64,000 nt of DNA from Streptomyces sp. NBC_00690 (GTDB lineage: Bacteria; Actinomycetota; Actinomycetes; Streptomycetales; Streptomycetaceae): the NCBI RefSeq assembly GCF_036226685.1, contig NZ_CP109009.1, forward strand, positions 4,650,001 through 4,714,000, given 5' to 3'. The notes beneath the pieces are model-generated. The model was given only the letters and a program-made list of their open reading frames with translations. It searched no databases and was not told the DNA's origin. A program made the position numbers and the translations under genes. Below are positions 1 through 64,000 of this stretch, piece by piece. Position 1 is the stretch's first letter, and each line of letters opens with the position of its first letter.

Positions 1-1920
1 CGTCGAGTCGTCGGGCCCAAGCCCGAGATGCCGCTGATGAAGGACCACTCCCAGACTCCGCGGGTGTCCGTGGGCCCCATGGCCCCTGACGGCTCCTTCC
101 AACTGCTCTCGGTCTCCGTCACCGGAAACATGAACGACCCCGGGCTCCGGGAGATCTATCGGGAATTCCGTGACACCGCCGAGGAGGAATTCGGCGACAA
201 GGGAATGCGCGTCGGATTCACGGGCGGCATCGCCAGCACCACGGACACCGTGGAAGCCGGCGAATTCCGCGAGAAGATCATCGGCGTTCTGACGGTGGGC
301 CTGATCGTCCTGCTGAACGTACTGGTGTTCCGCAGTGTGCTCGCCGCGCTGCTCCCGTTGATCGCGGTGTCGTTGATCGGTGGCGTCGCCGCCGGAGCGG
401 TGGCCGGATCGGCGGAGCTCTTCGACATCAAGCTCGATGCGTCCACACCGTCCCTCATCACCGTTGTGCTGCTGGGCATCGGCATCGACTACTTCCTCTT
501 CCTGCTCTTCCGGTTCCGTGAGCAGTTGCGCACCCACCCGGAGCAGGACGCGGTGACGGCGGCGACCGAGACGGCGGGACGGGTGGGCAACGCCATCCTG
601 TCCGCGGGGCTCACGATCGTCGCGGCGTTCGCCACACTGGGTGTCGCGAGCTTCGGGCAGTTCCGGGTCCTCGGCCCGGCGATCGCCATCTCCGTGCTCG
701 TGATGCTGCTGGCGAGCCTCACCCTGATGCCCGCACTCCTGGCGGTCAGCGGACGTGCCATGTTCTGGCCCTCGAAGGCGTGGAAGAAGGAACGCCAGGG
801 CGGCGTCAGTGCCCGCCTCGGGCTGGAGATCACCCGACGGCCCGTGCGCTACCTCCTCGGCACCCTGGCGTTGCTGGGGGTGCTGTCGGCCGGTGTGGTC
901 GGTGTGAAGATGAGCTACGACCCGGCCGGTCTGCCCGAGACGGACGCGGTCAAGGTCGCCGCGGAGATCTCCCGCAGCCTGCCCGCGGGCGCCACCGATC
1001 CGCACACCGTCTACGTCCGCAGCGAGAGCGGCACCCTGCGGCCGGACGCACTGTCCGGTCTGACCAACTCGCTCGCCAAGGTCGAAGGAGTGGGGCAGGT
1101 GGCTTCGCCCACCCTCAACCCCGATCGCACGGCCGCCCGCATCGATGTGATCCTGGCCGTCAAGTCCGACACCCAACAGGCCCGTGACCTGGTGTCCGGC
1201 CCCGTACGATCCGCCATCGAGAAGAACACCCCCGAGAACACCGAAGCGCACATCACGGGCACAGCGGCCGTCTTCGCCGACATCGCGACCGCCGTGGAGA
1301 AGGACCTACGGCTGGTCTTTCCGATCGCAGCCGCTCTGATCGCCCTGATCCTGCTCCTGCTGCTGCGTTCGGTGCTGGCCCCGCTGGTGCTCATGATCGC
1401 GGTGGGACTGGGATTCGCGGCCACCCTCGGTGCGGGCACCTTGGCCTTCCAACACCTGCTGGACCGACCGGGCATCTCGTTCACACTGCCGTTGGTGCTG
1501 TTCCTCTTCGTCGTCGCACTCGGCACCGACTACAACATCCTCATCAGCGACCGGATCAGGGAAGAGATGGACAAGCCGGTCTCCGTGCGGCACGCCGTGG
1601 CCGAGGCCGTGCGTCACACCGCACCCGCCATCGCCACCGCGGGCCTGGTGCTCGCGGGTTCCTTCGCCAGCCTGGTCGCCAACCCGGCGACCCAGGAGGT
1701 CGGCTTCGCCACCGCCCTGGGCATCGTGTTGTCCTCGTTCGTGCTGTCGATCGTCCTGGTCCCGGCGGTGGCCGTACTGCTGGGCCGTGGACTGTGGTGG
1801 CCGCGGCGACCTGACCGCACCGCGGGGCGCCATGCCTCGGAACGCCAGGAAACCCAGCCAGCCGAGCAGGCCCACCCGTACCCGGCGCAGCAACTCCACG
1901 ACGAGTACCCGGTCCGCTAA
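1..1920 (+). CDS. MMPL-family RND transporter, 5'-truncated by the window edge
   Basis: Inner-membrane exporter of the actinobacterial MMPL/RND superfamily. The reading frame is open from base 1 through an internal ATG at 28, so the true start lies left of the window and about 639 C-terminal residues are visible. Two membrane blocks are present, each a set of hydrophobic helices ending in the family signature: GIGIDYFLFLLFRFREQL in the first half and ALGTDYNILISDRIREEM in the second. The Asp in GIDY/GTDY is the usual proton-relay residue. An extracytoplasmic domain of about 100 residues separates the two halves, and the tail is short, charged and polar. MMPL proteins move lipids, siderophores or drugs by proton-motive force; the substrate here cannot be inferred. 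No partner gene is visible downstream. Confidence 0.9.
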   Translation, partial: RRVVGPKPEMPLMKDHSQTPRVSVGPMAPDGSFQLLSVSVTGNMNDPGLREIYREFRDTAEEEFGDKGMRVGFTGGIASTTDTVEAGEFREKIIGVLTVGLIVLLNVLVFRSVLAALLPLIAVSLIGGVAAGAVAGSAELFDIKLDASTPSLITVVLLGIGIDYFLFLLFRFREQLRTHPEQDAVTAATETAGRVGNAILSAGLTIVAAFATLGVASFGQFRVLGPAIAISVLVMLLASLTLMPALLAVSGRAMFWPSKAWKKERQGGVSARLGLEITRRPVRYLLGTLALLGVLSAGVVGVKMSYDPAGLPETDAVKVAAEISRSLPAGATDPHTVYVRSESGTLRPDALSGLTNSLAKVEGVGQVASPTLNPDRTAARIDVILAVKSDTQQARDLVSGPVRSAIEKNTPENTEAHITGTAAVFADIATAVEKDLRLVFPIAAALIALILLLLLRSVLAPLVLMIAVGLGFAATLGAGTLAFQHLLDRPGISFTLPLVLFLFVVALGTDYNILISDRIREEMDKPVSVRHAVAEAVRHTAPAIATAGLVLAGSFASLVANPATQEVGFATALGIVLSSFVLSIVLVPAVAVLLGRGLWWPRRPDRTAGRHASERQETQPAEQAHPYPAQQLHDEYPVR

Positions 1921-2070
1921 CACGGCCTGGCACATCGACGACCGTCGGCCCGGATCCCCGCCCGCCTCACCAGGAGGGGAGCGGACGATCCGGGCCAGCG
2001 GTTGTCGAGAAGTCCGGCGTCAAGGAGTCCGGCGCTGCGGCGGACGAAAAGATCGTCAGCCGGGGCGGGT

Positions 2071-2469
2071 TCAGGCGAGCAGCTTCTCCTTCGCCTTCTG
2101 GAAGTCATCGTCGCTGATGACGCCCCGCTCCTTCAGCTCCGCCAGTCGGGCGAGGTCATTCACCCCGTTGCCTCCGCCACCACCGGAGCCGGCTGCATCG
2201 CGGACGTACGCCTTGAAGGCGGCGTCCCGGTCCTGGACTGCCTGGAGGTCGCGCTTGCCCATGGACTTGCCCCGGACGATCAAGTAGATCAGGACGCCCA
2301 CATAGGGCAGCACGATGACCAGGACGACCCAGCCGGCCTTGCCCCAACCGTGCAGCTCGTGGTCGCGGAAGATGTCGCCGACGACCTTGAACAGCAGGAA
2401 CAGCCACATGATCCAGAGGAAGAACCAGAGCATGGTCCAGAACAGGTTGAGAAGCGGATAGTCGTCCAC
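2071..2469 (-). CDS. small membrane protein with PLDc_N and SHOCT domains
   Basis: A 132-residue protein. Residues 1-70 hold two hydrophobic helices of the PLDc_N (phospholipase D/nuclease N-terminal) type, with a long aromatic first helix, a short HELHGWGKAGW loop, then VVLVIVLPYVGVLIYLIVRG. The extreme C terminus is a SHOCT domain (LARLAELKERGVISDDDF followed by QKAKEKLLA), a short oligomerisation motif found at protein termini. A Gly-rich linker joins the two. This architecture is common in Streptomyces, and no enzymatic function is known for it because the catalytic PLD part is absent. It is transcribed alone on the minus strand. Confidence 0.85.
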   Translation of the reverse strand: MDDYPLLNLFWTMLWFFLWIMWLFLLFKVVGDIFRDHELHGWGKAGWVVLVIVLPYVGVLIYLIVRGKSMGKRDLQAVQDRDAAFKAYVRDAAGSGGGGGNGVNDLARLAELKERGVISDDDFQKAKEKLLA

Positions 2470-2902
2470 GGTCGGCTCCGTTCACTTGGGACCGCGATGT
2501 GCTGCCGGGGCAACGCCCGGTGCGTCCGCAGGGGCGGTACCCCGGTCCCGGCCCCGTTGCGCTCGTGGGGTCGGCACTGCGGGGCGCATCGGACCCCGGT
2601 GCGGGGCAGCTCCGCCGATGAGCCCGGGCCACTCCGTTCCGGGAGTCGTTGGCTTCAGTCAAGGAGGGACCGGTGGCCGGCGCACCTTCATCTACGCCGT
2701 TCGGGTGTTCCTCTGCTGTCGACAGCCTGCACGGTCGAGGGTTCCGTACGGACCGCGGGCCTGGCCGGCCAGCCGCGGGCGGTGTTGCCGGCCGGACGGC
2801 CAGCACGCGATGATTTTCGTCCGCCGCGACCGGTACGTATGGGTTGTGCTCCTTCTCGCTGCTCACTCAAGTGCGCCTACCGGCGCGCAGAGGGGTGAGT
2901 CC
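2470..2902. other. intergenic region, no gene recognised
   Basis: 433 bp between the start of the PLDc_N/SHOCT gene and the end of the AraC regulator, both on the minus strand. It should carry the promoter of the small membrane protein. Frames open here give low-complexity Arg/Pro/Gly products with no family resemblance. Confidence 0.5.
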
Positions 2903-3766
2903 TCAGCCGGTGTCGTTCCGGCGCAGCTCGCGGACATAGCGGCCTGGGGTCACTCCGTACTCCTTCGCGAACGCCGCCACGAAGGCCGACGGGCTGGCGT
3001 ACCCGACGCGGTGGGCGACAGTGGTGACTCCTTCGACCCCCAGCAGGACCCGGGCCGTCCGCAGTCGCAGCCGGGTGCGCCAGTGGGTGTAGGGCATCTG
3101 GAACTCGCGCAGGAAGTCGCGCTGGAGGGTCTTGGCGCTGATGTGGAGCCGTGCCGCCCACTCGTCGAGCGGGGTGTCGTCGCTGGGGTCGTGCGAGAGC
3201 GCCCGGGCGACGGCCAGGGCATGACCGTGCCCAGTAGGGCCGGTGGGGCGGGAGTCCTTAGGGGTCGCCGCTGGCCGGCCGGGTCGGGTGGCGCTCGCGG
3301 TGACCTCGAAGGACGAGGGGCGCAGGGCCGTCATCAGATGCTCCCGGGCATCCAGCGCTGTGTCCTCGTCGCACCCCGGGCTGCCCATCGTCTCGATGAG
3401 CCGCGCCACCTCGCGGTCGATCTCGACCGGGCCCGTGCGCAGGTCCGCCAGTGCGTCGGGCGTCTGGCGCAGACAGATCCGGTAGACGGTCTGCCGGTCC
3501 GACGCGCGCACCTCGTGGTTCACGGCCCGTTCCGACCAGAACCCTTCCTGCGGGCCGACGAAGCGGCTGTGCCTCCCGTAGACCGTGGACAGCATTCCGT
3601 CGGGTGACCAGTAGAGCTGATGGAGGAAGTCCTGTCGGTTGGCGCCGAACTCCAGTGCTCCCGCTGAGAGATAGCGGAACACGAGGATGCCGGAGGGGCG
3701 CCCGAGCCCGTATCCGTACTCCTCACAGCGGGCCGGAGCCGTTCTGATGTGTCCTGTGGCCGACAT
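2903..3766 (-). CDS. AraC-family transcriptional regulator of the siderophore uptake operon
   Basis: A 287-residue regulator. The C-terminal ~100 residues form a double helix-turn-helix of the AraC/XylS type (LDEWAARLHISAKTLQRDF, then VAHRVGYASPSAFVAAFAKE and the GVTPGRYVRELR ending). The N-terminal part looks like a cupin-type ligand-binding domain. The frame extends upstream to 3859, but that extension would translate the iron box, and its starts at 3787 and 3781 lack a Shine-Dalgarno. The ATG at 3766 is preceded by AGGA with six bases spacing, so I chose it. The gene is divergent from the siderophore-binding lipoprotein gene and shares its control region. It probably activates iron uptake in response to an iron-siderophore signal (inference from position). 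Confidence 0.88.
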   Translation of the reverse strand: MSATGHIRTAPARCEEYGYGLGRPSGILVFRYLSAGALEFGANRQDFLHQLYWSPDGMLSTVYGRHSRFVGPQEGFWSERAVNHEVRASDRQTVYRICLRQTPDALADLRTGPVEIDREVARLIETMGSPGCDEDTALDAREHLMTALRPSSFEVTASATRPGRPAATPKDSRPTGPTGHGHALAVARALSHDPSDDTPLDEWAARLHISAKTLQRDFLREFQMPYTHWRTRLRLRTARVLLGVEGVTTVAHRVGYASPSAFVAAFAKEYGVTPGRYVRELRRNDTG

Positions 3767-3797
3767 GAACTGTCCTGTCATCGACATCGAAACGAAA

Positions 3798-3816
3798 TCA
3801 GGTAAGGCTAGCCTAA
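3798..3816. promoter_or_regulatory. iron box (DmdR/IdeR-type operator)
   Basis: The 19-bp sequence TCAGGTAAGGCTAGCCTAA matches the actinobacterial DmdR/IdeR consensus TTAGGTTAGGCTAACCTAA at 16 of 19 positions and is near-palindromic. It lies 61 bp upstream of the siderophore-binding protein start (3877) and 32 bp upstream of the chosen AraC start (3766). It could repress both directions when iron is replete. Confidence 0.85.
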
Positions 3817-3876
3817 GCAAGTCGCCCGCAGGTTCCGGGGTGGCGTACTGGCTGTGCACCCCGAAGGAACGCGCTC

Positions 3877-4872
3877 ATGTCCTCTCGTCCCTCACTCCGT
3901 CTCACCGGAGCTCTGGCGCTCACGACCGCCCTGTTGGCCGGTTGCGGCTCGTCCGACTCCGACGCCTCGTCCACGGCGGACAAGACCCGGGTCTACGCGG
4001 CGGACAACGGCAAGATCAAGATCCCCGTCAAGCCGGAGCGGGTCGTCGCCACAGGCTATGCGGTGCCGGTGCTGATCGAGGCGGAAGCGCCGCTGGTGGG
4101 CATATCCACCTGGGACCGGGGGCTGGCGATGATGGAGAAGGACGACCTCGCCACCTACAACAAGCTGAAGAAGGTCGCGGGCGCCATGGCCGCGGAGACG
4201 AACTACGAGGCCATCGCCTCCGTCAAGCCGGACCTCATCGTCATCGGAGTGCCCAAGCCGGTGCTCGCCGACATCGACATCAAGCGGCTTGAGACCATCG
4301 CCCCCGTGGTCGCGATCGGTCCTACCCGGCCGTCCGCCTGGCGTGAACTGTCCGAGCGGCAGTCCGATGCCGCCGGTCGTCTCGACGACTTCGAGAAGGG
4401 CCGCGAGACCTACAAGAAGAAGTCCTCCGAGCTGACCGCCAAGTACGCCGATGCACTGGGCGGCCTGGAGTTCGGTCACGTCGGCGGCTACGGAGACATC
4501 GCGAAGGGCACCTTCCAGCGGGAGTTCGGCTCGTCCTGGGGCACCAACATCGCCCAGGACATCGGGGTCAAGTACCCCGGTGAAGTGGCCAAGAAGGGTG
4601 GCGGCGCACTCGATGTCGCCGAGTTCCCCTCCATCGAGAAGCTGCCCCAGAGCCTCGGCAGCGCCGATGCCATCACCTACTCCGTGGAGGACGACGGATC
4701 GGTGAGCGAGGCGGTGCAGTACGTGCTCGACTCCAAGCTGTGGAAGAACCTGCCCGCGGTCAAGGCCGGCAAGGTCTTCCCGCTCAAGTACACCGAAGCG
4801 GCCACCTACACCTCCGCCCTGAAGACCCTGGACGCCGTCGACGAGGCGCTCGCGCCGCTGCTCAAGCCATGA
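3877..4872 (+). CDS. iron-siderophore ABC transporter substrate-binding lipoprotein
   Basis: A 331-residue extracytoplasmic binding protein of the FepB/FhuD/cluster A-8 type. It begins with a lipoprotein signal peptide ending in the lipobox LLAGC (Cys about residue 24), so it is anchored to the outer face of the membrane. The body shows the two-lobed pattern of this family: PERVVATGY, then an EAPLVGISTWDRG segment, YEAIASVKPDLIVIG, and a C-terminal lobe with the Pro-Ser-Ile-Glu-Lys segment. It captures ferric siderophores for the downstream permeases. It is the first gene of a five-gene operon under the iron box and overlaps the next gene by ATGA. The siderophore cannot be named; no biosynthetic genes are nearby. 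Confidence 0.93.
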   Translation: MSSRPSLRLTGALALTTALLAGCGSSDSDASSTADKTRVYAADNGKIKIPVKPERVVATGYAVPVLIEAEAPLVGISTWDRGLAMMEKDDLATYNKLKKVAGAMAAETNYEAIASVKPDLIVIGVPKPVLADIDIKRLETIAPVVAIGPTRPSAWRELSERQSDAAGRLDDFEKGRETYKKKSSELTAKYADALGGLEFGHVGGYGDIAKGTFQREFGSSWGTNIAQDIGVKYPGEVAKKGGGALDVAEFPSIEKLPQSLGSADAITYSVEDDGSVSEAVQYVLDSKLWKNLPAVKAGKVFPLKYTEAATYTSALKTLDAVDEALAPLLKP

Positions 4873-5732
4873 GCACGCCCCCACAGCACCACCGCCATGA
4901 GCCGCAGGGCCGCCAGGACCCGGGCGGCCGGGTCGCAGCCCACCACCGGGAAGGCCGCGGTATCGCCCGCATCGGGTACCCGATCGGCATCCGCACCGTC
5001 GAGGTCCTCCGCACAGAGCAGTTGAACCCGCACATGCTGCGGCTGACCCTCGGTGGGCCCGCGCTCGACGGCTTCCACACCCACCAGGCCGACGACCACG
5101 TCAAGCTCGTCTTCCCCGATGCGGACGGCGCGCTCCGGCTGCCCACCGCCAACGCGGAACTCGCCCTCGACTGGCCCCGCCCCCTGCCCACCACCCGTAA
5201 GTACACCGTCCGGCGCTTCGACGCCGACACCCGCGAACTGGACCTCGACTTCGTGGTCCACACCGGCGGCATCGCCTCCGAGTGGGCACGCGCGGCCCGG
5301 CCGGGCGATCAGATAGCGATCGCCGGCCCACCCGGAGCCAAGGCGTTCCCGCACGCGTACGACCACTACGTGTTCGCCGTCGACGCCACCGCCCTCCCTG
5401 CCGCCGCCCGCTGGTTGGAGGAGTCGTCGCAGGACGTCTCGGCGGACCTCGTGATCGAGACCGGCCACTCCGAGGAGCACGCCTATCCGCTCGCCCACCG
5501 CGACGGGGTGCGCATTACCCGCCTGGTGCGCGAGGACGACCGGTCGCACCTCGCGGCGACCGTCACCGCACTGACCCTCCCCACCTCGGCCACCTCGTCC
5601 GCTCCGCGGATCTTCCTGTTCGCAGCCGGCGAGGCGGAGGACATCAAACCCCTGCGCGCCTGGGCCAAGGGCCGGCTGGACGCCCTGTTCACGGGGTACT
5701 GGAAGCGCGGAGTCGCCGGCCTTGAGGACTGA
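4869..5732 (+). CDS. siderophore-interacting protein (FAD-dependent ferric-siderophore reductase)
   Basis: A 287-residue cytoplasmic flavoprotein of the SIP/ViuB family. It probably releases iron from imported ferric siderophores by reduction with NAD(P)H. The FAD-binding beta-barrel carries the RKYTVRRFD motif (family pattern R-x-Y-[TS]-x-R), followed by a DLDFVVHTGG segment and the GPPGAKAF turn. The C-terminal SIP domain includes the FLFAAGEAEDIKPLRAW segment. The start is the ATG at 4869, which overlaps the stop of the binding-protein gene (ATGA) and so implies translational coupling. The first ~30 residues are His/Arg/Gln-rich and poorly conserved. Confidence 0.92.
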   Translation: MSTPPQHHRHEPQGRQDPGGRVAAHHREGRGIARIGYPIGIRTVEVLRTEQLNPHMLRLTLGGPALDGFHTHQADDHVKLVFPDADGALRLPTANAELALDWPRPLPTTRKYTVRRFDADTRELDLDFVVHTGGIASEWARAARPGDQIAIAGPPGAKAFPHAYDHYVFAVDATALPAAARWLEESSQDVSADLVIETGHSEEHAYPLAHRDGVRITRLVREDDRSHLAATVTALTLPTSATSSAPRIFLFAAGEAEDIKPLRAWAKGRLDALFTGYWKRGVAGLED

Positions 5733-6801
5733 TCCGCCGACCGTCGCCGCGAAGACTGCTCCACACCCCGCCAGGGGAGCGGAGCAGTCTCCGGCGTCCG
5801 GGCCCGACCGCGCACCGGGGGAGGGGCCGGCCAAGGCCGTGTTCCTCCTCGCCGGTGTCGCCCTGCTGCTGCTCGTCGCCGGTGCGAGCGTCGGCATCGG
5901 CGCACAGACGGTCGCCCCCGCCGACATCTGGCGGTCCTTCACCGACTACACCGGCGCCGACCACCAACTGATCATCCGCGACATCCGGGTGCCCAGGACG
6001 GTCCTCGGCATCGGCGCCGGAGCCGCCCTCGCCGTCGCGGGCGCCCTGATGCAGACGCTGACCCGCAACCCCCTCGCCGAACCCGGCATCCTCGGTGTGA
6101 CCGCGGGCGCGGGCTTCGCCATCACCCTGGGCACCGTCTTCGGGATCGCGCGGTCCCAGCCGGCGCAGTTGGCGTTGGCTCTCCTCGGAGCGCTGCTCGC
6201 CGCGCTCGCCGTCCACTTCGTGGGGCGGACCTCGCCACTGCGGCTGGTCCTCGCGGGCATCGCCCTCAGTTCCGTACTCGCCGGCGTATCGCTCGGGTTG
6301 CGGCTGGTGTTCCCGGATGTCTTCGACCACTTCCGGTTCTGGGCCGTCGGTTCACTGGCCGGGCGGGAGCAACTGCCGATAGCCCTGCCGATGCTCACCA
6401 TCGCCGCCGCACTCATCGCGGCGATGGCCCTCACCAAGGCCCTGAACGCCCTGTCGTTGGGGGAGGACGTCGCCCACGCACTCGGCATCCACGTCGTACG
6501 CTCCCGGATCGCGGTCCTCGCGGTGATCACCGTGCTCGCCGGCGCCGCCACCGCGGTGGCCGGGCCGATCGTCTTCCTGGGACTGATGGTTCCGCACATC
6601 GCCCGACGGCTGGCCGGCGCCTCCGTGCCCTGGCTCATGGCGTACTCACTCGTCCTGGGCCCGGTGCTGCTGCTGGTCTCCGACATCGGCGCCCGAGTGG
6701 TGCTCACCACCGGTGAAGTGCCCGTGGCCGTCATCACCGCCTTCCTCGGCGCCCCGGTCCTCATCTGGACCGTCCGCCGCCACGGGGCGATGGCCCCATG
6801 A
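5722..6801 (+). CDS. FecCD-family ABC permease for iron-siderophore import (first subunit)
   Basis: A 359-residue polytopic membrane protein with about ten hydrophobic helices. FecCD hallmarks include the MQTLTRNPLAEPGILGVTAG segment and the cytoplasmic coupling helix region with its ...EDVAHALGIHV... segment. The chosen start is a TTG at 5722, 11 bp inside the end of the siderophore-interacting gene; the N-terminal ~35 residues are polar. It pairs with the next gene to form the transmembrane channel of the BtuCD-fold importer. The operon order binding protein-reductase-permease-permease-ATPase is complete. Confidence 0.93.
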   Translation: MRTDPPTVAAKTAPHPARGAEQSPASGPDRAPGEGPAKAVFLLAGVALLLLVAGASVGIGAQTVAPADIWRSFTDYTGADHQLIIRDIRVPRTVLGIGAGAALAVAGALMQTLTRNPLAEPGILGVTAGAGFAITLGTVFGIARSQPAQLALALLGALLAALAVHFVGRTSPLRLVLAGIALSSVLAGVSLGLRLVFPDVFDHFRFWAVGSLAGREQLPIALPMLTIAAALIAAMALTKALNALSLGEDVAHALGIHVVRSRIAVLAVITVLAGAATAVAGPIVFLGLMVPHIARRLAGASVPWLMAYSLVLGPVLLLVSDIGARVVLTTGEVPVAVITAFLGAPVLIWTVRRHGAMAP

Positions 6802-7823
6802 ACCTGCTCACCCAAGACGCTCCGGCGCTGCCGAGGGCCTTCGGCCCCGAACGTCGTACGGTCATGGGCTGTGCGGTGCTCCTCGCCGTACTTCTGGTGC
6901 TCGCCGTCGCCGGCCTGTGCCGGGGGGACACCTGGAACACCCCGCTGGAAGCACTCGCCGCGCTCACCGGACGGGGTGAGTCCGTGGTCGTCGTACAGGA
7001 ATGGCGACTGCCCCGCGTCACCGCGGGAATCGCCTTCGGCGCGCTCCTCGGCTGCGCGGGCGCCGTCTTCCAGAACCTCACCCGCAATGCGCTGGGCAGC
7101 CCGGACGTCATCGGCCTCGACGCCGGCGCCTACACCGGCGCCCTCGTCGCGATCACCGTGCTCGCCGGGACCTCCGCACAACTCGCCGTCGGCTCGGTCA
7201 TGGGTGGACTCCTGGCCGCTGCGGTCATCGTGCTGCTGTCGGTGCGCTCCGGGATCAGCGGGATGCGGCTCATCGTCATCGGCATCGCGGTCAACGCCAT
7301 GCTCACCGCGTTCAACTCCTGGATCGTGCTCCGCGCCGAACTCGACGTCGCCTTCGCCGCCGCCGGCTGGAGCGCGGGTTCCCTCAACGGCATCGGCTGG
7401 GACGACCTCACCCTGCCCCTGTGCGTTGCCGTGGCACTCGCGGCACTGCTCGTCGGGGTCTCCCGCGCCATGCACCAGACCGCGCTGGGCGATGAACTCG
7501 CCATCACCTCCGGCGTCAGCCTGGGCCGACACCGAATGCTGACCATCGTCGCCGGAGTGGGGTGCACCGCCATCGTGACCGCCGTCGCAGGACCGATTGC
7601 CTTCATCGCGCTGGCCGCACCCCAGATCGGCCGCCGTCTCACCGCGGCGCCCGGCGTGCCCCTGCTGCCGTCCGCCCTGACCGGCGCGGTGCTGCTGTTG
7701 GCAGCCGACCTGGTCGCCCAGACCCTCATCGCCCCCATCGCGCTCCCGGTCGGAGTGGTGACGACCGCGATCGGCGGGCTCTATCTGCTCTGGCTGCTCA
7801 TCAAGGAAGTCAACCGACCGTGA
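6798..7823 (+). CDS. FecCD-family ABC permease for iron-siderophore import (second subunit)
   Basis: A 341-residue polytopic membrane protein paralogous to its upstream neighbour. It shows the equivalent FQNLTRNALGSPDVIGLDAG segment and about ten hydrophobic helices. The start ATG overlaps the stop of the first permease (ATGA), and its own stop overlaps the GTG of the ATPase gene. The two permeases should form a heterodimer. Confidence 0.93.
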   Translation: MNLLTQDAPALPRAFGPERRTVMGCAVLLAVLLVLAVAGLCRGDTWNTPLEALAALTGRGESVVVVQEWRLPRVTAGIAFGALLGCAGAVFQNLTRNALGSPDVIGLDAGAYTGALVAITVLAGTSAQLAVGSVMGGLLAAAVIVLLSVRSGISGMRLIVIGIAVNAMLTAFNSWIVLRAELDVAFAAAGWSAGSLNGIGWDDLTLPLCVAVALAALLVGVSRAMHQTALGDELAITSGVSLGRHRMLTIVAGVGCTAIVTAVAGPIAFIALAAPQIGRRLTAAPGVPLLPSALTGAVLLLAADLVAQTLIAPIALPVGVVTTAIGGLYLLWLLIKEVNRP

Positions 7824-8596
7824 CCGCACGACTGACCGCACAGGACCTCACTCTGGCCTACGGCGACCGGACGGTCGCCACCCATCTCACGCTCACCGTC
7901 CCCGACGGCGCGTTCACCGCGATCGTGGGCGCCAACGCCTCGGGCAAGTCAACCCTGCTGAGGGCCTTCGTCCGGCTGCTCAAGCCCACTGCCGGAACGG
8001 TCTCCTTCGACGGGCGTGACATCGCCGTCTACAAGCCCAAGGCGATCGCGCAGCAGATCGGATTCCTCCCCCAGGAACTCACCGCGCCGGACAACCTCCT
8101 GGTGCGCCAACTGATCGCCAGGGGACGCTTCCCACACCGCTCGGCGCTCTCGCTCGGCACCGCCGATGATGAACGCGCCGTGCGGGAGGCGATGGCGGCG
8201 GCCGGTGTCACCGAACTGGCGAACCGCCAGGTCACCGAGCTCTCCGGGGGGCAGCGCCAACGTGTCTGGGTGGCGATGGTGCTGGCGCAGGAGACCCCGT
8301 ATCTGCTTCTCGACGAGCCGACGACCTTCCTCGACCTGGCCCATCAGTACCAGTTGCTGGCCCTGCTGGCTGAGCTCCGGGACAAGGGGAGGACGGTGAT
8401 AGCGGTGCTCCACGACATCAACCAGGCGTGCCGGTTCGCCGATCATCTGGTGGCGATGAAGGAGGGCCGTGTCTTTGCCGAGGGGCCACCGTCCGAGATC
8501 GTTGACGCGCCCTTGATCGAAGAGGTCCTCGGGCTGCCCAACGTCGTCGTGCCGGACCCGGTGACCGGTACCCCGATGGTGGTCCCCGTCACCTGA
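7820..8596 (+). CDS. ABC transporter ATPase for iron-siderophore import
   Basis: A 258-residue cytoplasmic ATPase of the FepC/FhuC type. It has Walker A GANASGKST, the signature LSGGQRQRVW, Walker B YLLLDEPTTFLDL and the switch His in VLHDINQA. The frame is open from 7562, but the GTG at 7820 overlaps the permease stop (GTGA) and gives the normal N terminus (TARLTAQDLTLAYGDR), so it is taken as the start. It powers import by the two FecCD permeases and is the last gene of the iron-regulated operon. Confidence 0.93.
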   Translation: MTARLTAQDLTLAYGDRTVATHLTLTVPDGAFTAIVGANASGKSTLLRAFVRLLKPTAGTVSFDGRDIAVYKPKAIAQQIGFLPQELTAPDNLLVRQLIARGRFPHRSALSLGTADDERAVREAMAAAGVTELANRQVTELSGGQRQRVWVAMVLAQETPYLLLDEPTTFLDLAHQYQLLALLAELRDKGRTVIAVLHDINQACRFADHLVAMKEGRVFAEGPPSEIVDAPLIEEVLGLPNVVVPDPVTGTPMVVPVT

Positions 8597-8653
8597 CAGC
8601 CGCCTCCCGGCAGGGCCTGCCCCGATCCCCCGCCATCTGACAGCCGCCTCCCG
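8593..8653. repeat. 17-bp direct repeat, two copies
   Basis: CTGACAGCCGCCTCCCG occurs at 8593-8609, overlapping the stop codon of the ATPase gene, and again exactly at 8637-8653. The 44-bp period looks like a local duplication downstream of the operon. No function is evident. Confidence 0.7.
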
Positions 8654-9058
8654 ACCCCGCCCGCGCCGATCCCCCGACCCCGACCCGCGCCGGTGGACGC
8701 AGCCGTGGAGCCGTCGGTACGAAGCCGGCTGCGGGTGGTGCGAGATCCGGCCCCTCTGGGCGGACACCCACCCGCGGCGCAGGCGCATCCGGCCGTGTTG
8801 TCAGCGCACCTACGGCTGTGCGTGCCCTCCTGAGGACCGTGGCGGGTGCGCGGTATCCGCAGGACCGGGCGGCATCAGCAAAGCGGAATCACTCCCTCCG
8901 GCGTGGGTGGCAAGGCGTATTCAGGACGCCTCCACACAGTCCATTAGTCGTTGTGCGCACATGGGCACCCTGGCGGCCGGGTGCGGCTTGGCCGACGATG
9001 GGGCCGCCGGTGGACTCCCACCGACGGCGGTGGGCCGGGGTAGGCGAAGGGAGTCTCG
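8597..9058. other. intergenic region upstream of the RiPP-like cluster
   Basis: 462 bp between the siderophore ATPase and the short precursor ORF. It holds the second copy of the 17-bp repeat and must contain the terminator of the iron operon and the promoter of the RiPP-like cluster. I recognise no coding sequence in it. Confidence 0.5.
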
Positions 9059-9133
9059 ATGAACGAAGAGATCGAGCAGGTAGAGGAAGCCGAACTGCCC
9101 GAGTTCGCGCTGATGGTCGACCTCCCTGACTAG
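9059..9133 (+). CDS. putative RiPP precursor peptide (24 residues)
   Basis: A short ORF beginning ATG AAC GAA GAG, preceded by GAAGGGAG about six bases upstream. It encodes 24 residues: a very acidic leader (MNEEIEQVEEAELPE) and a hydrophobic tail FALMVDLPD. It stops 250 bp before a gene for a HExxH peptide-modifying protein and a YcaO protein, both typical RiPP maturation enzymes. An acidic leader followed by a short C-terminal core is the expected precursor layout. The core has no Cys, Ser or Thr, so classical azoline formation is impossible. Backbone modification by YcaO (amidine or thioamide), Asp beta-hydroxylation or a P450 reaction on Phe remain possible (inference). It was found from context and has no known homologue that I can name. 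Confidence 0.6.
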   Translation: MNEEIEQVEEAELPEFALMVDLPD

Positions 9134-9154
9134 AGAGCTGGCGCAACGTCCACA

Positions 9155-9183
9155 GTGCGGCGGACCTCTTCGGTCCGTCGCAC
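9155..9183 (+). terminator. stem-loop just after the precursor ORF (possible attenuator)
   Basis: The 12-bp arms GTGCGGCGGACC and GGTCCGTCGCAC pair with one mismatch around the loop TCTTC, 21 bp after the precursor stop. There is no T-run. In RiPP operons such hairpins often give partial termination, so that precursor mRNA exceeds enzyme mRNA; that role here is inferred. Confidence 0.5.
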
Positions 9184-9384
9184 GTCGGGCCGCCCCGCAG
9201 CCGGACACCCCTGCCGTCCCCGATCAAACCGGGGCAGTCCCCCCGTACGACACCCTGTGCCCGCCCGTTGCCGTACCGCCGCGGACCCGGTGGCCGGCAC
9301 TCGTCGGAGCTCATGTGCTTCAGGGTGCGACCCGGGCCGCCCGCACCACCCACAGCACCGTTCGAAGGCCGAGGAGGGGGCGGT

Positions 9385-10323
9385 ATGCACGTAGAGCCGG
9401 ATGCGGTGGACGCCGTCGACGAACGCATCGGACTGCTGAAGCTCCTGCGTGATGTGCTCGAACGGGCGGGGCTGGTGCCACCATCGGACGATCGACTGCA
9501 CCACCCGGCCGCCGTGGACGCCGTACACACCGCACAACGCGCCCTGCGGTCAGGGCGGCTCGACGACGACCGACGGCAGAGCGTGCAGGACGTCCTCGAT
9601 CGACTTCCGCCGCCCGCCTTCGGACCGGCCGCACCACAGAGCCACCTCCACCGCAGTGTGATGCGCGCCCTGCGCTCGATCCCGCCTCGCCAGGACGCCG
9701 ACGGAGCACCGGTCACCATCGACATCGCGCCCTGGCGACCCGCGGAACACGAGGTGTTGAACCGGACGGTCACCCTGCTCGACCGGATCTGGCCCGAGTC
9801 CCTCGCCGAACTGCGGGCCACGGTCATGGAGATCGCCCTGCTCACCGGCAATGCGATCAACGGGTACACCGACTTCACCGTCCACGGCACCGTATTGATC
9901 AACCGTACGCGGCTGACCGACGCCGCCGACGGGCTGCCCGGGCCGGTGCGCTTCGCCGAAGCCCTCGTGCATGAGGGCGCCCACACCCGGTGCAACGCCG
10001 CCGCCGTGGCCGACCCCTTCCTCCAGCCCGAACCGGCCGCGGACTCCGGCCCTTCGAGCGGACACGTCCTGGTCGCGACACCGCTCCGAGCCGACTTCCG
10101 ACCGCTGAGCGGCCTCTTCCAACAGACCGTCGTCCTCGCCCGGAGCGTGCAGTTGTACCGACGGCTCGACGACCATCACCCCGCGATCGACACCCGAAGG
10201 ACCCGACTCCTCGACTCCGCCGACCAGGCCGTCACCACCCTGACCGCCCACACCGGAGCGCTGACCCCACGGGGCCGGAAGGTGCTCGCCGAATGCGCCG
10301 CCGTACTGGGAAGCCAGCGGTGA
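9385..10323 (+). CDS. HExxH-motif putative peptide-modification protein
   Basis: A 312-residue protein resembling the 'HEXXH motif' RiPP-associated family (TIGR04267-like). The motif HEGAH lies at residues 196-200 within the ALVHEGAHTRCNA segment and would bind a metal. Some members of this family are reported as alpha-ketoglutarate-dependent peptide beta-hydroxylases of Asp, which fits the Asp residues in the putative core upstream (inference). The start is the ATG at 9385, preceded by GGAGGGGG with good spacing; the frame is open further left but has no ribosome-binding site there. The stop overlaps the GTG of the YcaO gene. Confidence 0.75.
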   Translation: MHVEPDAVDAVDERIGLLKLLRDVLERAGLVPPSDDRLHHPAAVDAVHTAQRALRSGRLDDDRRQSVQDVLDRLPPPAFGPAAPQSHLHRSVMRALRSIPPRQDADGAPVTIDIAPWRPAEHEVLNRTVTLLDRIWPESLAELRATVMEIALLTGNAINGYTDFTVHGTVLINRTRLTDAADGLPGPVRFAEALVHEGAHTRCNAAAVADPFLQPEPAADSGPSSGHVLVATPLRADFRPLSGLFQQTVVLARSVQLYRRLDDHHPAIDTRRTRLLDSADQAVTTLTAHTGALTPRGRKVLAECAAVLGSQR

Positions 10324-11531
10324 CCGACTGGACTCCGCAGCTGTTCACGCCCTACCCGGACCACCCCGATGTCGTGATGGCCCGGATCGCCGCCCGATCC
10401 GCCGCGTTCGGCGCCACCAGCGCGGCCGGGGGCGCGCCCGTACTCGTGGGCAGCGCCACCGGGCACCGCCGCGAGCGGGTGGCCGCTGGCGCCCGCGGTG
10501 AACTGCTGGAGCGCCTCGGCAATGTGATGGCCGGACGGGAAGCCGAAGCCGCCGCCGAGACGGTGGGCACCCTCGCAGAGCTGCGGGAGGCAGGGCACCC
10601 GGTGCTGGAGCCGAAAGTGCGGCCCGACGCCCGAAGGCTCTGGGTCCGGGGGCGTACCGTCCGGGGCGCCGATGTTCTGGTCGCCGCCAGTTCGGTGTTC
10701 CTCCAACACCGCCCACCACCGCGGTGCGAAGGCGTCCCCGCGGTGGGCTCCACCGGTGTCGCCGCCCACCCCGATCCCACCGCGGCAATCCGTCACGCCG
10801 CCTGGGAGGTGCTCGAACGTGATCTGGTCCGCCGCAGTTGGTACGGGCTCGACCCGCAGCCCCCGGTTCGACTCACCACCCGGGTGCCATCACCACTGGC
10901 CGAACTGATCCTGGCCCAGCAGCTGGTCGCGACCGCGTTCCGCGTCCCCGCGCCGACCGGTGCCGTCTGCGCCGTGGTGTGTCTGCACCGGCCCGACGGC
11001 TCGGGTCAGACATTCGGTGCCCGATGCGGACCGGCGACCGCCGTTCCCGCGTTGGTGGAGACGGCGGCCTACGAGGCACTGATGGTGCGGTGGAGCATGG
11101 ACACCCCCGTCGCCCGACGCACCTGGGACCAATGGCACGGCAGCAGCCCGCCCACCACCGCCGTCCAGCACGCCCTGTGGGCCTACCACCGGCAGGACAG
11201 CCTACGACTGTGGGGAGTGCGGACCCACGAGCGACCGCGGGACCGTGACACCCCCTACCGACCGCGCCGGTTCACGAGCGCACTGCCCGACGGACCCACC
11301 GACCGAAGGGCAGCAGCCCCAGGGGAAACAGACGCGTTCACCGACCCGGCCGGTACCGGGCCCGATCCGCTGGCCCTCCTCGCCCGGCACACCGGCCGCG
11401 AGGTGATCACCGTCGAGACCACCGCCAAGCCCGCCCGGGACGCGGGCGTACGCGTGGTGCGCGTGCTCGCCCCCGGAGCCGGCCCCCTGCCCTCCCGTAC
11501 CGATTCCGGCCCACCACACCCCTTCGGCTAG
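10320..11531 (+). CDS. YcaO-family protein (ATP-dependent peptide backbone modification)
   Basis: A 403-residue YcaO-like protein. Supporting features are the GARGELLERLGN segment near residue 60 and EVLERDLVRRSWY near residue 161, both matching the ATP/Mg-binding Glu-rich segments of the family. The extreme C terminus PHPFG matches the Pro-rich YcaO tail that organises the active site. YcaO enzymes activate backbone amides with ATP to form azolines, amidines or thioamides. No fused or separate E1-like (RRE) partner is visible, so it resembles stand-alone YcaOs. It starts at the GTG at 10320, overlapping the HExxH gene stop (GTGA), and is followed 6 bp later by a methyltransferase. Confidence 0.8.
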   Translation: MTDWTPQLFTPYPDHPDVVMARIAARSAAFGATSAAGGAPVLVGSATGHRRERVAAGARGELLERLGNVMAGREAEAAAETVGTLAELREAGHPVLEPKVRPDARRLWVRGRTVRGADVLVAASSVFLQHRPPPRCEGVPAVGSTGVAAHPDPTAAIRHAAWEVLERDLVRRSWYGLDPQPPVRLTTRVPSPLAELILAQQLVATAFRVPAPTGAVCAVVCLHRPDGSGQTFGARCGPATAVPALVETAAYEALMVRWSMDTPVARRTWDQWHGSSPPTTAVQHALWAYHRQDSLRLWGVRTHERPRDRDTPYRPRRFTSALPDGPTDRRAAAPGETDAFTDPAGTGPDPLALLARHTGREVITVETTAKPARDAGVRVVRVLAPGAGPLPSRTDSGPPHPFG

Positions 11532-11537
11532 GAGCCC

Positions 11538-12284
11538 ATGAACCCCGACCACCCCACCTCACGGACCTGGTACGCCATCGAGTTCGCCGACGACTACGAC
11601 CGCTGGTTCGGCAAACGCCGCACCAGCGGCGCAACCGTGGCCGCACTCGCCGGGCTCGCCGGGCCCGGCCCCGTGCTCGAACTCGGCATCGGCACCGGAC
11701 GGATCGCCCTGCCCCTGCGGGAACGCGGACTCGACGTGCACGGCGTCGACGGCTCCGAGGCCATGGTCCGACGGCTACGGGCCAAACCGGGCGGCACGAA
11801 GATACCGGTGACCATGGGCGACTTCGCGGAGGTCCCCGTCACCGGTGAATTCTCGCTGGTCTTCCTCGCCGGGGGCACCTTCGCCGAACTGCCCGACCAG
11901 GCGAGCCAAGCACGCTGCTTCGAACGAGTCGCCCAACACCTCGCCCCCGAAGGGGTGTTCGTATTCGACGCCCATGTACCCGAAGCCCTCGCGGTGGCCA
12001 CCGGTCCCGAGGTGGTGATGGAGGGCGAGGACCACATGGTGTTGTGCTACCGCAAGCTCGACCCATCGGCGCAGCGGTACCGCTCGCACTACGTCATCCA
12101 CGCGGACGGTGTGACCCGACACATGCACGTCGAGTTCCGCTACGCGGGCTGCGGCGAACTCGATCTGATGGCGGGCCGGGCCGGCCTCAGGCTCAAAGAG
12201 CGTTGGGGCGACTGGGAAGGCGCGCCCTTTGGCCAGGGCAGCTCGTACCACGTCTCCGTCTACGAACGCGGCGACCGTGACTGA
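11538..12284 (+). CDS. class I SAM-dependent methyltransferase
   Basis: A 248-residue Rossmann-fold methyltransferase. Motif I is VLELGIGTGRIALPL (about residues 46-60), the acidic ribose-binding residue follows in VHGVDGSEAM, and motif post-I/II is GDFAEVPVTGEFSLVFLAGG. It sits between the YcaO and P450 genes; the P450 start lies inside its last 8 bp. A likely role is tailoring of the peptide product by N- or O-methylation (inference from context). The substrate cannot be read from sequence. Confidence 0.85.
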   Translation: MNPDHPTSRTWYAIEFADDYDRWFGKRRTSGATVAALAGLAGPGPVLELGIGTGRIALPLRERGLDVHGVDGSEAMVRRLRAKPGGTKIPVTMGDFAEVPVTGEFSLVFLAGGTFAELPDQASQARCFERVAQHLAPEGVFVFDAHVPEALAVATGPEVVMEGEDHMVLCYRKLDPSAQRYRSHYVIHADGVTRHMHVEFRYAGCGELDLMAGRAGLRLKERWGDWEGAPFGQGSSYHVSVYERGDRD

Positions 12285-13485
12285 CCGGCCGATGGAGCTG
12301 CGTCGTACCGACCACCTGCCGGCCTTTCCCTTCCCCACCGGAGAAGGACTCGCACCACTGCCCGAGTTCGCGGAGCTGCGCCGCAAGGACCCGGTCGTGA
12401 GGGTGCGCCTCCCCAGTGGGGACACGGCCTGGCTGGTGACCCGGCACACCGATGTACGACGCGTCCTGACCGACCCCCGATTCAGCCGCTCCCGCGCCAC
12501 CCGCGGCACGGGCCCCCGGATCAACCGCACGCCCACACTGCCCGATTCCATCCTCGCCGCCGATCCCCCCGACCACTCCCGGCTGCGCAGACTCATCGCA
12601 CCCGCGTTCACCGGCCGGCGCGCCGAGGCGATGCGCCAGGACATCGCCGCCCTGAGCGACCGGTTGCTGAACGACCTCGCACGGCAGCCGTGCCCCGCCG
12701 ACCTCGTCACCCACTTCACCCGTCCGCTGCCGCTCGCCGTCATCTGCGATCTGCTGGGCACACCGCGGGTGGACGGCGCGCAGCTCGACCACTGGAACGA
12801 GGCGCTGCGCAGTGTCACCGCGCTGAGCGACGCCGAGGTCACCGCGGCGGTCGACGAGATCACCGACTACCTCACGGCGTTGATCACACACAAACGCGGC
12901 CACCCCGCCGACGATGTGCTGAGCGCGCTGATCGCCGCCCGGGACGAGGACGACCGGCTGAGCGAAGCGGAACTCGTCTCGTTCTGCATCGTGCTGTTGG
13001 CCGGTGGCTACGGCACCACGTCGAACCGGCTCGCCGGACTCGTCCATCTGCTGCTGGACCAGCCGGAACGCTATGCGCTCCTGTGCCGCGAACCAGCACT
13101 CATCCCGGATGCGGTCGAGGAACTCCTGCGGTACGCGCAGGCCACCCTCGGCGCCAATCTGCGGGTGGCCACCGAGGACACCGTGCTCGGCGGGGTGAGG
13201 GTCAAGGAGGGCGAGGCGGTCATCGCACCCACCTCATCGGCCAACCACGACGAACAGGTCTACCCGGACCCCGAACTGCTGGACCTCACCCGGGCGGCAC
13301 CCGCGCACCTCGCCTTCGGACACGGCGCCCACTTCTGTGTTGGCGCCCAACTCGCCCGCGTCCAACTCCAAGAGGCGATCGCCGGTCTGACCCGACACTT
13401 TCCCAGCCTGTACGGAGCAGGCCGACCCGACTGGACACACGGTCTGACCACCCGTGCGCCCCGAACGCTGCCGGTGGGGTGGTGA
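12277..13485 (+). CDS. cytochrome P450
   Basis: A 402-residue bacterial P450. It shows the C-helix DPPDHSRLRRL segment, the K-helix ExxR (EELLRYAQ) and the heme-binding loop FGHGAHFCVGAQLA, with the Cys ligand near residue 353. The I-helix reads LLAGGYGTTSN, so the usual acid of the AG(G)x(D/E)T motif is Gly. That is seen in some P450s that use unusual oxygen activation or act on peptide substrates. The start is a GTG at 12277 overlapping the methyltransferase end; an upstream frame exists only inside that gene. The ferredoxin directly downstream is its probable electron donor. Confidence 0.9.
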   Translation: MTDRPMELRRTDHLPAFPFPTGEGLAPLPEFAELRRKDPVVRVRLPSGDTAWLVTRHTDVRRVLTDPRFSRSRATRGTGPRINRTPTLPDSILAADPPDHSRLRRLIAPAFTGRRAEAMRQDIAALSDRLLNDLARQPCPADLVTHFTRPLPLAVICDLLGTPRVDGAQLDHWNEALRSVTALSDAEVTAAVDEITDYLTALITHKRGHPADDVLSALIAARDEDDRLSEAELVSFCIVLLAGGYGTTSNRLAGLVHLLLDQPERYALLCREPALIPDAVEELLRYAQATLGANLRVATEDTVLGGVRVKEGEAVIAPTSSANHDEQVYPDPELLDLTRAAPAHLAFGHGAHFCVGAQLARVQLQEAIAGLTRHFPSLYGAGRPDWTHGLTTRAPRTLPVGW

Positions 13486-13490
13486 GGCCG

Positions 13491-13688
13491 ATGTCACGAC
13501 GGATCGAGATCGACCGGGATATCTGCATCGGGTCCGGGCTGTGCGCGGCGACCGCTCCGCGACACTTCGCCCTGGGGGAGGACCGGCGCTCACGCATCCT
13601 GCCCGACGCGGGCGAGCCGGACGAAGAGGTGGCGGACGCTGTGGACTTCTGTCCGGTGGAGGCCATCTCCCTGCTGTCCGAACCATGA
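13491..13688 (+). CDS. [3Fe-4S] ferredoxin, P450 redox partner
   Basis: A 65-residue ferredoxin of the type that accompanies Streptomyces P450s. The cluster ligands are visible in DICIGSGLCAA (two Cys with five residues between, the middle position not Cys) and DFCPVEAI. This is the three-cysteine pattern of a [3Fe-4S] cluster. It lies 5 bp after the P450 stop and ends the RiPP-like operon. Confidence 0.9.
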   Translation: MSRRIEIDRDICIGSGLCAATAPRHFALGEDRRSRILPDAGEPDEEVADAVDFCPVEAISLLSEP

Positions 13689-13741
13689 TGGCTGTCGTGC
13701 TCATGGTGAGGGGCGCAGCTGCGAGTGGCCGAGTTGCTCCC

Positions 13742-14779
13742 CTACCCCCTCCACATCCCGTCCTCCGTGGCCACTTGACCTCGCTCCACCGGGGCGAAGA
13801 TGCCGACCAGTTCGCGGAAGGCGGCCCGGTAGGCGCTGGGCGTGGTGCCGTTGAGGCGTTGGAAGTGGTGGCGCAGATTGGCGGGCGTACCCAGCCCGGT
13901 ACGCGTCGCGATCTGCGCCACGGGAGCGTCGGAGTGCTCCAACAGCCACTGCGCCCGCCGTACGCGCGCCCGCAGCAGGTACTGGAGTGGCGTGAGCCCG
14001 GTACGGGCGCGAAAGCCCCGGCTGAGGCTGCGGACACTGGTCCCGGCGTGCTCGGCTATCTCCGCAAGGGTCAGCGGATGCCGGAGATTGGCCTCCATCC
14101 ATGCGGTGGTCGACGCGAAGTGGCACTCGGCACCGCTGTCGGCGAAGGGTCGCCGAGCTGAACCCTCGTCCGGATCGCTCGCCCTGAGCGTCTCGGACGG
14201 ATCGGGGAGCATCAGGAAGAGCTGGCGGTCGGCCTCCACTGCGACCGGCACGCCGTGCTCCTCCTCGACGATCCGCAAACAGAGGTCCTTGCCCCCGAGC
14301 ACCCCGGCCGAGGTGAGGAACGGCCCGTCCGCCACGACGAAGTCCACGGTGTCGAGTCGGATCCGGGGATGGCGCCGGGCCAGTTCGGGGACACGGGCCC
14401 AGTCGGTGGTGGCTCGGCGTCCATCGAGGAGCCCGGTGGCGGCTAACACGAAGGCACCGGCTCCGATCGCACCGATACGGGCGCCTCGGGCGGCAGCGGC
14501 ACGAACAGCATCGAGCACAGCGGACGAAGGGGCGGCGGGGCACTCCCGGTACCCGGTGAGGATCACCGTGTCGGCGTCTTCGAGCCCGTCCAGACCTCGA
14601 TCGGGTGTGATGCGGAACGCGCCGGGCGGGGCAGTGATGACGTCCGTCGCGGAGCAGACGCGCAGTTCGTAGGGCGGTCCGCGATGGAAGCTGCGCGACG
14701 CGGCACCGAAGATCAACCCCGGAGTGCTCAGTTGATGTGCGGGTACGCCGTCGAGGGCGAGCAGTGCGACCACTGACAT
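13742..14779 (-). CDS. GATase1 (DJ-1/PfpI)-AraC transcriptional regulator
   Basis: A 345-residue regulator of the GlxA/FtrA type. It has an N-terminal DJ-1/PfpI-like ligand-sensing domain (MSVVALLALDGVPAHQLSTP start, GAIGAGAFVLAATGLL nucleophile-elbow region) and a C-terminal AraC double helix-turn-helix (LTLAEIAEHAGTSVRSLSRG, then QIATRTGLGTPANLRHHF). It is convergent with the ferredoxin gene, so it may or may not control the RiPP-like cluster. Its closest relative in the window is the regulator at 15860-16885. The two flank a secreted protease gene and share the first ~20 residues almost identically. Confidence 0.9.
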   Translation of the reverse strand: MSVVALLALDGVPAHQLSTPGLIFGAASRSFHRGPPYELRVCSATDVITAPPGAFRITPDRGLDGLEDADTVILTGYRECPAAPSSAVLDAVRAAAARGARIGAIGAGAFVLAATGLLDGRRATTDWARVPELARRHPRIRLDTVDFVVADGPFLTSAGVLGGKDLCLRIVEEEHGVPVAVEADRQLFLMLPDPSETLRASDPDEGSARRPFADSGAECHFASTTAWMEANLRHPLTLAEIAEHAGTSVRSLSRGFRARTGLTPLQYLLRARVRRAQWLLEHSDAPVAQIATRTGLGTPANLRHHFQRLNGTTPSAYRAAFRELVGIFAPVERGQVATEDGMWRG

Positions 14780-14935
14780 GGCCAGAATTTAACCCAGGGT
14801 GGCATCGCACCGCTGTTTTCGACCTGATCGGCGCACCGAGGATGGGGGAACGCGCAGCGAAGACCGGGACCGTCCCGGTCCGTCGGCCCCGGAAGCGCGA
14901 TACGACCACCCGTGCATCGAACGAAGGACACCGTC

Positions 14936-15796
14936 ATGCCCCCATCCGCCCAGCACAACTCCACGGCGCCCGACAACCTCAGCCACCGCCCCGTGCGCAA
15001 ACTGCTGGCCGGCGCGATCACCCTCGGTGCGGCCACGGTGTTGTGCACCACCGGCCTCAGCGGCAGCGCGGCGGCCATCGTGGGAGGCCAGGACTCCACC
15101 GGGAAGTATCCGTTCATGGTGTCGATCCCCATGGCCGTTGTCGGATCGGAGCTGAAGGGGGTCTGCGGCGGTGCCCTGATCGCACCACAGTGGGTGGTGA
15201 CCGCCGCCCACTGCGCACAGGAGAAGCTCTCGTATCCGACCGGCACGGTCCGCATCGGGAGCGATCGACGCCACTCCGGTGGAACGGTGCGCACCATCGT
15301 CGCCAAGGTGGTCCACCCGCACTACGACAACACCGGCGACAAGCGCGGGTTCGACGACATCGCCCTGCTGCGACTGGACCGCCCCGTCGTGCGCCAGCAG
15401 CCGATCCGCATCGCCGACCGCGCTCCCCAGGTCGGTGCGGTCACGCGCATCCTCGGATTCGGCACCACGGTGGACGCGCCCGAGCCGGAGGGCTGGAAGT
15501 TTCCCGAGCGACTCCAACAACTGGACACCCGAAGGGCACCCGCGGCGCAGTGCCTCGACATCAACGAGGGTCGCGAACTGTGCACCGTGAGCCTTATCCC
15601 CAAGGCCATGGGATGCGCGGGTGACTCCGGTGGACCGCAGATCCAGCGCATCGGTGGACGCTGGCAACTCGTCGGTGCCACCTCAGGCGACGGCGATCGC
15701 GCGGCCAATCCGCGGTGTGCGGGCGGCCCTGGTATCTGGACTTCCCTCCCGGCCTACAAGCACTGGATCGCCAAGACGGTCGCGACCCACCGCTGA
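14936..15796 (+). CDS. secreted trypsin-like serine protease (S1 family)
   Basis: A 286-residue secreted protease. An N-terminal signal sequence with a twin-basic n-region and hydrophobic core ends at GSAAA. It is followed directly by IVGGQ, the mature N terminus of chymotrypsin-fold proteases, so there is little or no propeptide. The catalytic triad is His in TAAHC (about residue 91), Asp in FDDIALLRL (about 140) and Ser in GCAGDSGGP (about 230). The start is the ATG at 14936 with GAAGGA upstream; the frame opens at 14912 without a site. It lies between two GATase1-AraC paralogues, the first transcribed divergently. Confidence 0.92.
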   Translation: MPPSAQHNSTAPDNLSHRPVRKLLAGAITLGAATVLCTTGLSGSAAAIVGGQDSTGKYPFMVSIPMAVVGSELKGVCGGALIAPQWVVTAAHCAQEKLSYPTGTVRIGSDRRHSGGTVRTIVAKVVHPHYDNTGDKRGFDDIALLRLDRPVVRQQPIRIADRAPQVGAVTRILGFGTTVDAPEPEGWKFPERLQQLDTRRAPAAQCLDINEGRELCTVSLIPKAMGCAGDSGGPQIQRIGGRWQLVGATSGDGDRAANPRCAGGPGIWTSLPAYKHWIAKTVATHR

Positions 15797-15859
15797 CCCC
15801 GTCCCGCTCGCCGTACGCCGCCCGCTCGACGCCCCGACCTCGCCGGATACCGTCCAACC

Positions 15860-16885
15860 ATGTCAACGGTCGCCCTGCTCGCCCTCGACGGGATACCAGC
15901 ACACCAGCTCAGCACTCCCGCCCTGGTACTCGGCGCCGCCGCCCGCAGTAGCGCCGAGGTCGCCTACGACCTCAGGATCTGCGCCGTTCCGCACACCGTG
16001 ACGACCGCGGAACCCGCCCCCTTGAAGGTCACCGCCCCCTGGGGCCTGGAAGGCATCGCGAGGGCCGACACGGTGATCCTGCCCGGCCACGACGCATTCC
16101 TCGACGAGCCACCGACGGGAGTGCTGGCGGCCCTGCGGGACGCGGCCGGGCGGGGCGTTCGGATCGTCGGCGTCGGTACCGGGGTGTTCACGCTCGCCAG
16201 GGCCGGCGTCCTGGACGGCCGCAGCGCCACCACGGTGTGGCGTCACACTTCGGAGCTGGCCCTACGCCACCCCCGGGTGGCCGTCGACCCGTGCGGGACC
16301 GTCGTGGTCGACGGCCCCTTCCTCACCTCGGCCGGACTATTCGGCGGAATCGACCTGTTCATCCGCCTCGTCGAGCAGGACCACGGCCCGCTCGCCGCCG
16401 CCGAGACGGCACGTCAACTCGTGCTGCCCATCGCCGCCGAGGCAGGGGCCGCGCAGGACGAACTCGACCAGGCGATCGCCGCGACCGCCGGACTGGAGCC
16501 GACCGTACGGTGGCTGGAGGCTTCGCTGCACCGCCCGCTCACCCTCGCCGACATCGCCGAACACGCCCGCCTCAGCGTTCGCAGCCTCAACCGCCGCTTC
16601 GCAGCCCACACGGGGCAGAGCCCCCTGCAATATCTGCTGCGTGCCCGGTTGGACCGGGCCCGCCAGTTGCTGGAGTGCGACGACATCACGATCGAGGAGA
16701 TCGCAGCCCGGGTGGGTTTCGGCTCGTCGAGCAGCTTCCGCCGCCACTTCAAACACGCAACGGGCGCCACCCCCAGGACCTACCGCACGGTCCGGCGGCC
16801 GGCCAGAGGCGCCTCAAGAACCGTCGCAGGCACGGTCTCGCCGCACCTTGAAATCCGTAACTCGACTGTGGAAAAGCCTGGTTGA
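15860..16885 (+). CDS. GATase1 (DJ-1/PfpI)-AraC transcriptional regulator
   Basis: A 341-residue paralogue of the regulator at 13742-14779. It has an N-terminal DJ-1/PfpI-like domain (starting MSTVALLALDGIPAHQLSTP, nearly identical to its paralogue) and a C-terminal AraC domain (LTLADIAEHARLSVRSLNRR, EEIAARVGFGSSSSFRRHF). It is on the same strand as the protease, 63 bp downstream, so it may be co-transcribed. The paralogue pair bracketing the protease suggests local duplication. The ligand is unknown. Confidence 0.9.
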   Translation: MSTVALLALDGIPAHQLSTPALVLGAAARSSAEVAYDLRICAVPHTVTTAEPAPLKVTAPWGLEGIARADTVILPGHDAFLDEPPTGVLAALRDAAGRGVRIVGVGTGVFTLARAGVLDGRSATTVWRHTSELALRHPRVAVDPCGTVVVDGPFLTSAGLFGGIDLFIRLVEQDHGPLAAAETARQLVLPIAAEAGAAQDELDQAIAATAGLEPTVRWLEASLHRPLTLADIAEHARLSVRSLNRRFAAHTGQSPLQYLLRARLDRARQLLECDDITIEEIAARVGFGSSSSFRRHFKHATGATPRTYRTVRRPARGASRTVAGTVSPHLEIRNSTVEKPG

Positions 16886-16964
16886 GGCATTTGCCGCATG
16901 GCGCATGAATCCTCGGTCTGGTTACGATCCGATGAGCGGATCGTGGCGGAGGGGGCCGTTTCCT

Positions 16965-17420
16965 ATGACTGCACTGAGTGGAGAGCCGGAGGCGAGCATC
17001 ACCAGACCGGTGCGGGTGCCTCTCGAAGCGGACCGGATCAAGCATCTGGAGTTCATCCAGGCGGTCATCACCCGCCTCGGCACCAACTCGTTCCTGGTCA
17101 AAGGCTGGGCGCTGACCCTCGCGGCGGCGTTCCTGGCCGTGTCCGCCAGTCGGCCGAGTTGGCAGATCGCCGTGGTGGGTCTGGTACCCGTGTTGTGTTT
17201 CTGGTTCCTCGACGGATACTTCCTGCGTCAAGAGCGGCTGTACCGCCATCTGTACGACGATGCACGGCGTCCCGACAGCACGGTCGAGATGCTCTCCATG
17301 AACGTGGGGCCCTACCTCCTGCGCACTCCCTGGCTGCCGGTGACGATGTCGAAGACGCTGACCCTGTTCTACGGCGCCCTGGTCGTGGCCGACCTCGCGA
17401 TCGTCGCCCTCGCACGGTGA
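16965..17420 (+). CDS. small two-helix membrane protein of unknown function
   Basis: A 151-residue protein with two hydrophobic helices in the centre (WALTLAAAFLAVSASRPSW... and IAVVGLVPVLCFWFLDGYFL) and a further hydrophobic stretch at the C-terminal end. A basic segment with RQERLYRHLYDDARR follows the second helix. This 'IKHLEFIQAVITRL...' layout resembles uncharacterised 2TM proteins found near TIR or nucleotide-signalling genes, but I cannot name the family. The start at 16965 has GGAGGGGG about ten bases upstream; earlier in-frame ATGs exist at 16932 and 16905. A TIR-domain membrane protein lies 620 bp downstream, with a convergent HIT gene between. Confidence 0.65.
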   Translation: MTALSGEPEASITRPVRVPLEADRIKHLEFIQAVITRLGTNSFLVKGWALTLAAAFLAVSASRPSWQIAVVGLVPVLCFWFLDGYFLRQERLYRHLYDDARRPDSTVEMLSMNVGPYLLRTPWLPVTMSKTLTLFYGALVVADLAIVALAR

Positions 17421-17435
17421 ACGGCGCTCCGGCCC

Positions 17436-17882
17436 TCACGGCTGGCCGGAGCCGGTCACCTCGGCGATCCGCGTAGCCAGCCCGTCCAGCCCCCCGTCCA
17501 CACCGTGTTCTTCGGGCGTCCGGTTCGCCTTGGGCGGCCAGATGCTGCCCATGGCATCACCGGGCCAGCGCGGCACCAGATGCACATGGACGTGGAAGAC
17601 GGTCTGGGAAGCCGCCGCGCCCGCGGAGTTGATCACGTTCATTCCGTCGGGCGCCAGTACCTCGTACAGTGCCCTGCCGACCCGCAACACGGACTGCGTG
17701 AGCCGTGCGGCCGTGGCGTCGTCCAGGGCCCAGAGATCAGGCGCATGCGAGCGGGGGATGACCAGGGTGTGCCCGCGGACCGCGGGTGCCAGCGGGAAGA
17801 ACGCCAGCGTATGGGCATCCTGATGAACCACGCGCGCTCTGCTCGGATCGGCGACGATGGCGCAGAACGCACACTCGGTCAT
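17436..17882 (-). CDS. HIT-family protein (histidine-triad nucleotide hydrolase)
   Basis: A 148-residue cytoplasmic protein of the HIT superfamily. The catalytic histidine triad is FHVHVHLVPR (H-x-H-x-H). The N terminus has CAFC, a typical zinc-binding pair of bacterial HIT proteins (MTECAFCAIV). It hydrolyses nucleotide phosphoramidates or dinucleotide polyphosphates. The start is the ATG at 17882, preceded by GGAGG at five bases; a frame-extending ATG at 17897 has none. It is convergent with the preceding membrane-protein gene and divergent from the TIR gene. Confidence 0.92.
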   Translation of the reverse strand: MTECAFCAIVADPSRARVVHQDAHTLAFFPLAPAVRGHTLVIPRSHAPDLWALDDATAARLTQSVLRVGRALYEVLAPDGMNVINSAGAAASQTVFHVHVHLVPRWPGDAMGSIWPPKANRTPEEHGVDGGLDGLATRIAEVTGSGQP

Positions 17883-18043
17883 TCGCCCTCCCCCCATCGG
17901 CCGGCGTCAAGCGGACACCCCGCCCACACCGGTTCGGTGCAACCCCTCATCGGATGCTCCCCGTTCGGCACCATCCGTGCACCCATCTCTGGTACCAAGC
18001 AGGAGAGGAGCGACGCGAGGCACGAGGAACGGGGAAGACCGAC

Positions 18044-19537
18044 ATGGGCGGCATCTTTGTCAACTACCGAAGGGGACCACACCTTCCCGTAGTACAGGAG
18101 CTCCGCGAGCGACTCGTCCAACATTTCGGCGCAGACCACGTCTTCTTCGACACTTCGTCGATCATCCCGGGACGACGGTACTCGGACGAGTTACGCGAGC
18201 GACTCGCGGACTGCGAAGTCCTCCTCGTGGTCATCCACGAAGGCTGGCTGGACGCCCGCGATGAATCCGGCGGACGTCGGCTGGACCGCGCCGACGACTG
18301 GGTGCGGCGGGAGATCGAAGGGGCGCTGGCAGCCGGCAAGGTCGTCATCCCTCTGTTGCTGGACGGCGCGGTCGTACCGCTGTCGAGCCAACTCCCCAAG
18401 CTCATGGCCGATCTGGCGCTGCGGCAGGCCCAGAGCCTCTCGGTGAGCCGGTGGCACGCCGACCTGGCGCAGCTCTGCGCAGTCCTGGAGGTCTCGGTGA
18501 AGTCGCCGTGGACGGTGCTTCCCTGCCCGTCGCCGCCCAAGCCCCCACCGGGGCCCTGGCTGGGGATCGGCACGGCTGCGCTGGCTGCCGCACTCCTGAT
18601 GGCCCTCGTCCTGGGCCCACTGGCCGACCTGCCGGAGAATCCGGGGTCCGACCGGCCGGACGGCGCGACCGATGTGCCCCTCGCATTCATGGCAGCGGGG
18701 TGGTCGGTGCTGCTGATGTGCGCGCCGGTGCTCGCCGTCCTCGCCGTACGGGGAGTGTCACGCTGGTCGGTGAACGACTGGGAGCGCGAGTTGCAGGCCG
18801 TTCCCCACACCGTCTACGTACGACGGACCTATCTGGCCGCTGTCGCACTCGTCCTCCTGGCGCTGTTGGGCGCCTTCACCCTGAGGGAACAGGGCATCCT
18901 GCCCGCCCTGGGGGTGTTGCTGGTGGTGATCGTCTCGGTCGCCCACACGGCCGCCGGTTCCCTCCGCACCCAGCGGATGGAGGCGGACCAGTGGCGCAAC
19001 TGGCCGCACGCCCTCCCGTCCCCCGTCACCCGTCAACAGTTGCGCAGGGCGGTCGCGCGCCTGGAGACACGGGCCCGCAGTTGGTCGCATCCGCTGAGCC
19101 GGCAGCAACGGGAGAAGGCGGAATGGGTACTCCAGGACTTCGACCAGGCCCTAGCTGCCATCCGCGCCGAAGGCAGTCGCTCCCGACTGGCGTGGTTGCG
19201 CCGGGAGCAGCCATGGCTGTTCAGCCTGTACGCACTGTGGGTGACGCTTAACACCGGACTGACCACGGCCGCGGTCCTTCCGGTCCTGGCGGCCGGCGAC
19301 GGATCGCGGCGCCTGTACGCACTCCCGATCATGGCGGCGCTGCTCAGCGGCGCACTCGGGCTGGCCACGATGGAGATCGCCTACCGCCAACAGCGGTGGC
19401 TGCGCTCCACGGTGGTCCGAGAGGCCGAAATCCGGGTGGCGGAGCTCGCCGTACGCGTGACGGAACTGAGCTCCCTGGCGCGCACGCGCCCCACACGGCC
19501 CGCCCCCCGCCCGGAGGACCAGGAAGAGCCCGGCTAG
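18044..19537 (+). CDS. TIR-domain multi-pass membrane protein
   Basis: A 497-residue protein. Residues 1-140 form a bacterial TIR (TIR_2-like) domain: GIFVNYRR at the start, VFFDTSSIIPG, LADCEVLLVVIHEGWL, and WVRREIEGAL before VVIPLLLDGA. At least four to six transmembrane helices follow, with a basic cytoplasmic stretch between them. TIR domains in bacteria are often NAD-degrading immune effectors or protein-interaction modules. With a membrane anchor this one could be a defence effector or a signalling receptor (inference). The start is the ATG at 18044 with GGGGAAG upstream. No partner gene such as a cyclase or Thoeris-type gene is adjacent, only a divergent HIT protein. Confidence 0.82.
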   Translation: MGGIFVNYRRGPHLPVVQELRERLVQHFGADHVFFDTSSIIPGRRYSDELRERLADCEVLLVVIHEGWLDARDESGGRRLDRADDWVRREIEGALAAGKVVIPLLLDGAVVPLSSQLPKLMADLALRQAQSLSVSRWHADLAQLCAVLEVSVKSPWTVLPCPSPPKPPPGPWLGIGTAALAAALLMALVLGPLADLPENPGSDRPDGATDVPLAFMAAGWSVLLMCAPVLAVLAVRGVSRWSVNDWERELQAVPHTVYVRRTYLAAVALVLLALLGAFTLREQGILPALGVLLVVIVSVAHTAAGSLRTQRMEADQWRNWPHALPSPVTRQQLRRAVARLETRARSWSHPLSRQQREKAEWVLQDFDQALAAIRAEGSRSRLAWLRREQPWLFSLYALWVTLNTGLTTAAVLPVLAAGDGSRRLYALPIMAALLSGALGLATMEIAYRQQRWLRSTVVREAEIRVAELAVRVTELSSLARTRPTRPAPRPEDQEEPG

Positions 19538-19627
19538 GCCCTTTCAAGGAACCGAGTCCTCTTGGGACGCCGTGCCCCCCCGGAACCGCGTCACTCTTTG
19601 GGCGCCTGCCCAGCCGGGCGGATGCGC

Positions 19628-19966
19628 TCAGCGAACCCCGTCGTGCGGTGTGGTTGAGGCCCGGCGGAACTCCGCGTTGATGCGCTGGGCTTCTTCGAGC
19701 TGGTCCTCAAGGATGACGATGCGACAAGCCGCCTCGACCGGGGTGCCTTGATCGACGAGTTCCCGGGCTCGGGCCGCGATGCGCAGCTGGTAGCGGGAGT
19801 AGCGGCGGTGCCCGCCTTCGGAGCGGAGCGGGGTGATCAGACGGGCTTCTCCGATGGCACGGAGGAATCCCGGGGTGGTGCCGAGCAATTCGGCCGCCCG
19901 GCCCATCGTGTAGGCGGGGTAGTCATCGTCGTCCAGCCGTCCGCCGAGCGAATCATCCGCTGTCAT
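19628..19966 (-). CDS. MerR-like helix-turn-helix regulator
   Basis: A 112-residue MerR-type DNA-binding protein without an effector-binding domain. The winged helix includes AYTMGRAAELLGTTPGFLRA and the Arg-rich wing GGHRRYSRYQL, followed by a short coiled-coil helix (VILEDQLEEAQRINAEF). The start is the ATG at 19966 with GAGG five bases upstream; a GTG at 19972 is too close to that site. Similar MerR proteins accompany CspA and DEAD-box helicase genes in Streptomyces, as here, and may regulate the cold-shock group. Confidence 0.85.
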   Translation of the reverse strand: MTADDSLGGRLDDDDYPAYTMGRAAELLGTTPGFLRAIGEARLITPLRSEGGHRRYSRYQLRIAARARELVDQGTPVEAACRIVILEDQLEEAQRINAEFRRASTTPHDGVR

Positions 19967-20640
19967 CTGCACCTCTTCTTGGGAACGCGTCGAGGGGCCC
20001 TGGTGCCGTGTGGCACCAAGGGCCCCGAAGGAAATTGAACACCATCAGCCGGCTCTAGTGTTGCGCCGACCTTCTGTTTCCGCCCTCTCGCCTCGAAGGA
20101 GGAGAGGAGTGCGGGGATCGTGACTGCCTGACCGGGGACCACCATCCATTCCTGGGCCGTGCTGACCCGGGCCGTATGTGTTCCTCGCCCGGGCGATCCT
20201 GATGGCGTCTTCTTCCTCCGTTCTTCCTCTGGTTCAACGCTGTGTCTCACCGGTGCTCTGCGCACTGGCGCTCCTGCTGCGGCGCCCCTGAATCCTGCGG
20301 GCCACCTGGTACGGCCGTCAGTTCCGTCGCCGGTCAACACCGAGCTTGGCTTCGGAACTCCACTGCCGCACCGCTCTGCGAACTGCTCGTACCGCTGCCC
20401 GCCAGTTCATCTCTGCCGGGCTGTTCGTCCTTGGCTACAAGAGAAACCATAGCTATGCGATCACCCAATGTCTACTGTGGCCGGGATAGATTTTCTTGCT
20501 CTCGACGGTGAAGGAATCCGACTCGAAGGGTGTAGGTGGCGGGGCCGCGGATCGGGGCTGAGGCCGGCACCAGGGCGTGACCAGGCAGGACCGGGGCGGG
20601 ACCGGGGCGGGACCGGGATGCAGTGATCGTGCGGGCGCAC
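19967..20640. other. intergenic region with no recognised gene
   Basis: 674 bp between the MerR gene start and the terminator of the next minus-strand gene. Open frames give low-complexity products without family resemblance. It should contain the MerR gene promoter. No tRNA, riboswitch or further repeats stood out on reading. Confidence 0.45.
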
Positions 20641-20680
20641 AAAGAAGGCCCGACCGGTGCGCACCGGTCGGGCCCTCTTT
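20641..20680 (-). terminator. rho-independent-type terminator hairpin
   Basis: AAAGAAGGCCCGACCGGTGC pairs with GCACCGGTCGGGCCCTCTTT, giving a 20-bp palindrome with one mismatch, bounded by A and T runs. It lies 38 bp past the stop of the minus-strand gene at 20718 and reads as its terminator, possibly working in both directions. Confidence 0.85.
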
Positions 20681-20717
20681 GCTGTGCTGGTGTTCTGTTG
20701 TCCTCAGTCCCCGCAGG

Positions 20718-21032
20718 TCAGACGGACACGGGCGTGCCGAGCATCGCGGATGCCCGCTGGAGCGAGGTGAGTCCGCGCGGCGGCTTGGTGGTGACCTCGG
20801 GCAGGCCGCGGCAGGTGAAGCCGAGCAGCATCATCGCCCGGACCACCTCGGCGGAGCTGAAGTCGCGGCGGTCCTGGCGGGTGATGACCTGGCCCACCTG
20901 CTTGATGGGGAACTGGCGGCGGCCGATGATCACGTACTCGCCGACGACGGGCTCGGGCTTGACGGCCTTCATCGACGCCAGCACACCACTCTTGGTCAAA
21001 TCGAACGGGAATCGGGCGATGACGCAGCGCAT
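20718..21032 (-). CDS. conserved Streptomyces hypothetical protein of the cold-shock group
   Basis: A 104-residue protein starting MRCVIARFPFDLTKSGVLAS, with ...VVGEYVIIGRRQFPIKQVGQ followed by VITRQDRRDFSSAEVVRAMM. I recognise this as a conserved small protein next to DEAD-box helicase and CspA genes in streptomycetes, but its function is not known to me. The pattern of basic residues and the RQDRRDF segment would suit nucleic-acid binding (inference). The start is the ATG at 21032 with GCGAGG five bases upstream; the frame extends further, but that extension is low complexity. It lies 180 bp downstream of the DEAD helicase gene on the same strand and ends in a strong hairpin. Confidence 0.8.
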   Translation of the reverse strand: MRCVIARFPFDLTKSGVLASMKAVKPEPVVGEYVIIGRRQFPIKQVGQVITRQDRRDFSSAEVVRAMMLLGFTCRGLPEVTTKPPRGLTSLQRASAMLGTPVSV

Positions 21033-21212
21033 GATGCCTCGCAAGTCAGAAGAGGGGGATGTCCACCACGGTTGCGGCGGATCGGCAGGAAGGGACGTCG
21101 GTTGCGAGCGTGGGGCCGGGTAAGCGTCCCACGGTCGCCGCGCAGGTGCGGGGCCGTGTCCCTGATCCGGCAGAAGAACCACAAGGCCCTCCCGCCGGAG
21201 CTGAGAGCAATG

Positions 21213-22706
21213 CTAGGCCGCCGCGCGGAAGGTGGACTGCCGTGCGGTGGTGCGACCACGAGCCGAACCGCCGCGGCGGCGCCGACCCCGGGGGGTGGCA
21301 CCATCACGCTGGGGTCGTTCGACCACGGGGGCGGTGATGACGACCGGGACCCCCGACGGGGTCCGGGCGCCGGTGATGCGGTTCAGGGCCTCGTCGCCGG
21401 GGCGTACCTGAGTGGTCTGCGGACGGATTCCGGCATCGGCCAGCAGACGGACCATGGCGCGGCGCTGGTTCGGGCTGACCAGGGTGACGACACTGCCCGA
21501 CTCGCCCGCCCGGGCGGTGCGACCGCCGCGGTGGAGGTAGTCCTTGTGGTCGGTGGGCGGGTCCACGTTGACGACGAGACCCAGGTTGTCCACGTGGATG
21601 CCGCGCGCCGCCACATTGGTGGCCACCAGCACGGTGACGTGCCCCGTCTTGAACTGCGTCAGGGTGCGGGTGCGCTGCGGCTGGGACTTGCCGCCGTGCA
21701 GGGCGGCAGCCCGTACACCGCTGTTCAGCAGGTGCTCGGTCAGCCGGTTGACGGCGTGCTTGGTGTCCAAGAACATGATCACCCGGCCCTCGCGAGCGGC
21801 GATCTCGGTAGCCGCCCGCTGCTTGTCCGCGCCGTGGACGTGCAGTACGTGGTGTTCCATCGTGGTGACCGCACCCGCGGACGGGTCGACGGAGTGGACG
21901 ACCGGGTCGGTCAGGTAGCGGTGCACCAGCAGATCGACATTGCGGTCCAACGTGGCGGAGAACAGCATCCGCTGCCCACCGGGCCGCACCTGGTCGAGCA
22001 GTGCGGTGACCTGGGGCATGAATCCCATGTCGGCCATCTGGTCGGCCTCGTCGAGAACCGTGATGGCGACCTGGTCCAGACGGCACTCGCCGCGGTCGAT
22101 CAGGTCCTTGAGCCGGCCCGGCGTCGCTACGACGACCTCGGACCCGCCGCGCAGCGCACTGGCCTGCCTGCCGATCGGCATTCCGCCCACCACCGTGGCC
22201 ATCCGCAGCCGCATCGACCGGGCGTAGGGGGTGAGGGCGTCGGTGACCTGCTGCGCCAGTTCGCGCGTCGGGACCAGCACCAGGGCCAGCGGCTGACGCG
22301 GCTCGGCCCGCTTGCCGGCCGTACGGGCCAGGAGCGCGAGGCCGAAGGCGAGCGTCTTGCCGGAGCCGGTCCGACCACGCCCGAGGACGTCCCGACCCGC
22401 GAGGGTGTTCGGCAGCGTCGCACCCTGGATCGGGAACGGTACGGTCACGCCCTCGGCGGTCAGTGCGGCCAATAGCTGTACGGGCATGTCGAGCTCGGCG
22501 AACGCCTCGACGGGAGGCAGCGCGGGGGTGACGGTGACCGGGAGCGCGAACTCCTGCTTCACCGCGGCCGGCCGACGGCCGGAACCATTCGAACGGCCGG
22601 GGCCGCCGGAGCGACTCGGGGCGCCCGAGCGGCTTCCACCGCGTCCCGAGCCGGAACTGTTGGTGCGAGTACGGGCGGAGCGGTCATTGGTGCGTGTGCG
22701 GTTCAT
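21213..22706 (-). CDS. DEAD-box RNA helicase
   Basis: A 497-residue ATP-dependent RNA helicase of the DEAD-box family. Motifs in order: Q motif (PIQG), I (GRGRTGSGKT), Ia (VPTRELAQQV), II (VLDEADQM, that is DEAD), III (LFSAT), IV (VIMFLDTKHA), V (VATNVAARGIH) and VI (YLHRGGRTARAG). The N-terminal ~50 residues and the C-terminal ~40 are Arg/Gly/Ser-rich RNA-binding tails. The start is the ATG at 22706 with GAGGAAGG six bases upstream. It lies just downstream of cspA on the same strand, which fits a role in resolving RNA structure at low temperature. Confidence 0.95.
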   Translation of the reverse strand: MNRTRTNDRSARTRTNSSGSGRGGSRSGAPSRSGGPGRSNGSGRRPAAVKQEFALPVTVTPALPPVEAFAELDMPVQLLAALTAEGVTVPFPIQGATLPNTLAGRDVLGRGRTGSGKTLAFGLALLARTAGKRAEPRQPLALVLVPTRELAQQVTDALTPYARSMRLRMATVVGGMPIGRQASALRGGSEVVVATPGRLKDLIDRGECRLDQVAITVLDEADQMADMGFMPQVTALLDQVRPGGQRMLFSATLDRNVDLLVHRYLTDPVVHSVDPSAGAVTTMEHHVLHVHGADKQRAATEIAAREGRVIMFLDTKHAVNRLTEHLLNSGVRAAALHGGKSQPQRTRTLTQFKTGHVTVLVATNVAARGIHVDNLGLVVNVDPPTDHKDYLHRGGRTARAGESGSVVTLVSPNQRRAMVRLLADAGIRPQTTQVRPGDEALNRITGARTPSGVPVVITAPVVERPQRDGATPRGRRRRGGSARGRTTARQSTFRAAA

Positions 22707-23009
22707 GCGGAACCTTCCTCGATGCGGCACGTATCAAGGAATTCCCGCAGCAATGAGCGGCGCGGAGAATCGCAAGAATGAGCCGAATGAAATGCGAAAG
22801 CGGACCCGGTCGGAAAATGGGTGCTCGCGTGTTGCATAAAAGCCTTTGGGAGCCGCGTACAGAAGCGGCGGTGTGTTGACCGTGGTGGTCCTGCCGGACT
22901 TGGGTCCGGGGCGTGGGCGAAGTGTCCGCCCAGAATTTGGGGAGCCATCTCAATCCCGGCCGGGAAGACGTTCACGGCACCTGGGGAGCGGCTACGCCCT
23001 GAAATGCGC
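22707..23009. other. leader region of the DEAD-box helicase gene
   Basis: 303 bp between the cspA terminator and the helicase start, on the minus strand. It contains the helicase promoter and probably a long 5' UTR. I see no gene and no clear leader peptide. Confidence 0.45.
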
Positions 23010-23050
23010 GTAGCTGGGGCCCGCACCCCAAGGATGCGGGCCCCAGCTAC
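23010..23050 (-). terminator. strong terminator hairpin after cspA
   Basis: GTAGCTGGGGCCCGCA pairs perfectly over 16 bp with TGCGGGCCCCAGCTAC around a nine-base loop (CCCCAAGGA). It lies 17 bp beyond the cspA stop on the minus strand. There is no T-run, as is common for Streptomyces terminators. Confidence 0.88.
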
Positions 23051-23066
23051 GAAGTACGCGTCAGCG

Positions 23067-23270
23067 TCAGGCGGGAACGATGTTCTCAGCCGTCGGGCCC
23101 TTCTGGCCCTGCGCGATGTCGAAAGTCACCTTCTGGCCTTCGAGCAGCTCACGGAAGCCCTGGGCGGCGATGTTCGAGTAGTGGGCGAACACATCGGGGC
23201 CGCCACCTTCCTGCTCGATGAAGCCGAAGCCCTTTTCCGCATTGAACCACTTCACGGTGCCAGCAGCCAT
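23067..23270 (-). CDS. cold-shock protein, CspA family
   Basis: A 67-residue cold-shock domain protein. The RNA-binding motifs are RNP1 KGFGFI and RNP2 DVFAHYS; the start is [17 protein letters not shown] and the end ...[10 protein letters not shown]. It binds single-stranded nucleic acid and acts as an RNA chaperone. The start is the ATG at 23270 with AAGGAG eight bases upstream; the longer frame is an upstream leader. A hairpin plus U-run lies about 95 bp upstream in its leader, and a perfect hairpin follows the stop. Confidence 0.95.
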
Positions 23271-23361
23271 TATTTGTTCTCCTTCTGGGGCAGTTCGCCG
23301 AAGCCAGCACTGTGCGGACTCCGCGTCGCCGCGATGATTGCCCCATCCGGAAATGACCGGA

Positions 23362-23406
23362 GATAAAAAAGCACTCTCACCGTCGCAGTAGTCGGGTGAG
23401 GGTGCT
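23362..23406 (-). promoter_or_regulatory. hairpin with U-run upstream of cspA (terminator or attenuator)
   Basis: Read on the minus strand, AGCACCCTCACC pairs with GGTGAGAGTGCT (one mismatch, 13-base loop) and is followed at once by six T residues. It sits about 95 bp before the cspA start. It could end transcription from upstream, or act as a leader attenuator whose stability depends on temperature (inference). Confidence 0.6.
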
Positions 23407-23854
23407 TGAGATTTTGGGAACCACAACTGCAACTGAGATCGACAGTAGCATGACGGCATCAGCAACGCACTGCTGATGATTTCGCGCTGCTTTTTGTGTG
23501 AGGTACTCTCACCGCGCCTCGCGTTAATTTCTCATCTCGCGGTCATAGATATTGGCTCGCCCGGGGCGAAGTGTTTCGGTGAAGGGCCCGGCCGGTCCAG
23601 TACGAAAATCAGGTGCCGGCCCTGCGCTCGAATTTTCCGCAAAATGTCGCCGCACCGGCCCTGAGCAGCGACAACGCCGAGCGGAGCACTCTTCACGGAG
23701 GACGGGACACGGCGGGCAGCAGCCTTGGTCCGGGTACGCGGGCCGCTCCGTACGACGCCACTGAGGGAGTGCATCCGGCCTGGTGGTGGCGAACGGGCCG
23801 GGGCCGGACGGGTGATTCGTGTCGCAGGCTTCCCAACGGCACGTCGACCGTGGA
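23407..23854. other. intergenic region upstream of the cspA leader
   Basis: 448 bp between the cspA leader hairpin and the end of the antiporter gene. The half next to cspA is noticeably richer in A and T than its surroundings and probably holds the cspA promoter. The rest gives only Arg/Pro-rich frames. No gene recognised. Confidence 0.45.
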
Positions 23855-25126
23855 CTACGACACCGGGCCCTTCTCCCGGAGCTCCGGATCGCGGCGCAGG
23901 GCCTTTGCGTACCAGGCTCCGTAGCGCGCCCCCAGCTGCGCGGCCGACGCGCCGTGGAGGTAGACGCTGAGCCCGACGGTCACGGCGATGACACCACTGA
24001 CCACGTCCGTGTGGGGGAGCTCCGCTTCGAAGGCGATCAACCCGAAGACGACGGACGCGAGCCCACGCGGGCCGAACCAGCCGATGTAGGCCACCGTGGG
24101 CGGGCGGAGCCCGGCACCGATGAGGGAAACGGCGACCGGGACCATGCGGATGACGGTGAGGCTGAGCACCGCGTAGAGCGCCATCCGCCAGTCGGCGTGC
24201 TCCAGTACCGGCCCCAGGATCACGGCACCGAAGAGCAGGAAACTCAGTGCGGCCAACAGTTCGCCGAGTCGGTCGCCGAACTCGATCGTGCGGCTGACGT
24301 CGGCATCCTTGGCCGAGGCGCGATCGGCCGATGTTCCGCCGCGCAGTACGGAGCCGAAGGCGAGGCCCGCGACCCAGGCTCCGATGAATCCGCTTCCGTC
24401 GATCACGACGCACAGCGCGTACGCCGTGGCGGGCACGGCCAGCACCAGGATCTGTCGCCAGCCCGTGGTGCTCCAGCGCCGGGCGGCTGATTCGCGCAGC
24501 ACGACCGCGCCCAGCCAGCCGGCCGCAAGGCCGATGACACTGCTGGCCACCAGCGCGAGGAGGAACGCCTTCAGCGGCCCGTCCTGCCCATGGTGTCCGT
24601 CACCGGCAGCGGCCAGGGCCAGTACGAAGAACGGCAGCACGATGCCGTCGTTGAGACCGGACTCCACGCTGAGCCCGTGGCGTACCGGCGCGGGGACGCG
24701 CTCGTCCGACACGGCCTGTTGTCCCAGTGCCGCATCGGTGGGGGCGAGGACGATACCGATCACCGCGAGCTCCCACATGCTCGGACCGGGCAGCACCGCC
24801 CAGGCTCCGAGCCACCCCAGGGCCATGGTCAGCGGCAACCCGACCATGAGCAGACGCTCGGGCAGCGAGCGTTCCCTGCGCAGTTCCTGCCGTCGGATCG
24901 CGGCGGCCGAGGTGAACAGCAGCAGCGCGAGGGCGCTTTCCAGCAGTGCACGGGTGATCTCCCCGTCCTGGGCGCGATCGATGAGATCGAGGCCGAGGGG
25001 TCCGATGGCCAGACCACAGGTGACGAGCACCATCGGACCGGAGACCGGTGTGGTGGCCAGCCGCCGCGACACGGCCGCGTAGCCGGCGATCACTGCGCCC
25101 GTGGCGATGACGGCCCATGGATTCAC
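23855..25126 (-). CDS. cation:proton antiporter (CPA/NhaP type)
   Basis: A 423-residue membrane protein with about twelve helices of the sodium/proton antiporter superfamily. Key segments are VIGIVLAPTDAALGQQAV (unwound helix with TD), VESGLNDGIVLPFFVLAL (ND pair of the ion-binding site) and the late WFGPRGLASVVFGLI segment (conserved Gly-Pro-Arg-Gly). It exchanges Na+ or K+ for H+ and supports pH and salt homeostasis. The start is a GTG at 25126 with GGAGGAGG five bases upstream; the frame extends to 25267 without a site. Confidence 0.9.
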   Translation of the reverse strand: MNPWAVIATGAVIAGYAAVSRRLATTPVSGPMVLVTCGLAIGPLGLDLIDRAQDGEITRALLESALALLLFTSAAAIRRQELRRERSLPERLLMVGLPLTMALGWLGAWAVLPGPSMWELAVIGIVLAPTDAALGQQAVSDERVPAPVRHGLSVESGLNDGIVLPFFVLALAAAGDGHHGQDGPLKAFLLALVASSVIGLAAGWLGAVVLRESAARRWSTTGWRQILVLAVPATAYALCVVIDGSGFIGAWVAGLAFGSVLRGGTSADRASAKDADVSRTIEFGDRLGELLAALSFLLFGAVILGPVLEHADWRMALYAVLSLTVIRMVPVAVSLIGAGLRPPTVAYIGWFGPRGLASVVFGLIAFEAELPHTDVVSGVIAVTVGLSVYLHGASAAQLGARYGAWYAKALRRDPELREKGPVS

Positions 25127-25381
25127 CGGTCCTCCTCCGCGGACCGACGTGTCCGCCATCCCTGGAAACCCACCGCCGCGCACTGTCTCGTCAGCTTGGG
25201 CCAGGCAGGCGGTCCCGGGCGCGGTGGCGCTCCGGTGGTTCTCCTCGTTCCCCTGGTTGCCACGCACGGACTGCTGTACCCCGCGGTGGTGGATCGCCCC
25301 CGGTGCAGGAGGGACCAGGCAGTGGATCGTCCAGGCGAGGCAAAGGCCCGATGGCGGAACGCCCGGTGCGACGGCCGCCCG

Positions 25382-25642
25382 TCAATCGTCCTCGCCGTGA
25401 GTCCCCGAGGGCGGTCTGCTGGTGGCCAGCCAGGTGCGGGCCGGCCCGGCCGCCGCCTCCGTGTCCACGGTGAGGTGCAGTCGGGTGCCGCCGCCGGGAG
25501 CCGGATAGCTGCGCTGCTCGGTTCCTGCGAAGCAGCGCCGTAGGACTTCGGCGACCGCACGGGCGGTTTCGGGCGCGGCGGCGACGATGCGGACCTCGGC
25601 GTGTCCGGCCTTCGGCAGTGCCGCGGAGTCGTCGGGTTCCAA
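25382..25642 (-). CDS. hypothetical protein (86 residues)
   Basis: Short protein with an ordered ferredoxin-like pattern: VRIVAAAPETARAVAEVLRR, then TRLHLTVDTEAA and a Pro/Ser tail. It is probably cytoplasmic, with no signal or membrane helix. It lies 255 bp upstream of the antiporter on the same strand and may be cotranscribed. I do not recognise the family. Confidence 0.6.
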   Translation of the reverse strand: MEPDDSAALPKAGHAEVRIVAAAPETARAVAEVLRRCFAGTEQRSYPAPGGGTRLHLTVDTEAAAGPARTWLATSRPPSGTHGEDD

Positions 25643-25971
25643 GGCGGGGTCCTTTCCTCAGGTCGCGTGCCCCATCGACCGCGGCTCATGGACTGCGGCA
25701 CATCGACACGGCGACGCCTGCGGCGTGGTGTCCGCTGCCCGGTCCGGGGGAGGCCGACGTCATGGGCCGGGATCTTTGACGCGCGACGGTTGCATGTGTT
25801 TTGTCGGAAATGCCCGACAGGGCATTGTGCTCCAGCCGCCGTCGAGTACAAGAGCCGCCCCGCCGCCGCACTGAAGCCCCACCGGCCGATGCACACGGGT
25901 CCCATGTGCTCTCCCGTACGTCCGCACGGTTCGGAACCCGTCCCCCGACCTTCGGCCGCCCGCCCCCGCGG
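25643..25971. other. intergenic region, no gene recognised
   Basis: 329 bp between the 86-residue hypothetical gene and the 3' end of the UvrD-like helicase gene. It contains the promoter for the 86-residue gene and the helicase terminator. No open frame with a recognisable product. Confidence 0.45.
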
Positions 25972-28029
25972 TCAACTCGGGGCAGGGCCGAGCCGGTCCC
26001 ATGCGGAGGGTGCGGGCAGCCGGGGTGGTGCGCCGAGATGGCCTCGCGAAGGGGTGTCCGCGGCAGTGGTCGGGGTCGGGGTGTGGGTATAGGTCTGGGG
26101 CCGGGTGTGGGTTGGCAGGGTGTGGTCAGGACGGCCGTCGGGATGGTCGTTGATCCAGGCCAACCCGCCGAGGTCCAGTTGCTGCCGGGCCCGGGTGACG
26201 GCGACGTACGCGAGGCGGGCGTCGTCCAGGCTGAGCTCGCCCGGCAGGGGGTTGCCCTCCAGATCGCGTTCTTTGGACAGCGGGGGATCGAAGTCGGTCG
26301 AGATGCGGACCGTGGCCCACTCGCGGCCCTTGGCCTTGTGGGCGGTGGACAGGGTGACTTCGGCGTCGCCCTCCGCGTGCAGCTTGCCCACCGCGTCCAG
26401 GACCTTGTCGACCCCGTGCTCGTCGATGATGTCGACGAGCGGGAGCAGATCCTGTCCGGCCGGGTCGTCCAGGGCGTACTCCTGGAGCTCCAGCCAGCTC
26501 TGGAACAGCACGAGCTCGGGGTGGCTGGTACGGCGTCCGGCCTTGAGGTCGCCGGCCGCGCGGGCGAGCTCGCGCAGTGGGGCGGCTCCCCCGACCAGGG
26601 CGACCCGTCTGCGCTCCTCCAGTAGTTGGAACACCTCCGAGATCGCACCGCTGTTGGTGCGGCACAAGATGGCGTCCGCCCGCTCCAGGGGACCGATGCG
26701 GGTCTCGATCGTCGGGGTGCCGCGCAGGCGGAGCGGGGACTCCACGATCGTGAGCCACCGATTCGCCTCCTCGGCGAGCACGGGGCCGAATCGGAACGAC
26801 TGCGAGAGCGTGAGTTGCCGACCCTCGAAATCGGTCATGACATCACGGGCGCCGCGCCAGCCGTAGATCGCCTGCGCCGAGTCCCCCACCATGATCAGCT
26901 GGGCGTGGGAGCGCTGGGCGTTGAAGACCTCCTCCATCACCGGGTTGGTGTCCTGTGCCTCGTCGAGGAGGAGGAAATCGGCCCGGATGACGGGTTCCTT
27001 CAGGGCCCAGATCTTCAGTGCGTGGTTCGGGTTGAACCGCACGAGCCGCCCGGCGGAATCCTGTACATCGGCCCAGGCCCGGCGCGCGTACGGCAGCACC
27101 AGGCGCGCCAAGTCCTCGCGGTACTCCTCCGCCAGCCCCCGCAGCCGGGGTACGTGCCGTGCACGGATCTCGGTGTCCGCCGAATAGCAGAAGCGGTTGA
27201 GCGTCTCCAGCGTCACGTACGAGAGGGTCTTGTGGGTGATCTGCCGGGTCCCGAGCCGCAGCGACATATTGCGTGCGATGCCCAGGCGCTGTCCGGCCTT
27301 CCAACTCGGTTCGCGCGGTTGGCCCAGGCGTTCGCCGTAGTGGGAGCCGATCGCCCGCATGGCCAGCGAGTGGCCGGTGCGGCACTGCACGTGCGCGGGG
27401 AACTTGCGCTCCGCGTCGGTGACGACGGACCTGTTGAACGCCAGGAACATGCCGCGGCGGCTGTCGCTGCGGGCGAGCATCGCGAGCGTGGTGGTCTTGC
27501 CGGTACCGGCGCCGGCCTGGAGCACGAAGTGCTCGTCGTCCCGCATGGCGTCGATCGCGCGCTGCTGCTCGTTCGTGGGCGGCGGGCCGAGGGACCTGCC
27601 CGCCGTACGGGGGCGCCGCACCGACACACTGCCGTCCGCGGCGGCGGCGGCCCGAGCGGAACCAGGTCCATGCTTCTGAGCGGGTTCCGGTCCGTGCTCC
27701 TGAGCGGAACCAGGTCCGTGCTTCTGACCGGGGGAGCGGGCCAACATCTCGACGTACTGCTCGGCGAGGGCGATGCCCCGGTCGAGTAACTCCTGCGAAG
27801 CCCCGACCCGGGTGGTGACGCCCAGCTTGCGGTTCAGCCGCCGGTTGATCTCGGCATGGCTGAGGCCGGTCCCGCGGACGATGGTGGCGATCAGCCGGTT
27901 CAGGGTCTGACCGGGCGTCTGCGCCTTTCCGGCCCGGCCCGGCACGGTGGGTCGATCGGCACCGGGGGTGAGGGACGCCCTGGGATCGGCGGCCGTCGGG
28001 TCGGTTTCATGCTGCGGCCCTGTGCTCAC
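25972..28029 (-). CDS. UvrD/Rep-family SF1 DNA helicase
   Basis: A 685-residue superfamily 1A helicase. Motifs in order: Q and I (TNEQQRAID, then QAGAGTGKTTTLAML), Ia-like LAFNRSVV, II (LLLDEAQDTN), III (MVGDSAQAIYGWRGA), IV (LSQSFRF), V (TLSTAHKAKGREWATV) and VI (LAYVAVTRARQQL). The N-terminal ~130 residues are unusual, including a short helical region and a Gly/His/Pro repeat (see the repeat at 27655). The C-terminal tail is low-complexity Thr/Pro. The start is a GTG at 28029 with GGAGG about nine bases upstream. It probably acts in DNA repair or recombination. Confidence 0.9.
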   Translation of the reverse strand: MSTGPQHETDPTAADPRASLTPGADRPTVPGRAGKAQTPGQTLNRLIATIVRGTGLSHAEINRRLNRKLGVTTRVGASQELLDRGIALAEQYVEMLARSPGQKHGPGSAQEHGPEPAQKHGPGSARAAAAADGSVSVRRPRTAGRSLGPPPTNEQQRAIDAMRDDEHFVLQAGAGTGKTTTLAMLARSDSRRGMFLAFNRSVVTDAERKFPAHVQCRTGHSLAMRAIGSHYGERLGQPREPSWKAGQRLGIARNMSLRLGTRQITHKTLSYVTLETLNRFCYSADTEIRARHVPRLRGLAEEYREDLARLVLPYARRAWADVQDSAGRLVRFNPNHALKIWALKEPVIRADFLLLDEAQDTNPVMEEVFNAQRSHAQLIMVGDSAQAIYGWRGARDVMTDFEGRQLTLSQSFRFGPVLAEEANRWLTIVESPLRLRGTPTIETRIGPLERADAILCRTNSGAISEVFQLLEERRRVALVGGAAPLRELARAAGDLKAGRRTSHPELVLFQSWLELQEYALDDPAGQDLLPLVDIIDEHGVDKVLDAVGKLHAEGDAEVTLSTAHKAKGREWATVRISTDFDPPLSKERDLEGNPLPGELSLDDARLAYVAVTRARQQLDLGGLAWINDHPDGRPDHTLPTHTRPQTYTHTPTPTTAADTPSRGHLGAPPRLPAPSAWDRLGPAPS
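27655..27726 (-). repeat. tandem Gly/His/Pro repeat inside the UvrD-like gene
   Basis: Three imperfect eight-residue units (QKHGPGSA, QEHGPEPA, QKHGPGSA) in the linker between the N-terminal extension and the helicase core. They are encoded by 24-bp DNA repeats. Probably a flexible spacer and prone to length variation. Confidence 0.75.
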
Positions 28030-28304
28030 GGTGATCCGCCTCCCTGCGGGCTTCGCCGAGCAGGGTAGCGGGCCCGGGTACGCAGAGTTGCTGCATTGCA
28101 CCGGAGAGTTGTTCAGCCGTTGCGGTCGTCGGCCTCGCCCCAGACGGGGAGCTCAGGAGCTCACCCGGCGCCCACAACACACCGTCGACTGCCGTCCAAC
28201 TGCTGCCGGGGCACGCCGTCCGGCACCGGTCGATGCCGTCGACCCTTCGCAGTCCACTGATCGACGGCACCCGACGGACGGCGATGTGAACTCATCGACC
28301 CCTC

Positions 28305-28799
28305 TCACTCGTTGAGGAAGTCCGCACATCGATAGGGCCCCATCTCGATGCCTTCCTCGGGGTCCAAGGTGACCTCGACATCGTCGAACATGACCTTCGG
28401 ATCGAGTACGGACTGGGCGCGCGCCAGGGTGCACACCAACTGCCCGGTGCCCTGGTCCTGCCCCGACCCCGTGTACTGACCGGAGAGGTCCAGTGTGACG
28501 CGGGTGCCCTTTCCGGTCGCCGTGTAGCCCTCGATCTCATAGACGGAGGCGAGACCGTCGCGCTGCTCCGTGGGCGACGGCCCCTGCGCGAGCAGTTTCA
28601 TCACCGAGTTGAGGTTCTTGATCTCTGTGTCGATCAGGGACACCCCGCGCAGCCCGTTGGTGGAGGCGAAGTACAGCCGTATCCCGCTCGTCAGCCCCGA
28701 CGCGGGCTCGCCCGCGTCCACCACCCCGGTCGGCTGGACACCGCACCCCATGAGCCCGATCCCCAACGCGGCGACCACCAACCCCTGCCGGACCTTCAC
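28305..28799 (-). CDS. GerMN-like lipoprotein
   Basis: A 164-residue lipoprotein with signal peptide and lipobox LMGC (Cys about residue 19). The rest resembles a single GerMN domain: a LYFASTNGLRGV segment, VMKLLAQGPSPTEQRDGLAS, and TRVTLDLSGQY. LpqB, the lipoprotein of MtrAB systems, carries a GerMN domain, so this small protein may modulate the adjacent sensor kinase from outside the membrane (inference). The start ATG overlaps the kinase stop. It is the last gene of a regulator-kinase-lipoprotein operon. Confidence 0.8.
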   Translation of the reverse strand: MKVRQGLVVAALGIGLMGCGVQPTGVVDAGEPASGLTSGIRLYFASTNGLRGVSLIDTEIKNLNSVMKLLAQGPSPTEQRDGLASVYEIEGYTATGKGTRVTLDLSGQYTGSGQDQGTGQLVCTLARAQSVLDPKVMFDDVEVTLDPEEGIEMGPYRCADFLNE

Positions 28800-30325
28800 T
28801 CCAATTCCTCCCCCGTACGTCGCAGGGGCAGCCGTAGGACGAACACCGCGCCGCCCCCAGGACCATCGGCCACATCGATCGTGCCGCCGTGCAGTCGTGC
28901 GTTCTCCAGCGCGATCGCCGTACCGAGGCCGCTGCCCTGTCCACTGGCGTCGGCCGCACTGCGCGTACGGGCCGCATCCGCCTTGTAGAACCGTTCGAAG
29001 ACCCGCTCCCGGGCCTCAGGCGGCAGCCCGGGACCGTGATCGGCGACCTCCAGCACCACCGTTTCCGTATTGGTTGCGGCGCGGGTCGGCACGGTCCTGA
29101 GCGTCACCGTGACCGGTGGCGCGCCATGCCGTAGCGCGTTGCCCACCAGGTTCGCGACGATCACATCGATGCGGCGGCGGTCGACCACCGCCCGGACGCC
29201 CTCATCGAGGTGTGTCCGCACCCGGTCCGTCCAGCCACGCAGCGCCAGTGACGCCCGTACGGTGTCCGCGAGATCCGTTTCTGCCGCGTTCAGCCGTACC
29301 ACCTTCGCGTCGAAGCGGGAGATCTCCATCAGGTCCTCGACCAGCCGTGCCAGTCGTGCCGTCTCCGCGCCGACGGTACGCGCCGCACGCGCCGCGTCGG
29401 GCGGGAGTTGGTCGGCGTCCTCCTCCAGGACGGTTGCGACCATCGTCATCGCGGCCAACGGAGTGCGCAGCTCATGGGAGACGTCCGCCACGAAGCGACG
29501 TGCCTTCGCCTCCTGTTCGCGCAGTTCCGCATCGGAGGTCTGGAGCGCATCGGCGGTCTCGTTGAACGTCCGCGCCAGCTCCGCGAGTTCGTCGTGTCCG
29601 CGGACGGAGACCCGGCTGCCGAGGTCCCCGGCCGCCAGTTCACGGGTGGCCCGGCCCAGCTTCCGTACCGGACGCAATACCGTCCCCGCGGCCAGCAGCG
29701 CCAGAACGGCGGCCAACCCCACCACCGGCACGATGCCCGCGCGCACCGAATCCAACAGGGCGGCGGTGTCCTCGTGTTCGGCCCGCAGATCGGTGATCGC
29801 GAACACCTCCAGACCGGAGACGCGCTCCTGCCCCTCGCTGTCGTGGATCAGCACGGGCACGCCGACGACCAGATAGGGCTCCTCCCGCCACATCACCCGC
29901 TGGAACCGGGCGCCCTTTCCGGACCGTACGGCGGCGCGCAACTCGGCGGTGATCCGCCCCTCGGTATCGGCCAACGAGTCGGAGACCGCGGAGAGGCCCT
30001 GGAAGCGGGCGACCACGAGAGGGGCCCCGATGCCGTTCGACACCTTCGTCGCGAACCGGGTCAGCGACGCCTTGTCGGGCGGAATGTCGAAGTCGGCGGC
30101 GACCGTGGTGATCTGCTTGCGCAGGTCGTCCACCGCGGTGTTCTGCGTGCGCTGCAAAACGGCGGTACGGGCCTCCCGGTACGCCAGGGCGGTCGAGGTC
30201 ACCGCGCTGATAAGGGCGACGAGGACGAAGGTGACGACGAGCCGAACCCGCAGCCCGCCGACGAGCCGCCGAGGCCGCCACCTCTTCGGGGCGCCACCGC
30301 GCCCGGCCCGGCCGGTGCGTTTCAC
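28796..30325 (-). CDS. two-component sensor histidine kinase
   Basis: A 509-residue membrane kinase. The first transmembrane helix is near residues 28-48, an extracytoplasmic sensor region extends to about 190, and the second helix is IVPVVGLAAVLALLAAGTV. A HAMP domain and HisKA with the phospho-acceptor in DVSHELRTPLAAM follow. The HATPase_c boxes are N (NLVGNALRHG), G1 (DHGPGLP) and G2 (GSGLGTAIALENARLHGG). It overlaps the response-regulator stop and the lipoprotein start by 4 bp each, so all three are coupled. The signal is unknown. Confidence 0.94.
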   Translation of the reverse strand: MKRTGRAGRGGAPKRWRPRRLVGGLRVRLVVTFVLVALISAVTSTALAYREARTAVLQRTQNTAVDDLRKQITTVAADFDIPPDKASLTRFATKVSNGIGAPLVVARFQGLSAVSDSLADTEGRITAELRAAVRSGKGARFQRVMWREEPYLVVGVPVLIHDSEGQERVSGLEVFAITDLRAEHEDTAALLDSVRAGIVPVVGLAAVLALLAAGTVLRPVRKLGRATRELAAGDLGSRVSVRGHDELAELARTFNETADALQTSDAELREQEAKARRFVADVSHELRTPLAAMTMVATVLEEDADQLPPDAARAARTVGAETARLARLVEDLMEISRFDAKVVRLNAAETDLADTVRASLALRGWTDRVRTHLDEGVRAVVDRRRIDVIVANLVGNALRHGAPPVTVTLRTVPTRAATNTETVVLEVADHGPGLPPEARERVFERFYKADAARTRSAADASGQGSGLGTAIALENARLHGGTIDVADGPGGGAVFVLRLPLRRTGEELE

Positions 30326-31017
30326 AACGGCCCGAAGCGGTAGCCGAAGCCCCGCACCGTCTGGATGAACCGCGGCTTCGCCGGTATGTCCTCAATCTTG
30401 GCCCGCAACCGTCCCACGGCCGCGTCCACCAACCGGGAGTCACCCAGGAACGTGTGGTCCCAGACGGATTCGAGCAGCTGCTCGCGACTGAAGACCCGGC
30501 CGGAGGAGGCCGACAATTCCAACAACAGCCGCAACTCGGTGGGCGGCAGCGGAATCGGTGTGCCGTTCTTGGTGACGGTCAGCCCGGCGCGGTCGATCAC
30601 CAGCCCCGCGCAGTCGACGTCCGTGCGCTGGGCCTGCCCGGACGGTTCCGCCCGCCGCAGCGCGGCCCGGATGCGGGCCTCCAGGACGGTCGCGGTGACC
30701 GGCTTGACCACATAGTCGTCGGCGCCCACCTCCAAGCCCGTCACGATGTCGTGATCGTCACCGCGAGCGGTCAGCATGATGATCGGCAGCGTTGTGGTCC
30801 TGGCCCGGATGCGACGGCACACCTCGAAGCCGTCCAGGCCCGGCAGCATCAGGTCCAGCACGACCAACTCGACCTTCCCGCCGCCCGGGCGGTCCAGCAG
30901 CGCCAGGGCGTCCTCGCCGGTGGCCGCGGTGTCGATGTCGTACCCGTGCCGGCGCAGCACGAGCTCCATTCCGTCCCGTACGGACGCGTCGTCCTCGATG
31001 AGCAACACATGCGGCAT
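30322..31017 (-). CDS. OmpR/PhoB-family response regulator
   Basis: A 231-residue regulator with a receiver domain (acidic pair in LLIEDD, phospho-Asp in VVLDLMLPG, Thr in IIMLTARG, Lys in YVVKPV). The C-terminal winged helix has LPPTELRLLLELSASSGRVF and RLVDAAVGRLRAKIED. The start at the ATG 31017 gives MPHVLLIEDD, the normal receiver N terminus; the frame is open to 31128 without a good site. Its gene is divergent from the lipoprotein-MacAB-like operon at 31152. A pair of 10-bp direct repeats lies between them, so the system probably regulates that operon and/or itself (inference). Confidence 0.93.
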   Translation of the reverse strand: MPHVLLIEDDASVRDGMELVLRRHGYDIDTAATGEDALALLDRPGGGKVELVVLDLMLPGLDGFEVCRRIRARTTTLPIIMLTARGDDHDIVTGLEVGADDYVVKPVTATVLEARIRAALRRAEPSGQAQRTDVDCAGLVIDRAGLTVTKNGTPIPLPPTELRLLLELSASSGRVFSREQLLESVWDHTFLGDSRLVDAAVGRLRAKIEDIPAKPRFIQTVRGFGYRFGPL

Positions 31018-31099
31018 GCCGTCGATTATGGGCACCGAGACTGCCCGTCCGCTGCCCCGGCAAAGGATCGATGTGCAGGTCGGAGGCATTGTTACGTTC

Positions 31100-31131
31100 C
31101 CATCATGTGGCGATGGATCCACCATCATGTG
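31100..31131. promoter_or_regulatory. direct-repeat candidate operator in the divergent promoter
   Basis: CCATCATGTG occurs at 31100-31109 and again at 31122-31131, 22 bp apart start to start (two helical turns on the same face). OmpR-type regulators commonly bind such tandem repeats. The site lies between the response-regulator gene and the export operon. Confidence 0.5.
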
Positions 31132-31151
31132 AGGTGGCGAGGGTTGTGGAC

Positions 31152-31802
31152 ATGATCCAGAAGACGACTCCCCGTGCCACTGCCGGGCTGCGCCTGACCG
31201 CCCTCATCGCCGTTCCCGTACTCGCCTTCTCGGTGGCCTGCTCCGGCGGTGACGACAGCTCCAACGGCGCCAAGAGCCACGGCATCGCCGATGTGCCGGA
31301 CACCTCGGCCCCCGTGCCATCTGCCAAGACCGAGACGAAGCCGGACACCCGCGCCAAGGGCAAGAGCGCCTTCTACGAAGCCCAGATGACGTACGTGCAG
31401 TGCATGCGCGCCAAGGGCGGCTACCCGGACTTCCCGGACCCCAAGCTCAGCGGCCACTTCGACTGGGCGAAGATCAACGAGATCGGCTCCCAACCCGGCC
31501 GCAACGAGGGCATCAGGGGCGGCAAGAACCGTGCCTGCGTCGATGAACTCATGGCGGCGATGGACGCCACCCCCAAGATCGACCAGCAGAAGGCGTACGA
31601 GTCGATGCTCGCGCACGCCCAGTGCATGCGCGACAACGGTATCTCCCAGTTCGCCAACCCGACCATGAGCGCCGGTAATGCCCAACCCGGTGGCCAGCCG
31701 AACCCGATGTCCCGGGCCTTCGACGAGGAGTCGCCGCAGTACAAGCAGGCCCGCAAGGCGTGTGAGTCGAAGCTGCTCGAAGGTCTGGACGGCATGCAGT
31801 GA
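31152..31802 (+). CDS. lipoprotein with repeated C-M-R motifs, export-operon leader gene
   Basis: About 216 residues, with a signal peptide ending in an AFSVAC lipobox. The mature part contains two related segments, YVQCMRAKGGYPDFPDP and HAQCMRDNGISQFANP, each with Cys-Met-Arg and a following Asn/Lys-Gly. Cys residues outside these (CVDEL, ACESK) could pair with them. Such proteins are found beside MacAB-like transporters in Actinobacteria and may be a substrate-binding accessory. The start is uncertain: 31152 (ATG) is preferred, but an upstream GTG and an ATG at 31071 are also in frame. The stop overlaps the next gene (GTGA). Confidence 0.75.
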   Translation: MIQKTTPRATAGLRLTALIAVPVLAFSVACSGGDDSSNGAKSHGIADVPDTSAPVPSAKTETKPDTRAKGKSAFYEAQMTYVQCMRAKGGYPDFPDPKLSGHFDWAKINEIGSQPGRNEGIRGGKNRACVDELMAAMDATPKIDQQKAYESMLAHAQCMRDNGISQFANPTMSAGNAQPGGQPNPMSRAFDEESPQYKQARKACESKLLEGLDGMQ

Positions 31803-32878
31803 AGCGTCGCACCGCCCTTCTCACCCTCGGCGCGGCGACCGTCGTCGGCGCGGTCGTCACAGGCGTCCTGTTCCTTGGCGAGGGCGGTGACGCGGGCGCC
31901 TCCGGCAGGGGCGGCGACCTGCCGCCCGGCACCACGACCGTCGTCCGCACCGATCTCGTGCAGTCCAAGACCGTCGACGGCAAGCTCGACTTCGCACAGC
32001 GCCGCGTCGTCAAGTCCGCCGTCGAGGGCACCGTCACCGTGGCCGCATCCGAAGGGAAGACCCTGACCATGGGGCAGGCGCTGTACGAGCTGAACGACAA
32101 GCCCGTCACCCTCCTGTACGGGCCCGTCCCGATGTTCCGCGAGATGAAGGCGGGCGATCGGGGCAGCGATGTGCTCCAGTTGGAGCGCAATCTGCGCGAC
32201 CTGGGATACGGATCGAAGCTGTACGTCGACGTCCGGTACGACAAGGACACCGAGGCCGCGGTCAAGCAGTGGCAGAAGTCCCTCAACCGCGACACCACCG
32301 GCAGGGTCGGCAAGGGCGATGTCGTCTTCCAACCCGGGCAGGTCAAGGTGGCGTCCGCCGATGCGGCGCTGGCTGACCAGATCGCCCCGGGCGAACCGGC
32401 CTTGACGATCGCCTCCACCAAACCCGTCGTACGGGCTCAACTGGACCAGAAGGACGGCGCGCTCACCCGAAGCGGCACCAAGGTCGAGGTCACCCTGCCG
32501 AGCGGGAAGACCGTGACCGGCAAGGTCACCGGGACCGTACGCCCCGAAGAGGCCGCTGCCGAGGGCCAGGCACCAGCCCCCGAGGGGATCACCGTGGAAG
32601 TCGTCCTCGACGGCGGTGCGGGTGCCGCATCCGGCGAGGACACCAAGGCGCCGGCGAGCGTGAAGTTCGTCAGCGAGGCCCGCAAGGGAGTGCTCGCGGT
32701 CCCCGTCGAAGCGGTCGTCGCCCTCCGCGGTGAGAACGGCGGCTACGGGCTCCAGATCATCGAGGGCACCACCTCACGGATGGTGCGGGTGGAAGCGGGC
32801 ATGACCGCCGACGGACAGATCGAGGTGTCGGGGCCGGACGTGCGCGAAGGCATGAAGGTCGGAGCGGCGAAGCCATGA
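31799..32878 (+). CDS. MacA-like periplasmic adaptor with peptidoglycan-binding domain
   Basis: A 359-residue protein with one N-terminal membrane helix. A lipoyl/HlyD-like hairpin region comes next, then a peptidoglycan-binding (PG_binding_1) domain (MKAGDRGSDVLQLERNLRDL ... AAVKQWQKSLN). A C-terminal beta-barrel/membrane-proximal domain follows (VSEARKGVLAVPVEAVVALR). This is the actinobacterial form of the MacA adaptor fused to a wall-binding domain. It connects the MacB-like permease to the cell wall. It starts at the GTG at 31799, overlapping the lipoprotein stop. Confidence 0.88.
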   Translation: MKRRTALLTLGAATVVGAVVTGVLFLGEGGDAGASGRGGDLPPGTTTVVRTDLVQSKTVDGKLDFAQRRVVKSAVEGTVTVAASEGKTLTMGQALYELNDKPVTLLYGPVPMFREMKAGDRGSDVLQLERNLRDLGYGSKLYVDVRYDKDTEAAVKQWQKSLNRDTTGRVGKGDVVFQPGQVKVASADAALADQIAPGEPALTIASTKPVVRAQLDQKDGALTRSGTKVEVTLPSGKTVTGKVTGTVRPEEAAAEGQAPAPEGITVEVVLDGGAGAASGEDTKAPASVKFVSEARKGVLAVPVEAVVALRGENGGYGLQIIEGTTSRMVRVEAGMTADGQIEVSGPDVREGMKVGAAKP

Positions 32879-33678
32879 CGACCTCAGCGGACACGGTGAT
32901 CGAACTGAGGGACGCCAGCAAGTCGTACCCGGGAGGCGTCCACGCCCTGCGCAGGGTGAACCTCACCGTCGAAGCGGGCGAACTGGTCGCCGTCGTCGGC
33001 CCGTCAGGCTCCGGGAAGTCCACGATGCTCCATGTCATGGGCACCCTGGACAGGCCCACCACGGGCACCGTCCGTGTCGCCGGGTACGACGTCTCCGAAC
33101 TCTCCGACGCCCGACTCTCCACCCTGCGCGCCCGCCACATCGGCTTTGTGTTCCAACACTTCCACCTGGCGACGGGACGCGACGCGGTGGACAACGTCGC
33201 CGACGGACTGCTGTACGCGGGCGTACCGCTGAAGGAACGGCGACTGCGCGCACGCGAAGCGCTCGCCAAGGTGCGACTGGACCACCGCTACTCCCACACG
33301 CCCAACGAACTCTCCGGGGGCGAGAAACAGCGCGTCGCCATCGCCCGCGCCCTGGTGGGAAACCCCAGGCTGCTGCTGGCGGACGAACCGACCGGAGCGT
33401 TGGACACCGCGTCCGGGGAGATCGTCATGGAACTGCTGCATGAACTCAACGGGGCCGGCACCACCATCTGTGTGATCACCCATGACCACGACATCGCGGA
33501 CTCACTGCCGCGGAGGGTGCGCTTCAAGGACGGCGAGATCGTCTCGGACTCGCGTTCCGTCCCTGTTCGGGACTCAGCCTCTGCCCGGGACTCAGCCTCC
33601 GCCCCGGAATCCACCTCTGTTCGGGAATCGGCCCCCGTCCGGGACTCCGCCTCCGCTCGGGAAGGGGCCGGTTCATGA
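32875..33678 (+). CDS. ABC transporter ATPase (MacB/LolD type)
   Basis: A 267-residue ATPase. It has Walker A GPSGSGKST, signature LSGGEKQRVAIARAL, Walker B LLLADEPTGALD and switch His VITHDH. Typical MacB/LolD signatures flank them (VFQHFHLATGRDAVDNV, ALVGNPRLLL). The C-terminal ~40 residues are an unusual Ser/Ala/Arg/Asp repeat tail encoded by tandem 18-bp units. It is coupled by 4-bp overlaps to both neighbours and energises the FtsX-like permease downstream. Confidence 0.93.
   Translation: MTTSADTVIELRDASKSYPGGVHALRRVNLTVEAGELVAVVGPSGSGKSTMLHVMGTLDRPTTGTVRVAGYDVSELSDARLSTLRARHIGFVFQHFHLATGRDAVDNVADGLLYAGVPLKERRLRAREALAKVRLDHRYSHTPNELSGGEKQRVAIARALVGNPRLLLADEPTGALDTASGEIVMELLHELNGAGTTICVITHDHDIADSLPRRVRFKDGEIVSDSRSVPVRDSASARDSASAPESTSVRESAPVRDSASAREGAGS
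33556..33663 (+). repeat. six 18-bp tandem repeats at the 3' end of the ATPase gene
   Basis: Six consecutive six-residue units (SVPVRD, SASARD, SASAPE, STSVRE, SAPVRD, SASARE) are encoded by degenerate 18-bp repeats. They form a disordered tail after the ATPase domain. A slippage-prone tract; no counterpart is expected in normal LolD/MacB ATPases. Confidence 0.85.
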
Positions 33679-34868
33679 GGAACGACCTCAAGCCCTCCCG
33701 CCTCTCCCTCCGCGACATCCTCGGGCTCGGCGCGGTCGGTCTGCGCGCACGGCGGGCACGCGTGGTGCTGTCGGCACTCGGCATCGCCATCGGGATCGCG
33801 ACCATGGTCGCGGTCGTCGGTCTGTCGGAGTCCAGCCGCGCCGATCTGATGGCCCAACTCGACCGCCTCGGCACCAATCTCCTCACCGCCGAGGCGGGCG
33901 AGGACGAGAACGGGAAGCCGATCAAACTCCCCAAGAGCGCGGTCGCGATGGTCGAGCGCGTCGGTCCCGTGCAACACGCCACGGGCACCGCCGACATCGA
34001 CGCCCGGATCCGCCGCAGCGATGTGGTGCCCGAGGAGCGCAGCGCAGGAGTCATCGCCCAGGCGGTCGGCGTCGACCTGCTGTCCACCCTCGGCGGCGAG
34101 GTCGACCGCGGCACATGGCTGGATGCGGCCAGCGAACGCCTCCCGACGACGGTCCTGGGCGCGGTGGCCGCGGAACGCCTCGGCGTCACCCGCACCGGTG
34201 AGACGATCATGATGAACAGCACGCGGGTGGTCGTCGTCGGCATCCTGAGACCCCTTGAACTGGTCCCCAATCTGGACCGCGTCGCCATGGTCGGATTCCC
34301 CGCCGCCGAACGTCACTTCGCCTTCGACGGCCATCCCACGACCATCTTCGAGCGCTCCACGGACGCCTCGGTCGAAGACGTGTGGGCGATCCTGCCCCGC
34401 ACCATCAGCCCCGGCAACGCGGCGGGCGTCAAGGTCTCCCGCCCCTCGGACGCCCTCGCCGCCAAGGCCGCAACCAACGAGGGCCTGACGACCCTGATGC
34501 TCGGCCTCGGCGCGGTCGCCCTCCTGGTCGGCGGGGTGGGGGTCGCCAACACCATGGTCATCTCCGTCCTGGAACGCCGGCAGGAGATCGGCCTGCGCCG
34601 CGCGCTGGGCGCGACCCGCAATGCGATCCGACTCCAGTTCCTGACCGAGTCGCTGCTGCTGTCGGGCCTGGGCGGCATCACGGGCGCACTCCTGGGCGCG
34701 ACGGCGACATACGGCTTCGCCCAAGCCCAGGGCTGGACGACGGTGGTCCCACCCTGGTCCCTGGCGGGCGGCCTCGCGGCCACCCTCCTGATCGGCGTGA
34801 TCGCGGGCCTCTACCCAGCAATCCGCGCCTCCCGCCTCCACCCGACGGTGGCACTGAACGGGACGTGA
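33675..34868 (+). CDS. MacB-like FtsX-family ABC permease
   Basis: A 397-residue permease with one N-terminal transmembrane helix (VVLSALGIAIGIATMVAVVG). A large extracytoplasmic MacB_PCD domain follows, then three C-terminal helices of the FtsX domain (LMLGLGAVALLVGGVGVANT, the ...RRQEIGLRRALGATR... coupling segment, and two more). With the ATPase and adaptor it forms a mechanotransmission ABC complex rather than a classic channel. It exports or extracts a substrate such as a peptide, lipid or antibiotic. It overlaps the ATPase stop by 4 bp and is the last gene of the operon. Confidence 0.92.
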   Translation: MRNDLKPSRLSLRDILGLGAVGLRARRARVVLSALGIAIGIATMVAVVGLSESSRADLMAQLDRLGTNLLTAEAGEDENGKPIKLPKSAVAMVERVGPVQHATGTADIDARIRRSDVVPEERSAGVIAQAVGVDLLSTLGGEVDRGTWLDAASERLPTTVLGAVAAERLGVTRTGETIMMNSTRVVVVGILRPLELVPNLDRVAMVGFPAAERHFAFDGHPTTIFERSTDASVEDVWAILPRTISPGNAAGVKVSRPSDALAAKAATNEGLTTLMLGLGAVALLVGGVGVANTMVISVLERRQEIGLRRALGATRNAIRLQFLTESLLLSGLGGITGALLGATATYGFAQAQGWTTVVPPWSLAGGLAATLLIGVIAGLYPAIRASRLHPTVALNGT

Positions 34869-34947
34869 GGGGGGCGGGAGCCTTCGAGGGGGCGTCGGAA
34901 TCAACGTGCAGTTTCGACCCCCTCGCGCACCAGACGGATGCTTCTAG

Positions 34948-34987
34948 TCCTCTTCTCGACCTAGGGATCCTCTTCTCGACCTAGGGA
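34948..34987. repeat. perfect 20-bp tandem duplication
   Basis: TCCTCTTCTCGACCTAGGGA is present twice head to tail at 34948-34967 and 34968-34987. It lies between the permease gene and the minus-strand toxin/immunity region, and may mark a recombination boundary. Confidence 0.85.
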
Positions 34988-35039
34988 GAGGAGATAAATG
35001 GTCCTTGGACCCCCGATGGCCTTCTCTGGGGCATCCGGG

Positions 35040-35345
35040 TCACTGGGTCTCCAGAAAGTCTTCCACATACTCGACGAGATTTCGAGGGAGTCGAGTGAGA
35101 TCCATGTCCCGAAGCCGAGGCATGTATTCCGGGCTTGCGAACCCACTCGACCCCAACTCTACGAGGGCATTGAGCTGAGCTTCCATGACGTTGAGATCGC
35201 GCTCGCAGGTCGCGGTTGTTGAGATGACTTCCGCGAGCATCCGGACATCACTCTCCGAGTAGCTCCCCAACCAGTCGGGAACGCGATCGGCACCCACCTC
35301 CCGCTGTTGGGAATCCGGATCTGTCAATTGGCGGATCAGTTCCAC
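35040..35345 (-). CDS. small HEAT-like hypothetical protein, possible immunity protein
   Basis: A 101-residue acidic protein. The pattern LIRQLTDPDSQQREVGADRV, EVISTTATCERDLNVMEAQL and LPRNLVEYVEDF is helical and repeat-like, reminiscent of HEAT-type immunity or scaffold proteins in Streptomyces toxin loci. The GTG start has no strong Shine-Dalgarno. It is the last gene of the minus-strand toxin/immunity region (35.0-38.2 kb). The family is uncertain. Confidence 0.5.
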   Translation of the reverse strand: MELIRQLTDPDSQQREVGADRVPDWLGSYSESDVRMLAEVISTTATCERDLNVMEAQLNALVELGSSGFASPEYMPRLRDMDLTRLPRNLVEYVEDFLETQ

Positions 35346-35499
35346 TAGTTGGGTCGAGGTCAGAGGAATAGCTACTCCGTCGGGCTAATAGGGTCTGGTA
35401 TTGGGTGATGGAAGTGAGTTGGTCCGTAGAACTAGGCGTTCAGAAGGAGGGTGCGATTTCTGGAGCGAACCCCATAGGCGCGGCATATCTAGTGAAGTA

Positions 35500-36312
35500 T
35501 CACTCAAATGCCTTGGACTGCTCCATGAGATCGTGCACTCCTTGCCTCAACTCGCTGTCCGTCAAGTCTCCCGGCTCCTGGAGAGTCGGATCGATGGCGA
35601 AGTCTTCCAGCAGTGAGAAGACATGGTCGAGAGCTGTCACGATGGGCGCGCGAAGCCTTTCGCCGCTGTTTTGTGAGAGACGCCGAGCGTCTAGCCAGGC
35701 ACGGGCGAAGTCCGACGCCGTAGAGTTGCCTGCAACGAATGCACGCATCAACTCCACCTGCCGATAGGCGCTTGTCCCTGCGGGCAGATCCTTTACTCGC
35801 GACCAGGCGAAATGTCGAACAGGCAGCGACTTTGCCACGCCTTGCAATGCAGGATACTTGCGGCCTGCCGCACGGGCATAGCGGGCGAAGCGGGCGCGGC
35901 CTGCGTCTATTCCTTCCGGGGCAGCCCCAAGGAGAAATTGTGAGGTGCCTGCCACGAGCGCGTATCCGGGCTGAGGGAAGAGAATTGCTCCAGATAGATC
36001 AGATGGTGCCAGCAAGATGGGTGGGCTGCCCCCCTCCAAACTGACTGCTGCTGAACCCAGGCCGGAAAGGCGGCGAGGCCGCTTAATGAGCCCTTCTTCT
36101 ACGGCGGCGATCAGGATGTCATCTACCCTCTGCGATTGGCACCCTTTGACGATACGCTGAAGAAGAGCCTGATCCATCTGTTTTCCGGCGGCTACGGGAA
36201 CGATGCTCTTGCTGCCACGGGACAACCAATCCTCAGGAAACTCGCCACGGCTGGAAAGTACTTCAGAGAAGCTCCCTTCGTCGCCGTTCAGAAAGCTTTC
36301 TCCTGTTACCAC
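35500..36312 (-). CDS. protein with C-terminal colicin-immunity-like domain
   Basis: About 270 residues. The C-terminal ~90 residues (ELMRAFVAGNSTASDFARAW, LDARRLSQNSGERLRAPI, ALDHVFSLLEDFAIDP, ...TDSELRQGVHDLMEQ) resemble the bacterial colicin-D-type immunity family (pfam09204-like). The N-terminal part contains a separate alpha/beta domain (TSQFLLGAAPEGIDAGRARF), so this is a two-domain protein. The frame is open to 36492, but the GTG at 36312 has AAGGGG five bases upstream and removes an Arg-rich extension, so I chose it. It probably neutralises a secreted or contact-dependent toxin. Confidence 0.6.
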   Translation of the reverse strand: MVTGESFLNGDEGSFSEVLSSRGEFPEDWLSRGSKSIVPVAAGKQMDQALLQRIVKGCQSQRVDDILIAAVEEGLIKRPRRLSGLGSAAVSLEGGSPPILLAPSDLSGAILFPQPGYALVAGTSQFLLGAAPEGIDAGRARFARYARAAGRKYPALQGVAKSLPVRHFAWSRVKDLPAGTSAYRQVELMRAFVAGNSTASDFARAWLDARRLSQNSGERLRAPIVTALDHVFSLLEDFAIDPTLQEPGDLTDSELRQGVHDLMEQSKAFE

Positions 36313-36488
36313 AAGAACCCCTTGTCGATTCCTACGGCGATGTTCGGTGCTTCGCCGCGCGCCGTCCCAGTGGGGCGTGGGAAGAGTGCCAGTGCGTACC
36401 GTCGGGAGTGACCGCCGAGGCCAGGCGGTCTTCCGTGCCCCGCAGTACCGACTACCGAACCGTCCCGACCTCGCCCCGAGCCGCCGGC

Positions 36489-36854
36489 TCACCCCGGAGG
36501 CATACCCGCTGCGACCCGCGCAGAGCGCTCTTGCCAGTACGCCTGTTCCTTGATGCCCACACCGTCCAGTGAATCCCCGGCGCGCGCCAAAAGGACCAGA
36601 CCTACGGTGATCACGCCTTCGAGGAGTTCCCTCAGGGGCTGATTGTTCGATCTTTCATGGCTGGTGGCAAGCGAGCTGATGAATTCCAGGAAGAGTCGGT
36701 GATCGATCTCGCACTCGTCATCGATGATTTCTCCGATTCCGGACTCCATCGAATAGGCGCGAGCGACAACACGTGCATGACCGACGAAGATTTCAGCTAC
36801 TCGGTTGGAGGGGTTCCATACATCCTGCCCCGAGATCGCTAGATAGCAACTCAT
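36489..36854 (-). CDS. DUF6086-like protein
   Basis: A 121-residue protein starting MSCYLAISGQDVWNPSNRVA, with EIFVGHARVVA and a DDECEIDHRLFLEFISSLAT segment. This matches my memory of the Streptomyces DUF6086 family, which lies in toxin/immunity loci; its function is unknown. The start is the ATG at 36854, overlapping (ATGA) the stop of the broken reading frame just upstream and preceded by AAGGTGG. This coupling implies that the upstream frame was once part of the same operon. Confidence 0.65.
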   Translation of the reverse strand: MSCYLAISGQDVWNPSNRVAEIFVGHARVVARAYSMESGIGEIIDDECEIDHRLFLEFISSLATSHERSNNQPLRELLEGVITVGLVLLARAGDSLDGVGIKEQAYWQERSARVAAGMPPG

Positions 36855-37128
36855 CCGGCCCACCTTGTTCTCACATCAACTCCAGGATTGTTCTGCTGCC
36901 AAGTCTGGACAGCGCTTTCCACCGCTCCTCTGAACTCAGGAGTGGCGCCGGGGGCGACGAAGTCGATCCCAATCGGGGCTTCTTCCCATCCGTCGAGGTG
37001 GGATCGCGCACGCACATATGAGTCGAGCTTCTTGAAGACGTGCTTTTCCCAGCCCACTCCGCAGCATCCTCAACCGCGTCCTCCACCACATCCGGCGTGA
37101 TGTCACTGACAAAGTCACCAATACCCAC
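36851..37128 (-). pseudogene. frameshifted small ESX/WXG-linked toxin-like gene
   Basis: Two reading frames are needed. The first begins at a GTG at 37128, next to the stop of the WXG-like gene, as MGIGDFVSDITPDVVEDAVE and runs to DAAEWAG. The second, starting near 37057, reads GWEKHVFKKLDSYVRARSHL ... ESAVQTWQQNNPGVDVRTRW. Its stop overlaps the DUF6086 start. The first part resembles the N-terminal segment of secreted Streptomyces toxin-like proteins next to WXG genes. A one-base shift near 37060 would join them into one protein of about 90 residues. It could be a sequencing error or a real frameshift. Confidence 0.4.
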
Positions 37129-37130
37129 CG

Positions 37131-37769
37131 TCAGCTTCCCCCGCCTTGTTGCTGCTGCGCGCGTTCCTCGGGCGAAGGCCCGAACTGGTCATCCACTGCC
37201 CGGTCGAACTCCTGCTGGTCCACACCCAGCATGTCGTTCAAGATCCGTGATTGCCGCCCGCCACTTCCCTCCGTCAACAAGGCCCGGCCCGTGTCCTTCC
37301 ACACCTGGGCGCCTTCCTCCTGCGCGCGGTCGAAGGACTCCTTGCTGTAGTCAGGACTGAGGTAGTCGGGGGTCATCAGATCGCCCCAGTTCTGTTTGAC
37401 GATCTCGTCCTCGGAAGCGTGCGGATTGCCGACACCGGCATTCACCACGATCTTCAAGGTGCCCTTGCGGTATTGGTCCTCTTCCCACACCAGTCCCGCA
37501 GCCAGCCCCAGGGCGGCAGCCAGCGTGTTGGCGTCCTGGATCAGCGCGCGTACTCCCCACTCCCAGCGCTCGCAGAAGTCCTCGAAGTCGGTCGACAGTC
37601 CGTGATGCCCAGCCTCCATCCCGGTCATGGCCAGCTCCGAGAACCCCTTGCCCAGCACCGAGCCCGTACCGGTGCCCACCTCGCGCAACTCGGACACCGC
37701 CGCCCGCAGACCCTCGGTGACCTTGCGGATCGACTCCGCGTCGAATTTCAGATCCTCCGCGCCGCCCAT
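37131..37769 (-). CDS. WXG100-like secreted/ESX-associated protein
   Basis: A 212-residue protein. The N-terminal ~110 residues are helical, with a WEWGVRALIQDANTLAAALG segment. This resembles the WXG hairpin of type VII (ESX) substrates or their partners. The C-terminal half is acidic with several Gln and ends in a Gln/Gly tract (QQQQGGGS). The start ATG at 37769 overlaps the stop of the SseB gene (TGATG), indicating translational coupling. It probably guides or fuses to a toxin; no complete secretion machinery is present nearby. Confidence 0.6.
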   Translation of the reverse strand: MGGAEDLKFDAESIRKVTEGLRAAVSELREVGTGTGSVLGKGFSELAMTGMEAGHHGLSTDFEDFCERWEWGVRALIQDANTLAAALGLAAGLVWEEDQYRKGTLKIVVNAGVGNPHASEDEIVKQNWGDLMTPDYLSPDYSKESFDRAQEEGAQVWKDTGRALLTEGSGGRQSRILNDMLGVDQQEFDRAVDDQFGPSPEERAQQQQGGGS

Positions 37770-38161
37770 CAGCCCTGCCCACCCTCGTCGACGGCGGCCG
37801 CGTCCGGGACGATCCCCACCACCGGCGGGAACAACATCGCCCCTTCCGGATCCGCGATGTTGACCGCCACCCCCGCCGGCTCTCCCATCGCCGGCACGAT
37901 CTCGTCCAGCAACCGCGCCCCACGCAACTCGGCGAACTCCCACTCCCGCCCCGACTCACTCCGAGCCGCGGCAAACCGCGCGAACGCCTCTTCGTCGGTG
38001 AAGGCGCACACCCACCTCACCCCACTCAGTGAGGCCGTCCACAGACCCCCGCCTTCGAACGGCACCAGCAGCAAGGCCCTGCGGAACTCCCCGACCAGAG
38101 CGCGGGGATCGCCGACCCCGGCTCGTCGCTCCTCAATCCGATCGGTCAGCTCGGTACTCAC
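37769..38161 (-). CDS. SseB-domain protein
   Basis: A 130-residue protein with an SseB N-terminal-like domain: EFRRALLLVPFEGGGLWTAS, VRWVCAFTDEEAFARFAAAR, and the GVAVNIADPEGAMLFPPVVG segment. In Streptomyces, SseB-type genes stand next to WXG/ESX genes and toxin loci; their role is not established. It is the first gene of the run SseB-WXG-(toxin fragment)-DUF6086. Confidence 0.75.
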   Translation of the reverse strand: MSTELTDRIEERRAGVGDPRALVGEFRRALLLVPFEGGGLWTASLSGVRWVCAFTDEEAFARFAAARSESGREWEFAELRGARLLDEIVPAMGEPAGVAVNIADPEGAMLFPPVVGIVPDAAAVDEGGQG

Positions 38162-38234
38162 TTCGAACCCCCGTAACGTCGCCTCCGACGAGCCTGCCCC
38201 AGGGCTCGGTCGAACGTCCAGAGAACGTGGGGAC

Positions 38235-38570
38235 TCACAGCTGGGTCAGATGGAACTTGAACGGAACGTTCGTGTGGACGACGAAGCCGTGAAGGCTCGA
38301 TTGCTCGCACCCCAGCACCATCCGCACCGCACGGACGTCGCCGGTCCTGCGGTCAGCCAGCCACTCGGCTCACAGCTGACCCAGATCCACGGGCTCATCG
38401 CGACTCGACCAAGCGGCCTCGACGGGGAGGCGCGCCCGGGTGTTCTGGGCGAGCCAGCGGTGAATGACCTGCTCATTGGCGGTCACGACCTGCTGGGTGG
38501 CCCAGCGGGCGGTCTCGCGATCGGAGTAGGTCGCGGAACGGGTCAGCATGGTCACCTTCTTCCAAGACAC
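38235..38570 (-). pseudogene. RNase A-like toxin-domain remnant with an in-frame stop
   Basis: The frame starting near 38570 (or the internal ATG with AAGAAGG upstream) gives SATYSDRETARWATQQVVTA then NEQVIHRWLAQ. This resembles the bacterial RNase A-like toxin domain (pfam18431-like). A TGA follows DLGQL at 38370-38372, but the same frame continues as AEWLADRRTGDVRAVRMVLG ... GFVVHTNVPFKFHL to a stop at 38235, which keeps domain character. The upstream catalytic segment normally found in the family is absent. Probably a decayed polymorphic-toxin C terminus. Confidence 0.5.
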
Positions 38571-38620
38571 CCGGAACGGTTCGTCCCCGCCCCGGGCGTG
38601 TAGTCATTCGCGTCAAATGC

Positions 38621-38920
38621 TCAGTTTGCGTTGAACGACCAGAAGACCCCGACCTCGTCCGCGCTCACGGCGATCAGTCCGAGATCCATCATGTGGTCGG
38701 TGAAGGCCCGGCCACCGGCGAGTTCATCGGCGAGGAAGTCCGGTGAGGTGGAGACCCTGGCCAGATCGGAGGAGGTACGGAAGACGGCGTCGGCCAAGAC
38801 CTCGTTCCGGTCCCCGGGATGGTGTTGCCCGATCCGTCCGGGTCGGGATCGCCCCCGGAGTCGACCGCTTCTGGGGCGGGTCGCCGGGCATCTGTTCGCG
38901 TATCCGCACACGCGTGTCAC
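38621..38920 (-). CDS. hypothetical protein, possible remnant
   Basis: A 99-residue frame. The N-terminal third is low-complexity Arg/Pro, but the C-terminal ~55 residues look protein-like (LADAVFRTSSDLARVSTSPD, then FLADELAGGRAFTDHMMDLG and LIAVSADEVGVFWSFNAN). No convincing start or ribosome-binding site is visible for the ordered part alone. It lies just upstream of the RNase A-like remnant on the same strand and may be the tail of a lost gene. Confidence 0.35.
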   Translation of the reverse strand: MTRVCGYANRCPATRPRSGRLRGRSRPGRIGQHHPGDRNEVLADAVFRTSSDLARVSTSPDFLADELAGGRAFTDHMMDLGLIAVSADEVGVFWSFNAN

Positions 38921-39019
38921 AGGACGTCGACAGGGACAACCGGCTCGGCGGCTTCCTCGCTCCTGTAGTGCGAACGGACAGCCCGTCCGCCAACTGCACC
39001 AGCCGAGGGGACACCCACC

Positions 39020-39937
39020 ATGCCCGAGACCTCAACTTCCCTGATCCGTCGCCTTCGTGGTCGGGCCATGGGACTCGCCGTGGCCGGTACCATCCTCGCC
39101 CTCGCCGCCCCCCTCCCGGCCACGGCCATGGCTCCCAAGGCTCCTGCCGCGGCCGACCCGGTCTCCGTCCTGTCGTACACCGCCAAGGAGCGCAAGGCGG
39201 CTCTCGCCTACTGGACCCCGGCCCGTATCAAGGCGGTCGGGAAGTCCGTGGACCTCGGCCCCACCGGCCCGAAGACGAAGCCCTACCGGGGCGCCACCCT
39301 GAAGACCGTGGGGCGGCTCTTCTTCGTCAACGCCAACGGTGACGACACCTGGTGCACGGCCACCGCAGTGAAGAGCACCAACAAGTCCGCCGTGATGACC
39401 GCGGCCCACTGCGTACGCCGGGGCTCCTCCCCCTACAACACCAACATGGACATGGTGTTCGTCCCCGGCTACCACAAAGGCAAGATGCCGTACGGCGCCT
39501 TCGCGGTCCGCAGCGCCGTCACACCGCGCACCTGGGAGAACGACTCGGTGAACGACATGTCGGCGCTGGTCGTCGACGCCGACAAGAAGGGTCGCAAGCT
39601 CACCGACGTCGTGGGCAGCCAGGCCATCGCCTTCAACCGCACCGTCGGCGGCACCATCTCGGCCCTCGGCTACCCCGCCACCCGCCCGCAACTGGGCGAG
39701 GAACTCCTGCGCTGCGTCGGCACCGCCAAGAAGGAACACGGCGCGCAGTTCATCCCCTGTGACATGACCGGGGGAGCCAGCGGCGGCCCGTGGTTCGCCA
39801 ACTTCAACACCACCACGGGCAAGGGCACCCTGGTCTCGGTCAACAGCACGATGGACTCCTTCACACCGACCAAGATGTACGGAGAGATCCTGGGCGCCAC
39901 CGCCAAGAAGGTGTACGACCGGGCCCAGCGCGCCTGA
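39020..39937 (+). CDS. secreted V8/trypsin-like serine peptidase
   Basis: A 305-residue secreted protein. A signal peptide with a basic n-region (RRLRGRAMG) ends near ATAMA, then a pro-like region precedes the chymotrypsin fold. The triad is His in MTAAHCV, Asp in NDMSALVVD and Ser in GGASGGPWF; Cys pairs flank the first and last. It resembles Streptomyces V8-like/S1 peptidases of the cell surface. The start ATG is preceded by GAGGGG. It stands alone on the plus strand, next to the toxin/immunity region. Confidence 0.88.
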   Translation: MPETSTSLIRRLRGRAMGLAVAGTILALAAPLPATAMAPKAPAAADPVSVLSYTAKERKAALAYWTPARIKAVGKSVDLGPTGPKTKPYRGATLKTVGRLFFVNANGDDTWCTATAVKSTNKSAVMTAAHCVRRGSSPYNTNMDMVFVPGYHKGKMPYGAFAVRSAVTPRTWENDSVNDMSALVVDADKKGRKLTDVVGSQAIAFNRTVGGTISALGYPATRPQLGEELLRCVGTAKKEHGAQFIPCDMTGGASGGPWFANFNTTTGKGTLVSVNSTMDSFTPTKMYGEILGATAKKVYDRAQRA

Positions 39938-40104
39938 GTCGCGGCCGGCTGGGCGGGGCCCGCGTTGCACCAGCCATTGACATCCTGCGGCGGGATAGGG
40001 CAAGTGGTATCCGCCTCCGGTGCCCCGGAACAGGGACGAACCAGGGGAGCCGGTCCCCCGACCGGACTCCAGGAGCACTTGCGCAAGGGGAGGTGCAAGA
40101 GGAA

Positions 40105-40554
40105 ATGACCTACATCGAACGCCTATGGGGAGACTTCGAGCTGCCCCTCAAGGACGCCCTTCACTATGCCGACGGGCACTCCTACGGTGTTGCCCTCGAC
40201 TCCGCCGCACCGAGGGGCTTCACGGTGCTCTCCCTCTTCGACCTCACGAAGATGATGGAAGGTGATCCGTCGGGGGTGTCCTCGGTGGATGGGCTCACAG
40301 CTGTGGACCTGGGAAAGAAAGGGCTGCTGTGGGGCGGGGAGGGTTCGTACGGGTCGGAGGGCTTCATTGCCCGCTTGACCGCCGACCGTGCGCTCATGTG
40401 GGCGATGTTCTTCCTGGAGTCCAATCCATTTGATCGGGTTCGGCTGTCCGGCAACATCGCTGCCTTCAGCTCCACCTCGGGACACAAGGTCGTGGTCGAC
40501 ATCGACGATCCGCGAACGCCGATCTCCGGAACCGAATCGGCTCGAACTACGTAG
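40105..40554 (+). CDS. hypothetical protein (149 residues)
   Basis: Starts MTYIERLWGDFELPLKDALH and has an ordered, mixed alpha/beta pattern (GYADGHSYG-like turn, FTVLSLFDLTKMMEGD, SEGFIARLTADRALMWAMFF). No signal peptide. It looks like a small cytoplasmic immunity- or DUF-type protein, but I cannot place it. The ATG at 40105 has AGAGG only three bases upstream; a longer frame from 39790 is low complexity. Confidence 0.55.
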   Translation: MTYIERLWGDFELPLKDALHYADGHSYGVALDSAAPRGFTVLSLFDLTKMMEGDPSGVSSVDGLTAVDLGKKGLLWGGEGSYGSEGFIARLTADRALMWAMFFLESNPFDRVRLSGNIAAFSSTSGHKVVVDIDDPRTPISGTESARTT

Positions 40555-40925
40555 GGGATATCCCGCTCCCCTTTCTACGCTTCCGCGGTGGGGAGAAGTA
40601 CCCGTGCAATGGCTCGACGAGCGGTGGCTCGCGGCGACAACGGATGAGCCACACCGACGGCTGCTGTCGCTGCACGTCCTGCCGACTCAAGGGGAGCGTC
40701 GCGACGCTCAGCGCGCCGGGTGGCAGGCCCGGCCGATGCCCGGGCGACGAAAATGCACTGGTGTGCGGGGCCGACGGAACCGGGTAACGTCTTTGTCATG
40801 TTCTTCCAGACGCCGATTTACGAGTGAGCGTGTGACGGGCCCCTGCTGACGCCCTTCGATGCGTCGCGCCCGTCCCCCACCGATGAATCCGTAGATCACT
40901 TCACACCACTACCGGGAGGAACCCC
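40555..40925. other. intergenic region, no gene recognised
   Basis: 371 bp between two plus-strand hypothetical genes. Short frames occur on both strands but are compositionally biased. It ends in the ribosome-binding site (GGGAGGAA) of the next gene. Confidence 0.45.
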
Positions 40926-41144
40926 GTGACCGTGAGCAAGAACATCAACAATCCCGTGGGCATGGGCGGCGGGCAGCGCAAGAAGCTGTCCCGCGCCGAA
41001 CGGCAGAACAACGGTCCCCACCGCAACCTCGACCGCCAGGGTGCCGCCGACCAGAAGGCGGAGCTGGTGCGCAAGATGCGCGAGAAGGCAGGCGCAGCTG
41101 AGGACACCGCGCAGACGGGCGACGACGACACGACTCAGAGCTGA
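40926..41144 (+). CDS. DUF6243-like small basic protein
   Basis: A 72-residue protein starting MTVSKNINNPVGMGGGQRKK, with an Arg/Lys-rich middle and an acidic Thr/Asp tail. I recognise this as a widely conserved small Streptomyces protein (DUF6243 as I remember it), function unknown. It starts at a GTG with GGGAGGAA four bases upstream. Its sequence is disordered and may bind RNA or ribosomes (inference). Confidence 0.7.
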   Translation: MTVSKNINNPVGMGGGQRKKLSRAERQNNGPHRNLDRQGAADQKAELVRKMREKAGAAEDTAQTGDDDTTQS

Positions 41145-41544
41145 CGCAGGGCGGCACAGCGCGGGACACCAGGCTGCCCAGAATGTCAGCGAATCGACGC
41201 CGCGGCTTGCGGCCAGCTCCGATCACGGCCGCGCACACTCTGCCGTAGACACGGGCGGCTTCGACGTCGAACGGAACGGGGTCGAATTCGTTCTCGGCAC
41301 GTTGAAGGACGTCCATGGCGAGCCTGCGGCCCTCGAAGATGGCGGCCAGGCGCCCGAACTGGTCGGCGCTGACCCTCGCACCGCCAGGGGCCTCCTTGCG
41401 CTTCTCGCAGCAGTACAGGCAGTCGATGTCGCCCGTCTCGCCGCGCGTCTTGACGATGACTGACACCGCGGTGCCGGTGTCATCGGCGTCCAGGCTCCGG
41501 TAGAGCCCGCCGATCATGTGGCGCTGCTCTGTGCTGAGGTTCAT
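41145..41544 (-). pseudogene. PIN-domain (VapC-like) remnant fused to an unrelated 5' end
   Basis: The start is convincing: ATG at 41544 with GGAGGGGG about five bases upstream. The first ~55 residues contain CLYCCEK and are unrecognised. From about residue 75 the product reads MDVLQRAENEFDPVPFDVEA then ARVYGRVCAAVIGAG. This is the C-terminal part of VapC-type PIN toxins, here lacking the DLLIAATA... end. The frame then runs antisense through the preceding gene, so the true 3' end has been lost. Likely a chimera created by deletion and no longer a functional toxin. Confidence 0.4.
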
Positions 41545-41602
41545 CGACTCCCCCTCCTATGCTGCCGTGGCTGGATGCGCTGCTGTGAGCCCGGCTGGCT
41601 GG

Positions 41603-42130
41603 CTAGTCGGACAAACGCCCCAGCAGGGCGCCCTGGCCGGACTGGAGAATGTGCGCGGCCTCCAGCGGGAGCCAGAAGCACTCGAAGTGAGTGGGCTTCT
41701 GCTCGCCGTCGTGGTCCTCCTGACTCCTCCACCGCTCCGGGGTCGGCTCGGTGAGCTCCAAGTGGAAGACGTGCCGGTGCTGGATCTCGAACCGGTACGG
41801 GCTGATGTCGTACTCGGTCTCGCCGAGCTTGCGAACGATCTTGAAGTCCGACCGGCCGGTCTCCTCGCTGGCCTCGCGCAGAGCGGCGGCCTCCGGAGTC
41901 TCACCGGGACGGATGCTGCCTGCGGGGACCTGGATGCCGACCTCCTCATAGGAGTAGTCGGTGTGGCGGAAGACCAGCAGGCGCCCGTCCCGCACGGCGT
42001 AGACGAGAACCTTTTCCTTCGTGACTTTCTCGGGGATAGCGAAACCTCCACTTGGTACAGGAGCTGATTCCTGGCCCGGCCCAGAAAGGACCAGGGACTG
42101 CTTATCCCCGTGCCGACCATGACCGGTCAA
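41603..42130 (-). CDS. Nudix hydrolase
   Basis: A 175-residue hydrolase with a Nudix box at residues 71-92. It shows GSIRPGE...REASEETG with the invariant Gly, Glu, Arg-Glu and Glu-Glu positions of GX5EX7REUXEEXGU. It cleaves nucleoside diphosphates linked to another moiety. The C-terminal region (FECFWLPLEAAHILQSGQ) is typical of short Nudix proteins. The start at 42130 has no obvious strong site; the residues before TKEKVLVYAV (about 37) may be an extension. It stands near decayed genes and looks intact. Confidence 0.85.
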   Translation of the reverse strand: MTGHGRHGDKQSLVLSGPGQESAPVPSGGFAIPEKVTKEKVLVYAVRDGRLLVFRHTDYSYEEVGIQVPAGSIRPGETPEAAALREASEETGRSDFKIVRKLGETEYDISPYRFEIQHRHVFHLELTEPTPERWRSQEDHDGEQKPTHFECFWLPLEAAHILQSGQGALLGRLSD

Positions 42131-42189
42131 GTGCTGCGGGCAAGCCCACGAGTCTAGGGCCCCAACTTGCCCGTCTAATCAGCGTCATT

Positions 42190-42540
42190 CAGTCGATGGG
42201 ACGCTCTGCAAAGAGCCCCCCGCTTGTTGGAGTCACGGTCCGACGCCTGGCCCTCGTTCGGGCATGCGATACCGACCCCGCTGTTGGTGTACGCGCCCTC
42301 ACCGCCGCCCGATCGGCTACTTCGTCCACACGATCGGAGGGCAGGCGTCGAACCCGATCGCTGCCTTGATCCGCCCTTCGGCCATCTGCGCTCCGGGGCA
42401 GATCGAACTCCGCCCAGCAGCGCTTGCCCGTCGCCGTCAGATCGGCACCGTGGCGGTTGGCGAGAACGGATATGAGATACAGGTCGCGCCCGGACTCGGC
42501 AGAGACTCGGCGAGATGTCCTTCGCTCGCATGGACCTTGC
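42190..42540 (-). pseudogene. HATPase (RsbW-like) C-terminal fragment
   Basis: On the minus strand a frame without a start codon encodes SGRDLYLISVLANRHGADLT and ATGKRCWAEFDLP. This matches the C-terminal G2-to-end segment of Streptomyces ATP-binding anti-sigma-factor-like proteins (G-x-GL-x-LV...LA...WG...GKTVWAEF). The N-terminal half with the N and G1 boxes is missing. A relic of an RsbW-type kinase; it overlaps a second relic on the opposite strand. Confidence 0.45.
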
Positions 42541-42775
42541 CATGGCGCGGTTGGGCCGAGGCGACATCGACGGAGCCGGAACCCAGATCCACACCGTCTT
42601 GGAGGTGCGCGCCCGGCGCCGCACCGAGAGCGTCGACCACCGGCTCGGCCGTTTCAGCCGTCGGCTCGCGCTGCACCCCGGGGCCGGATCACCTGTCACG
42701 ATCGGCCTTCGTGAGGTGATCATTGCTCATCAGGAACGCATGCCCGCTCAGCTCCCACCAGGAAGCAGCCAGTGA
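42515..42775 (+). pseudogene. C-terminal fragment of a TPR/XRE-type regulator
   Basis: The frame MDLAMARLGRGDIDGAGTQI, then HTVLEVRARRRTESVDHRLG and RFSRRLAL resembles the C-terminal TPR repeats of Streptomyces helix-turn-helix/TPR regulators. The N-terminal HTH and earlier TPRs are absent. It overlaps the RsbW-like fragment tail to tail by about 25 bp, as expected for two broken convergent genes. Confidence 0.4.
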
Positions 42776-42859
42776 CCGGGGACCTGGTGGCACCTCTCTT
42801 CAAGGACACCGCAGTGGGCTCAGCCCTGCGGAGGGATCGCGCCGCGTACCTCCCGTCGG

Positions 42860-43171
42860 CTAGGACAGGCCGTCGAGCGGCCTGAGGAAACGGCGCTCGT
42901 AGCGCTTGATGCAGCGGGTGTCGCGGGCCAGTTTGAAGGCTTGCAGGCACTCGGGGTCGGACATGCTGTCCGAGCGGTACTGCTCGTATGTGGCCAGACT
43001 GGGGAAGGAGAACAAGGCGAAGGCAATGTCGCTGTCGCCCTCACTCGGCAGGAAGTAGCCGTGGTGCGTCCCGCCGAACCGGTTGACGAGCCGGACCCAG
43101 CGGCGACCGTACTCCTCGAAATCCTCCAGCTTGTCAGCGTCAATCTCGTACTTCAGGTGAATGGTGATCAT
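42860..43171 (-). CDS. NIPSNAP-family protein
   Basis: A 103-residue single-domain protein of the NIPSNAP ferredoxin-like fold. It starts MITIHLKYEIDADKLEDFEE; the FALFSFPSLATYEQYRSD segment matches the family's second helix and strand. It is usually a homodimeric barrel of unknown physiological role. The start at 43171 (ATG, weak GCAGGC upstream) is chosen over 43192. Monocistronic. Confidence 0.75.
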   Translation of the reverse strand: MITIHLKYEIDADKLEDFEEYGRRWVRLVNRFGGTHHGYFLPSEGDSDIAFALFSFPSLATYEQYRSDSMSDPECLQAFKLARDTRCIKRYERRFLRPLDGLS

Positions 43172-43436
43172 GCCTGCATGATGCCGTGTCACGGACGGGC
43201 ACTACATCGTCCGGCGGCCACTGGACACTGTGGCTGTCCATGCCCGTTGATGTCTGCGGTGGGTGTCGGCGCAGGGGCGCACCCTGCGTGACAGTCCGGC
43301 GATTGCGCTGGTGGACCGATTCTCCACCTTGGCCGTCCAAGAGTCAGCGAGTGTGGGTCGGCCCGATGGTCGCGATTGCGGACGCTGCCGGCGATCGCGC
43401 CCTCGCCCACCGAGCCGCCGCTCACGCCAGCCACAA

Positions 43437-43464
43437 CACAAATACTCAAGCACAAATACTCAAG
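43437..43464. repeat. 14-bp tandem repeat, two copies
   Basis: CACAAATACTCAAG occurs twice head to tail at 43437-43450 and 43451-43464, just beyond the 3' end of the signal-peptidase-like gene. AT-rich relative to its surroundings. No function evident. Confidence 0.7.
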
Positions 43465-43469
43465 ATCGA

Positions 43470-44126
43470 TTAGGTCACGGGCCACGGTGGCACAGCCGCG
43501 AGCGATCGCCGGGCATGCCGCCCGGCCGCGTGCCCTCGGATCCCCAGGCCGATCCCGACCAGGGTCAGCACGATCCCGAGCGGCACCAACACCGCTGGCA
43601 CGGTGAAACCCTTGTGCACTCGCCCGAGCACCCCGGAGGCCGCGACGCTGCCCGACTGCTTGTCGAGGAAGTATCGCGAGTCGTTCGAATTCCCCCGGTG
43701 ATCGCCCAGCAGGAACAGCCGCCCGTCCGGCACCTTCACGTCGTATGGTCCGGTTGTCGGGTTCACTTCGCCGCGCATCACATACGGTTCGTCGATCGGC
43801 TTCCCGTTCACCGTGATCCGACTTCCGTCGCTCACCACATGATCGCCGCTCATCCCAATGACCCGCTGCAGGGCCGGTCTCCCCTGATAGCGATCGGGCA
43901 CATGGACGAGTAGGACATCACCCCTACGTATCTCGCCCGCGCCAATGCGCTCGATGACCAGCCGCTCGCCTGGGCGGTACGTGGGCTTCATCGCCTCGCT
44001 CATGACGGTGGCCCCCTGGTAATTCGTGAAGAAGTACCCGATGCCCCCCAGCGCCAGGACCAGCCCGAGGGGCACAAGTAACCAGGCCGCAACTCTTAGC
44101 CCGCTGCCCACTCCCCGCTGCTGCAT
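43470..44126 (-). CDS. S26 signal peptidase I-like protein lacking the catalytic lysine
   Basis: A 218-residue membrane protein with one N-terminal helix and one C-terminal helix. The conserved boxes of type I signal peptidases are present: box B VMSEAMKPTY with Ser43 as nucleophile, box D LQRVIGMSGDHV, and box E GDHRGNSNDSRYF. At the position of the general-base Lys (K in the usual KRV/IG box D) there is Gln87. The enzyme may therefore be inactive, regulated, or use another base. The start is the ATG at 44126 with GGAGG seven bases upstream; the longer frame is an artefact. It stands alone, next to mobile-element relics. Confidence 0.78.
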   Translation of the reverse strand: MQQRGVGSGLRVAAWLLVPLGLVLALGGIGYFFTNYQGATVMSEAMKPTYRPGERLVIERIGAGEIRRGDVLLVHVPDRYQGRPALQRVIGMSGDHVVSDGSRITVNGKPIDEPYVMRGEVNPTTGPYDVKVPDGRLFLLGDHRGNSNDSRYFLDKQSGSVAASGVLGRVHKGFTVPAVLVPLGIVLTLVGIGLGIRGHAAGRHARRSLAAVPPWPVT

Positions 44127-44261
44127 GAACACCCCTCCTTTGAAAGTCCCGAGGCCAGGCGGACCGGTAGAGGCTAAGCGGCCTCGAGGCGGGAACGCAC
44201 CTCGCCCGAAGGGAGAGTGTCTAGTAAACGCGGATCTGTTGATCACGGAGACGGCCAAGTG

Positions 44262-44366
44262 AGTGAGATGACGATCGAGCAGGAGTGCGTGGCTGAGCCG
44301 GTCGGTGTGGCCACGTCGGACGAGCAGTTGATCGCGATACTGATCGATCGGGCCCCGGCGGATGCT
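44262..44366 (+). pseudogene. 5' fragment of an IS256-family transposase
   Basis: The frame MSEMTIEQECVAEPVG ... SDEQLIAILIDRAPADAW resembles the first ~35 residues of IS256/Mutator-type transposases in Streptomyces, which continue with ...GLQLTGEGGLLQQL. It then runs directly into a different reading frame that belongs to an integrase. A relic left by insertion and deletion. Confidence 0.5.
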
Positions 44367-44713
44367 TGGTGGGTGAGCGGGGCAAACCGTTCCGGCGGTC
44401 CGCCTTCGGGCGGAGGTGGCGCAGGGCTCGTACGACGGTCGGTCTGCCGGGCGACTTCCGTTTCTACGATCTTCGTCACACCGGCCACACTCTCGCGACA
44501 CGCTCCGGTGCGACCCTCAAGGACACGATGGTGCGGGCCGGGCAGTCGTCGGAGAGGGCCGCGCTCATCTATCAGCACTCGGATCTTGAGCGGCAGAAAG
44601 AGGTAGCGGGCGGACTGGACCGGATGGTGCGGCTGACCCGTGAGAGGCTCGCGAGGAGCGCGAAAAGGGTTCAGGTGGTGCGCAGGTGGTGCGCGAGCCC
44701 TAGAGAGGTCTAG
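44366..44713 (+). pseudogene. C-terminal fragment of a tyrosine integrase
   Basis: About 115 residues. It begins with VGERGKPFRRSAFGRRW, the usual segment before the catalytic core end. It carries the box II motif LRHTGHT (Arg/His) and the catalytic Tyr context AALIYQHSD, then the basic tail. The N-terminal core-binding domain and the first catalytic Arg are missing. It is closest in the window to the fragment at 62691-63060, which has a near-identical LRHTGHTL motif. Its 3' end abuts a tRNA-Gly remnant, as is usual for pSAM2-like integrases. Confidence 0.72.
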
Positions 44714-44723
44714 ACAACACGAA

Positions 44724-44748
44724 ACCCCCGGGTCTCCGACCTGGGGGT
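44724..44748 (-). terminator. tRNA-type terminator hairpin
   Basis: ACCCCCGGGTC pairs with GACCTGGGGGT over 11 positions (one G-T), with a three-base loop. Read on the minus strand it follows the 3' half of tRNA-Gly and looks like the native tRNA terminator retained beside the attachment site. On the plus strand it also lies just after the integrase fragment and is followed by a T-rich run. Confidence 0.75.
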
Positions 44749-44754
44749 CTTCTT

Positions 44755-44798
44755 TGGAGCGGGTGACGAGAATCGAACTCGCGCTCTGAGCTTGGGAA
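44755..44798 (-). other. 3' half of tRNA-Gly (CCC), integration-site remnant
   Basis: Read on the minus strand it contains the anticodon loop TTCCCAA (CCC anticodon), a T-arm with GTTCGATTC and the 3' end CCCGCTCCA. The 5' half (D-arm and first acceptor strand) is missing; beyond the anticodon the sequence no longer matches a tRNA. Such 3' fragments arise when pSAM2-like elements integrate into a tRNA gene and are later rearranged. It sits next to an integrase fragment and marks the left boundary of the island. Confidence 0.72.
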
Positions 44799-44929
44799 TC
44801 ACAGGTCTTTCGGGCCTGGATGTGACCCTGACCTGCAGAAACGGCTACATGCGCATGTCTGCGTAGTCTCTCGGGCTGACCGCTGTTGACCGTGGCGCCC
44901 CGCCCTATCTGGCACGGATCTGGCACGGC

Positions 44930-45290
44930 GCCACGCGATGACGTAGCTGAGCTCCTCAGTCTTCGTCGAGTACTTCCGACTCGTAGAGCCGGTGATGTCG
45001 TCGAGCAGCGAGAGTGCCCACCCGGCACAGTTCGCAGGTTCAGTGTCCACAACGGCCTTCTTCGTCGCCTGCGAGAGGTCGCCCTTGAGCTGATTGGTGA
45101 AGAAGCGCTTGGTGAAGGCGCCGTGGGCAGATCCATCTTCGCTGCGCAAGATGCCAATGCGTCACGCAGCAGGGTGCGCAGGCAGGCGTCGATGCCAGCC
45201 GTGGTGAAGACGACGGCGGCACGGGCCTGATCGAGGTGAAGTTCAGTTGCCCCGCGTGGGTCGTCCTTGGCGGCTCGCGAGTCTCGGGTA
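44930..45290 (-). pseudogene. frameshifted hypothetical gene at the island boundary
   Basis: Two overlapping minus-strand frames together look like one protein: HLDQARAAVVFTTAGIDACL then RTLLRDAL in one frame, followed near 45150 by AHGAFTKRFFTNQLKGDLSQ and ATKKAVVD in another. This helical layout is reminiscent of HEPN-type or other toxin/defence proteins. There is no intact start-to-stop frame. It is upstream of the defence operon on the opposite strand. Confidence 0.35.
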
Positions 45291-45502
45291 GAACCCGTAC
45301 ACCACTTCCCAGGATGCAACCACTCGGCACGCGGAGGTCTGCCGCCATCCCGCAACCCCCGTCACCCAACCGCAGGTTCATGTGGCGCTCTGGGCGCCTT
45401 GCTGTACTTGGGGAATGACCCAAACCTCTGTGAAACCCGCAGCACTTCAGCATAATGGTTGAAAGGGGTCATCCCCAGTCTCGTGCGTCATCGGGGGAAC
45501 AG

Positions 45503-46939
45503 ATGCGGCATGCTGAGCAACGGCGTCTTCTGCACCACGCGGTTGTGATCGTCCCGGGGATCATGGGAAGCGAACTCGTCGACACGTCCACGGGAGATGT
45601 TCTCTGGGGTGTGCCCGAACTGTTTCGTTACACCATTAGGCGGCACCGCCGAAGACTGCGTTCCCTCGCTCTGACCGACGAGGAGCGCGCCGGTCGCATC
45701 GGACGGGTGACGCCGAGAGCTCTGCTGTCGGTGTGTGAATGGCTTCCGGGCCTGGGCGGGATCGAGCCCTACAGCAGATTGGTCGGCCGGCTCCGGCGCG
45801 GGGCGGTACACCCGGCGGCCGTTTTGCCGTTCCCCTATGACTGGCGGCTCTCCGTACGCCACAACGGAGCTCTGCTGGCCGAGGCCGCCCATCGTCATCT
45901 GGAGGCGTGGCGCGCGCATCCCGCCCACACTGACCACATGATCCGTACGGGGGAGGACCGACCTGCGGGAATCCTGTTCGTGGCCCATTCGATGGGAGGG
46001 CTGCTCATCCGCGAGCTGTTCCACATCCCCGGCGCCGCCGATGAGATCCGAGGGGTGATCACTGCGGGCACGCCCTTCCAGGGCTCGGTCAAGGCCGTCC
46101 TCATGATGAACTCCGGCCGTGGTGCGCCGCTGCCGCTGCCAGCCGATGTGCTGCGCGAGATCACCCACACGATGCCCGGTCTGTACGACCTTCTGCCCTC
46201 CTACCGTTGTCTCCAGGATGGCGACGACATGCGGGCCCTGACTGTTTCCGACATCACCGCGCTCGGCGGCGACCGCGGCCTCACGGAGGATTCGCTGGGA
46301 TGGCAGCGCGACCGGGCGGGCACCGCTCTGTCCAAGCACAGCATGATCGTGGGTACGGAGCAGCCGACCGCACAGAGCTTCCGGATGGACGCCGGTCGAG
46401 CGGTCGCCCAACACCACATGGTGATCCGCCGTCACGGCGAGCTGCGCCGTGACGAAGGCGGCAAGCCGGTCACGGAGGACCGGCGTGGGGATGGCACCGT
46501 CTACCGATTCGCTGCCCACCTGCTGGGCGTCCGGGAGATCCCGGTCGCCCAGCAGCACGGATCCCTTCCGCGCAGCAGCGGCGTCCTCGACGTGGCCGTA
46601 GGCGCGCTGAGCGGGCTGCGTCACCCTGAAGAGCTGGGCGATGTGCTGGGCGACGGGCGTTATGGGCTCGACGCACCGCACTGGGCACTCGTGGGGGAGC
46701 CCTTCACGATCCGACTCACCGGGACCGACGACCCGGCCGCGGTTGACTGCCTGGTAGAGGAAACCACAGGTTCCGGATTGACGCTCCGCCCGGTGCTGCG
46801 CCGGGACCGGGACGTACCGGGCTCGCTGTCGGCCCACTGCACGGTGCCGGGGCCGGGCCTGTACCGGGTCGAGATCTCGGGCGGCAGCGAACCCGTCTCC
46901 CAGCTGGTCCTCGCAGGTTCCGCCGCGGACGGCGACTGA
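45503..46939 (+). CDS. LCAT/PGAP1-like alpha/beta hydrolase, first gene of the defence-like operon
   Basis: A 478-residue hydrolase. The N terminus VVIVPGIMGSELVD (residues 14-27) is the oxyanion-hole segment of LCAT/PGAP1-type lipases. The nucleophile elbow is FVAHSMGGLL with Ser163. A C-terminal beta-rich region follows (WALVGEPFTIRLTGTDD). Family members deacylate or transacylate lipids, so this could be a membrane-damaging effector or a signalling lipase (inference). The frame starts at 45455, but the ATG at 45503 has GGGGGAA close upstream. It is followed 4 bp later by the caspase-NACHT-WD40 gene, so the two are surely co-transcribed. Confidence 0.8.
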   Translation: MRHAEQRRLLHHAVVIVPGIMGSELVDTSTGDVLWGVPELFRYTIRRHRRRLRSLALTDEERAGRIGRVTPRALLSVCEWLPGLGGIEPYSRLVGRLRRGAVHPAAVLPFPYDWRLSVRHNGALLAEAAHRHLEAWRAHPAHTDHMIRTGEDRPAGILFVAHSMGGLLIRELFHIPGAADEIRGVITAGTPFQGSVKAVLMMNSGRGAPLPLPADVLREITHTMPGLYDLLPSYRCLQDGDDMRALTVSDITALGGDRGLTEDSLGWQRDRAGTALSKHSMIVGTEQPTAQSFRMDAGRAVAQHHMVIRRHGELRRDEGGKPVTEDRRGDGTVYRFAAHLLGVREIPVAQQHGSLPRSSGVLDVAVGALSGLRHPEELGDVLGDGRYGLDAPHWALVGEPFTIRLTGTDDPAAVDCLVEETTGSGLTLRPVLRRDRDVPGSLSAHCTVPGPGLYRVEISGGSEPVSQLVLAGSAADGD

Positions 46940-46943
46940 GCAC

Positions 46944-49900
46944 ATGGACACGGAGCACGGTGCGGGCGCCGACGAGGACATGCGGGTCTTCCCGATCCAC
47001 GCCCTGCCTATCAGTACGCTGCGGACGATGGAACCGCTGGCAGCCGAGAAGGAGGTGGAGGAGATCTCCGCTGTCCTGGCCCAGCTCGGCGGGCAACCCG
47101 TCGACTGGGAACTCGGCTTACGGGAACCGGATCTGGCGATGGTCGACGCGCGGCTGGCGGACTGGGCGGCGGGCGGCGGGGCCCGTACCTCCGCGGTGTT
47201 ATGGATCGGGCACGGACAGTCCAAGGCCTCCGGGACCTCGTTGCTGGTCCCCGGGGTGCCGGGCAGTGCCACGGACGCGTGCTTCGTGCCGCAGAGCCTC
47301 GCGCGACACCTCCACGACGAGAGCCGACGCCGACACGTCGAGGGCGGTCACTGGGTTCTCGTTGTCGTCGAGGCCTGTGGGGCGGCCGGGTTTGTGGAGC
47401 AGGTCGCCACCGAACTGGGGCATCTGAAGGCCACCCAGGACACGGCCCTGCTGCTGATCGCCTCGGGAGCGGACATGGGCACCGGCTACCGGGGCGCCTT
47501 CCGCAGGAAGATTACCGAGGTCCTCGACGGATTCACCGACCAGGACCTGGACATCGACCCCCTCGACCTGGCCGGCCGGCTGGGAAAGTCCGCTGACTTC
47601 GTCGTCTACACGTACGGCCTCTACGGAGCACTGCCGCTGCGTCGCCGAGTTGCGGTGCCCTGCCTGGTGAGCGCCACAGTCCAGGACTACGGCAGACTCA
47701 AGCGCCTCCTGGCAGGAACCATGGACAGCACCCTCGCGCACTTCCTGCGTAACGGCATGGGCAGCGGATTCGCCGAGATGTCCTGGGGCTTCACCGGCCG
47801 TGGGCCCGACCTTGAGGTGATCGCCGACTGGGCCCACAACCCAAGCGGTTCTGGTGTACTGATCGTCACCGGTTCGCCGGGTGCGGGGAAGTCGGCGCTG
47901 CTCGGCAATGTCCTGTTGCACGCGCATCGCGACATCGGCCAGGCACTCGCCGCAGCGGTCTTCGCCGAGCGGTTGCGGCCGGATCTGCGGCTGCCGGACT
48001 TCGACGCGGTCCTGCATCTGACCGGGAGCACCCTGCACGACATCACCGGACAGGTCGCCTCGGCGTTCGGTGCCGGGCTGCCTGACCAGGCGCACGACAC
48101 CCAAGAACGGATCGCCGCCCTCATCGTCGCGGCGCAGGCCCGTGCGGCGACGGCTCCGGTGTTCTTGCTCGCTGACGCCCTGGACGAATCACGTGAACCG
48201 ATGCTCGTGGCCGGACTGCTGCGTGAGATCGCCTCGGTGCCTGGAGTGCGGCTCCTGCTGGGCACCCGCTCGTCTGCGCAGGAGCAGCCGAGCCGCGGGC
48301 AGGCCGGTGGCGAAGAGCTCCTCGACGCGCTCGGCTGCTACACCGGGCGCGCTCAGATACACCGGCTGCGGCGCGAGCCGCAGGCAGTGCGCACCTTTGT
48401 GGAACTGAGCCTGGGTCAGGGTCTCGGTGATCGGTACGCGACCGGGCCGGACCCTGCCGACCTCGTCGGCAGGATCGCCGACCTGGTTCGGGACCGGATC
48501 GCCGACGGGTCCTGGGAGTTCTTGCAGGCGTCGCTGGTCGTGCAGGAGATCCTGCGGGCACCCGATCTCCTCGAGCCGGGCCGGACGGCGGATCTCGAAG
48601 CCCTGCTGGCCCACGATCAACACGGCCTGTTCAACGCCGCCGTGGCACGTATCACCAGGGACTTCCCGCCGGCCGGGCCGCTGCTGGCCGCACTCGCCCA
48701 TGCCAGGGGCCGCGGTCTGCCGCGGGCCGACCAGGTGTGGGCCACCGTGGCCGGTGCGCTCGCTGAGGACGGCACCGTTCCGGCCGACGCGGACATCTCG
48801 ACGCTGCTGCACCATGCCGCCGCCTACGTCCTGCTCGACGGCGATGACCGGCGCAGCGTCTACCGGCTCGCACACCGGACCTTCTCCCAGCCTTTCCTGG
48901 CGGACGACAGCATGGAGCGCCGCCTGTCGATTGTCACGGCGCTGGCCTCGCTGGCGGCGGACCGTTCGGATGCCGCCCCCCGTGCTCCGCTGAACGGTTA
49001 TCTCTGCCGTCACCTGTCCGGGCACGCCGCTGATGCCGGTCCGGCGGGCTGGCGGGAACTGGCCCGGTACCGCCAGGTGCTGGACCGGATCGACATCCCG
49101 GCGCTGGCGGTGGATGTGCTGGGTGCCCGGCTGTTCGGATCGGCCCCTGGGGGACTGCCCGGGGAGGTGGCTGGCACCTTCGACTCGGCGGATCTGATCC
49201 GGGCGAGCAGCCTGGCCGACCGGCCCGGTCTGCGGCAACTGGGAACCGCGCGGGCCACGGGCGGGCTGCCGGAGGCCGGCCCGGAAGCGGCCTGGAAGGT
49301 GTGCTGGAGCCGGGTGCGACGGCATCCCCCGCACCTGAAACTGAATGGCCACAGCTACCCGGTGAGTGCGCTGCGACCCTGGGGGCCGGGATCGCCGCTG
49401 ATCGCCAGCGGCTCGGAGGACGGCACCACCCTGCTCTGGAATCCGTGGACCGATCACACCCCGGTCACCGTGCTGCCTGGCCCGGCGGACATTGCGGGCA
49501 CCCCTGGCCACAGTGTCCTGGCCCTCGCCACGGTGTACCCGGACGGTGACGAAGGCCTGCTGGCCGTGGCCCACCAAGACCGCCGCTTACGGATGTGGGA
49601 CAGCCGGGGCAGGCCGTTCGCTGACGAATTCGAGATCGACACCCCAACCTTCCTCACCGGTATGACGGTGCTCAACGGCGACCGTCGACGGCTGGCGATG
49701 GCCGGCTGGAACGGTTACCTGGCGCTGCTCGACCCCCACAGGCCCGGTATCAGGCCGCGTACGGCCGACGACCCCTTCGGCGGAAGGGTGCACAGCCTGG
49801 CCGCCGTCACCGGCCCTGATGGGGAACCGCGCCTCGTGACCGGCATCGAGGGAGGTTCTCTCGCGCTGTGGGATGCCTCCGGTGACGGGCCCCGGCGCCT

Positions 49901-50795
49901 GCGATCCGTCAGGACCGGCACCGAGCCCACCTCGTTGGCCGTGCTGTCCGACGCCCCGGGGCACAGCCTCGTGGCCGTCGCGAATATCGAGGCCGCCGAG
50001 CAGCCGGGACGGGCCGACGCCTCGTTGCACTTCTGGACGCTGTCCGGGAACGACCTGGTGCCGGCCGATGCCCCGCTGCATACCTGCCACGACGCCTTGA
50101 CGGCCCTGACTGTCCTCGCGAACGCTGATGGCACGCCCCGACTGGTCACGGCAGGCAGGGAAGGCTCAATGCGCCTTTGGGATCCTGGTAGGCGAAGCTC
50201 GATGGCATTGCTGCGCAAAGGAGCGTCGAAGGGGATCACACGGATCACGCCCATTGCGGGGCCCTCCGGCCAGTCATTGCTGGCCACCTCGGGACCCGGT
50301 GATCGCACGCTTCGGATCTGGGATCCCAGCATTCCCGACTCCTCCACCACGCCAGCCGGCGAGACCTACAACCGCCGGGTCGCCGCGCTGGCCCGCGGCG
50401 TCTCTCCCGACGGTGTCGAACTGGTTCTGATTACGGAGACGGACGGCACCGTCCGGGCCTGTTCCGCCGCCGACGGGAGCGATCACTCCGTCCCCCGGCC
50501 CGTCGTACCGGCACCCCGGACCGCGACCCCGGTACGCGTGCACACCAGCCACGAGGACACCGTCACAGCGTTCACACGGCTTTCCCGAGACGTCCTCGGC
50601 CGGCCGGCGGAGGCCTCGGGGAGTGCGGACGGCACTGTTCGGCTGTGGGACATGGAAAGTGGGCACGAGCTCCGGGTGCTGCGCCTGGGGTCGGCCTGCC
50701 GGGCGCTGGCCGCGCTCGACGGCGGCCGACTCGCGGTGGCGCTGGACGACGGACTGCTGGTTGTGGAGATCACGCCTGACACTCGGCGTAAGTAA
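46944..50795 (+). CDS. caspase-like protease-NACHT ATPase-WD40 protein
   Basis: 1283 residues in three parts. Residues ~1-200 are caspase-like (C14/CHF clan): the catalytic His is in LWIGHGQ (His90) and the Cys in VVVEACGAAGF (Cys145), with family-typical spacing. Residues ~300-560 are a NACHT-type STAND ATPase: Walker A TGSPGAGKSAL and Walker B VFLLADALDES. From about residue 790 there is a WD40 propeller of roughly ten blades, seen in repeated WD endings (TLLWNPW, LRMWDSR, LALWDAS, MRLWDPG, LRIWDPS, VRLWDME). This sensor-switch-protease layout is that of bacterial STAND immune proteins: ligand binding on the propeller drives ATP-dependent oligomerisation and protease activation. Its substrate may be the adjacent hydrolase (inference). 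Confidence 0.85.
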   Translation: MDTEHGAGADEDMRVFPIHALPISTLRTMEPLAAEKEVEEISAVLAQLGGQPVDWELGLREPDLAMVDARLADWAAGGGARTSAVLWIGHGQSKASGTSLLVPGVPGSATDACFVPQSLARHLHDESRRRHVEGGHWVLVVVEACGAAGFVEQVATELGHLKATQDTALLLIASGADMGTGYRGAFRRKITEVLDGFTDQDLDIDPLDLAGRLGKSADFVVYTYGLYGALPLRRRVAVPCLVSATVQDYGRLKRLLAGTMDSTLAHFLRNGMGSGFAEMSWGFTGRGPDLEVIADWAHNPSGSGVLIVTGSPGAGKSALLGNVLLHAHRDIGQALAAAVFAERLRPDLRLPDFDAVLHLTGSTLHDITGQVASAFGAGLPDQAHDTQERIAALIVAAQARAATAPVFLLADALDESREPMLVAGLLREIASVPGVRLLLGTRSSAQEQPSRGQAGGEELLDALGCYTGRAQIHRLRREPQAVRTFVELSLGQGLGDRYATGPDPADLVGRIADLVRDRIADGSWEFLQASLVVQEILRAPDLLEPGRTADLEALLAHDQHGLFNAAVARITRDFPPAGPLLAALAHARGRGLPRADQVWATVAGALAEDGTVPADADISTLLHHAAAYVLLDGDDRRSVYRLAHRTFSQPFLADDSMERRLSIVTALASLAADRSDAAPRAPLNGYLCRHLSGHAADAGPAGWRELARYRQVLDRIDIPALAVDVLGARLFGSAPGGLPGEVAGTFDSADLIRASSLADRPGLRQLGTARATGGLPEAGPEAAWKVCWSRVRRHPPHLKLNGHSYPVSALRPWGPGSPLIASGSEDGTTLLWNPWTDHTPVTVLPGPADIAGTPGHSVLALATVYPDGDEGLLAVAHQDRRLRMWDSRGRPFADEFEIDTPTFLTGMTVLNGDRRRLAMAGWNGYLALLDPHRPGIRPRTADDPFGGRVHSLAAVTGPDGEPRLVTGIEGGSLALWDASGDGPRRLRSVRTGTEPTSLAVLSDAPGHSLVAVANIEAAEQPGRADASLHFWTLSGNDLVPADAPLHTCHDALTALTVLANADGTPRLVTAGREGSMRLWDPGRRSSMALLRKGASKGITRITPIAGPSGQSLLATSGPGDRTLRIWDPSIPDSSTTPAGETYNRRVAALARGVSPDGVELVLITETDGTVRACSAADGSDHSVPRPVVPAPRTATPVRVHTSHEDTVTAFTRLSRDVLGRPAEASGSADGTVRLWDMESGHELRVLRLGSACRALAALDGGRLAVALDDGLLVVEITPDTRRK

Positions 50796-50811
50796 CAGGG
50801 ATGGGGAACCG

Positions 50812-53800
50812 GTGGACGTACCTCTGGACGACACGCCCGCGGAGGTGGTGGACTCGCTCTTTGTTGGGCCCAAGGCTCTTTACGGCCCGTACGAGGTCGT
50901 TGCGGGACCGGAGACGGTGTTGGACAAACGGCTGTTGCGAGTGACGGTTCAGCGGCCCGGAGACGATTCCGACACCCGTGAGGTGTCGCTGTTCCTCGAT
51001 GTCCACTCCATCGCCGGTGAGTTGTGGGAACACGAGGTCCGAAGCCTACTGCGGCTACAGGCGTTGGGACACCCGGCGCTACCGGAAATCGTCGACGGCA
51101 GCTTCGACGTCGCAAAACACGTCGCCTTCACCATGACGCGGGAGGAGGGGACCCCGCTGAACATGGCCTGGGAGGACGACTTCCCCCAATGGGCGGCCGA
51201 GTACCGGATCCCCGCCTTCGAGCAGTACAGCCTGCTCGTCGACGCGCTCAGTCAGCTGCACGGTTCCCGCATCATGCACCGCAATCTGACCCTCGGGGCG
51301 ATCAGGGTACGGCGGGACGCGAGCGATCCGGCCCGGACCACCCTCGCCCTGGCTCGCTTCGAGATGAGCGCTCTGCTCGGCAATCTGTTGCGCTCCATGA
51401 ATGGCCCGGACCAGGCCGCGAAGTATCGCGAACTGGTGACCACCCTGTATCTCACCCCGCCTGCCGGTACCGAGCGCGCCCAGCACCTGGCCTATCTCGC
51501 TCCGGAGACCTATCCGTCGCTGTTCGACGACGACCTGGCACCACGGCGGGACTGGCACAGCACCGACGTCTTCGGTTTGGGGGTCTTCGGCTGGGAGCTC
51601 TTCTGCGGCCCGCTCTCGATCGTGCTTCCCGGCCCCTACTCGGCGGTCGCCAACGCCGAGGACAGTGCCCTCCCGGAAGCCCTCGGGGTGCTGCACTCGG
51701 CGATGCGCTCCCATCTGAATGTCTCGAATTCGGTGCCGCGCGCACTGCGCATGGTTCTGCTCGACATGCTCGATCCCCAGCCGGTCGGCCGGACCTCTTC
51801 GTTCGCGGCCGCCCGCGCCCTGGAACAGAACTGGGACAACATCTGCGGCGTGTGGGAGGAGCGGAAGGAAGAGGAGCGCGCTTACCTGGTGGCGTTCATG
51901 CCCGAGCAGTCCGTGGACACCCTCTACCGCAACCGCCAGTGGATCTCGCACAGTCCCGAGGAGCCTGCGGGCCGCGACGAACTCCAGGCCTTTCTAGAGA
52001 ACGAGCTGCGTCAGGCCGAACTGGTGTGGAGCCAGGGCGGGGCCGAAGGATTCGTCCCGGGCAAGGAGATCGGTCTCAAGGAGGCCGAATGGGTCCTCAT
52101 CGGCGAACAGGCGGTCTGGTTCTGCGCCTTTCTCTACGACGAGACGCTCACCGGCCGCCGCCGTACCGAGCACAGGGAAACCCTCGTCATCAAGTACCTG
52201 CTGGACCGGCGGTTCGCCCAGGAAATCCTCGCAGCGCGTCCCAGGCGCCGTGTCGGCCGTCTCGATCTGGTGTCGTTCAGGGTGGGGCAGGACCTGAGCC
52301 GCAAGCGGGCCGGACGGCCGTCATGGGAGACGCTGACAGACTCGGTGCGGTCCGGTCGCGTCCTGCAGAACCCTGGGGACAGGGAACTGTTGCGGTCCCT
52401 GACCTTCATGCTCGAATATCAGCGCATCGCCCAGCGTGCCCGGCAGTACCCCTTCCTGCGGACGGATGACGGCACTGGCGGCACCCAGGTGCTCCAGTAC
52501 GACGCGCCCCGGGACCGTTCCTTTCTGCACGGGTCCCCCCTGCTCACCGCCTATGCGGCCGACAGGGGACGCAGGCCGCTCCTGGGCGACTTCGCCAAAG
52601 CGCTCCTGGAGGAGAACGAGAACGGCACGGTCGACCTGTCCGTGGTGTCCGGCGAGGGCACCCCGTACTTCGGACGGGACAAGATCACCGTCAGGTTGGA
52701 GGCCAGACTCGACGACGATTCCGTGCGGGTGACCCGGCCTGGGGGCGGGTCGATACCGAGAAGTGGCTGGCTGCGCCCGGCCGGTGACAGCGGCACAGCC
52801 GTCCAACTGGGCCGCCAGGCACGCGGCCTGGAGTCGCTGCGGCAGAAACCGGGGCTGATGCGAGCGCTGCACCGCCCCGCCTCGATCGATCTGGGCCGGG
52901 GGCGGTGGAGCGAGGAGGACGAAGAGGACGAACAACTTCTGGGTCAGGCACCAAGGATCATCCAGGACATGCTGGCGCTGCACCCCTTTTACGCGCTCCA
53001 GGGGCCGCCGGGCAGTGGCAAGACCACGGTCGCGGCGCGCGCCCTCCAGCGATATCTGCGCAACGAGCGGGGAGCGCGAGTCCTGGTCAGTGCCCAGTCG
53101 AACTTCGCTCTGGACCACCTCGGGATGCGGCTGACCAAGCAGCTGAGGAAGGAGATCGCGGACGACCGTATCTTGATTCTCCGTGAACTCCCGGACAGTA
53201 AGGGTCCCGAGGATCTGCCGAAGTCGCTGCGCCCGCACACCCTCGAAGCCCTGACGGCGAGGCTGGTGAAGAATATCCGTCAGACGGCCGAGCGGCTGAA
53301 GCGCGACTCGCGGGAGGCCGGAGAAGTGTTCACGTCCGCCGAGGAGGCATTGGTCGACGAATGGGTGCGTAAGGCGGAATCCAACCAGCTCGAACTCTCC
53401 GAGCGGATCAAGGCCGGCGCCAGCATCGTGCTCGCCACCTGTTCCATCGCCGGCACCATCACTGACAATGTCCGCGACCCCTCCGATGTTTTCGACTGGG
53501 TCATCATCGAGGAAGCGGCCAAGGCCTGGCCTACCGAGATCATCATGCCGCTCGTTCTCGGCGTGCGCTGGACGCTCATCGGCGATCACCGGCAGCTTGG
53601 CCCGCACCGGCTTAGCGATGTCCAGAACTTTCTGGACACGCTCGAGGGCAATGAGAGCGAGCACATCAAACGCCACTTCGAGGCGAAGGACCGCTATCTG
53701 GAGCATCTGGAACTCTTCGGGTCCTTCTTCCAGGACCGGCCCGAGCCCTCCGCCGCGAAGGCAAAGCCGCCTCTGGACAGGCTGGACATGCAGTTTCGTA

Positions 53801-54453
53801 TGCATGGGGACATCGCCGAGCCTGTGGCCCGCACCTTCTACCCGCGGCCCCCTAGCGGGGACACATCCGGGACCGACCACACAGGTCTGCCTGTCAGCTT
53901 CCTGCAGTCGGCCGAAGGCACCCGCCGGGCCCACCGGTTCAGGGAGCCGAAGTATTTGCGCGGTGCCCCGCTGGTATGGCTGGACACCTCCACCCGCACT
54001 GACTGCGATGACACTCCGTACTGGACCAACCAGGGGGAGATCAAGCTGGTGGAAGAGCTGGTCGAGAAGTTGGTTGGGTCCGCGCGCAATCCGGACGACA
54101 CGCCGCTCGCCGTGCTGACCCCCTACGCCGGGCAATTGCGGGAGATGAATAAGCGAGGATCACTGAGCGGACTGGTGCATACCGTCCACTCCTTCCAGGG
54201 CAACGAGGCGGAGCGCGTCGTGGTGTCCCTGGTGCGTTCTACGGTGCATGGGACCAGCCCGCGGAACAACGTCGGGCACGTCGCTCAGCCCGAACTCGTC
54301 AATGTGCTGCTGTCCCGCTCCATGGATCTGCTGGTGGTGGTGGGTAATCTGCCGCACTTCGAGCGGTACGGCGGCAAGAGCTGGGAAACCGTCACGGCTG
54401 CTTTCACCTACTTCGGGAAGATCGTCGATGCGGCGACCGGGGAGGTGCGGTGA
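50812..54453 (+). CDS. pseudokinase-SF1 helicase (Mokosh MkoA-like)
   Basis: 1213 residues. The N-terminal ~350 resemble a Ser/Thr kinase: the catalytic loop position reads HRNLTLGAIRV (His156, Arg157, Asn158 in place of the catalytic Asp), and no DFG is seen (LARFEMS). It is therefore probably a pseudokinase. From about residue 720 there is an SF1 (COG1112/UPF1-like) helicase: Walker A GPPGSGKTT (731-739), motif II VIIEEAAKAW (DE replaced by EE at 900-901, as in this subfamily), III LIGDHRQLGPH, IV QFRMHGDIAE, V TVHSFQGNEAERVV and VI NVLLSRSMD. Kinase plus helicase is the layout of MkoA in type I Mokosh defence systems. It starts at a GTG at 50812 with GGGGA upstream, 16 bp after the previous stop. 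Confidence 0.82.
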   Translation: MDVPLDDTPAEVVDSLFVGPKALYGPYEVVAGPETVLDKRLLRVTVQRPGDDSDTREVSLFLDVHSIAGELWEHEVRSLLRLQALGHPALPEIVDGSFDVAKHVAFTMTREEGTPLNMAWEDDFPQWAAEYRIPAFEQYSLLVDALSQLHGSRIMHRNLTLGAIRVRRDASDPARTTLALARFEMSALLGNLLRSMNGPDQAAKYRELVTTLYLTPPAGTERAQHLAYLAPETYPSLFDDDLAPRRDWHSTDVFGLGVFGWELFCGPLSIVLPGPYSAVANAEDSALPEALGVLHSAMRSHLNVSNSVPRALRMVLLDMLDPQPVGRTSSFAAARALEQNWDNICGVWEERKEEERAYLVAFMPEQSVDTLYRNRQWISHSPEEPAGRDELQAFLENELRQAELVWSQGGAEGFVPGKEIGLKEAEWVLIGEQAVWFCAFLYDETLTGRRRTEHRETLVIKYLLDRRFAQEILAARPRRRVGRLDLVSFRVGQDLSRKRAGRPSWETLTDSVRSGRVLQNPGDRELLRSLTFMLEYQRIAQRARQYPFLRTDDGTGGTQVLQYDAPRDRSFLHGSPLLTAYAADRGRRPLLGDFAKALLEENENGTVDLSVVSGEGTPYFGRDKITVRLEARLDDDSVRVTRPGGGSIPRSGWLRPAGDSGTAVQLGRQARGLESLRQKPGLMRALHRPASIDLGRGRWSEEDEEDEQLLGQAPRIIQDMLALHPFYALQGPPGSGKTTVAARALQRYLRNERGARVLVSAQSNFALDHLGMRLTKQLRKEIADDRILILRELPDSKGPEDLPKSLRPHTLEALTARLVKNIRQTAERLKRDSREAGEVFTSAEEALVDEWVRKAESNQLELSERIKAGASIVLATCSIAGTITDNVRDPSDVFDWVIIEEAAKAWPTEIIMPLVLGVRWTLIGDHRQLGPHRLSDVQNFLDTLEGNESEHIKRHFEAKDRYLEHLELFGSFFQDRPEPSAAKAKPPLDRLDMQFRMHGDIAEPVARTFYPRPPSGDTSGTDHTGLPVSFLQSAEGTRRAHRFREPKYLRGAPLVWLDTSTRTDCDDTPYWTNQGEIKLVEELVEKLVGSARNPDDTPLAVLTPYAGQLREMNKRGSLSGLVHTVHSFQGNEAERVVVSLVRSTVHGTSPRNNVGHVAQPELVNVLLSRSMDLLVVVGNLPHFERYGGKSWETVTAAFTYFGKIVDAATGEVR

Positions 54454-57400
54454 GCCAGATCGCCGAGATCGCCGTGCCCTGCCGGGTGGTCACGCTAAAG
54501 GTGATGCTCGGGGCGGAATCCGGTGCCACCACCTTGGAGGACCTCGTGGCGAGAGCCGTCGTTGCCGGTCGCCGGAGCGTCGAGGAACAGGCCGGTCTCT
54601 TCTCGCTGCCTCACCGGGTGATGCTGGACGTCGTCCACGGGCTCTGGAGCAAGGGCTACGTGTCCGTTGACTTCTCCGAGGGGACGCTCGAGGTCACCGA
54701 TATGGCCAAGGAACTGATCGCAAGCGGAGCCTCTCTCCAGGACGCCTCGTCGCGGCTGGAGGACCGCAAATTCCTGTTCGAGCCGGTCACCGGCATCATG
54801 TTTCCCCATGACCTGGGACTGCCCTGGGCCCCGCGCGGCAGTCTGCAGATGCCGGTCAGCCAGGGCATCAGTGCGAGCGACCTGCCCTCTGCAGAACTGC
54901 TCCGCGTGGTGCGGACTGCGGTCCGGCACGACCAGCGTACGAAGGGTTTCCGGCAGAACGTGCTGGATGTGTCCTTCGGCAACCCGATGCTGAGCGATGA
55001 CGGCAGCACCCGCTGGCTCTCGGTACAGGCCACCGTGTTCAGGGATCCGGACACCAGGCGGCTGTCGGTACAACTGGCGGACACGCCCGGATGGAACCAG
55101 CAGGCCCGGGCACGGTTCCAGGCCCAGATCGCCGAACTGGCCGAGCGGCGCCCAGACAGTTCGTTCATCACGGAGCTGGACGGCCGGGCCGCCTTGCGGC
55201 CTCCCCCACCGGAGAACCTCAGTCGGCTGGTGACCCGAATGACTGAGCTGGTCGAACAGCTGGCGGGGACCGAGTTCCCGCAGATGGGGCTGAAGCAGCA
55301 GGAACTCGTCACGGTCGCACAGAAGATCGGTGAGCGGGTGGACGACGCCGAGCGCTTCCGGGCCGTGGCGGAGGTCGTCGCGGCCGGTGCGGGGGTCCGC
55401 TGGGTGCTGGATGATCTCATTCGTTCCGCCGAGCACCAGCTGGTGATGTCCGTGCCCACGATCGAATACGGATGTCTGAACGACATCCTGCCGGACCTGG
55501 AGGACGCGGCCGGACGGGGTGTCACTCTGGTGTTCCTCTGGGGGCCCAGCATGGCCGCGGACTTGGCGGACAAGGTCAAGACGGCTCTGTTCGACCTCCG
55601 GGCACGGTATCCGGAGCAGGTGCTCATCGCGGACCGCAGTGCCCGCACCACGGCATCGGTGGTGATCCAGGACGATCAGCGCGCCTACGTCGGCTCGCAG
55701 GGTGTATTGACCTTGGGAGCGGGCACCGGGGTCCTGGTTAGGTCGGCCACCGACGGGTCCGAGCCGCCGCTTTGCGTGGTCGACCTGCTCATCTGGGCCC
55801 GGCGCAGCTATCCGTACTGGCGGATTGGCCAGCGCATTGCTTTTCGCGCCGAGGAGTTCCGCCGCACCGGGCAGCCGGCGGCCGGTGACGCAGGCTGGTT
55901 CGCGACCGAGAGGCTGCCGGGTCTCCCGGACGGCTGGGAGGCGGACGAAGTCGCCGCGCGCGCGGTGTGGGCGGATGCCTGGAGACGGGAAGGCCGCCGG
56001 TTCGCCGCCGCCGTCGCAGAAGTGCACCGCGGGCACCCCATTGTCCGGATGACCAGCGACGCGGCCTACCGCGATCTCGTCCAGTACGCACTGCACAGTG
56101 CGGCGGATCGGCTGGCAGTCACCGATGACCATGCCGAGAACGAGATCTGCGGCGACAGCCTGGCGCGTGTGCTGCGGGCCAGAATGGACGCCGGGGTCGT
56201 GGTGCACCTCCACCACCCGGTGCTGAGCCGGGCGGCCGGGCTTTCCCAGGCGTACGCGGATGTGACCAGGGACCTTGGCCACCTGCACACACTGCGCCAG
56301 AGCAAGGCACGGGCCCGCGCCGTGGTCCACGACCATGAGGTCCTGACCGGTAGTTACTCCCCGCTCGGGGACCGTACGGCCCGCTCCTCCATGGGAGCGC
56401 GCAGCGGGCACGTCGGTCTGCACATCACCGGGTCGGCCTTCACCGAGGCCTTCACACGCGAACTCGGTATCGCCGACTGGTACGGCAGCGCCCAGGAGCC
56501 CCCGCCGGCGGGGGCCGGGAGCGGCCAGGCCGCCGCGGACCCGCTTTCCGTGCTCGCCGGACCCCCCGACCGCGAGGTTCCCTGGATGATCCTGGAGGAC
56601 CGCCGCGCCGCGGGAGTGCCCGATCACGTGCTGCGGGCAGAGGCCGCGACGACGCTGCGCGACCACACCTCGCCTGGTCCCGACCGCGACAGCTGGGCGA
56701 ACTGGCTGCTGGAGGACGCCTGGCGCAGGCACGCGTTCGTGGAGGCATGTCTGCTCTCCCAGTATCTCGGCGAGGACACCGTTGTACCGCCCGCCCTTGG
56801 CGTGGTGGCGGTCCCTGTGGAGCACGGGCCCGTCGGTGAGCTGCTCTTCTTCGCGGCGATGGAACTGCAGGACAGGAATGCGCATCGTACGGTCGCACTC
56901 ATCGGAGCGATCGCTGAGTTGCTGCTGTGGGGCGGACCGGGGGGCGCTGAGACGTACGACATGCTCATTCAGGGCGGCGCGGGCACGGATCGGCTGCCGT
57001 CGGCCTGGCTGGCTCTCGGGGAGCGGGCGAGGGAGTGTCACGTGGACGGCGTAAAGCCTTTGCCGCTCGAGGAGCTGGCCCGGCGAGCCGACCTTGATCT
57101 CAAGGCGAACCGCGCCGCCGCGGGCTGGAGTGATCTCGCACGTCGTATCGGCGACCTCAAAGAGGCCCGGCAGGCATTCGCCTTCACCTCAGGCCGGTAC
57201 CTGCATGACAGCCTTGTCGCTGCCGACGGTTTGCTGTCCCGGATTCTTGCCGCCGCCAGCCCGGGCACCACGGCCGGGGCCCGACAGGCGCTGGCCGAGT
57301 CACTCCCGAAGGACGTCCGCAAGGAACTGAACCGCATCGTGGCGGACGGAGGCTATGACGCCATCAACTGGAGCAACCACCTTGCGTTCGCGGAGAAGAT

Positions 57401-57620
57401 CAAGCACTGCCTCAGGGACGCCCGTGAACTGGCGCGGCTCTCGGCCGCTGTCGAGGCCGGGATGGCGGGGAACCCGGTCGGTTTCGTCCACGCGGAACTC
57501 GCGCGCACGGTCGCGAGCAGTTGGGACGAGCTCTTCCGTGAGACGGAGGCGCTCGGGCCGCTGCTCCAACTGCCGGGGATGGCGCTTCTCAAGCAACTCA
57601 GGCCGTTGGACCGCTCATAG
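54450..57620 (+). CDS. PLD-fold protein with degenerate HKD motifs (Mokosh MkoB-like)
   Basis: 1056 residues. It starts at a GTG overlapping the helicase stop (GTGA). An N-terminal helical DNA/RNA-binding-like region precedes a PLD-like fold with two repeats. Repeat 1 (about residues 315-415) ends ...TTASVVIQDDQRAYVGS; repeat 2 (about 540-640) ends RARAVVHDHEVLTGSY. In both, the HxK of the HKD motif is replaced (T-A-S before D408; R-A-R before D628), while the GS turn is kept. The nuclease is therefore predicted to be inactive or to use other residues. The C-terminal ~400 residues are helical and unrecognised. PLD plus kinase-helicase is the Mokosh type I pair; the degenerate motif is unexpected and makes this family distinct. 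Confidence 0.72.
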   Translation: MSQIAEIAVPCRVVTLKVMLGAESGATTLEDLVARAVVAGRRSVEEQAGLFSLPHRVMLDVVHGLWSKGYVSVDFSEGTLEVTDMAKELIASGASLQDASSRLEDRKFLFEPVTGIMFPHDLGLPWAPRGSLQMPVSQGISASDLPSAELLRVVRTAVRHDQRTKGFRQNVLDVSFGNPMLSDDGSTRWLSVQATVFRDPDTRRLSVQLADTPGWNQQARARFQAQIAELAERRPDSSFITELDGRAALRPPPPENLSRLVTRMTELVEQLAGTEFPQMGLKQQELVTVAQKIGERVDDAERFRAVAEVVAAGAGVRWVLDDLIRSAEHQLVMSVPTIEYGCLNDILPDLEDAAGRGVTLVFLWGPSMAADLADKVKTALFDLRARYPEQVLIADRSARTTASVVIQDDQRAYVGSQGVLTLGAGTGVLVRSATDGSEPPLCVVDLLIWARRSYPYWRIGQRIAFRAEEFRRTGQPAAGDAGWFATERLPGLPDGWEADEVAARAVWADAWRREGRRFAAAVAEVHRGHPIVRMTSDAAYRDLVQYALHSAADRLAVTDDHAENEICGDSLARVLRARMDAGVVVHLHHPVLSRAAGLSQAYADVTRDLGHLHTLRQSKARARAVVHDHEVLTGSYSPLGDRTARSSMGARSGHVGLHITGSAFTEAFTRELGIADWYGSAQEPPPAGAGSGQAAADPLSVLAGPPDREVPWMILEDRRAAGVPDHVLRAEAATTLRDHTSPGPDRDSWANWLLEDAWRRHAFVEACLLSQYLGEDTVVPPALGVVAVPVEHGPVGELLFFAAMELQDRNAHRTVALIGAIAELLLWGGPGGAETYDMLIQGGAGTDRLPSAWLALGERARECHVDGVKPLPLEELARRADLDLKANRAAAGWSDLARRIGDLKEARQAFAFTSGRYLHDSLVAADGLLSRILAAASPGTTAGARQALAESLPKDVRKELNRIVADGGYDAINWSNHLAFAEKIKHCLRDARELARLSAAVEAGMAGNPVGFVHAELARTVASSWDELFRETEALGPLLQLPGMALLKQLRPLDRS

Positions 57621-57658
57621 CGCACAGCGCATGGCTCACAGCTCAGAAGGAGCAGACC

Positions 57659-60058
57659 GTGAACACACCCCTGCGTGATCTGCTGGCGTCCTGGCCCGGA
57701 CGGTTCCGGCACCGGGGTGTCCTGCTGGCTCTGCACGGCGGAGCGGAGGAACCCGTCCCCAGTGAACTGGGGCTGGCCGTCCTCGACGGATTCGGTCGGC
57801 GGGATCCCGCTGGGACATGTGAACAGCTCATCCTGGAGGGTGAGTTCACAGTCGCGGAGGTGATGCTCAAGGACTGCCCCGATCTGGGTCCGCGCACACG
57901 TGACCTCCGCCAGCTGCTCGTGACGGCGCGAACCCGGAGCCTGGAGGTCACGCGTCTGGAAGGCCGGACGCACTCTCGCCGGGCGGCGGCCGCCGGAGTG
58001 GACTTCGCACTGGACGACATCGAGGACATTGGCCGGACGGCGACGAGCAGCTGGCCGCGGGCCCTGGCGCTGCTGGGCCGGCGTGCCGCCGAACTCGCCG
58101 GACTGATCGAGGAGCGCGAACGTGAACTCCGGAAGCGGATCGCCGGTCACGAGGGGACCACGCCGACCCCCGGACCGGCCCTGGAGACGCTCATCAAGGC
58201 CGGTCACCTCAGCACCGTCCGGTCGCTGCTGGACCTTGAGCCGACGGGCGTCCCGCTTCCCGAGTCGGTGCCCCCGCTGCGCGCCTGGACCTGGCGCGAG
58301 GACAGCCCGGAGGACCTGCTTCGCTGTCACCTGGACCCCTCCAGACACCGCCCCGCGGGGTTCTCGCGCTGGGAGGCGGCTGATGGCGCCGGGCCGCTCC
58401 TGGAGGCCTACGGTGAGCTCCACCAGGACAGCGTGGCCTCCGTCGCCCGCTTCGCGGCCGCGCTGGGGCGTTTCCTCGGTGACGACGGACCGGAGCCCGC
58501 AGTCGATCGGTTCGAAGGCGGGTACCTGACATCCGTGGGTGGTCTGTTCACGGGCGCGCCGCTGTCCCGGCTCCACCCCACCGGGCGCATCGACCTTTTC
58601 GTGGCAAGCCCGGACACGGACACTCCTCCCGCCGGCCTGGTCACCTTGCCGCCACACCTGGCAGTCGGCCCCGCCTTGGAGCGCTCCGGCTACCTGGATC
58701 GCCAGAGGAGCGCCGTGGTGACGCTGCGCGACATGCTGCGGCTGGTCGTCGTCTCCGAGCACAGGGCCGCCTCCCTTGTCAGGGTCGCGGCCCAGCAGTG
58801 GCCGGTGACTGCGCTTACCGGCGAAACGGCCAAGGAGTTCCACCGGGTCCTCGGCGGCGACAGTGGTACCCGCTGGCAGACTCTTCGCTGGATCCTCGAC
58901 CTGACGGCGACGGGGGACGCTGTCACCGCGGACGTCATGTCGTCCTGCACGGAGATGGACGCCGGGCTGTTGCTCGTCATGCTCGATCGGGCTGGTCGCT
59001 CGGAGGGCCGGGGATGGTGGGGTACGCCGAATCCGGACCTGCATGTGTCCTGGCAGGAGGACATCGCTCTGATGCGGTCACTTGAGGACGAACTCCTCTC
59101 ACGATGTCCGGACATCGCCGCCCAGGTCGCCTTCTGGGCCGCGCTGACAGTGGGAACGGCGGACGGCCGCGCTGACCTCGACGACATGGTGGCCATGGCG
59201 GAGAGCTCGGTGGAAGGGCGTGACGCGGGGGCCGCCGTGGTGAACGGGGCGGCCGCCCTGGAAGGGAACGGGACCTTCGTCAGGGACGCGAGCGGTGATC
59301 TGTTGCTGAGGCCGTGCGGGGTGACCCGGGCGCTGGCGTCCATCGCAGAGGAGCGGCTGACCCGGGCGGCGCAACGGCTTCCCACTGGTGCTTCCGGGCA
59401 GTCCGCCCGTGCGGAACTCGACATGTTGGAGGGCTGGCATTCGAACCGCTACTTGCTCACTCCGTCCTTCCGGGATCACCAGCTCCTGGTCCGGTCGGGC
59501 AACGCGACTCAGGCCGAACTGCTGGAGAGCACGCGCGCCGTACGCGCCGACACGCAGGCAGCGGCCCCCGTCGGTTCCGCCGGCACGGCCGTTCTCGACA
59601 TCCTGCTGGCCTCCATGGCGGCTGAGTTGCGCGGCCACCGCCCCGAGGTACGCGTTGAGGCGCGTGCCCCCGACCGTACCCGTATTGATCTCGGGGATGA
59701 CAGCCTCCGGGTCATCCTGTACGAGCTCCTCGAGAACGCAGCCGAGGCAGTGGGGCCGCAGGGCGGTGGCACGGTGCAGGCGTTCGTAACTCAGGAATAC
59801 CCGGATGTCATCGTCGACATCCGGGACAGTGGCCCGGGGCTGCCGCCGGAGGTCCATGGCCGTGAACACCAGGTATTCCGCCGTGACTGGTCAACGCGGG
59901 GCCCCGGGCGTGGTGCGGGCCTGTTCCGAGTCAGGCACATCCTGCGTCAGCTGCCCGGTGGGGAGGCCGACATCACCGCTGTGCCGGGAGAACCGACGCA
60001 CCCTACCCTGAGGGGGGCTCACTTCCGCCTTGTGCTCCCGGCTGCCGACTATGGATGA
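57659..60058 (+). CDS. GHKL-type ATPase protein with large unknown N-terminal region
   Basis: 799 residues. It starts at a GTG with AAGGAG seven bases upstream, 38 bp after the PLD-like gene. The C-terminal ~130 residues form a GHKL (Hsp90/histidine-kinase-like) ATPase: N box ELLENAAEA (Asn693), G1 DIRDSGPGLP (Asp723), and G2 GRGAGLFRVRHIL. There is no HisKA phospho-acceptor and no membrane helix, so it is not a classical sensor kinase. The first ~660 residues have no recognised domain but are well ordered. It is the last gene of the operon and probably a chaperone- or gate-like ATPase of the system (inference). Confidence 0.75.
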   Translation: MNTPLRDLLASWPGRFRHRGVLLALHGGAEEPVPSELGLAVLDGFGRRDPAGTCEQLILEGEFTVAEVMLKDCPDLGPRTRDLRQLLVTARTRSLEVTRLEGRTHSRRAAAAGVDFALDDIEDIGRTATSSWPRALALLGRRAAELAGLIEERERELRKRIAGHEGTTPTPGPALETLIKAGHLSTVRSLLDLEPTGVPLPESVPPLRAWTWREDSPEDLLRCHLDPSRHRPAGFSRWEAADGAGPLLEAYGELHQDSVASVARFAAALGRFLGDDGPEPAVDRFEGGYLTSVGGLFTGAPLSRLHPTGRIDLFVASPDTDTPPAGLVTLPPHLAVGPALERSGYLDRQRSAVVTLRDMLRLVVVSEHRAASLVRVAAQQWPVTALTGETAKEFHRVLGGDSGTRWQTLRWILDLTATGDAVTADVMSSCTEMDAGLLLVMLDRAGRSEGRGWWGTPNPDLHVSWQEDIALMRSLEDELLSRCPDIAAQVAFWAALTVGTADGRADLDDMVAMAESSVEGRDAGAAVVNGAAALEGNGTFVRDASGDLLLRPCGVTRALASIAEERLTRAAQRLPTGASGQSARAELDMLEGWHSNRYLLTPSFRDHQLLVRSGNATQAELLESTRAVRADTQAAAPVGSAGTAVLDILLASMAAELRGHRPEVRVEARAPDRTRIDLGDDSLRVILYELLENAAEAVGPQGGGTVQAFVTQEYPDVIVDIRDSGPGLPPEVHGREHQVFRRDWSTRGPGRGAGLFRVRHILRQLPGGEADITAVPGEPTHPTLRGAHFRLVLPAADYG

Positions 60059-60211
60059 TCGCGGTTGTTGTTATGGCGAGAAGCGGCCCCTTGGACCGAA
60101 CATCGCGCGTTCTGGCAAGGATGTGGCACGCGCGTCCGATCTCCTTGTCCGTTGCTGGTGCCGGCCCCATCGATCACGGTGCGTGCACACTTGGACGGGA
60201 CTGTAAAACGT

Positions 60212-60247
60212 GGCTCTGTCTCACATTCGGTGGTGACGGAGGGTGGC
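60212..60247. repeat. left terminal inverted repeat of the ISL3 element
   Basis: 36 bp, beginning GGCTCTGTCTCACATTCGGT and ending ...GGAGGGTGGC. It is identical to the reverse complement of the right end at 61804-61839. Confidence 0.92.
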
Positions 60248-60248
60248 G

Positions 60249-61781
60249 TTATCCGAGGAGGATGCGGTGGCGGAGGAGGTTGAAGCCTGCTCGTCCGTGC
60301 ATCTGGCGGGCGATCCGTTTGGTCTTGGTGTTGATGCCCTCGGTGGGGCCGTTGCTGTAGGTGAGTGTGACCGCGGCGATCACAGCGTTGCGGTCTCGCT
60401 CGAGGCCGCGGGTGAAAGCGTGCAGGTACGGCAGGTCGGCAGTAAGGACCTGGGTGATCCAGCGATCGAGCGCGTCGGCGTTCTCTGGCTGAGGTTTCAG
60501 GAGCGGGGCGAAGGTCCGGACGGCGGTGGCCAGGTGGGTCATCTCGGGGCAGGCAGCGGTGAGGCGGGCCAGGAGATCGCGATGTCCGGCCTTGAGGTTC
60601 TCGGGCCTGGTCAGCAGCATCCGGGCCAGCCTGCGTGGGGAGATGTGACTGCGGTCGGCGTCCGCGCGGCCTTGGTTGATGTACTTGTGCAGGAGGTTGA
60701 GGCAGCCTGTGAAGCCGAGGGCCTTGATCTCTTCGAAGAGGTTCTGGACGGGGACGGCGGGGTCTTCAGCCCGGCGTTTGCGCAGGTGCTCGCGGTGGGG
60801 ATCGACGAGGCTGGACCGGTATTTTGGGACGCGGAGCATCCGCTCGGGCCGGTCGGCTCGGGCATAGCGTTTGACGGTGTTCAGGGCCAGTTGCAGGCGG
60901 CGGCCGCATTCGAGGAGGCCCACGCCCTGGTTGAGCAGGTCGTGGACCTGATGCCAGCGTTCCAGTGTGGTCTGTGCGCGCGGTCCGTCATACAAAGGTG
61001 CGTCGAGTACGGTGGCCCAGCAGTTGCTGTGTGCCTTCACCTCGCTCAGGGCGACTTCGCACAAGTTGTGCCACACATGCCAGCGGTCACCGACCTGCAC
61101 GGCGTCGGGCAGGGCCCGGCGGATGGCTTCCGCGTAGGTGGTCGATCCGTCACGACACACGACCTCGACGCCTGGGTGGGCACGCAGCCACGTTTCCAGA
61201 GTGCCGGCGGTGCGGTCGGGCAGGACATCGATCCGTTCATGGGTCTCCGCGTCGATCACCACGGTGGCATAGTGGTGCCGTCGGCGCAGAGCGAAATCGT
61301 CGACGCCGATCACTCGAGGAATCCGGCTGGCCGGCAGAGGGATGCTCAGCAGGGCACGGAGGGCTGTGTGTCGGGACAGACCCATGGCCATTGCCGCCAG
61401 TAAACGCGCTCCAGCCCGGCCCGCTAACTCCTTCACCACCGCCTTGACCTGCCTGGTCAGACGGGTAGTACGCCGCTGATAGCGCTGCAGCACCCCGGGC
61501 ACTTGCTCGCGGAAGGTCTGACAGCACCCGCGCGTGGGACACACCAGACGTCGCACCCGCACGCGGAGCACGATCTGCCGGCCGTCGACTGGCACATCGG
61601 CCACCTTCCGCCAGTGATAGCCGTGCACCTGCCCTGACGGCACCCCGCACGCCGGGCAGGGCGCGGGCTCTTTCGGGGTCCGCGCCCTCACTACGACCCG
61701 CCCGCCCTCATCGACCACATCCTCAATGACCAGCGGAGATATGCCCGAAAACACCATCTGCACAAGCTCGTTGACGTTCAT
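60249..61781 (-). CDS. ISL3-family transposase
   Basis: About 510 residues, DDE-type transposase of the ISL3 family. The N-terminal zinc ribbon is seen as CPACGVPSGQ and, after the basic region, CPTRGC. The DDE core begins with GVDDFALRRRHHYATVV and DRWHVWHNL; the C-terminal segment SNGPTEGINTKTKRIARQMH with RAGFNLLRHRILL is typical. The frame extends to 61808 inside the inverted repeat; the ATG at 61781 is preferred. The gene appears intact and so the element may be active. Confidence 0.92.
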   Translation of the reverse strand: MNVNELVQMVFSGISPLVIEDVVDEGGRVVVRARTPKEPAPCPACGVPSGQVHGYHWRKVADVPVDGRQIVLRVRVRRLVCPTRGCCQTFREQVPGVLQRYQRRTTRLTRQVKAVVKELAGRAGARLLAAMAMGLSRHTALRALLSIPLPASRIPRVIGVDDFALRRRHHYATVVIDAETHERIDVLPDRTAGTLETWLRAHPGVEVVCRDGSTTYAEAIRRALPDAVQVGDRWHVWHNLCEVALSEVKAHSNCWATVLDAPLYDGPRAQTTLERWHQVHDLLNQGVGLLECGRRLQLALNTVKRYARADRPERMLRVPKYRSSLVDPHREHLRKRRAEDPAVPVQNLFEEIKALGFTGCLNLLHKYINQGRADADRSHISPRRLARMLLTRPENLKAGHRDLLARLTAACPEMTHLATAVRTFAPLLKPQPENADALDRWITQVLTADLPYLHAFTRGLERDRNAVIAAVTLTYSNGPTEGINTKTKRIARQMHGRAGFNLLRHRILLG

Positions 61782-61803
61782 CACACCGACATCAACGACC
61801 TTA

Positions 61804-61839
61804 GCCACCCTCCGTCACCACCGAATGTGAGACAGAGCC
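61804..61839. repeat. right terminal inverted repeat of the ISL3 element
   Basis: 36 bp, exact inverted copy of 60212-60247. The following bases start the remaining part of the disrupted AlbA_2 gene. Confidence 0.92.
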
Positions 61840-62360
61840 GTTCGATTGACAGACCCGATCTTGACAGTGGAGTCGCCCTTGCGGAAGTAGATCTCTCCAC
61901 GACTCAGCCCGTATGACTCCTTAGGGTGGAAGTCTTGCCGGACGAGGGATGGTGTGCGGCGCTTGCGCCGTTTCAGGGCTGCTCGGACCAGCACCAGCGC
62001 GAACCAGCGGGGCTCGCCGGTGTACCGGAGCTGGTGTTGCACGATGTCTACTTGGAGGTCCAGGCCGCTGCCGCGGCGGATCTTGTCACGGAGAAGCTTC
62101 GCGTCGTAGGAGAGTTCCTCAGTGAGGCCGACTGGTACCCAGGTTTTGTCCTGTACCCCGATCACCAGGTAGCCGCCGCTTGTGTTTTTCATGGCCAGCG
62201 CGTCCCTGGTGAAGGTTGCGATCCCGTAGTCGTTGTCTAGGTGCAGTGCCTGCTTGAAGTCCAGCCACTCGCACTCGCCGCGACAGTCGATGAGGTACTT
62301 CAGCGCGTCAAGGCTGAGGTCGCCCTCGCGCACCATTCTCTCGATCTTGGACAGGTTCAC
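61815..62360 (-). pseudogene. AlbA_2 (Schlafen-like) DNA-binding gene truncated by the ISL3 element
   Basis: The N-terminal ~165 residues are intact: MNLSKIERMVREGDLSLDAL, the GECEWLDFKQALHLDN segment (AlbA_2/divergent AAA-4 signature with WxDFK), NTSGGYLVIGVQDKTWVPVG, and the RGEIYFRKG end. The last ~8 residues (TALSHIRW) and the stop come from the inverted repeat of the IS, so the C-terminal part of the original protein is lost. AlbA_2 domains occur in regulators and phage-defence proteins. It lies on the minus strand, opposite to the defence operon. Confidence 0.82.
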
Positions 62361-62690
62361 GCTGCCGCTCCTTCCCGCTCGGAGCGAGCAGCGTACTGCC
62401 TGTACTCCGGTCCAAGTGTGTCGAGTTGGGGTGCGCGCACCATCGCTGACTCCAGCTCTGCATCCCTTGCCGGACCTGCAAGATCAATCGTGATGCGGCA
62501 GTGAGATTTCGTGGTTGGCCATGTATCTGCCTGGCCGTGGTGCCGTCGGAGGTTGCCCGTTTTGATGCGCCTTGCACCGCGCGCTCACTGAGGAGTTGTG
62601 CCAACGGCTGTTGCGTATTGATGCCTTACTTGGCCTTGGTGGGCTGGATCTGGACGAGAGCACGTCGTCGCGTGTACGAGAATCGCCACG
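62361..62690. other. intergenic region at the right edge of the island
   Basis: 330 bp upstream of the AlbA_2 gene and the second integrase relic. It should hold the AlbA_2 promoter. Open frames across it do not resemble proteins. Confidence 0.45.
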
Positions 62691-63060
62691 GTGGAACAGG
62701 TGGACGCAAGGACCGATCTACTCGTACCGCGATGGCGGCTGATGGTTCTTCCCGGCGCGTACGGGCCGATGCGCCCGGAGGAACTGTCGGAGCTCCGGCG
62801 CCGGGGCGTCGACCTGGACGAGCTGACGATCCGGCTACGGATGGCGGCTCCGGAGCTGATGAGCGGGAAGCAGGCGGAGGGGCCGACGAAGTCCGAAGCC
62901 GGTACGCGTGTGGTGGTCCTGCCCGGCTCCCTGCGCGAATGACCTGGGACCGGAGCGGGCTGCCGGATGGCTTCCGCTTCTACGATCTTCGGCACACGGG
63001 GCACACCCTGTCGACGCGGTCGGGCGCGACGCTCAAGGACACGATGGTTCGGGCCGAGGG
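62691..63060 (+). pseudogene. second tyrosine-integrase relic (frameshifted, internally deleted)
   Basis: The first frame (62691-62942) covers the start of the catalytic domain: RWRLMVLPGAYGPMRPEELS (with PEE where LRWGEL is usual) to PTKSEAGTRVVVLPGSL. A different frame then gives LPDGFRFYDLRHTGHTLSTR and SGATLKDTMVRAEGN. About 60-100 residues of the expected integrase are missing between the two parts, and the Tyr box is lost (RGVLILLG). Its LRHTGHT region is almost identical to the relic at 44366, suggesting related elements at both ends of the island. Confidence 0.7.
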
Positions 63061-63226
63061 CAATCTGGATCGCGGCGTTCTGATCTTGCTGGGCCCTGGT
63101 GAGCAGACCGCCCCACTCGGCGATTTCCTGGCGGGCACGCTCCTCGCGCGATTGGAGCGGCGGCACCCTTGCAGTCCAGCGCGAGCCCCACCAGATCTCG
63201 GCAACGCCGGGACACCGACGGCCGAA

Positions 63227-64000
63227 CTACTCGCCAAGGATTGTGGTCCTTGCTGCTCGTGCCATGGCGCTCTGTTGAGGCCCAGGTAGCCCCGTTCGGT
63301 TCCAGTGGAACAGGACATGCCGTTCTGTGATGTCTCGTATGCCTCGTTCGAGGTAGTTGGTGCGGGCGGCCTCGCCTAGCTGCTTCCCAGCGCTGTGGAA
63401 GGCTTCGAACCATGACGACAGGTCTGCGAGCGGCCCACCGGCTTTGAGGAGACTGCTGTCGCGCCCTACGTCGAGGGCCAACAGCTTCAGCAGATCGGGC
63501 TTCATCGCGCGGAGCCGATTCAGCGGTGTGTTGGGTGCGAGCGGTCGGCGGCGCTCCACGTTGTGCCAGATGTCGCCTTGCTCGGACCACTCCTGGCCCG
63601 CCCCGCGCATGAGGGTGCTGAGGAGTAAAAGGGAGAGTTCTTTCCGGCCAAGGGGAAGCGTCGCTTGGCCGGAATGGCGACTGATGTATGTCAGTATCTC
63701 GCGGCTGTCTGCGTGGAAGAGGTGGTGGGCGATGTCGATACCTGCAGGTCCGCCGAGCACGTAGGTTTCGGGTTCGTAGATCGACTCCTGCCAGCGGTCG
63801 GCGGCGCCTTGGGCGGCCATGGCGTCGAACTCCTCCGTCATGAGGTTCTGTACTGCGCTGACAGAGGCCGAGGGGCCGGGCCGGATGCGAAAACGCCAGC
63901 AGGGAAACTTGCGCACGAACCACCACGCAGCGATGGTGCCTTCGGCCTCTGCCTGCTGGAACACCGGCCAGAGATGGGTGATGACGGACTGCTCCGCTGT
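63227..64000 (-). CDS. thiopeptide/lanthipeptide-type biosynthesis protein (SpaB_C-like), 5'-truncated by the window edge
   Basis: The frame is open to the right edge, so the start lies beyond 64000; about 258 residues are visible. The segment GTIAAWWFVRKFPCWRFRIR matches the conserved opening of the 'thiopeptide-type bacteriocin biosynthesis' (SpaB C-terminal) domain, which normally reads WFFIRY...HLRLR. Its HLRLR is here CWRFRIR. The remainder (LFHADSREILTYISRHSGQA, LSLLLLSTLMRGAG, GDIWHNVERRRPL) follows the family pattern. This domain catalyses elimination from glutamylated Ser/Thr in class I lanthipeptides and thiopeptides, or acts as a cyclase. It indicates a second RiPP cluster to the right. 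Confidence 0.72.
   Translation of the reverse strand, partial: TAEQSVITHLWPVFQQAEAEGTIAAWWFVRKFPCWRFRIRPGPSASVSAVQNLMTEEFDAMAAQGAADRWQESIYEPETYVLGGPAGIDIAHHLFHADSREILTYISRHSGQATLPLGRKELSLLLLSTLMRGAGQEWSEQGDIWHNVERRRPLAPNTPLNRLRAMKPDLLKLLALDVGRDSSLLKAGGPLADLSSWFEAFHSAGKQLGEAARTNYLERGIRDITERHVLFHWNRTGLPGPQQSAMARAARTTILGE

Follow-up and report, generated by a model that had tools for sequence, protein, structure and literature searches.

The window analysed here, a 64,000-nucleotide stretch of the soil bacterium Streptomyces sp. NBC_00690, contains five co-directional genes (g1 to g5) on the forward strand between positions 45503 and 60058. An ORF check reproduced the coordinates given in the initial annotation as well as the intergenic gaps of 4, 16, -4, and 38 bp, confirming that the five genes are tightly coupled. 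The closest called neighbors, one per side, lie on the reverse strand, opposite to the operon: a signal peptidase I gene on the g1 side (43470-44501) and an ISL3 transposase gene on the g5 side (60249-61808). Used as an empty-site query, the signal peptidase gene matched scattered paralogues.

Predicted products of the five genes

The first gene, g1 (45503..46939), encodes a 478-aa LCAT-like alpha/beta hydrolase which matches the Pfam LCAT model (8.9e-12) and a group XV PLA2 profile (8.5e-09). Its predicted catalytic residues Ser163, Asp330, and His352 (codons at 45989, 46490, and 46556) do not vary in any of the 15 homologues compared. An alternative start for g1 is possible at 45455.

The product of g2 (46944..50795; 1283 aa) is assigned from domains, motifs, and predicted fold as a caspase-like protein with a NACHT-type STAND NTPase and WD40 repeats. 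Pfam matches cover the WD40 repeats (1.2e-21, from about 49311) and the NTPase, the latter through the NACHT-like model NPHP3_N (6.8e-10), while the NACHT model proper stayed under its cut-off (0.0077); Walker A starts at 47871. The caspase domain has no Pfam match, and a CHAT-domain protein of solved structure gave a single, weak profile match (E 0.0053). The predicted fold of this region (pLDDT 82) resembles MALT1 (E 8.7e-07, TMq 0.47, TMt 0.36) and caspase-7 (E 1.4e-05, TMq 0.50, TMt 0.61) with moderate TM-scores, and His90 (codon at 47211) and Cys145 (codon at 47376) are invariant in all 15 homologues. A His-Cys dyad in a modelled caspase fold is what is expected of a caspase-superfamily peptidase, and g2 is predicted to encode one. 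The WD40 part is the least conserved of the protein (29% mean pairwise identity versus 37-43% elsewhere), which fits the expectation for a sensor.

The third gene, g3 (50812..54453), was identified by PADLOC as MkoA (PDLC03920, 868 bits, positions 104-1270 in the long ORF), and Pfam finds the AAA_11/AAA_12 helicase (1.8e-27 and 1.2e-24). The kinase motifs are degenerate, with HRD changed to HRN (codon 51283), and the helicase motifs, with Walker A from 53002, are invariant. The product is thus a predicted pseudokinase joined to an SF1 helicase, and by its sequence it has the kinase-like domain and SF1 helicase that characterize MkoA of Mokosh type I.

Overlapping g3 by 4 bp, g4 (54450..57620; 1056 aa) encodes MkoB (PDLC03922, 442 bits, residues 3-707 against profile positions 4-600 of 610), so that MkoB lies beside MkoA as in Mokosh type I. 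An additional C-terminal region follows from about residue 708. The protein has a PLD-like fold, in line with the initial annotation, but its PLD active site is lost, as the His and Lys of HKD are replaced in both degenerate motifs (residues 401-408, 55650-55673; residues 621-628, 56310-56333). A weak match between the MkoB profile and an HD Cas3-type chain (E 0.037) was taken as chance.

The last gene, g5 (57659..60058; 799 aa), combines a mostly helical N-terminal part with a C-terminal GHKL ATPase domain (residues 681-795; Pfam HATPase_c, 1.2e-12), and its model (pLDDT 84) resembles 6blk in structure comparison (TMt 0.86). The ATP-binding Asn, Asp, and Gly are conserved. Among 11 aligned rows no conserved column for a phospho-acceptor His precedes the ATPase domain, and His reaches at most 7 of 11 anywhere in that part, and an active, canonical histidine kinase was rejected on this ground. 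PADLOC, named as a check in the initial annotation, recognized g3 and g4 but gave no match for g1, g2, or g5.

Distribution and joint inheritance

The five-gene order occurs in the window and in eight further genomes from three families, with proteins about 30-60% identical to those of the window. As the same genes recur in the same order in eight other genomes, the cluster is more than a chance arrangement, and the composite reading passes the co-occurrence test set by the initial annotation. Near full-length MkoA of the window type was found in 8 of the 295 genomes drawn from the genus; five of these loci (own included) have all five genes, two have MkoA-MkoB-GHKL only, and one is cut by a contig end. 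Three matches besides the window, all five-gene, came from a draw of 394 genomes of the class, and a single-protein scan of genome contigs added one five-gene locus in Streptomyces rubellomurinus. The plasmid match H1, viewed by annotation only, belongs to Deinococcus.

In loci L031 and L033 the MkoA-MkoB-GHKL core is present with no hydrolase/caspase pair nearby, which supports the earlier suggestion that the last three genes form an extended Mokosh type I. This absence is local only, as the three-gene genome G224 carries a window-type LCAT gene elsewhere. The two-gene loci (n = 18) gave no match to g5 or g2 in the fetched stretch, and 17 of them none to g1; in the exception, L091, LCAT is weakly matched (20.8 bits) on the opposite strand at a distance of about 6 kb. 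Genomes G250 and G226, at first seemingly partial MkoA matches, turned out to carry two-gene Mokosh. Conversely, among 12 non-Mokosh LCAT places, chosen non-randomly from 32, nine have a g2-like neighbor, one has an LCAT-NACHT fusion, and two have neither. In L083, a single polypeptide combines a NACHT-like NTPase with a hydrolase of LCAT type (348 bits with the g1 profile). Core and pair each occur without the other nearby, in agreement with the fusion of two modules that had been proposed as one origin of the operon.

All 36 junctions of the nine five-gene loci lie between -41 and +78 bp, lengths which depend on the start codons chosen by the analyst. The gene trees are congruent for all ten pairs (distance r 0.88-0.97; 4-6 of 6 splits in common), and at most 3 of 5000 permutations reached as high a congruence. 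The flanks are unrelated, with one homologous pair between loci among 60 called flank genes. Tight junctions, agreeing gene trees, and unrelated flanks together indicate that the five genes are inherited as one unit. In the MkoA tree (30 rows), five-gene loci (support 100/99) and three-gene loci (98/98) group separately and join each other (100/99), apart from the two-gene loci of classic Mokosh type I. The g1 tree is compatible with one or with several recruitments of the hydrolase/caspase pair.

Loss of HKD and kinship with known systems

According to the PADLOC models, the operon has MkoA and MkoB of the Mokosh type I families, and they stand in the Mokosh type I gene order. It differs in that MkoB is about twice as long and has lost both HKD motifs, and in the added genes for a GHKL-type ATPase, a hydrolase, and a caspase-NACHT-WD40 protein; Mokosh type I is a two-gene system, whereas all nine loci of the clade have five genes. 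The 11 complete MkoBs that precede a GHKL gene measure 1049-1112 aa, and the 18 two-gene loci encode short MkoBs (frames of 463-626 aa).

All nine five-gene MkoBs carry other residues in place of the HKD His and Lys at both sites, so the PLD nuclease site of Mokosh type I is absent from g4, and by sequence these proteins are unlikely to be classical HKD nucleases. As the five-gene loci form one clade, the loss within it was probably a single event. HKD is intact in the MkoBs of L031, L091, and L092. It is lost, however, in 7 of the 20 remaining MkoBs with no hydrolase/caspase pair nearby (one of two three-gene loci, namely L033, and 6 of 18 two-gene loci); among actinobacterial two-gene MkoBs it is degenerate in 6 of 16. 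These counts exclude L032, which lies at a contig edge; the trees include it among the three-gene rows. Since other two-gene MkoBs also do without it, HKD may not define Mokosh type I. The loss together with the invariant catalytic residues of g1 and g2 agrees with an effector swap in which a nuclease gave way to protease/lipase. Because HKD loss is unspecific, the sequences do not demand such a swap, and it was abandoned as a proven event once the wider MkoB search had revealed the loss in two-gene systems.

The consulted portions of Kaur et al. 2020 (PMC7159879) predict a pairing of caspase and alpha/beta-hydrolase effectors in VMAP/MoxR-vWA and GTPase-centred conflict systems. The composite reading of the initial annotation is sustained by co-occurrence, but this pairing had, according to those portions, already been noted elsewhere. 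Adjacent caspase-superfamily and alpha/beta-hydrolase genes are common to these systems and the operon, the likeness to the VMAP/MoxR-vWA pairing holding, in the text consulted, at the alpha/beta-hydrolase level, as the LCAT-like type is that of the operon's hydrolase. The operon departs from these systems in having NACHT-WD40 within the caspase chain and Mokosh genes beside the pair; Pfam matched neither MoxR nor vWA in its five proteins, which by these models lack the VMAP/MoxR-vWA ternary composition. The same portions describe Apaf-1/apoptosome-type receptors, in which a STAND NTPase carries WD40 at its C-terminus and acts through a caspase (PMC7159879). From its sequence g2 appears alike in all three, but its protease lies within the same chain and its partner is a lipid hydrolase.

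A proposed composite immune system and its alternatives

Sequence comparison resolves the operon into two modules, a Mokosh type I core with extended MkoB and GHKL-type ATPase, and a 5' hydrolase plus caspase-NACHT-WD40 pair. From this kinship, the role of the operon is probably antiviral. Our main reading, held at a probability of roughly 0.45, is that these two older modules make up a single composite immune system. MkoA, MkoB, and the ATPase would form an ATP-driven complex recognizing aberrant phage nucleic acid or stalled infection, and would act as sensor or switch, since the five-gene MkoB probably does not work as a classical HKD nuclease. The WD40 propeller of g2 would read the signal of the core, or a perturbed complex, upon which the NACHT protein would oligomerize in an apoptosome-like manner; the caspase-like domain would then activate the LCAT-like hydrolase, and the attack on membrane lipids would kill or arrest the infected cell. 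The steps that we infer are the trigger, the relay from core to NACHT protein, the effect of the protease on the hydrolase, the nature of the lipid substrate, and protection. In its fullest form, which we offer tentatively, stepwise module capture produced a helicase-gated bacterial inflammasome, in which a nucleic acid-sensing Mokosh complex stripped of its nuclease output signals through the ATPase and an apoptosome-like caspase-NACHT-WD40 receptor to a membrane-destroying phospholipase.

Somewhat unlikely, though the strongest competitor, is that the operon comprises two independent defense systems, an extended Mokosh and an abortive-infection pair of hydrolase and caspase-NACHT protein, which act separately and are transcribed together for the sake of co-expression and co-transfer. 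The core standing alone in L031 and L033, the pairs seen at non-Mokosh LCAT places, and HKD loss in Mokosh lacking the pair agree with this, but the fixed order and near-overlapping junctions in all nine loci, the congruent trees, and the single clade exceed what a loose bundle would lead one to expect. It is improbable, in our estimate, that the core is a first line acting through its helicase, guarded by the NACHT-WD40 protein, which brings about cell death once the core is disturbed by a phage inhibitor; the variable WD40 beside better conserved caspase and NACHT parts and the core found with no pair nearby would suit such a guard, yet the sequences fit guard and relay alike. A role in programmed death or mycelial development instead of defense, suggested by the mostly multicellular prokaryotes in which the consulted portions of PMC7159879 place conflict systems able to carry caspase domains, is very improbable given the scarcity of the operon (5 of the 295 genomes from the genus), its unrelated flanks, the adjoining ISL3 element, and the Mokosh kinship.

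The composite reading suggests that a known defense system gained a cell-death arm. The operon looks like the product of a defense system that captured an entire cell-death module. Forms with two, three, and five genes are all extant, and the GHKL-type ATPase joins the long MkoB as an added partner. It offers a testable case of a signal relay in which a helicase sensor would act on an NLR-like caspase receptor with lipase output.

Composition and setting of the operon

The initial annotation described five tightly coupled genes, and all five ORFs are real, lie where they had been placed (45503–60058, forward strand) and are spaced by 4, 16, −4 and 38 bp. The start of the first gene (g1) at 45503 is plausible from its homologues, whose likely starts scatter around that point; 45455 is an alternative. 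As proposed, the g1 product belongs to the LCAT-type alpha/beta hydrolases, and its best solved relatives in a profile search include group XV phospholipase A2 (8.5e-09), a putative lipase (5.6e-08) and LCAT (3.3e-05). Ser163, Asp330 and His352, which we take to be the catalytic triad, are kept in all 15 aligned sequences. The g2 product matches a NACHT-like NTPase and WD40. Pfam detected no domain in its N-terminal part, which weakly matches a CHAT-domain profile and is predicted to adopt a caspase fold (pLDDT 82), with MALT1 paracaspase and caspase-7 as first and second fold neighbours at moderate TM-scores. His90 and Cys145 are present in 15/15 sequences, and together these features uphold the reading of g2 as a caspase-NACHT-WD40 protein.

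The third gene encodes MkoA, with a kinase-like part and a helicase. In none of nine aligned rows (six from five-gene loci and three others) does the kinase-like part retain the catalytic Asp, HRD reading HRN, HRR or HGS, or the DFG motif, which reads RFE or HFE; the helicase motifs are conserved, in keeping with a predicted pseudokinase-helicase. The MkoB match in g4 spans residues 3–707; the extra region that follows gave no convincing match in Pfam and profile comparisons. The g5 protein is mostly helical in its N-terminal part and ends, as the GHKL label implied, in an ATPase domain resembling those of histidine kinases. Since the ATP-binding residues are conserved but no conserved phospho-acceptor His was seen among the aligned homologues, it probably acts as an ATPase or adaptor and not as a two-component kinase.

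The window lies at 4.65–4.71 Mb on contig 1 of a 9.17-Mb genome. Immediately downstream of the operon is an ISL3-family transposase (60249–61808, reverse strand), adjoined by a Schlafen AlbA_2 domain gene (61815–62360, reverse), and a protein with a Lantibiotic dehydratase C-terminal domain is encoded at 63227–63964 (reverse). The upstream stretch (34900–45400) is lower in GC and sparsely coding, and contains genes for a colicin-immunity-like protein (35500–36492), a trypsin-like peptidase (39020–39937) and signal peptidase I.

Recurrence of the five-gene unit

The five-gene unit is real and conserved. Co-occurrence, the check set by the initial annotation, was run across Streptomyces and class genomes, and nine loci, the window included, carry all five genes. 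The genus survey, in which 295 genomes were searched with MkoA and with g5 and the loci found were then checked by tblastn for each of the five proteins, yielded four further full sets (genomes G268, G003, G176 and G033). Streptomyces rubellomurinus has another, and a class-wide draw of 394 genomes added three (G521, G509, G456). The nine fall into three families (tool labels f1, f4 and f19), with identities to the window proteins in alignments from 30% (g4 of G456) to 60% (MkoA of G268). All 36 gene junctions across these loci lie within −41 to +78 bp (25 overlap), gene trees of g1–g5 agree in all ten pairwise comparisons, and the flanks share one homologous pair among 60 called genes. Tight junctions, agreeing trees and unrelated flanks together indicate that the five genes have been passed on and have travelled as a single unit; the locus stretches examined showed no further gene conserved alongside them. 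Every near full-length g5 match in the 295 genomes, and the N-terminal match of G224, adjoins an operon-type MkoA, and the other eight matches cover the ATPase domain only; the g5 of G040 falls under the limit of this search and was recognised by position and Pfam. Genome G033 carries both a five-gene locus (L030) and a two-gene Mokosh locus (L123).

Relation to Mokosh type I

Classic Mokosh type I consists of MkoA and MkoB; the original Mokosh paper is Millman et al. 2022. The PADLOC MkoB model, searched against 323 genus genomes, found 23 places in 22 genomes: seven MkoBs are long (five in five-gene loci, two in three-gene MkoA-MkoB-GHKL loci), 15 are short and one is truncated where its contig stops. 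MkoA adjoins MkoB in all 16 actinobacterial short-MkoB loci (the 15 of this search, L089 among them, plus L090), and none has a g1, g2 or g5 match within the stretches taken, those of L120 and L122 being shortened by the ends of their contigs. The two-gene form is shared by two Rhizobium plasmid loci (L091 and L092), which have no match to g5 or g2; in L091 a weak LCAT match lies some 6 kb off on the opposite strand. On the Rhizobium etli plasmid pRetIE4803b, roughly 6 kb away from a two-gene Mokosh locus, an LCAT-annotated gene (L096:2792-5829) overlaps a hypothetical gene and has TIR-like and cyclase genes as neighbours.

In an MkoA tree of 30 rows, the five-gene (100/99), three-gene (98/98) and two-gene rows each lie on one side of a branch, the three-gene group comprising three rows, one of them (L032) cut by a contig end with its third gene unseen; the deep joins are tentative because the tool warns of long branches. 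The simplest reading of these sequences is that two genes would have gained a long MkoB and the ATPase, and then the hydrolase/caspase pair (g1 and g2), though the three-gene forms may instead have arisen by loss of that pair. Long MkoB and ATPase go together in 11/11 complete loci, which suggests that the MkoB extension could be a docking site for the ATPase. The likening of g3–g5 to an extended Mokosh type I system is thereby substantiated: MkoA, long MkoB and ATPase also occur as a three-gene form without the pair nearby.

The PLD-like assignment of g4 needs a correction at the active site: His and Lys of both HKD motifs are replaced in the MkoBs of 9/9 five-gene loci, with Asp kept. These residues are intact in three-gene locus L031 and in both Rhizobium loci. 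The HKD is degenerate in three-gene locus L033, and the 16 actinobacterial two-gene MkoBs keep one motif in 10 cases and none in six, the latter forming a Streptomyces clade in the MkoA tree (L115, L116, L117, L126, L127, L128). Thus HKD degeneration is seen in at least two lineages that lack the hydrolase/caspase pair in the vicinity, and the HKD loss in five-gene MkoB would fit an effector swap without proving one. The MkoA match of L116 and L127 is split over two frames, which may mean that these copies are damaged or wrongly assembled.

A portable pair joined to Mokosh

Proteins of the g1 type occur in 34/246 genus genomes (E ≤ 1e-40). Context was inspected at 12 of 32 non-Mokosh places: nine have a g2-like neighbour (six same strand, three divergent) and one is a NACHT-LCAT fusion. 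At L083:5112-9392, a NACHT-like NTPase precedes an LCAT-type domain in a single 1426-aa protein; a 984-aa protein at L081:71-3025 has an LCAT-type domain in its C-terminal half and no further Pfam match. The neighbours and the fusion argue that the pair is a portable module, and the sensor-protease plus lipid-hydrolase pairing recognised initially does recur apart from Mokosh. This agrees with Kaur et al. 2020 (PMC7159879), according to whom a caspase domain in a VMAP system always has an alpha/beta-hydrolase gene next door; no word in the main text of that paper begins with LCAT, lecithin, lipase, GHKL, PLD or phospholipase D.

In the literature, PLD-like domains are assigned to Mokosh (PMC10952713), and Mokosh is stated to degrade the transcripts of viruses and to share domain homology with the piRNA pathway (PMC11291487). 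Neither the five-gene arrangement nor a GHKL partner of Mokosh was found described in the portions of the open-access literature searched; the system therefore appears, so far, to be undescribed, in line with the initial annotation. The fusion of two modules raised there is borne out: the unit combines a Mokosh type I variant with what is predicted to be a caspase/lipid-hydrolase module for cell death, each also found apart. An exact relay, in which the MkoA-MkoB-ATPase core would signal to the NACHT protein and this in turn to the hydrolase, is tentative and less certain than one shared pathway. That both modules act in one pathway, whether by such a relay or with the NACHT protein guarding the core, we consider probable, at roughly 60%.
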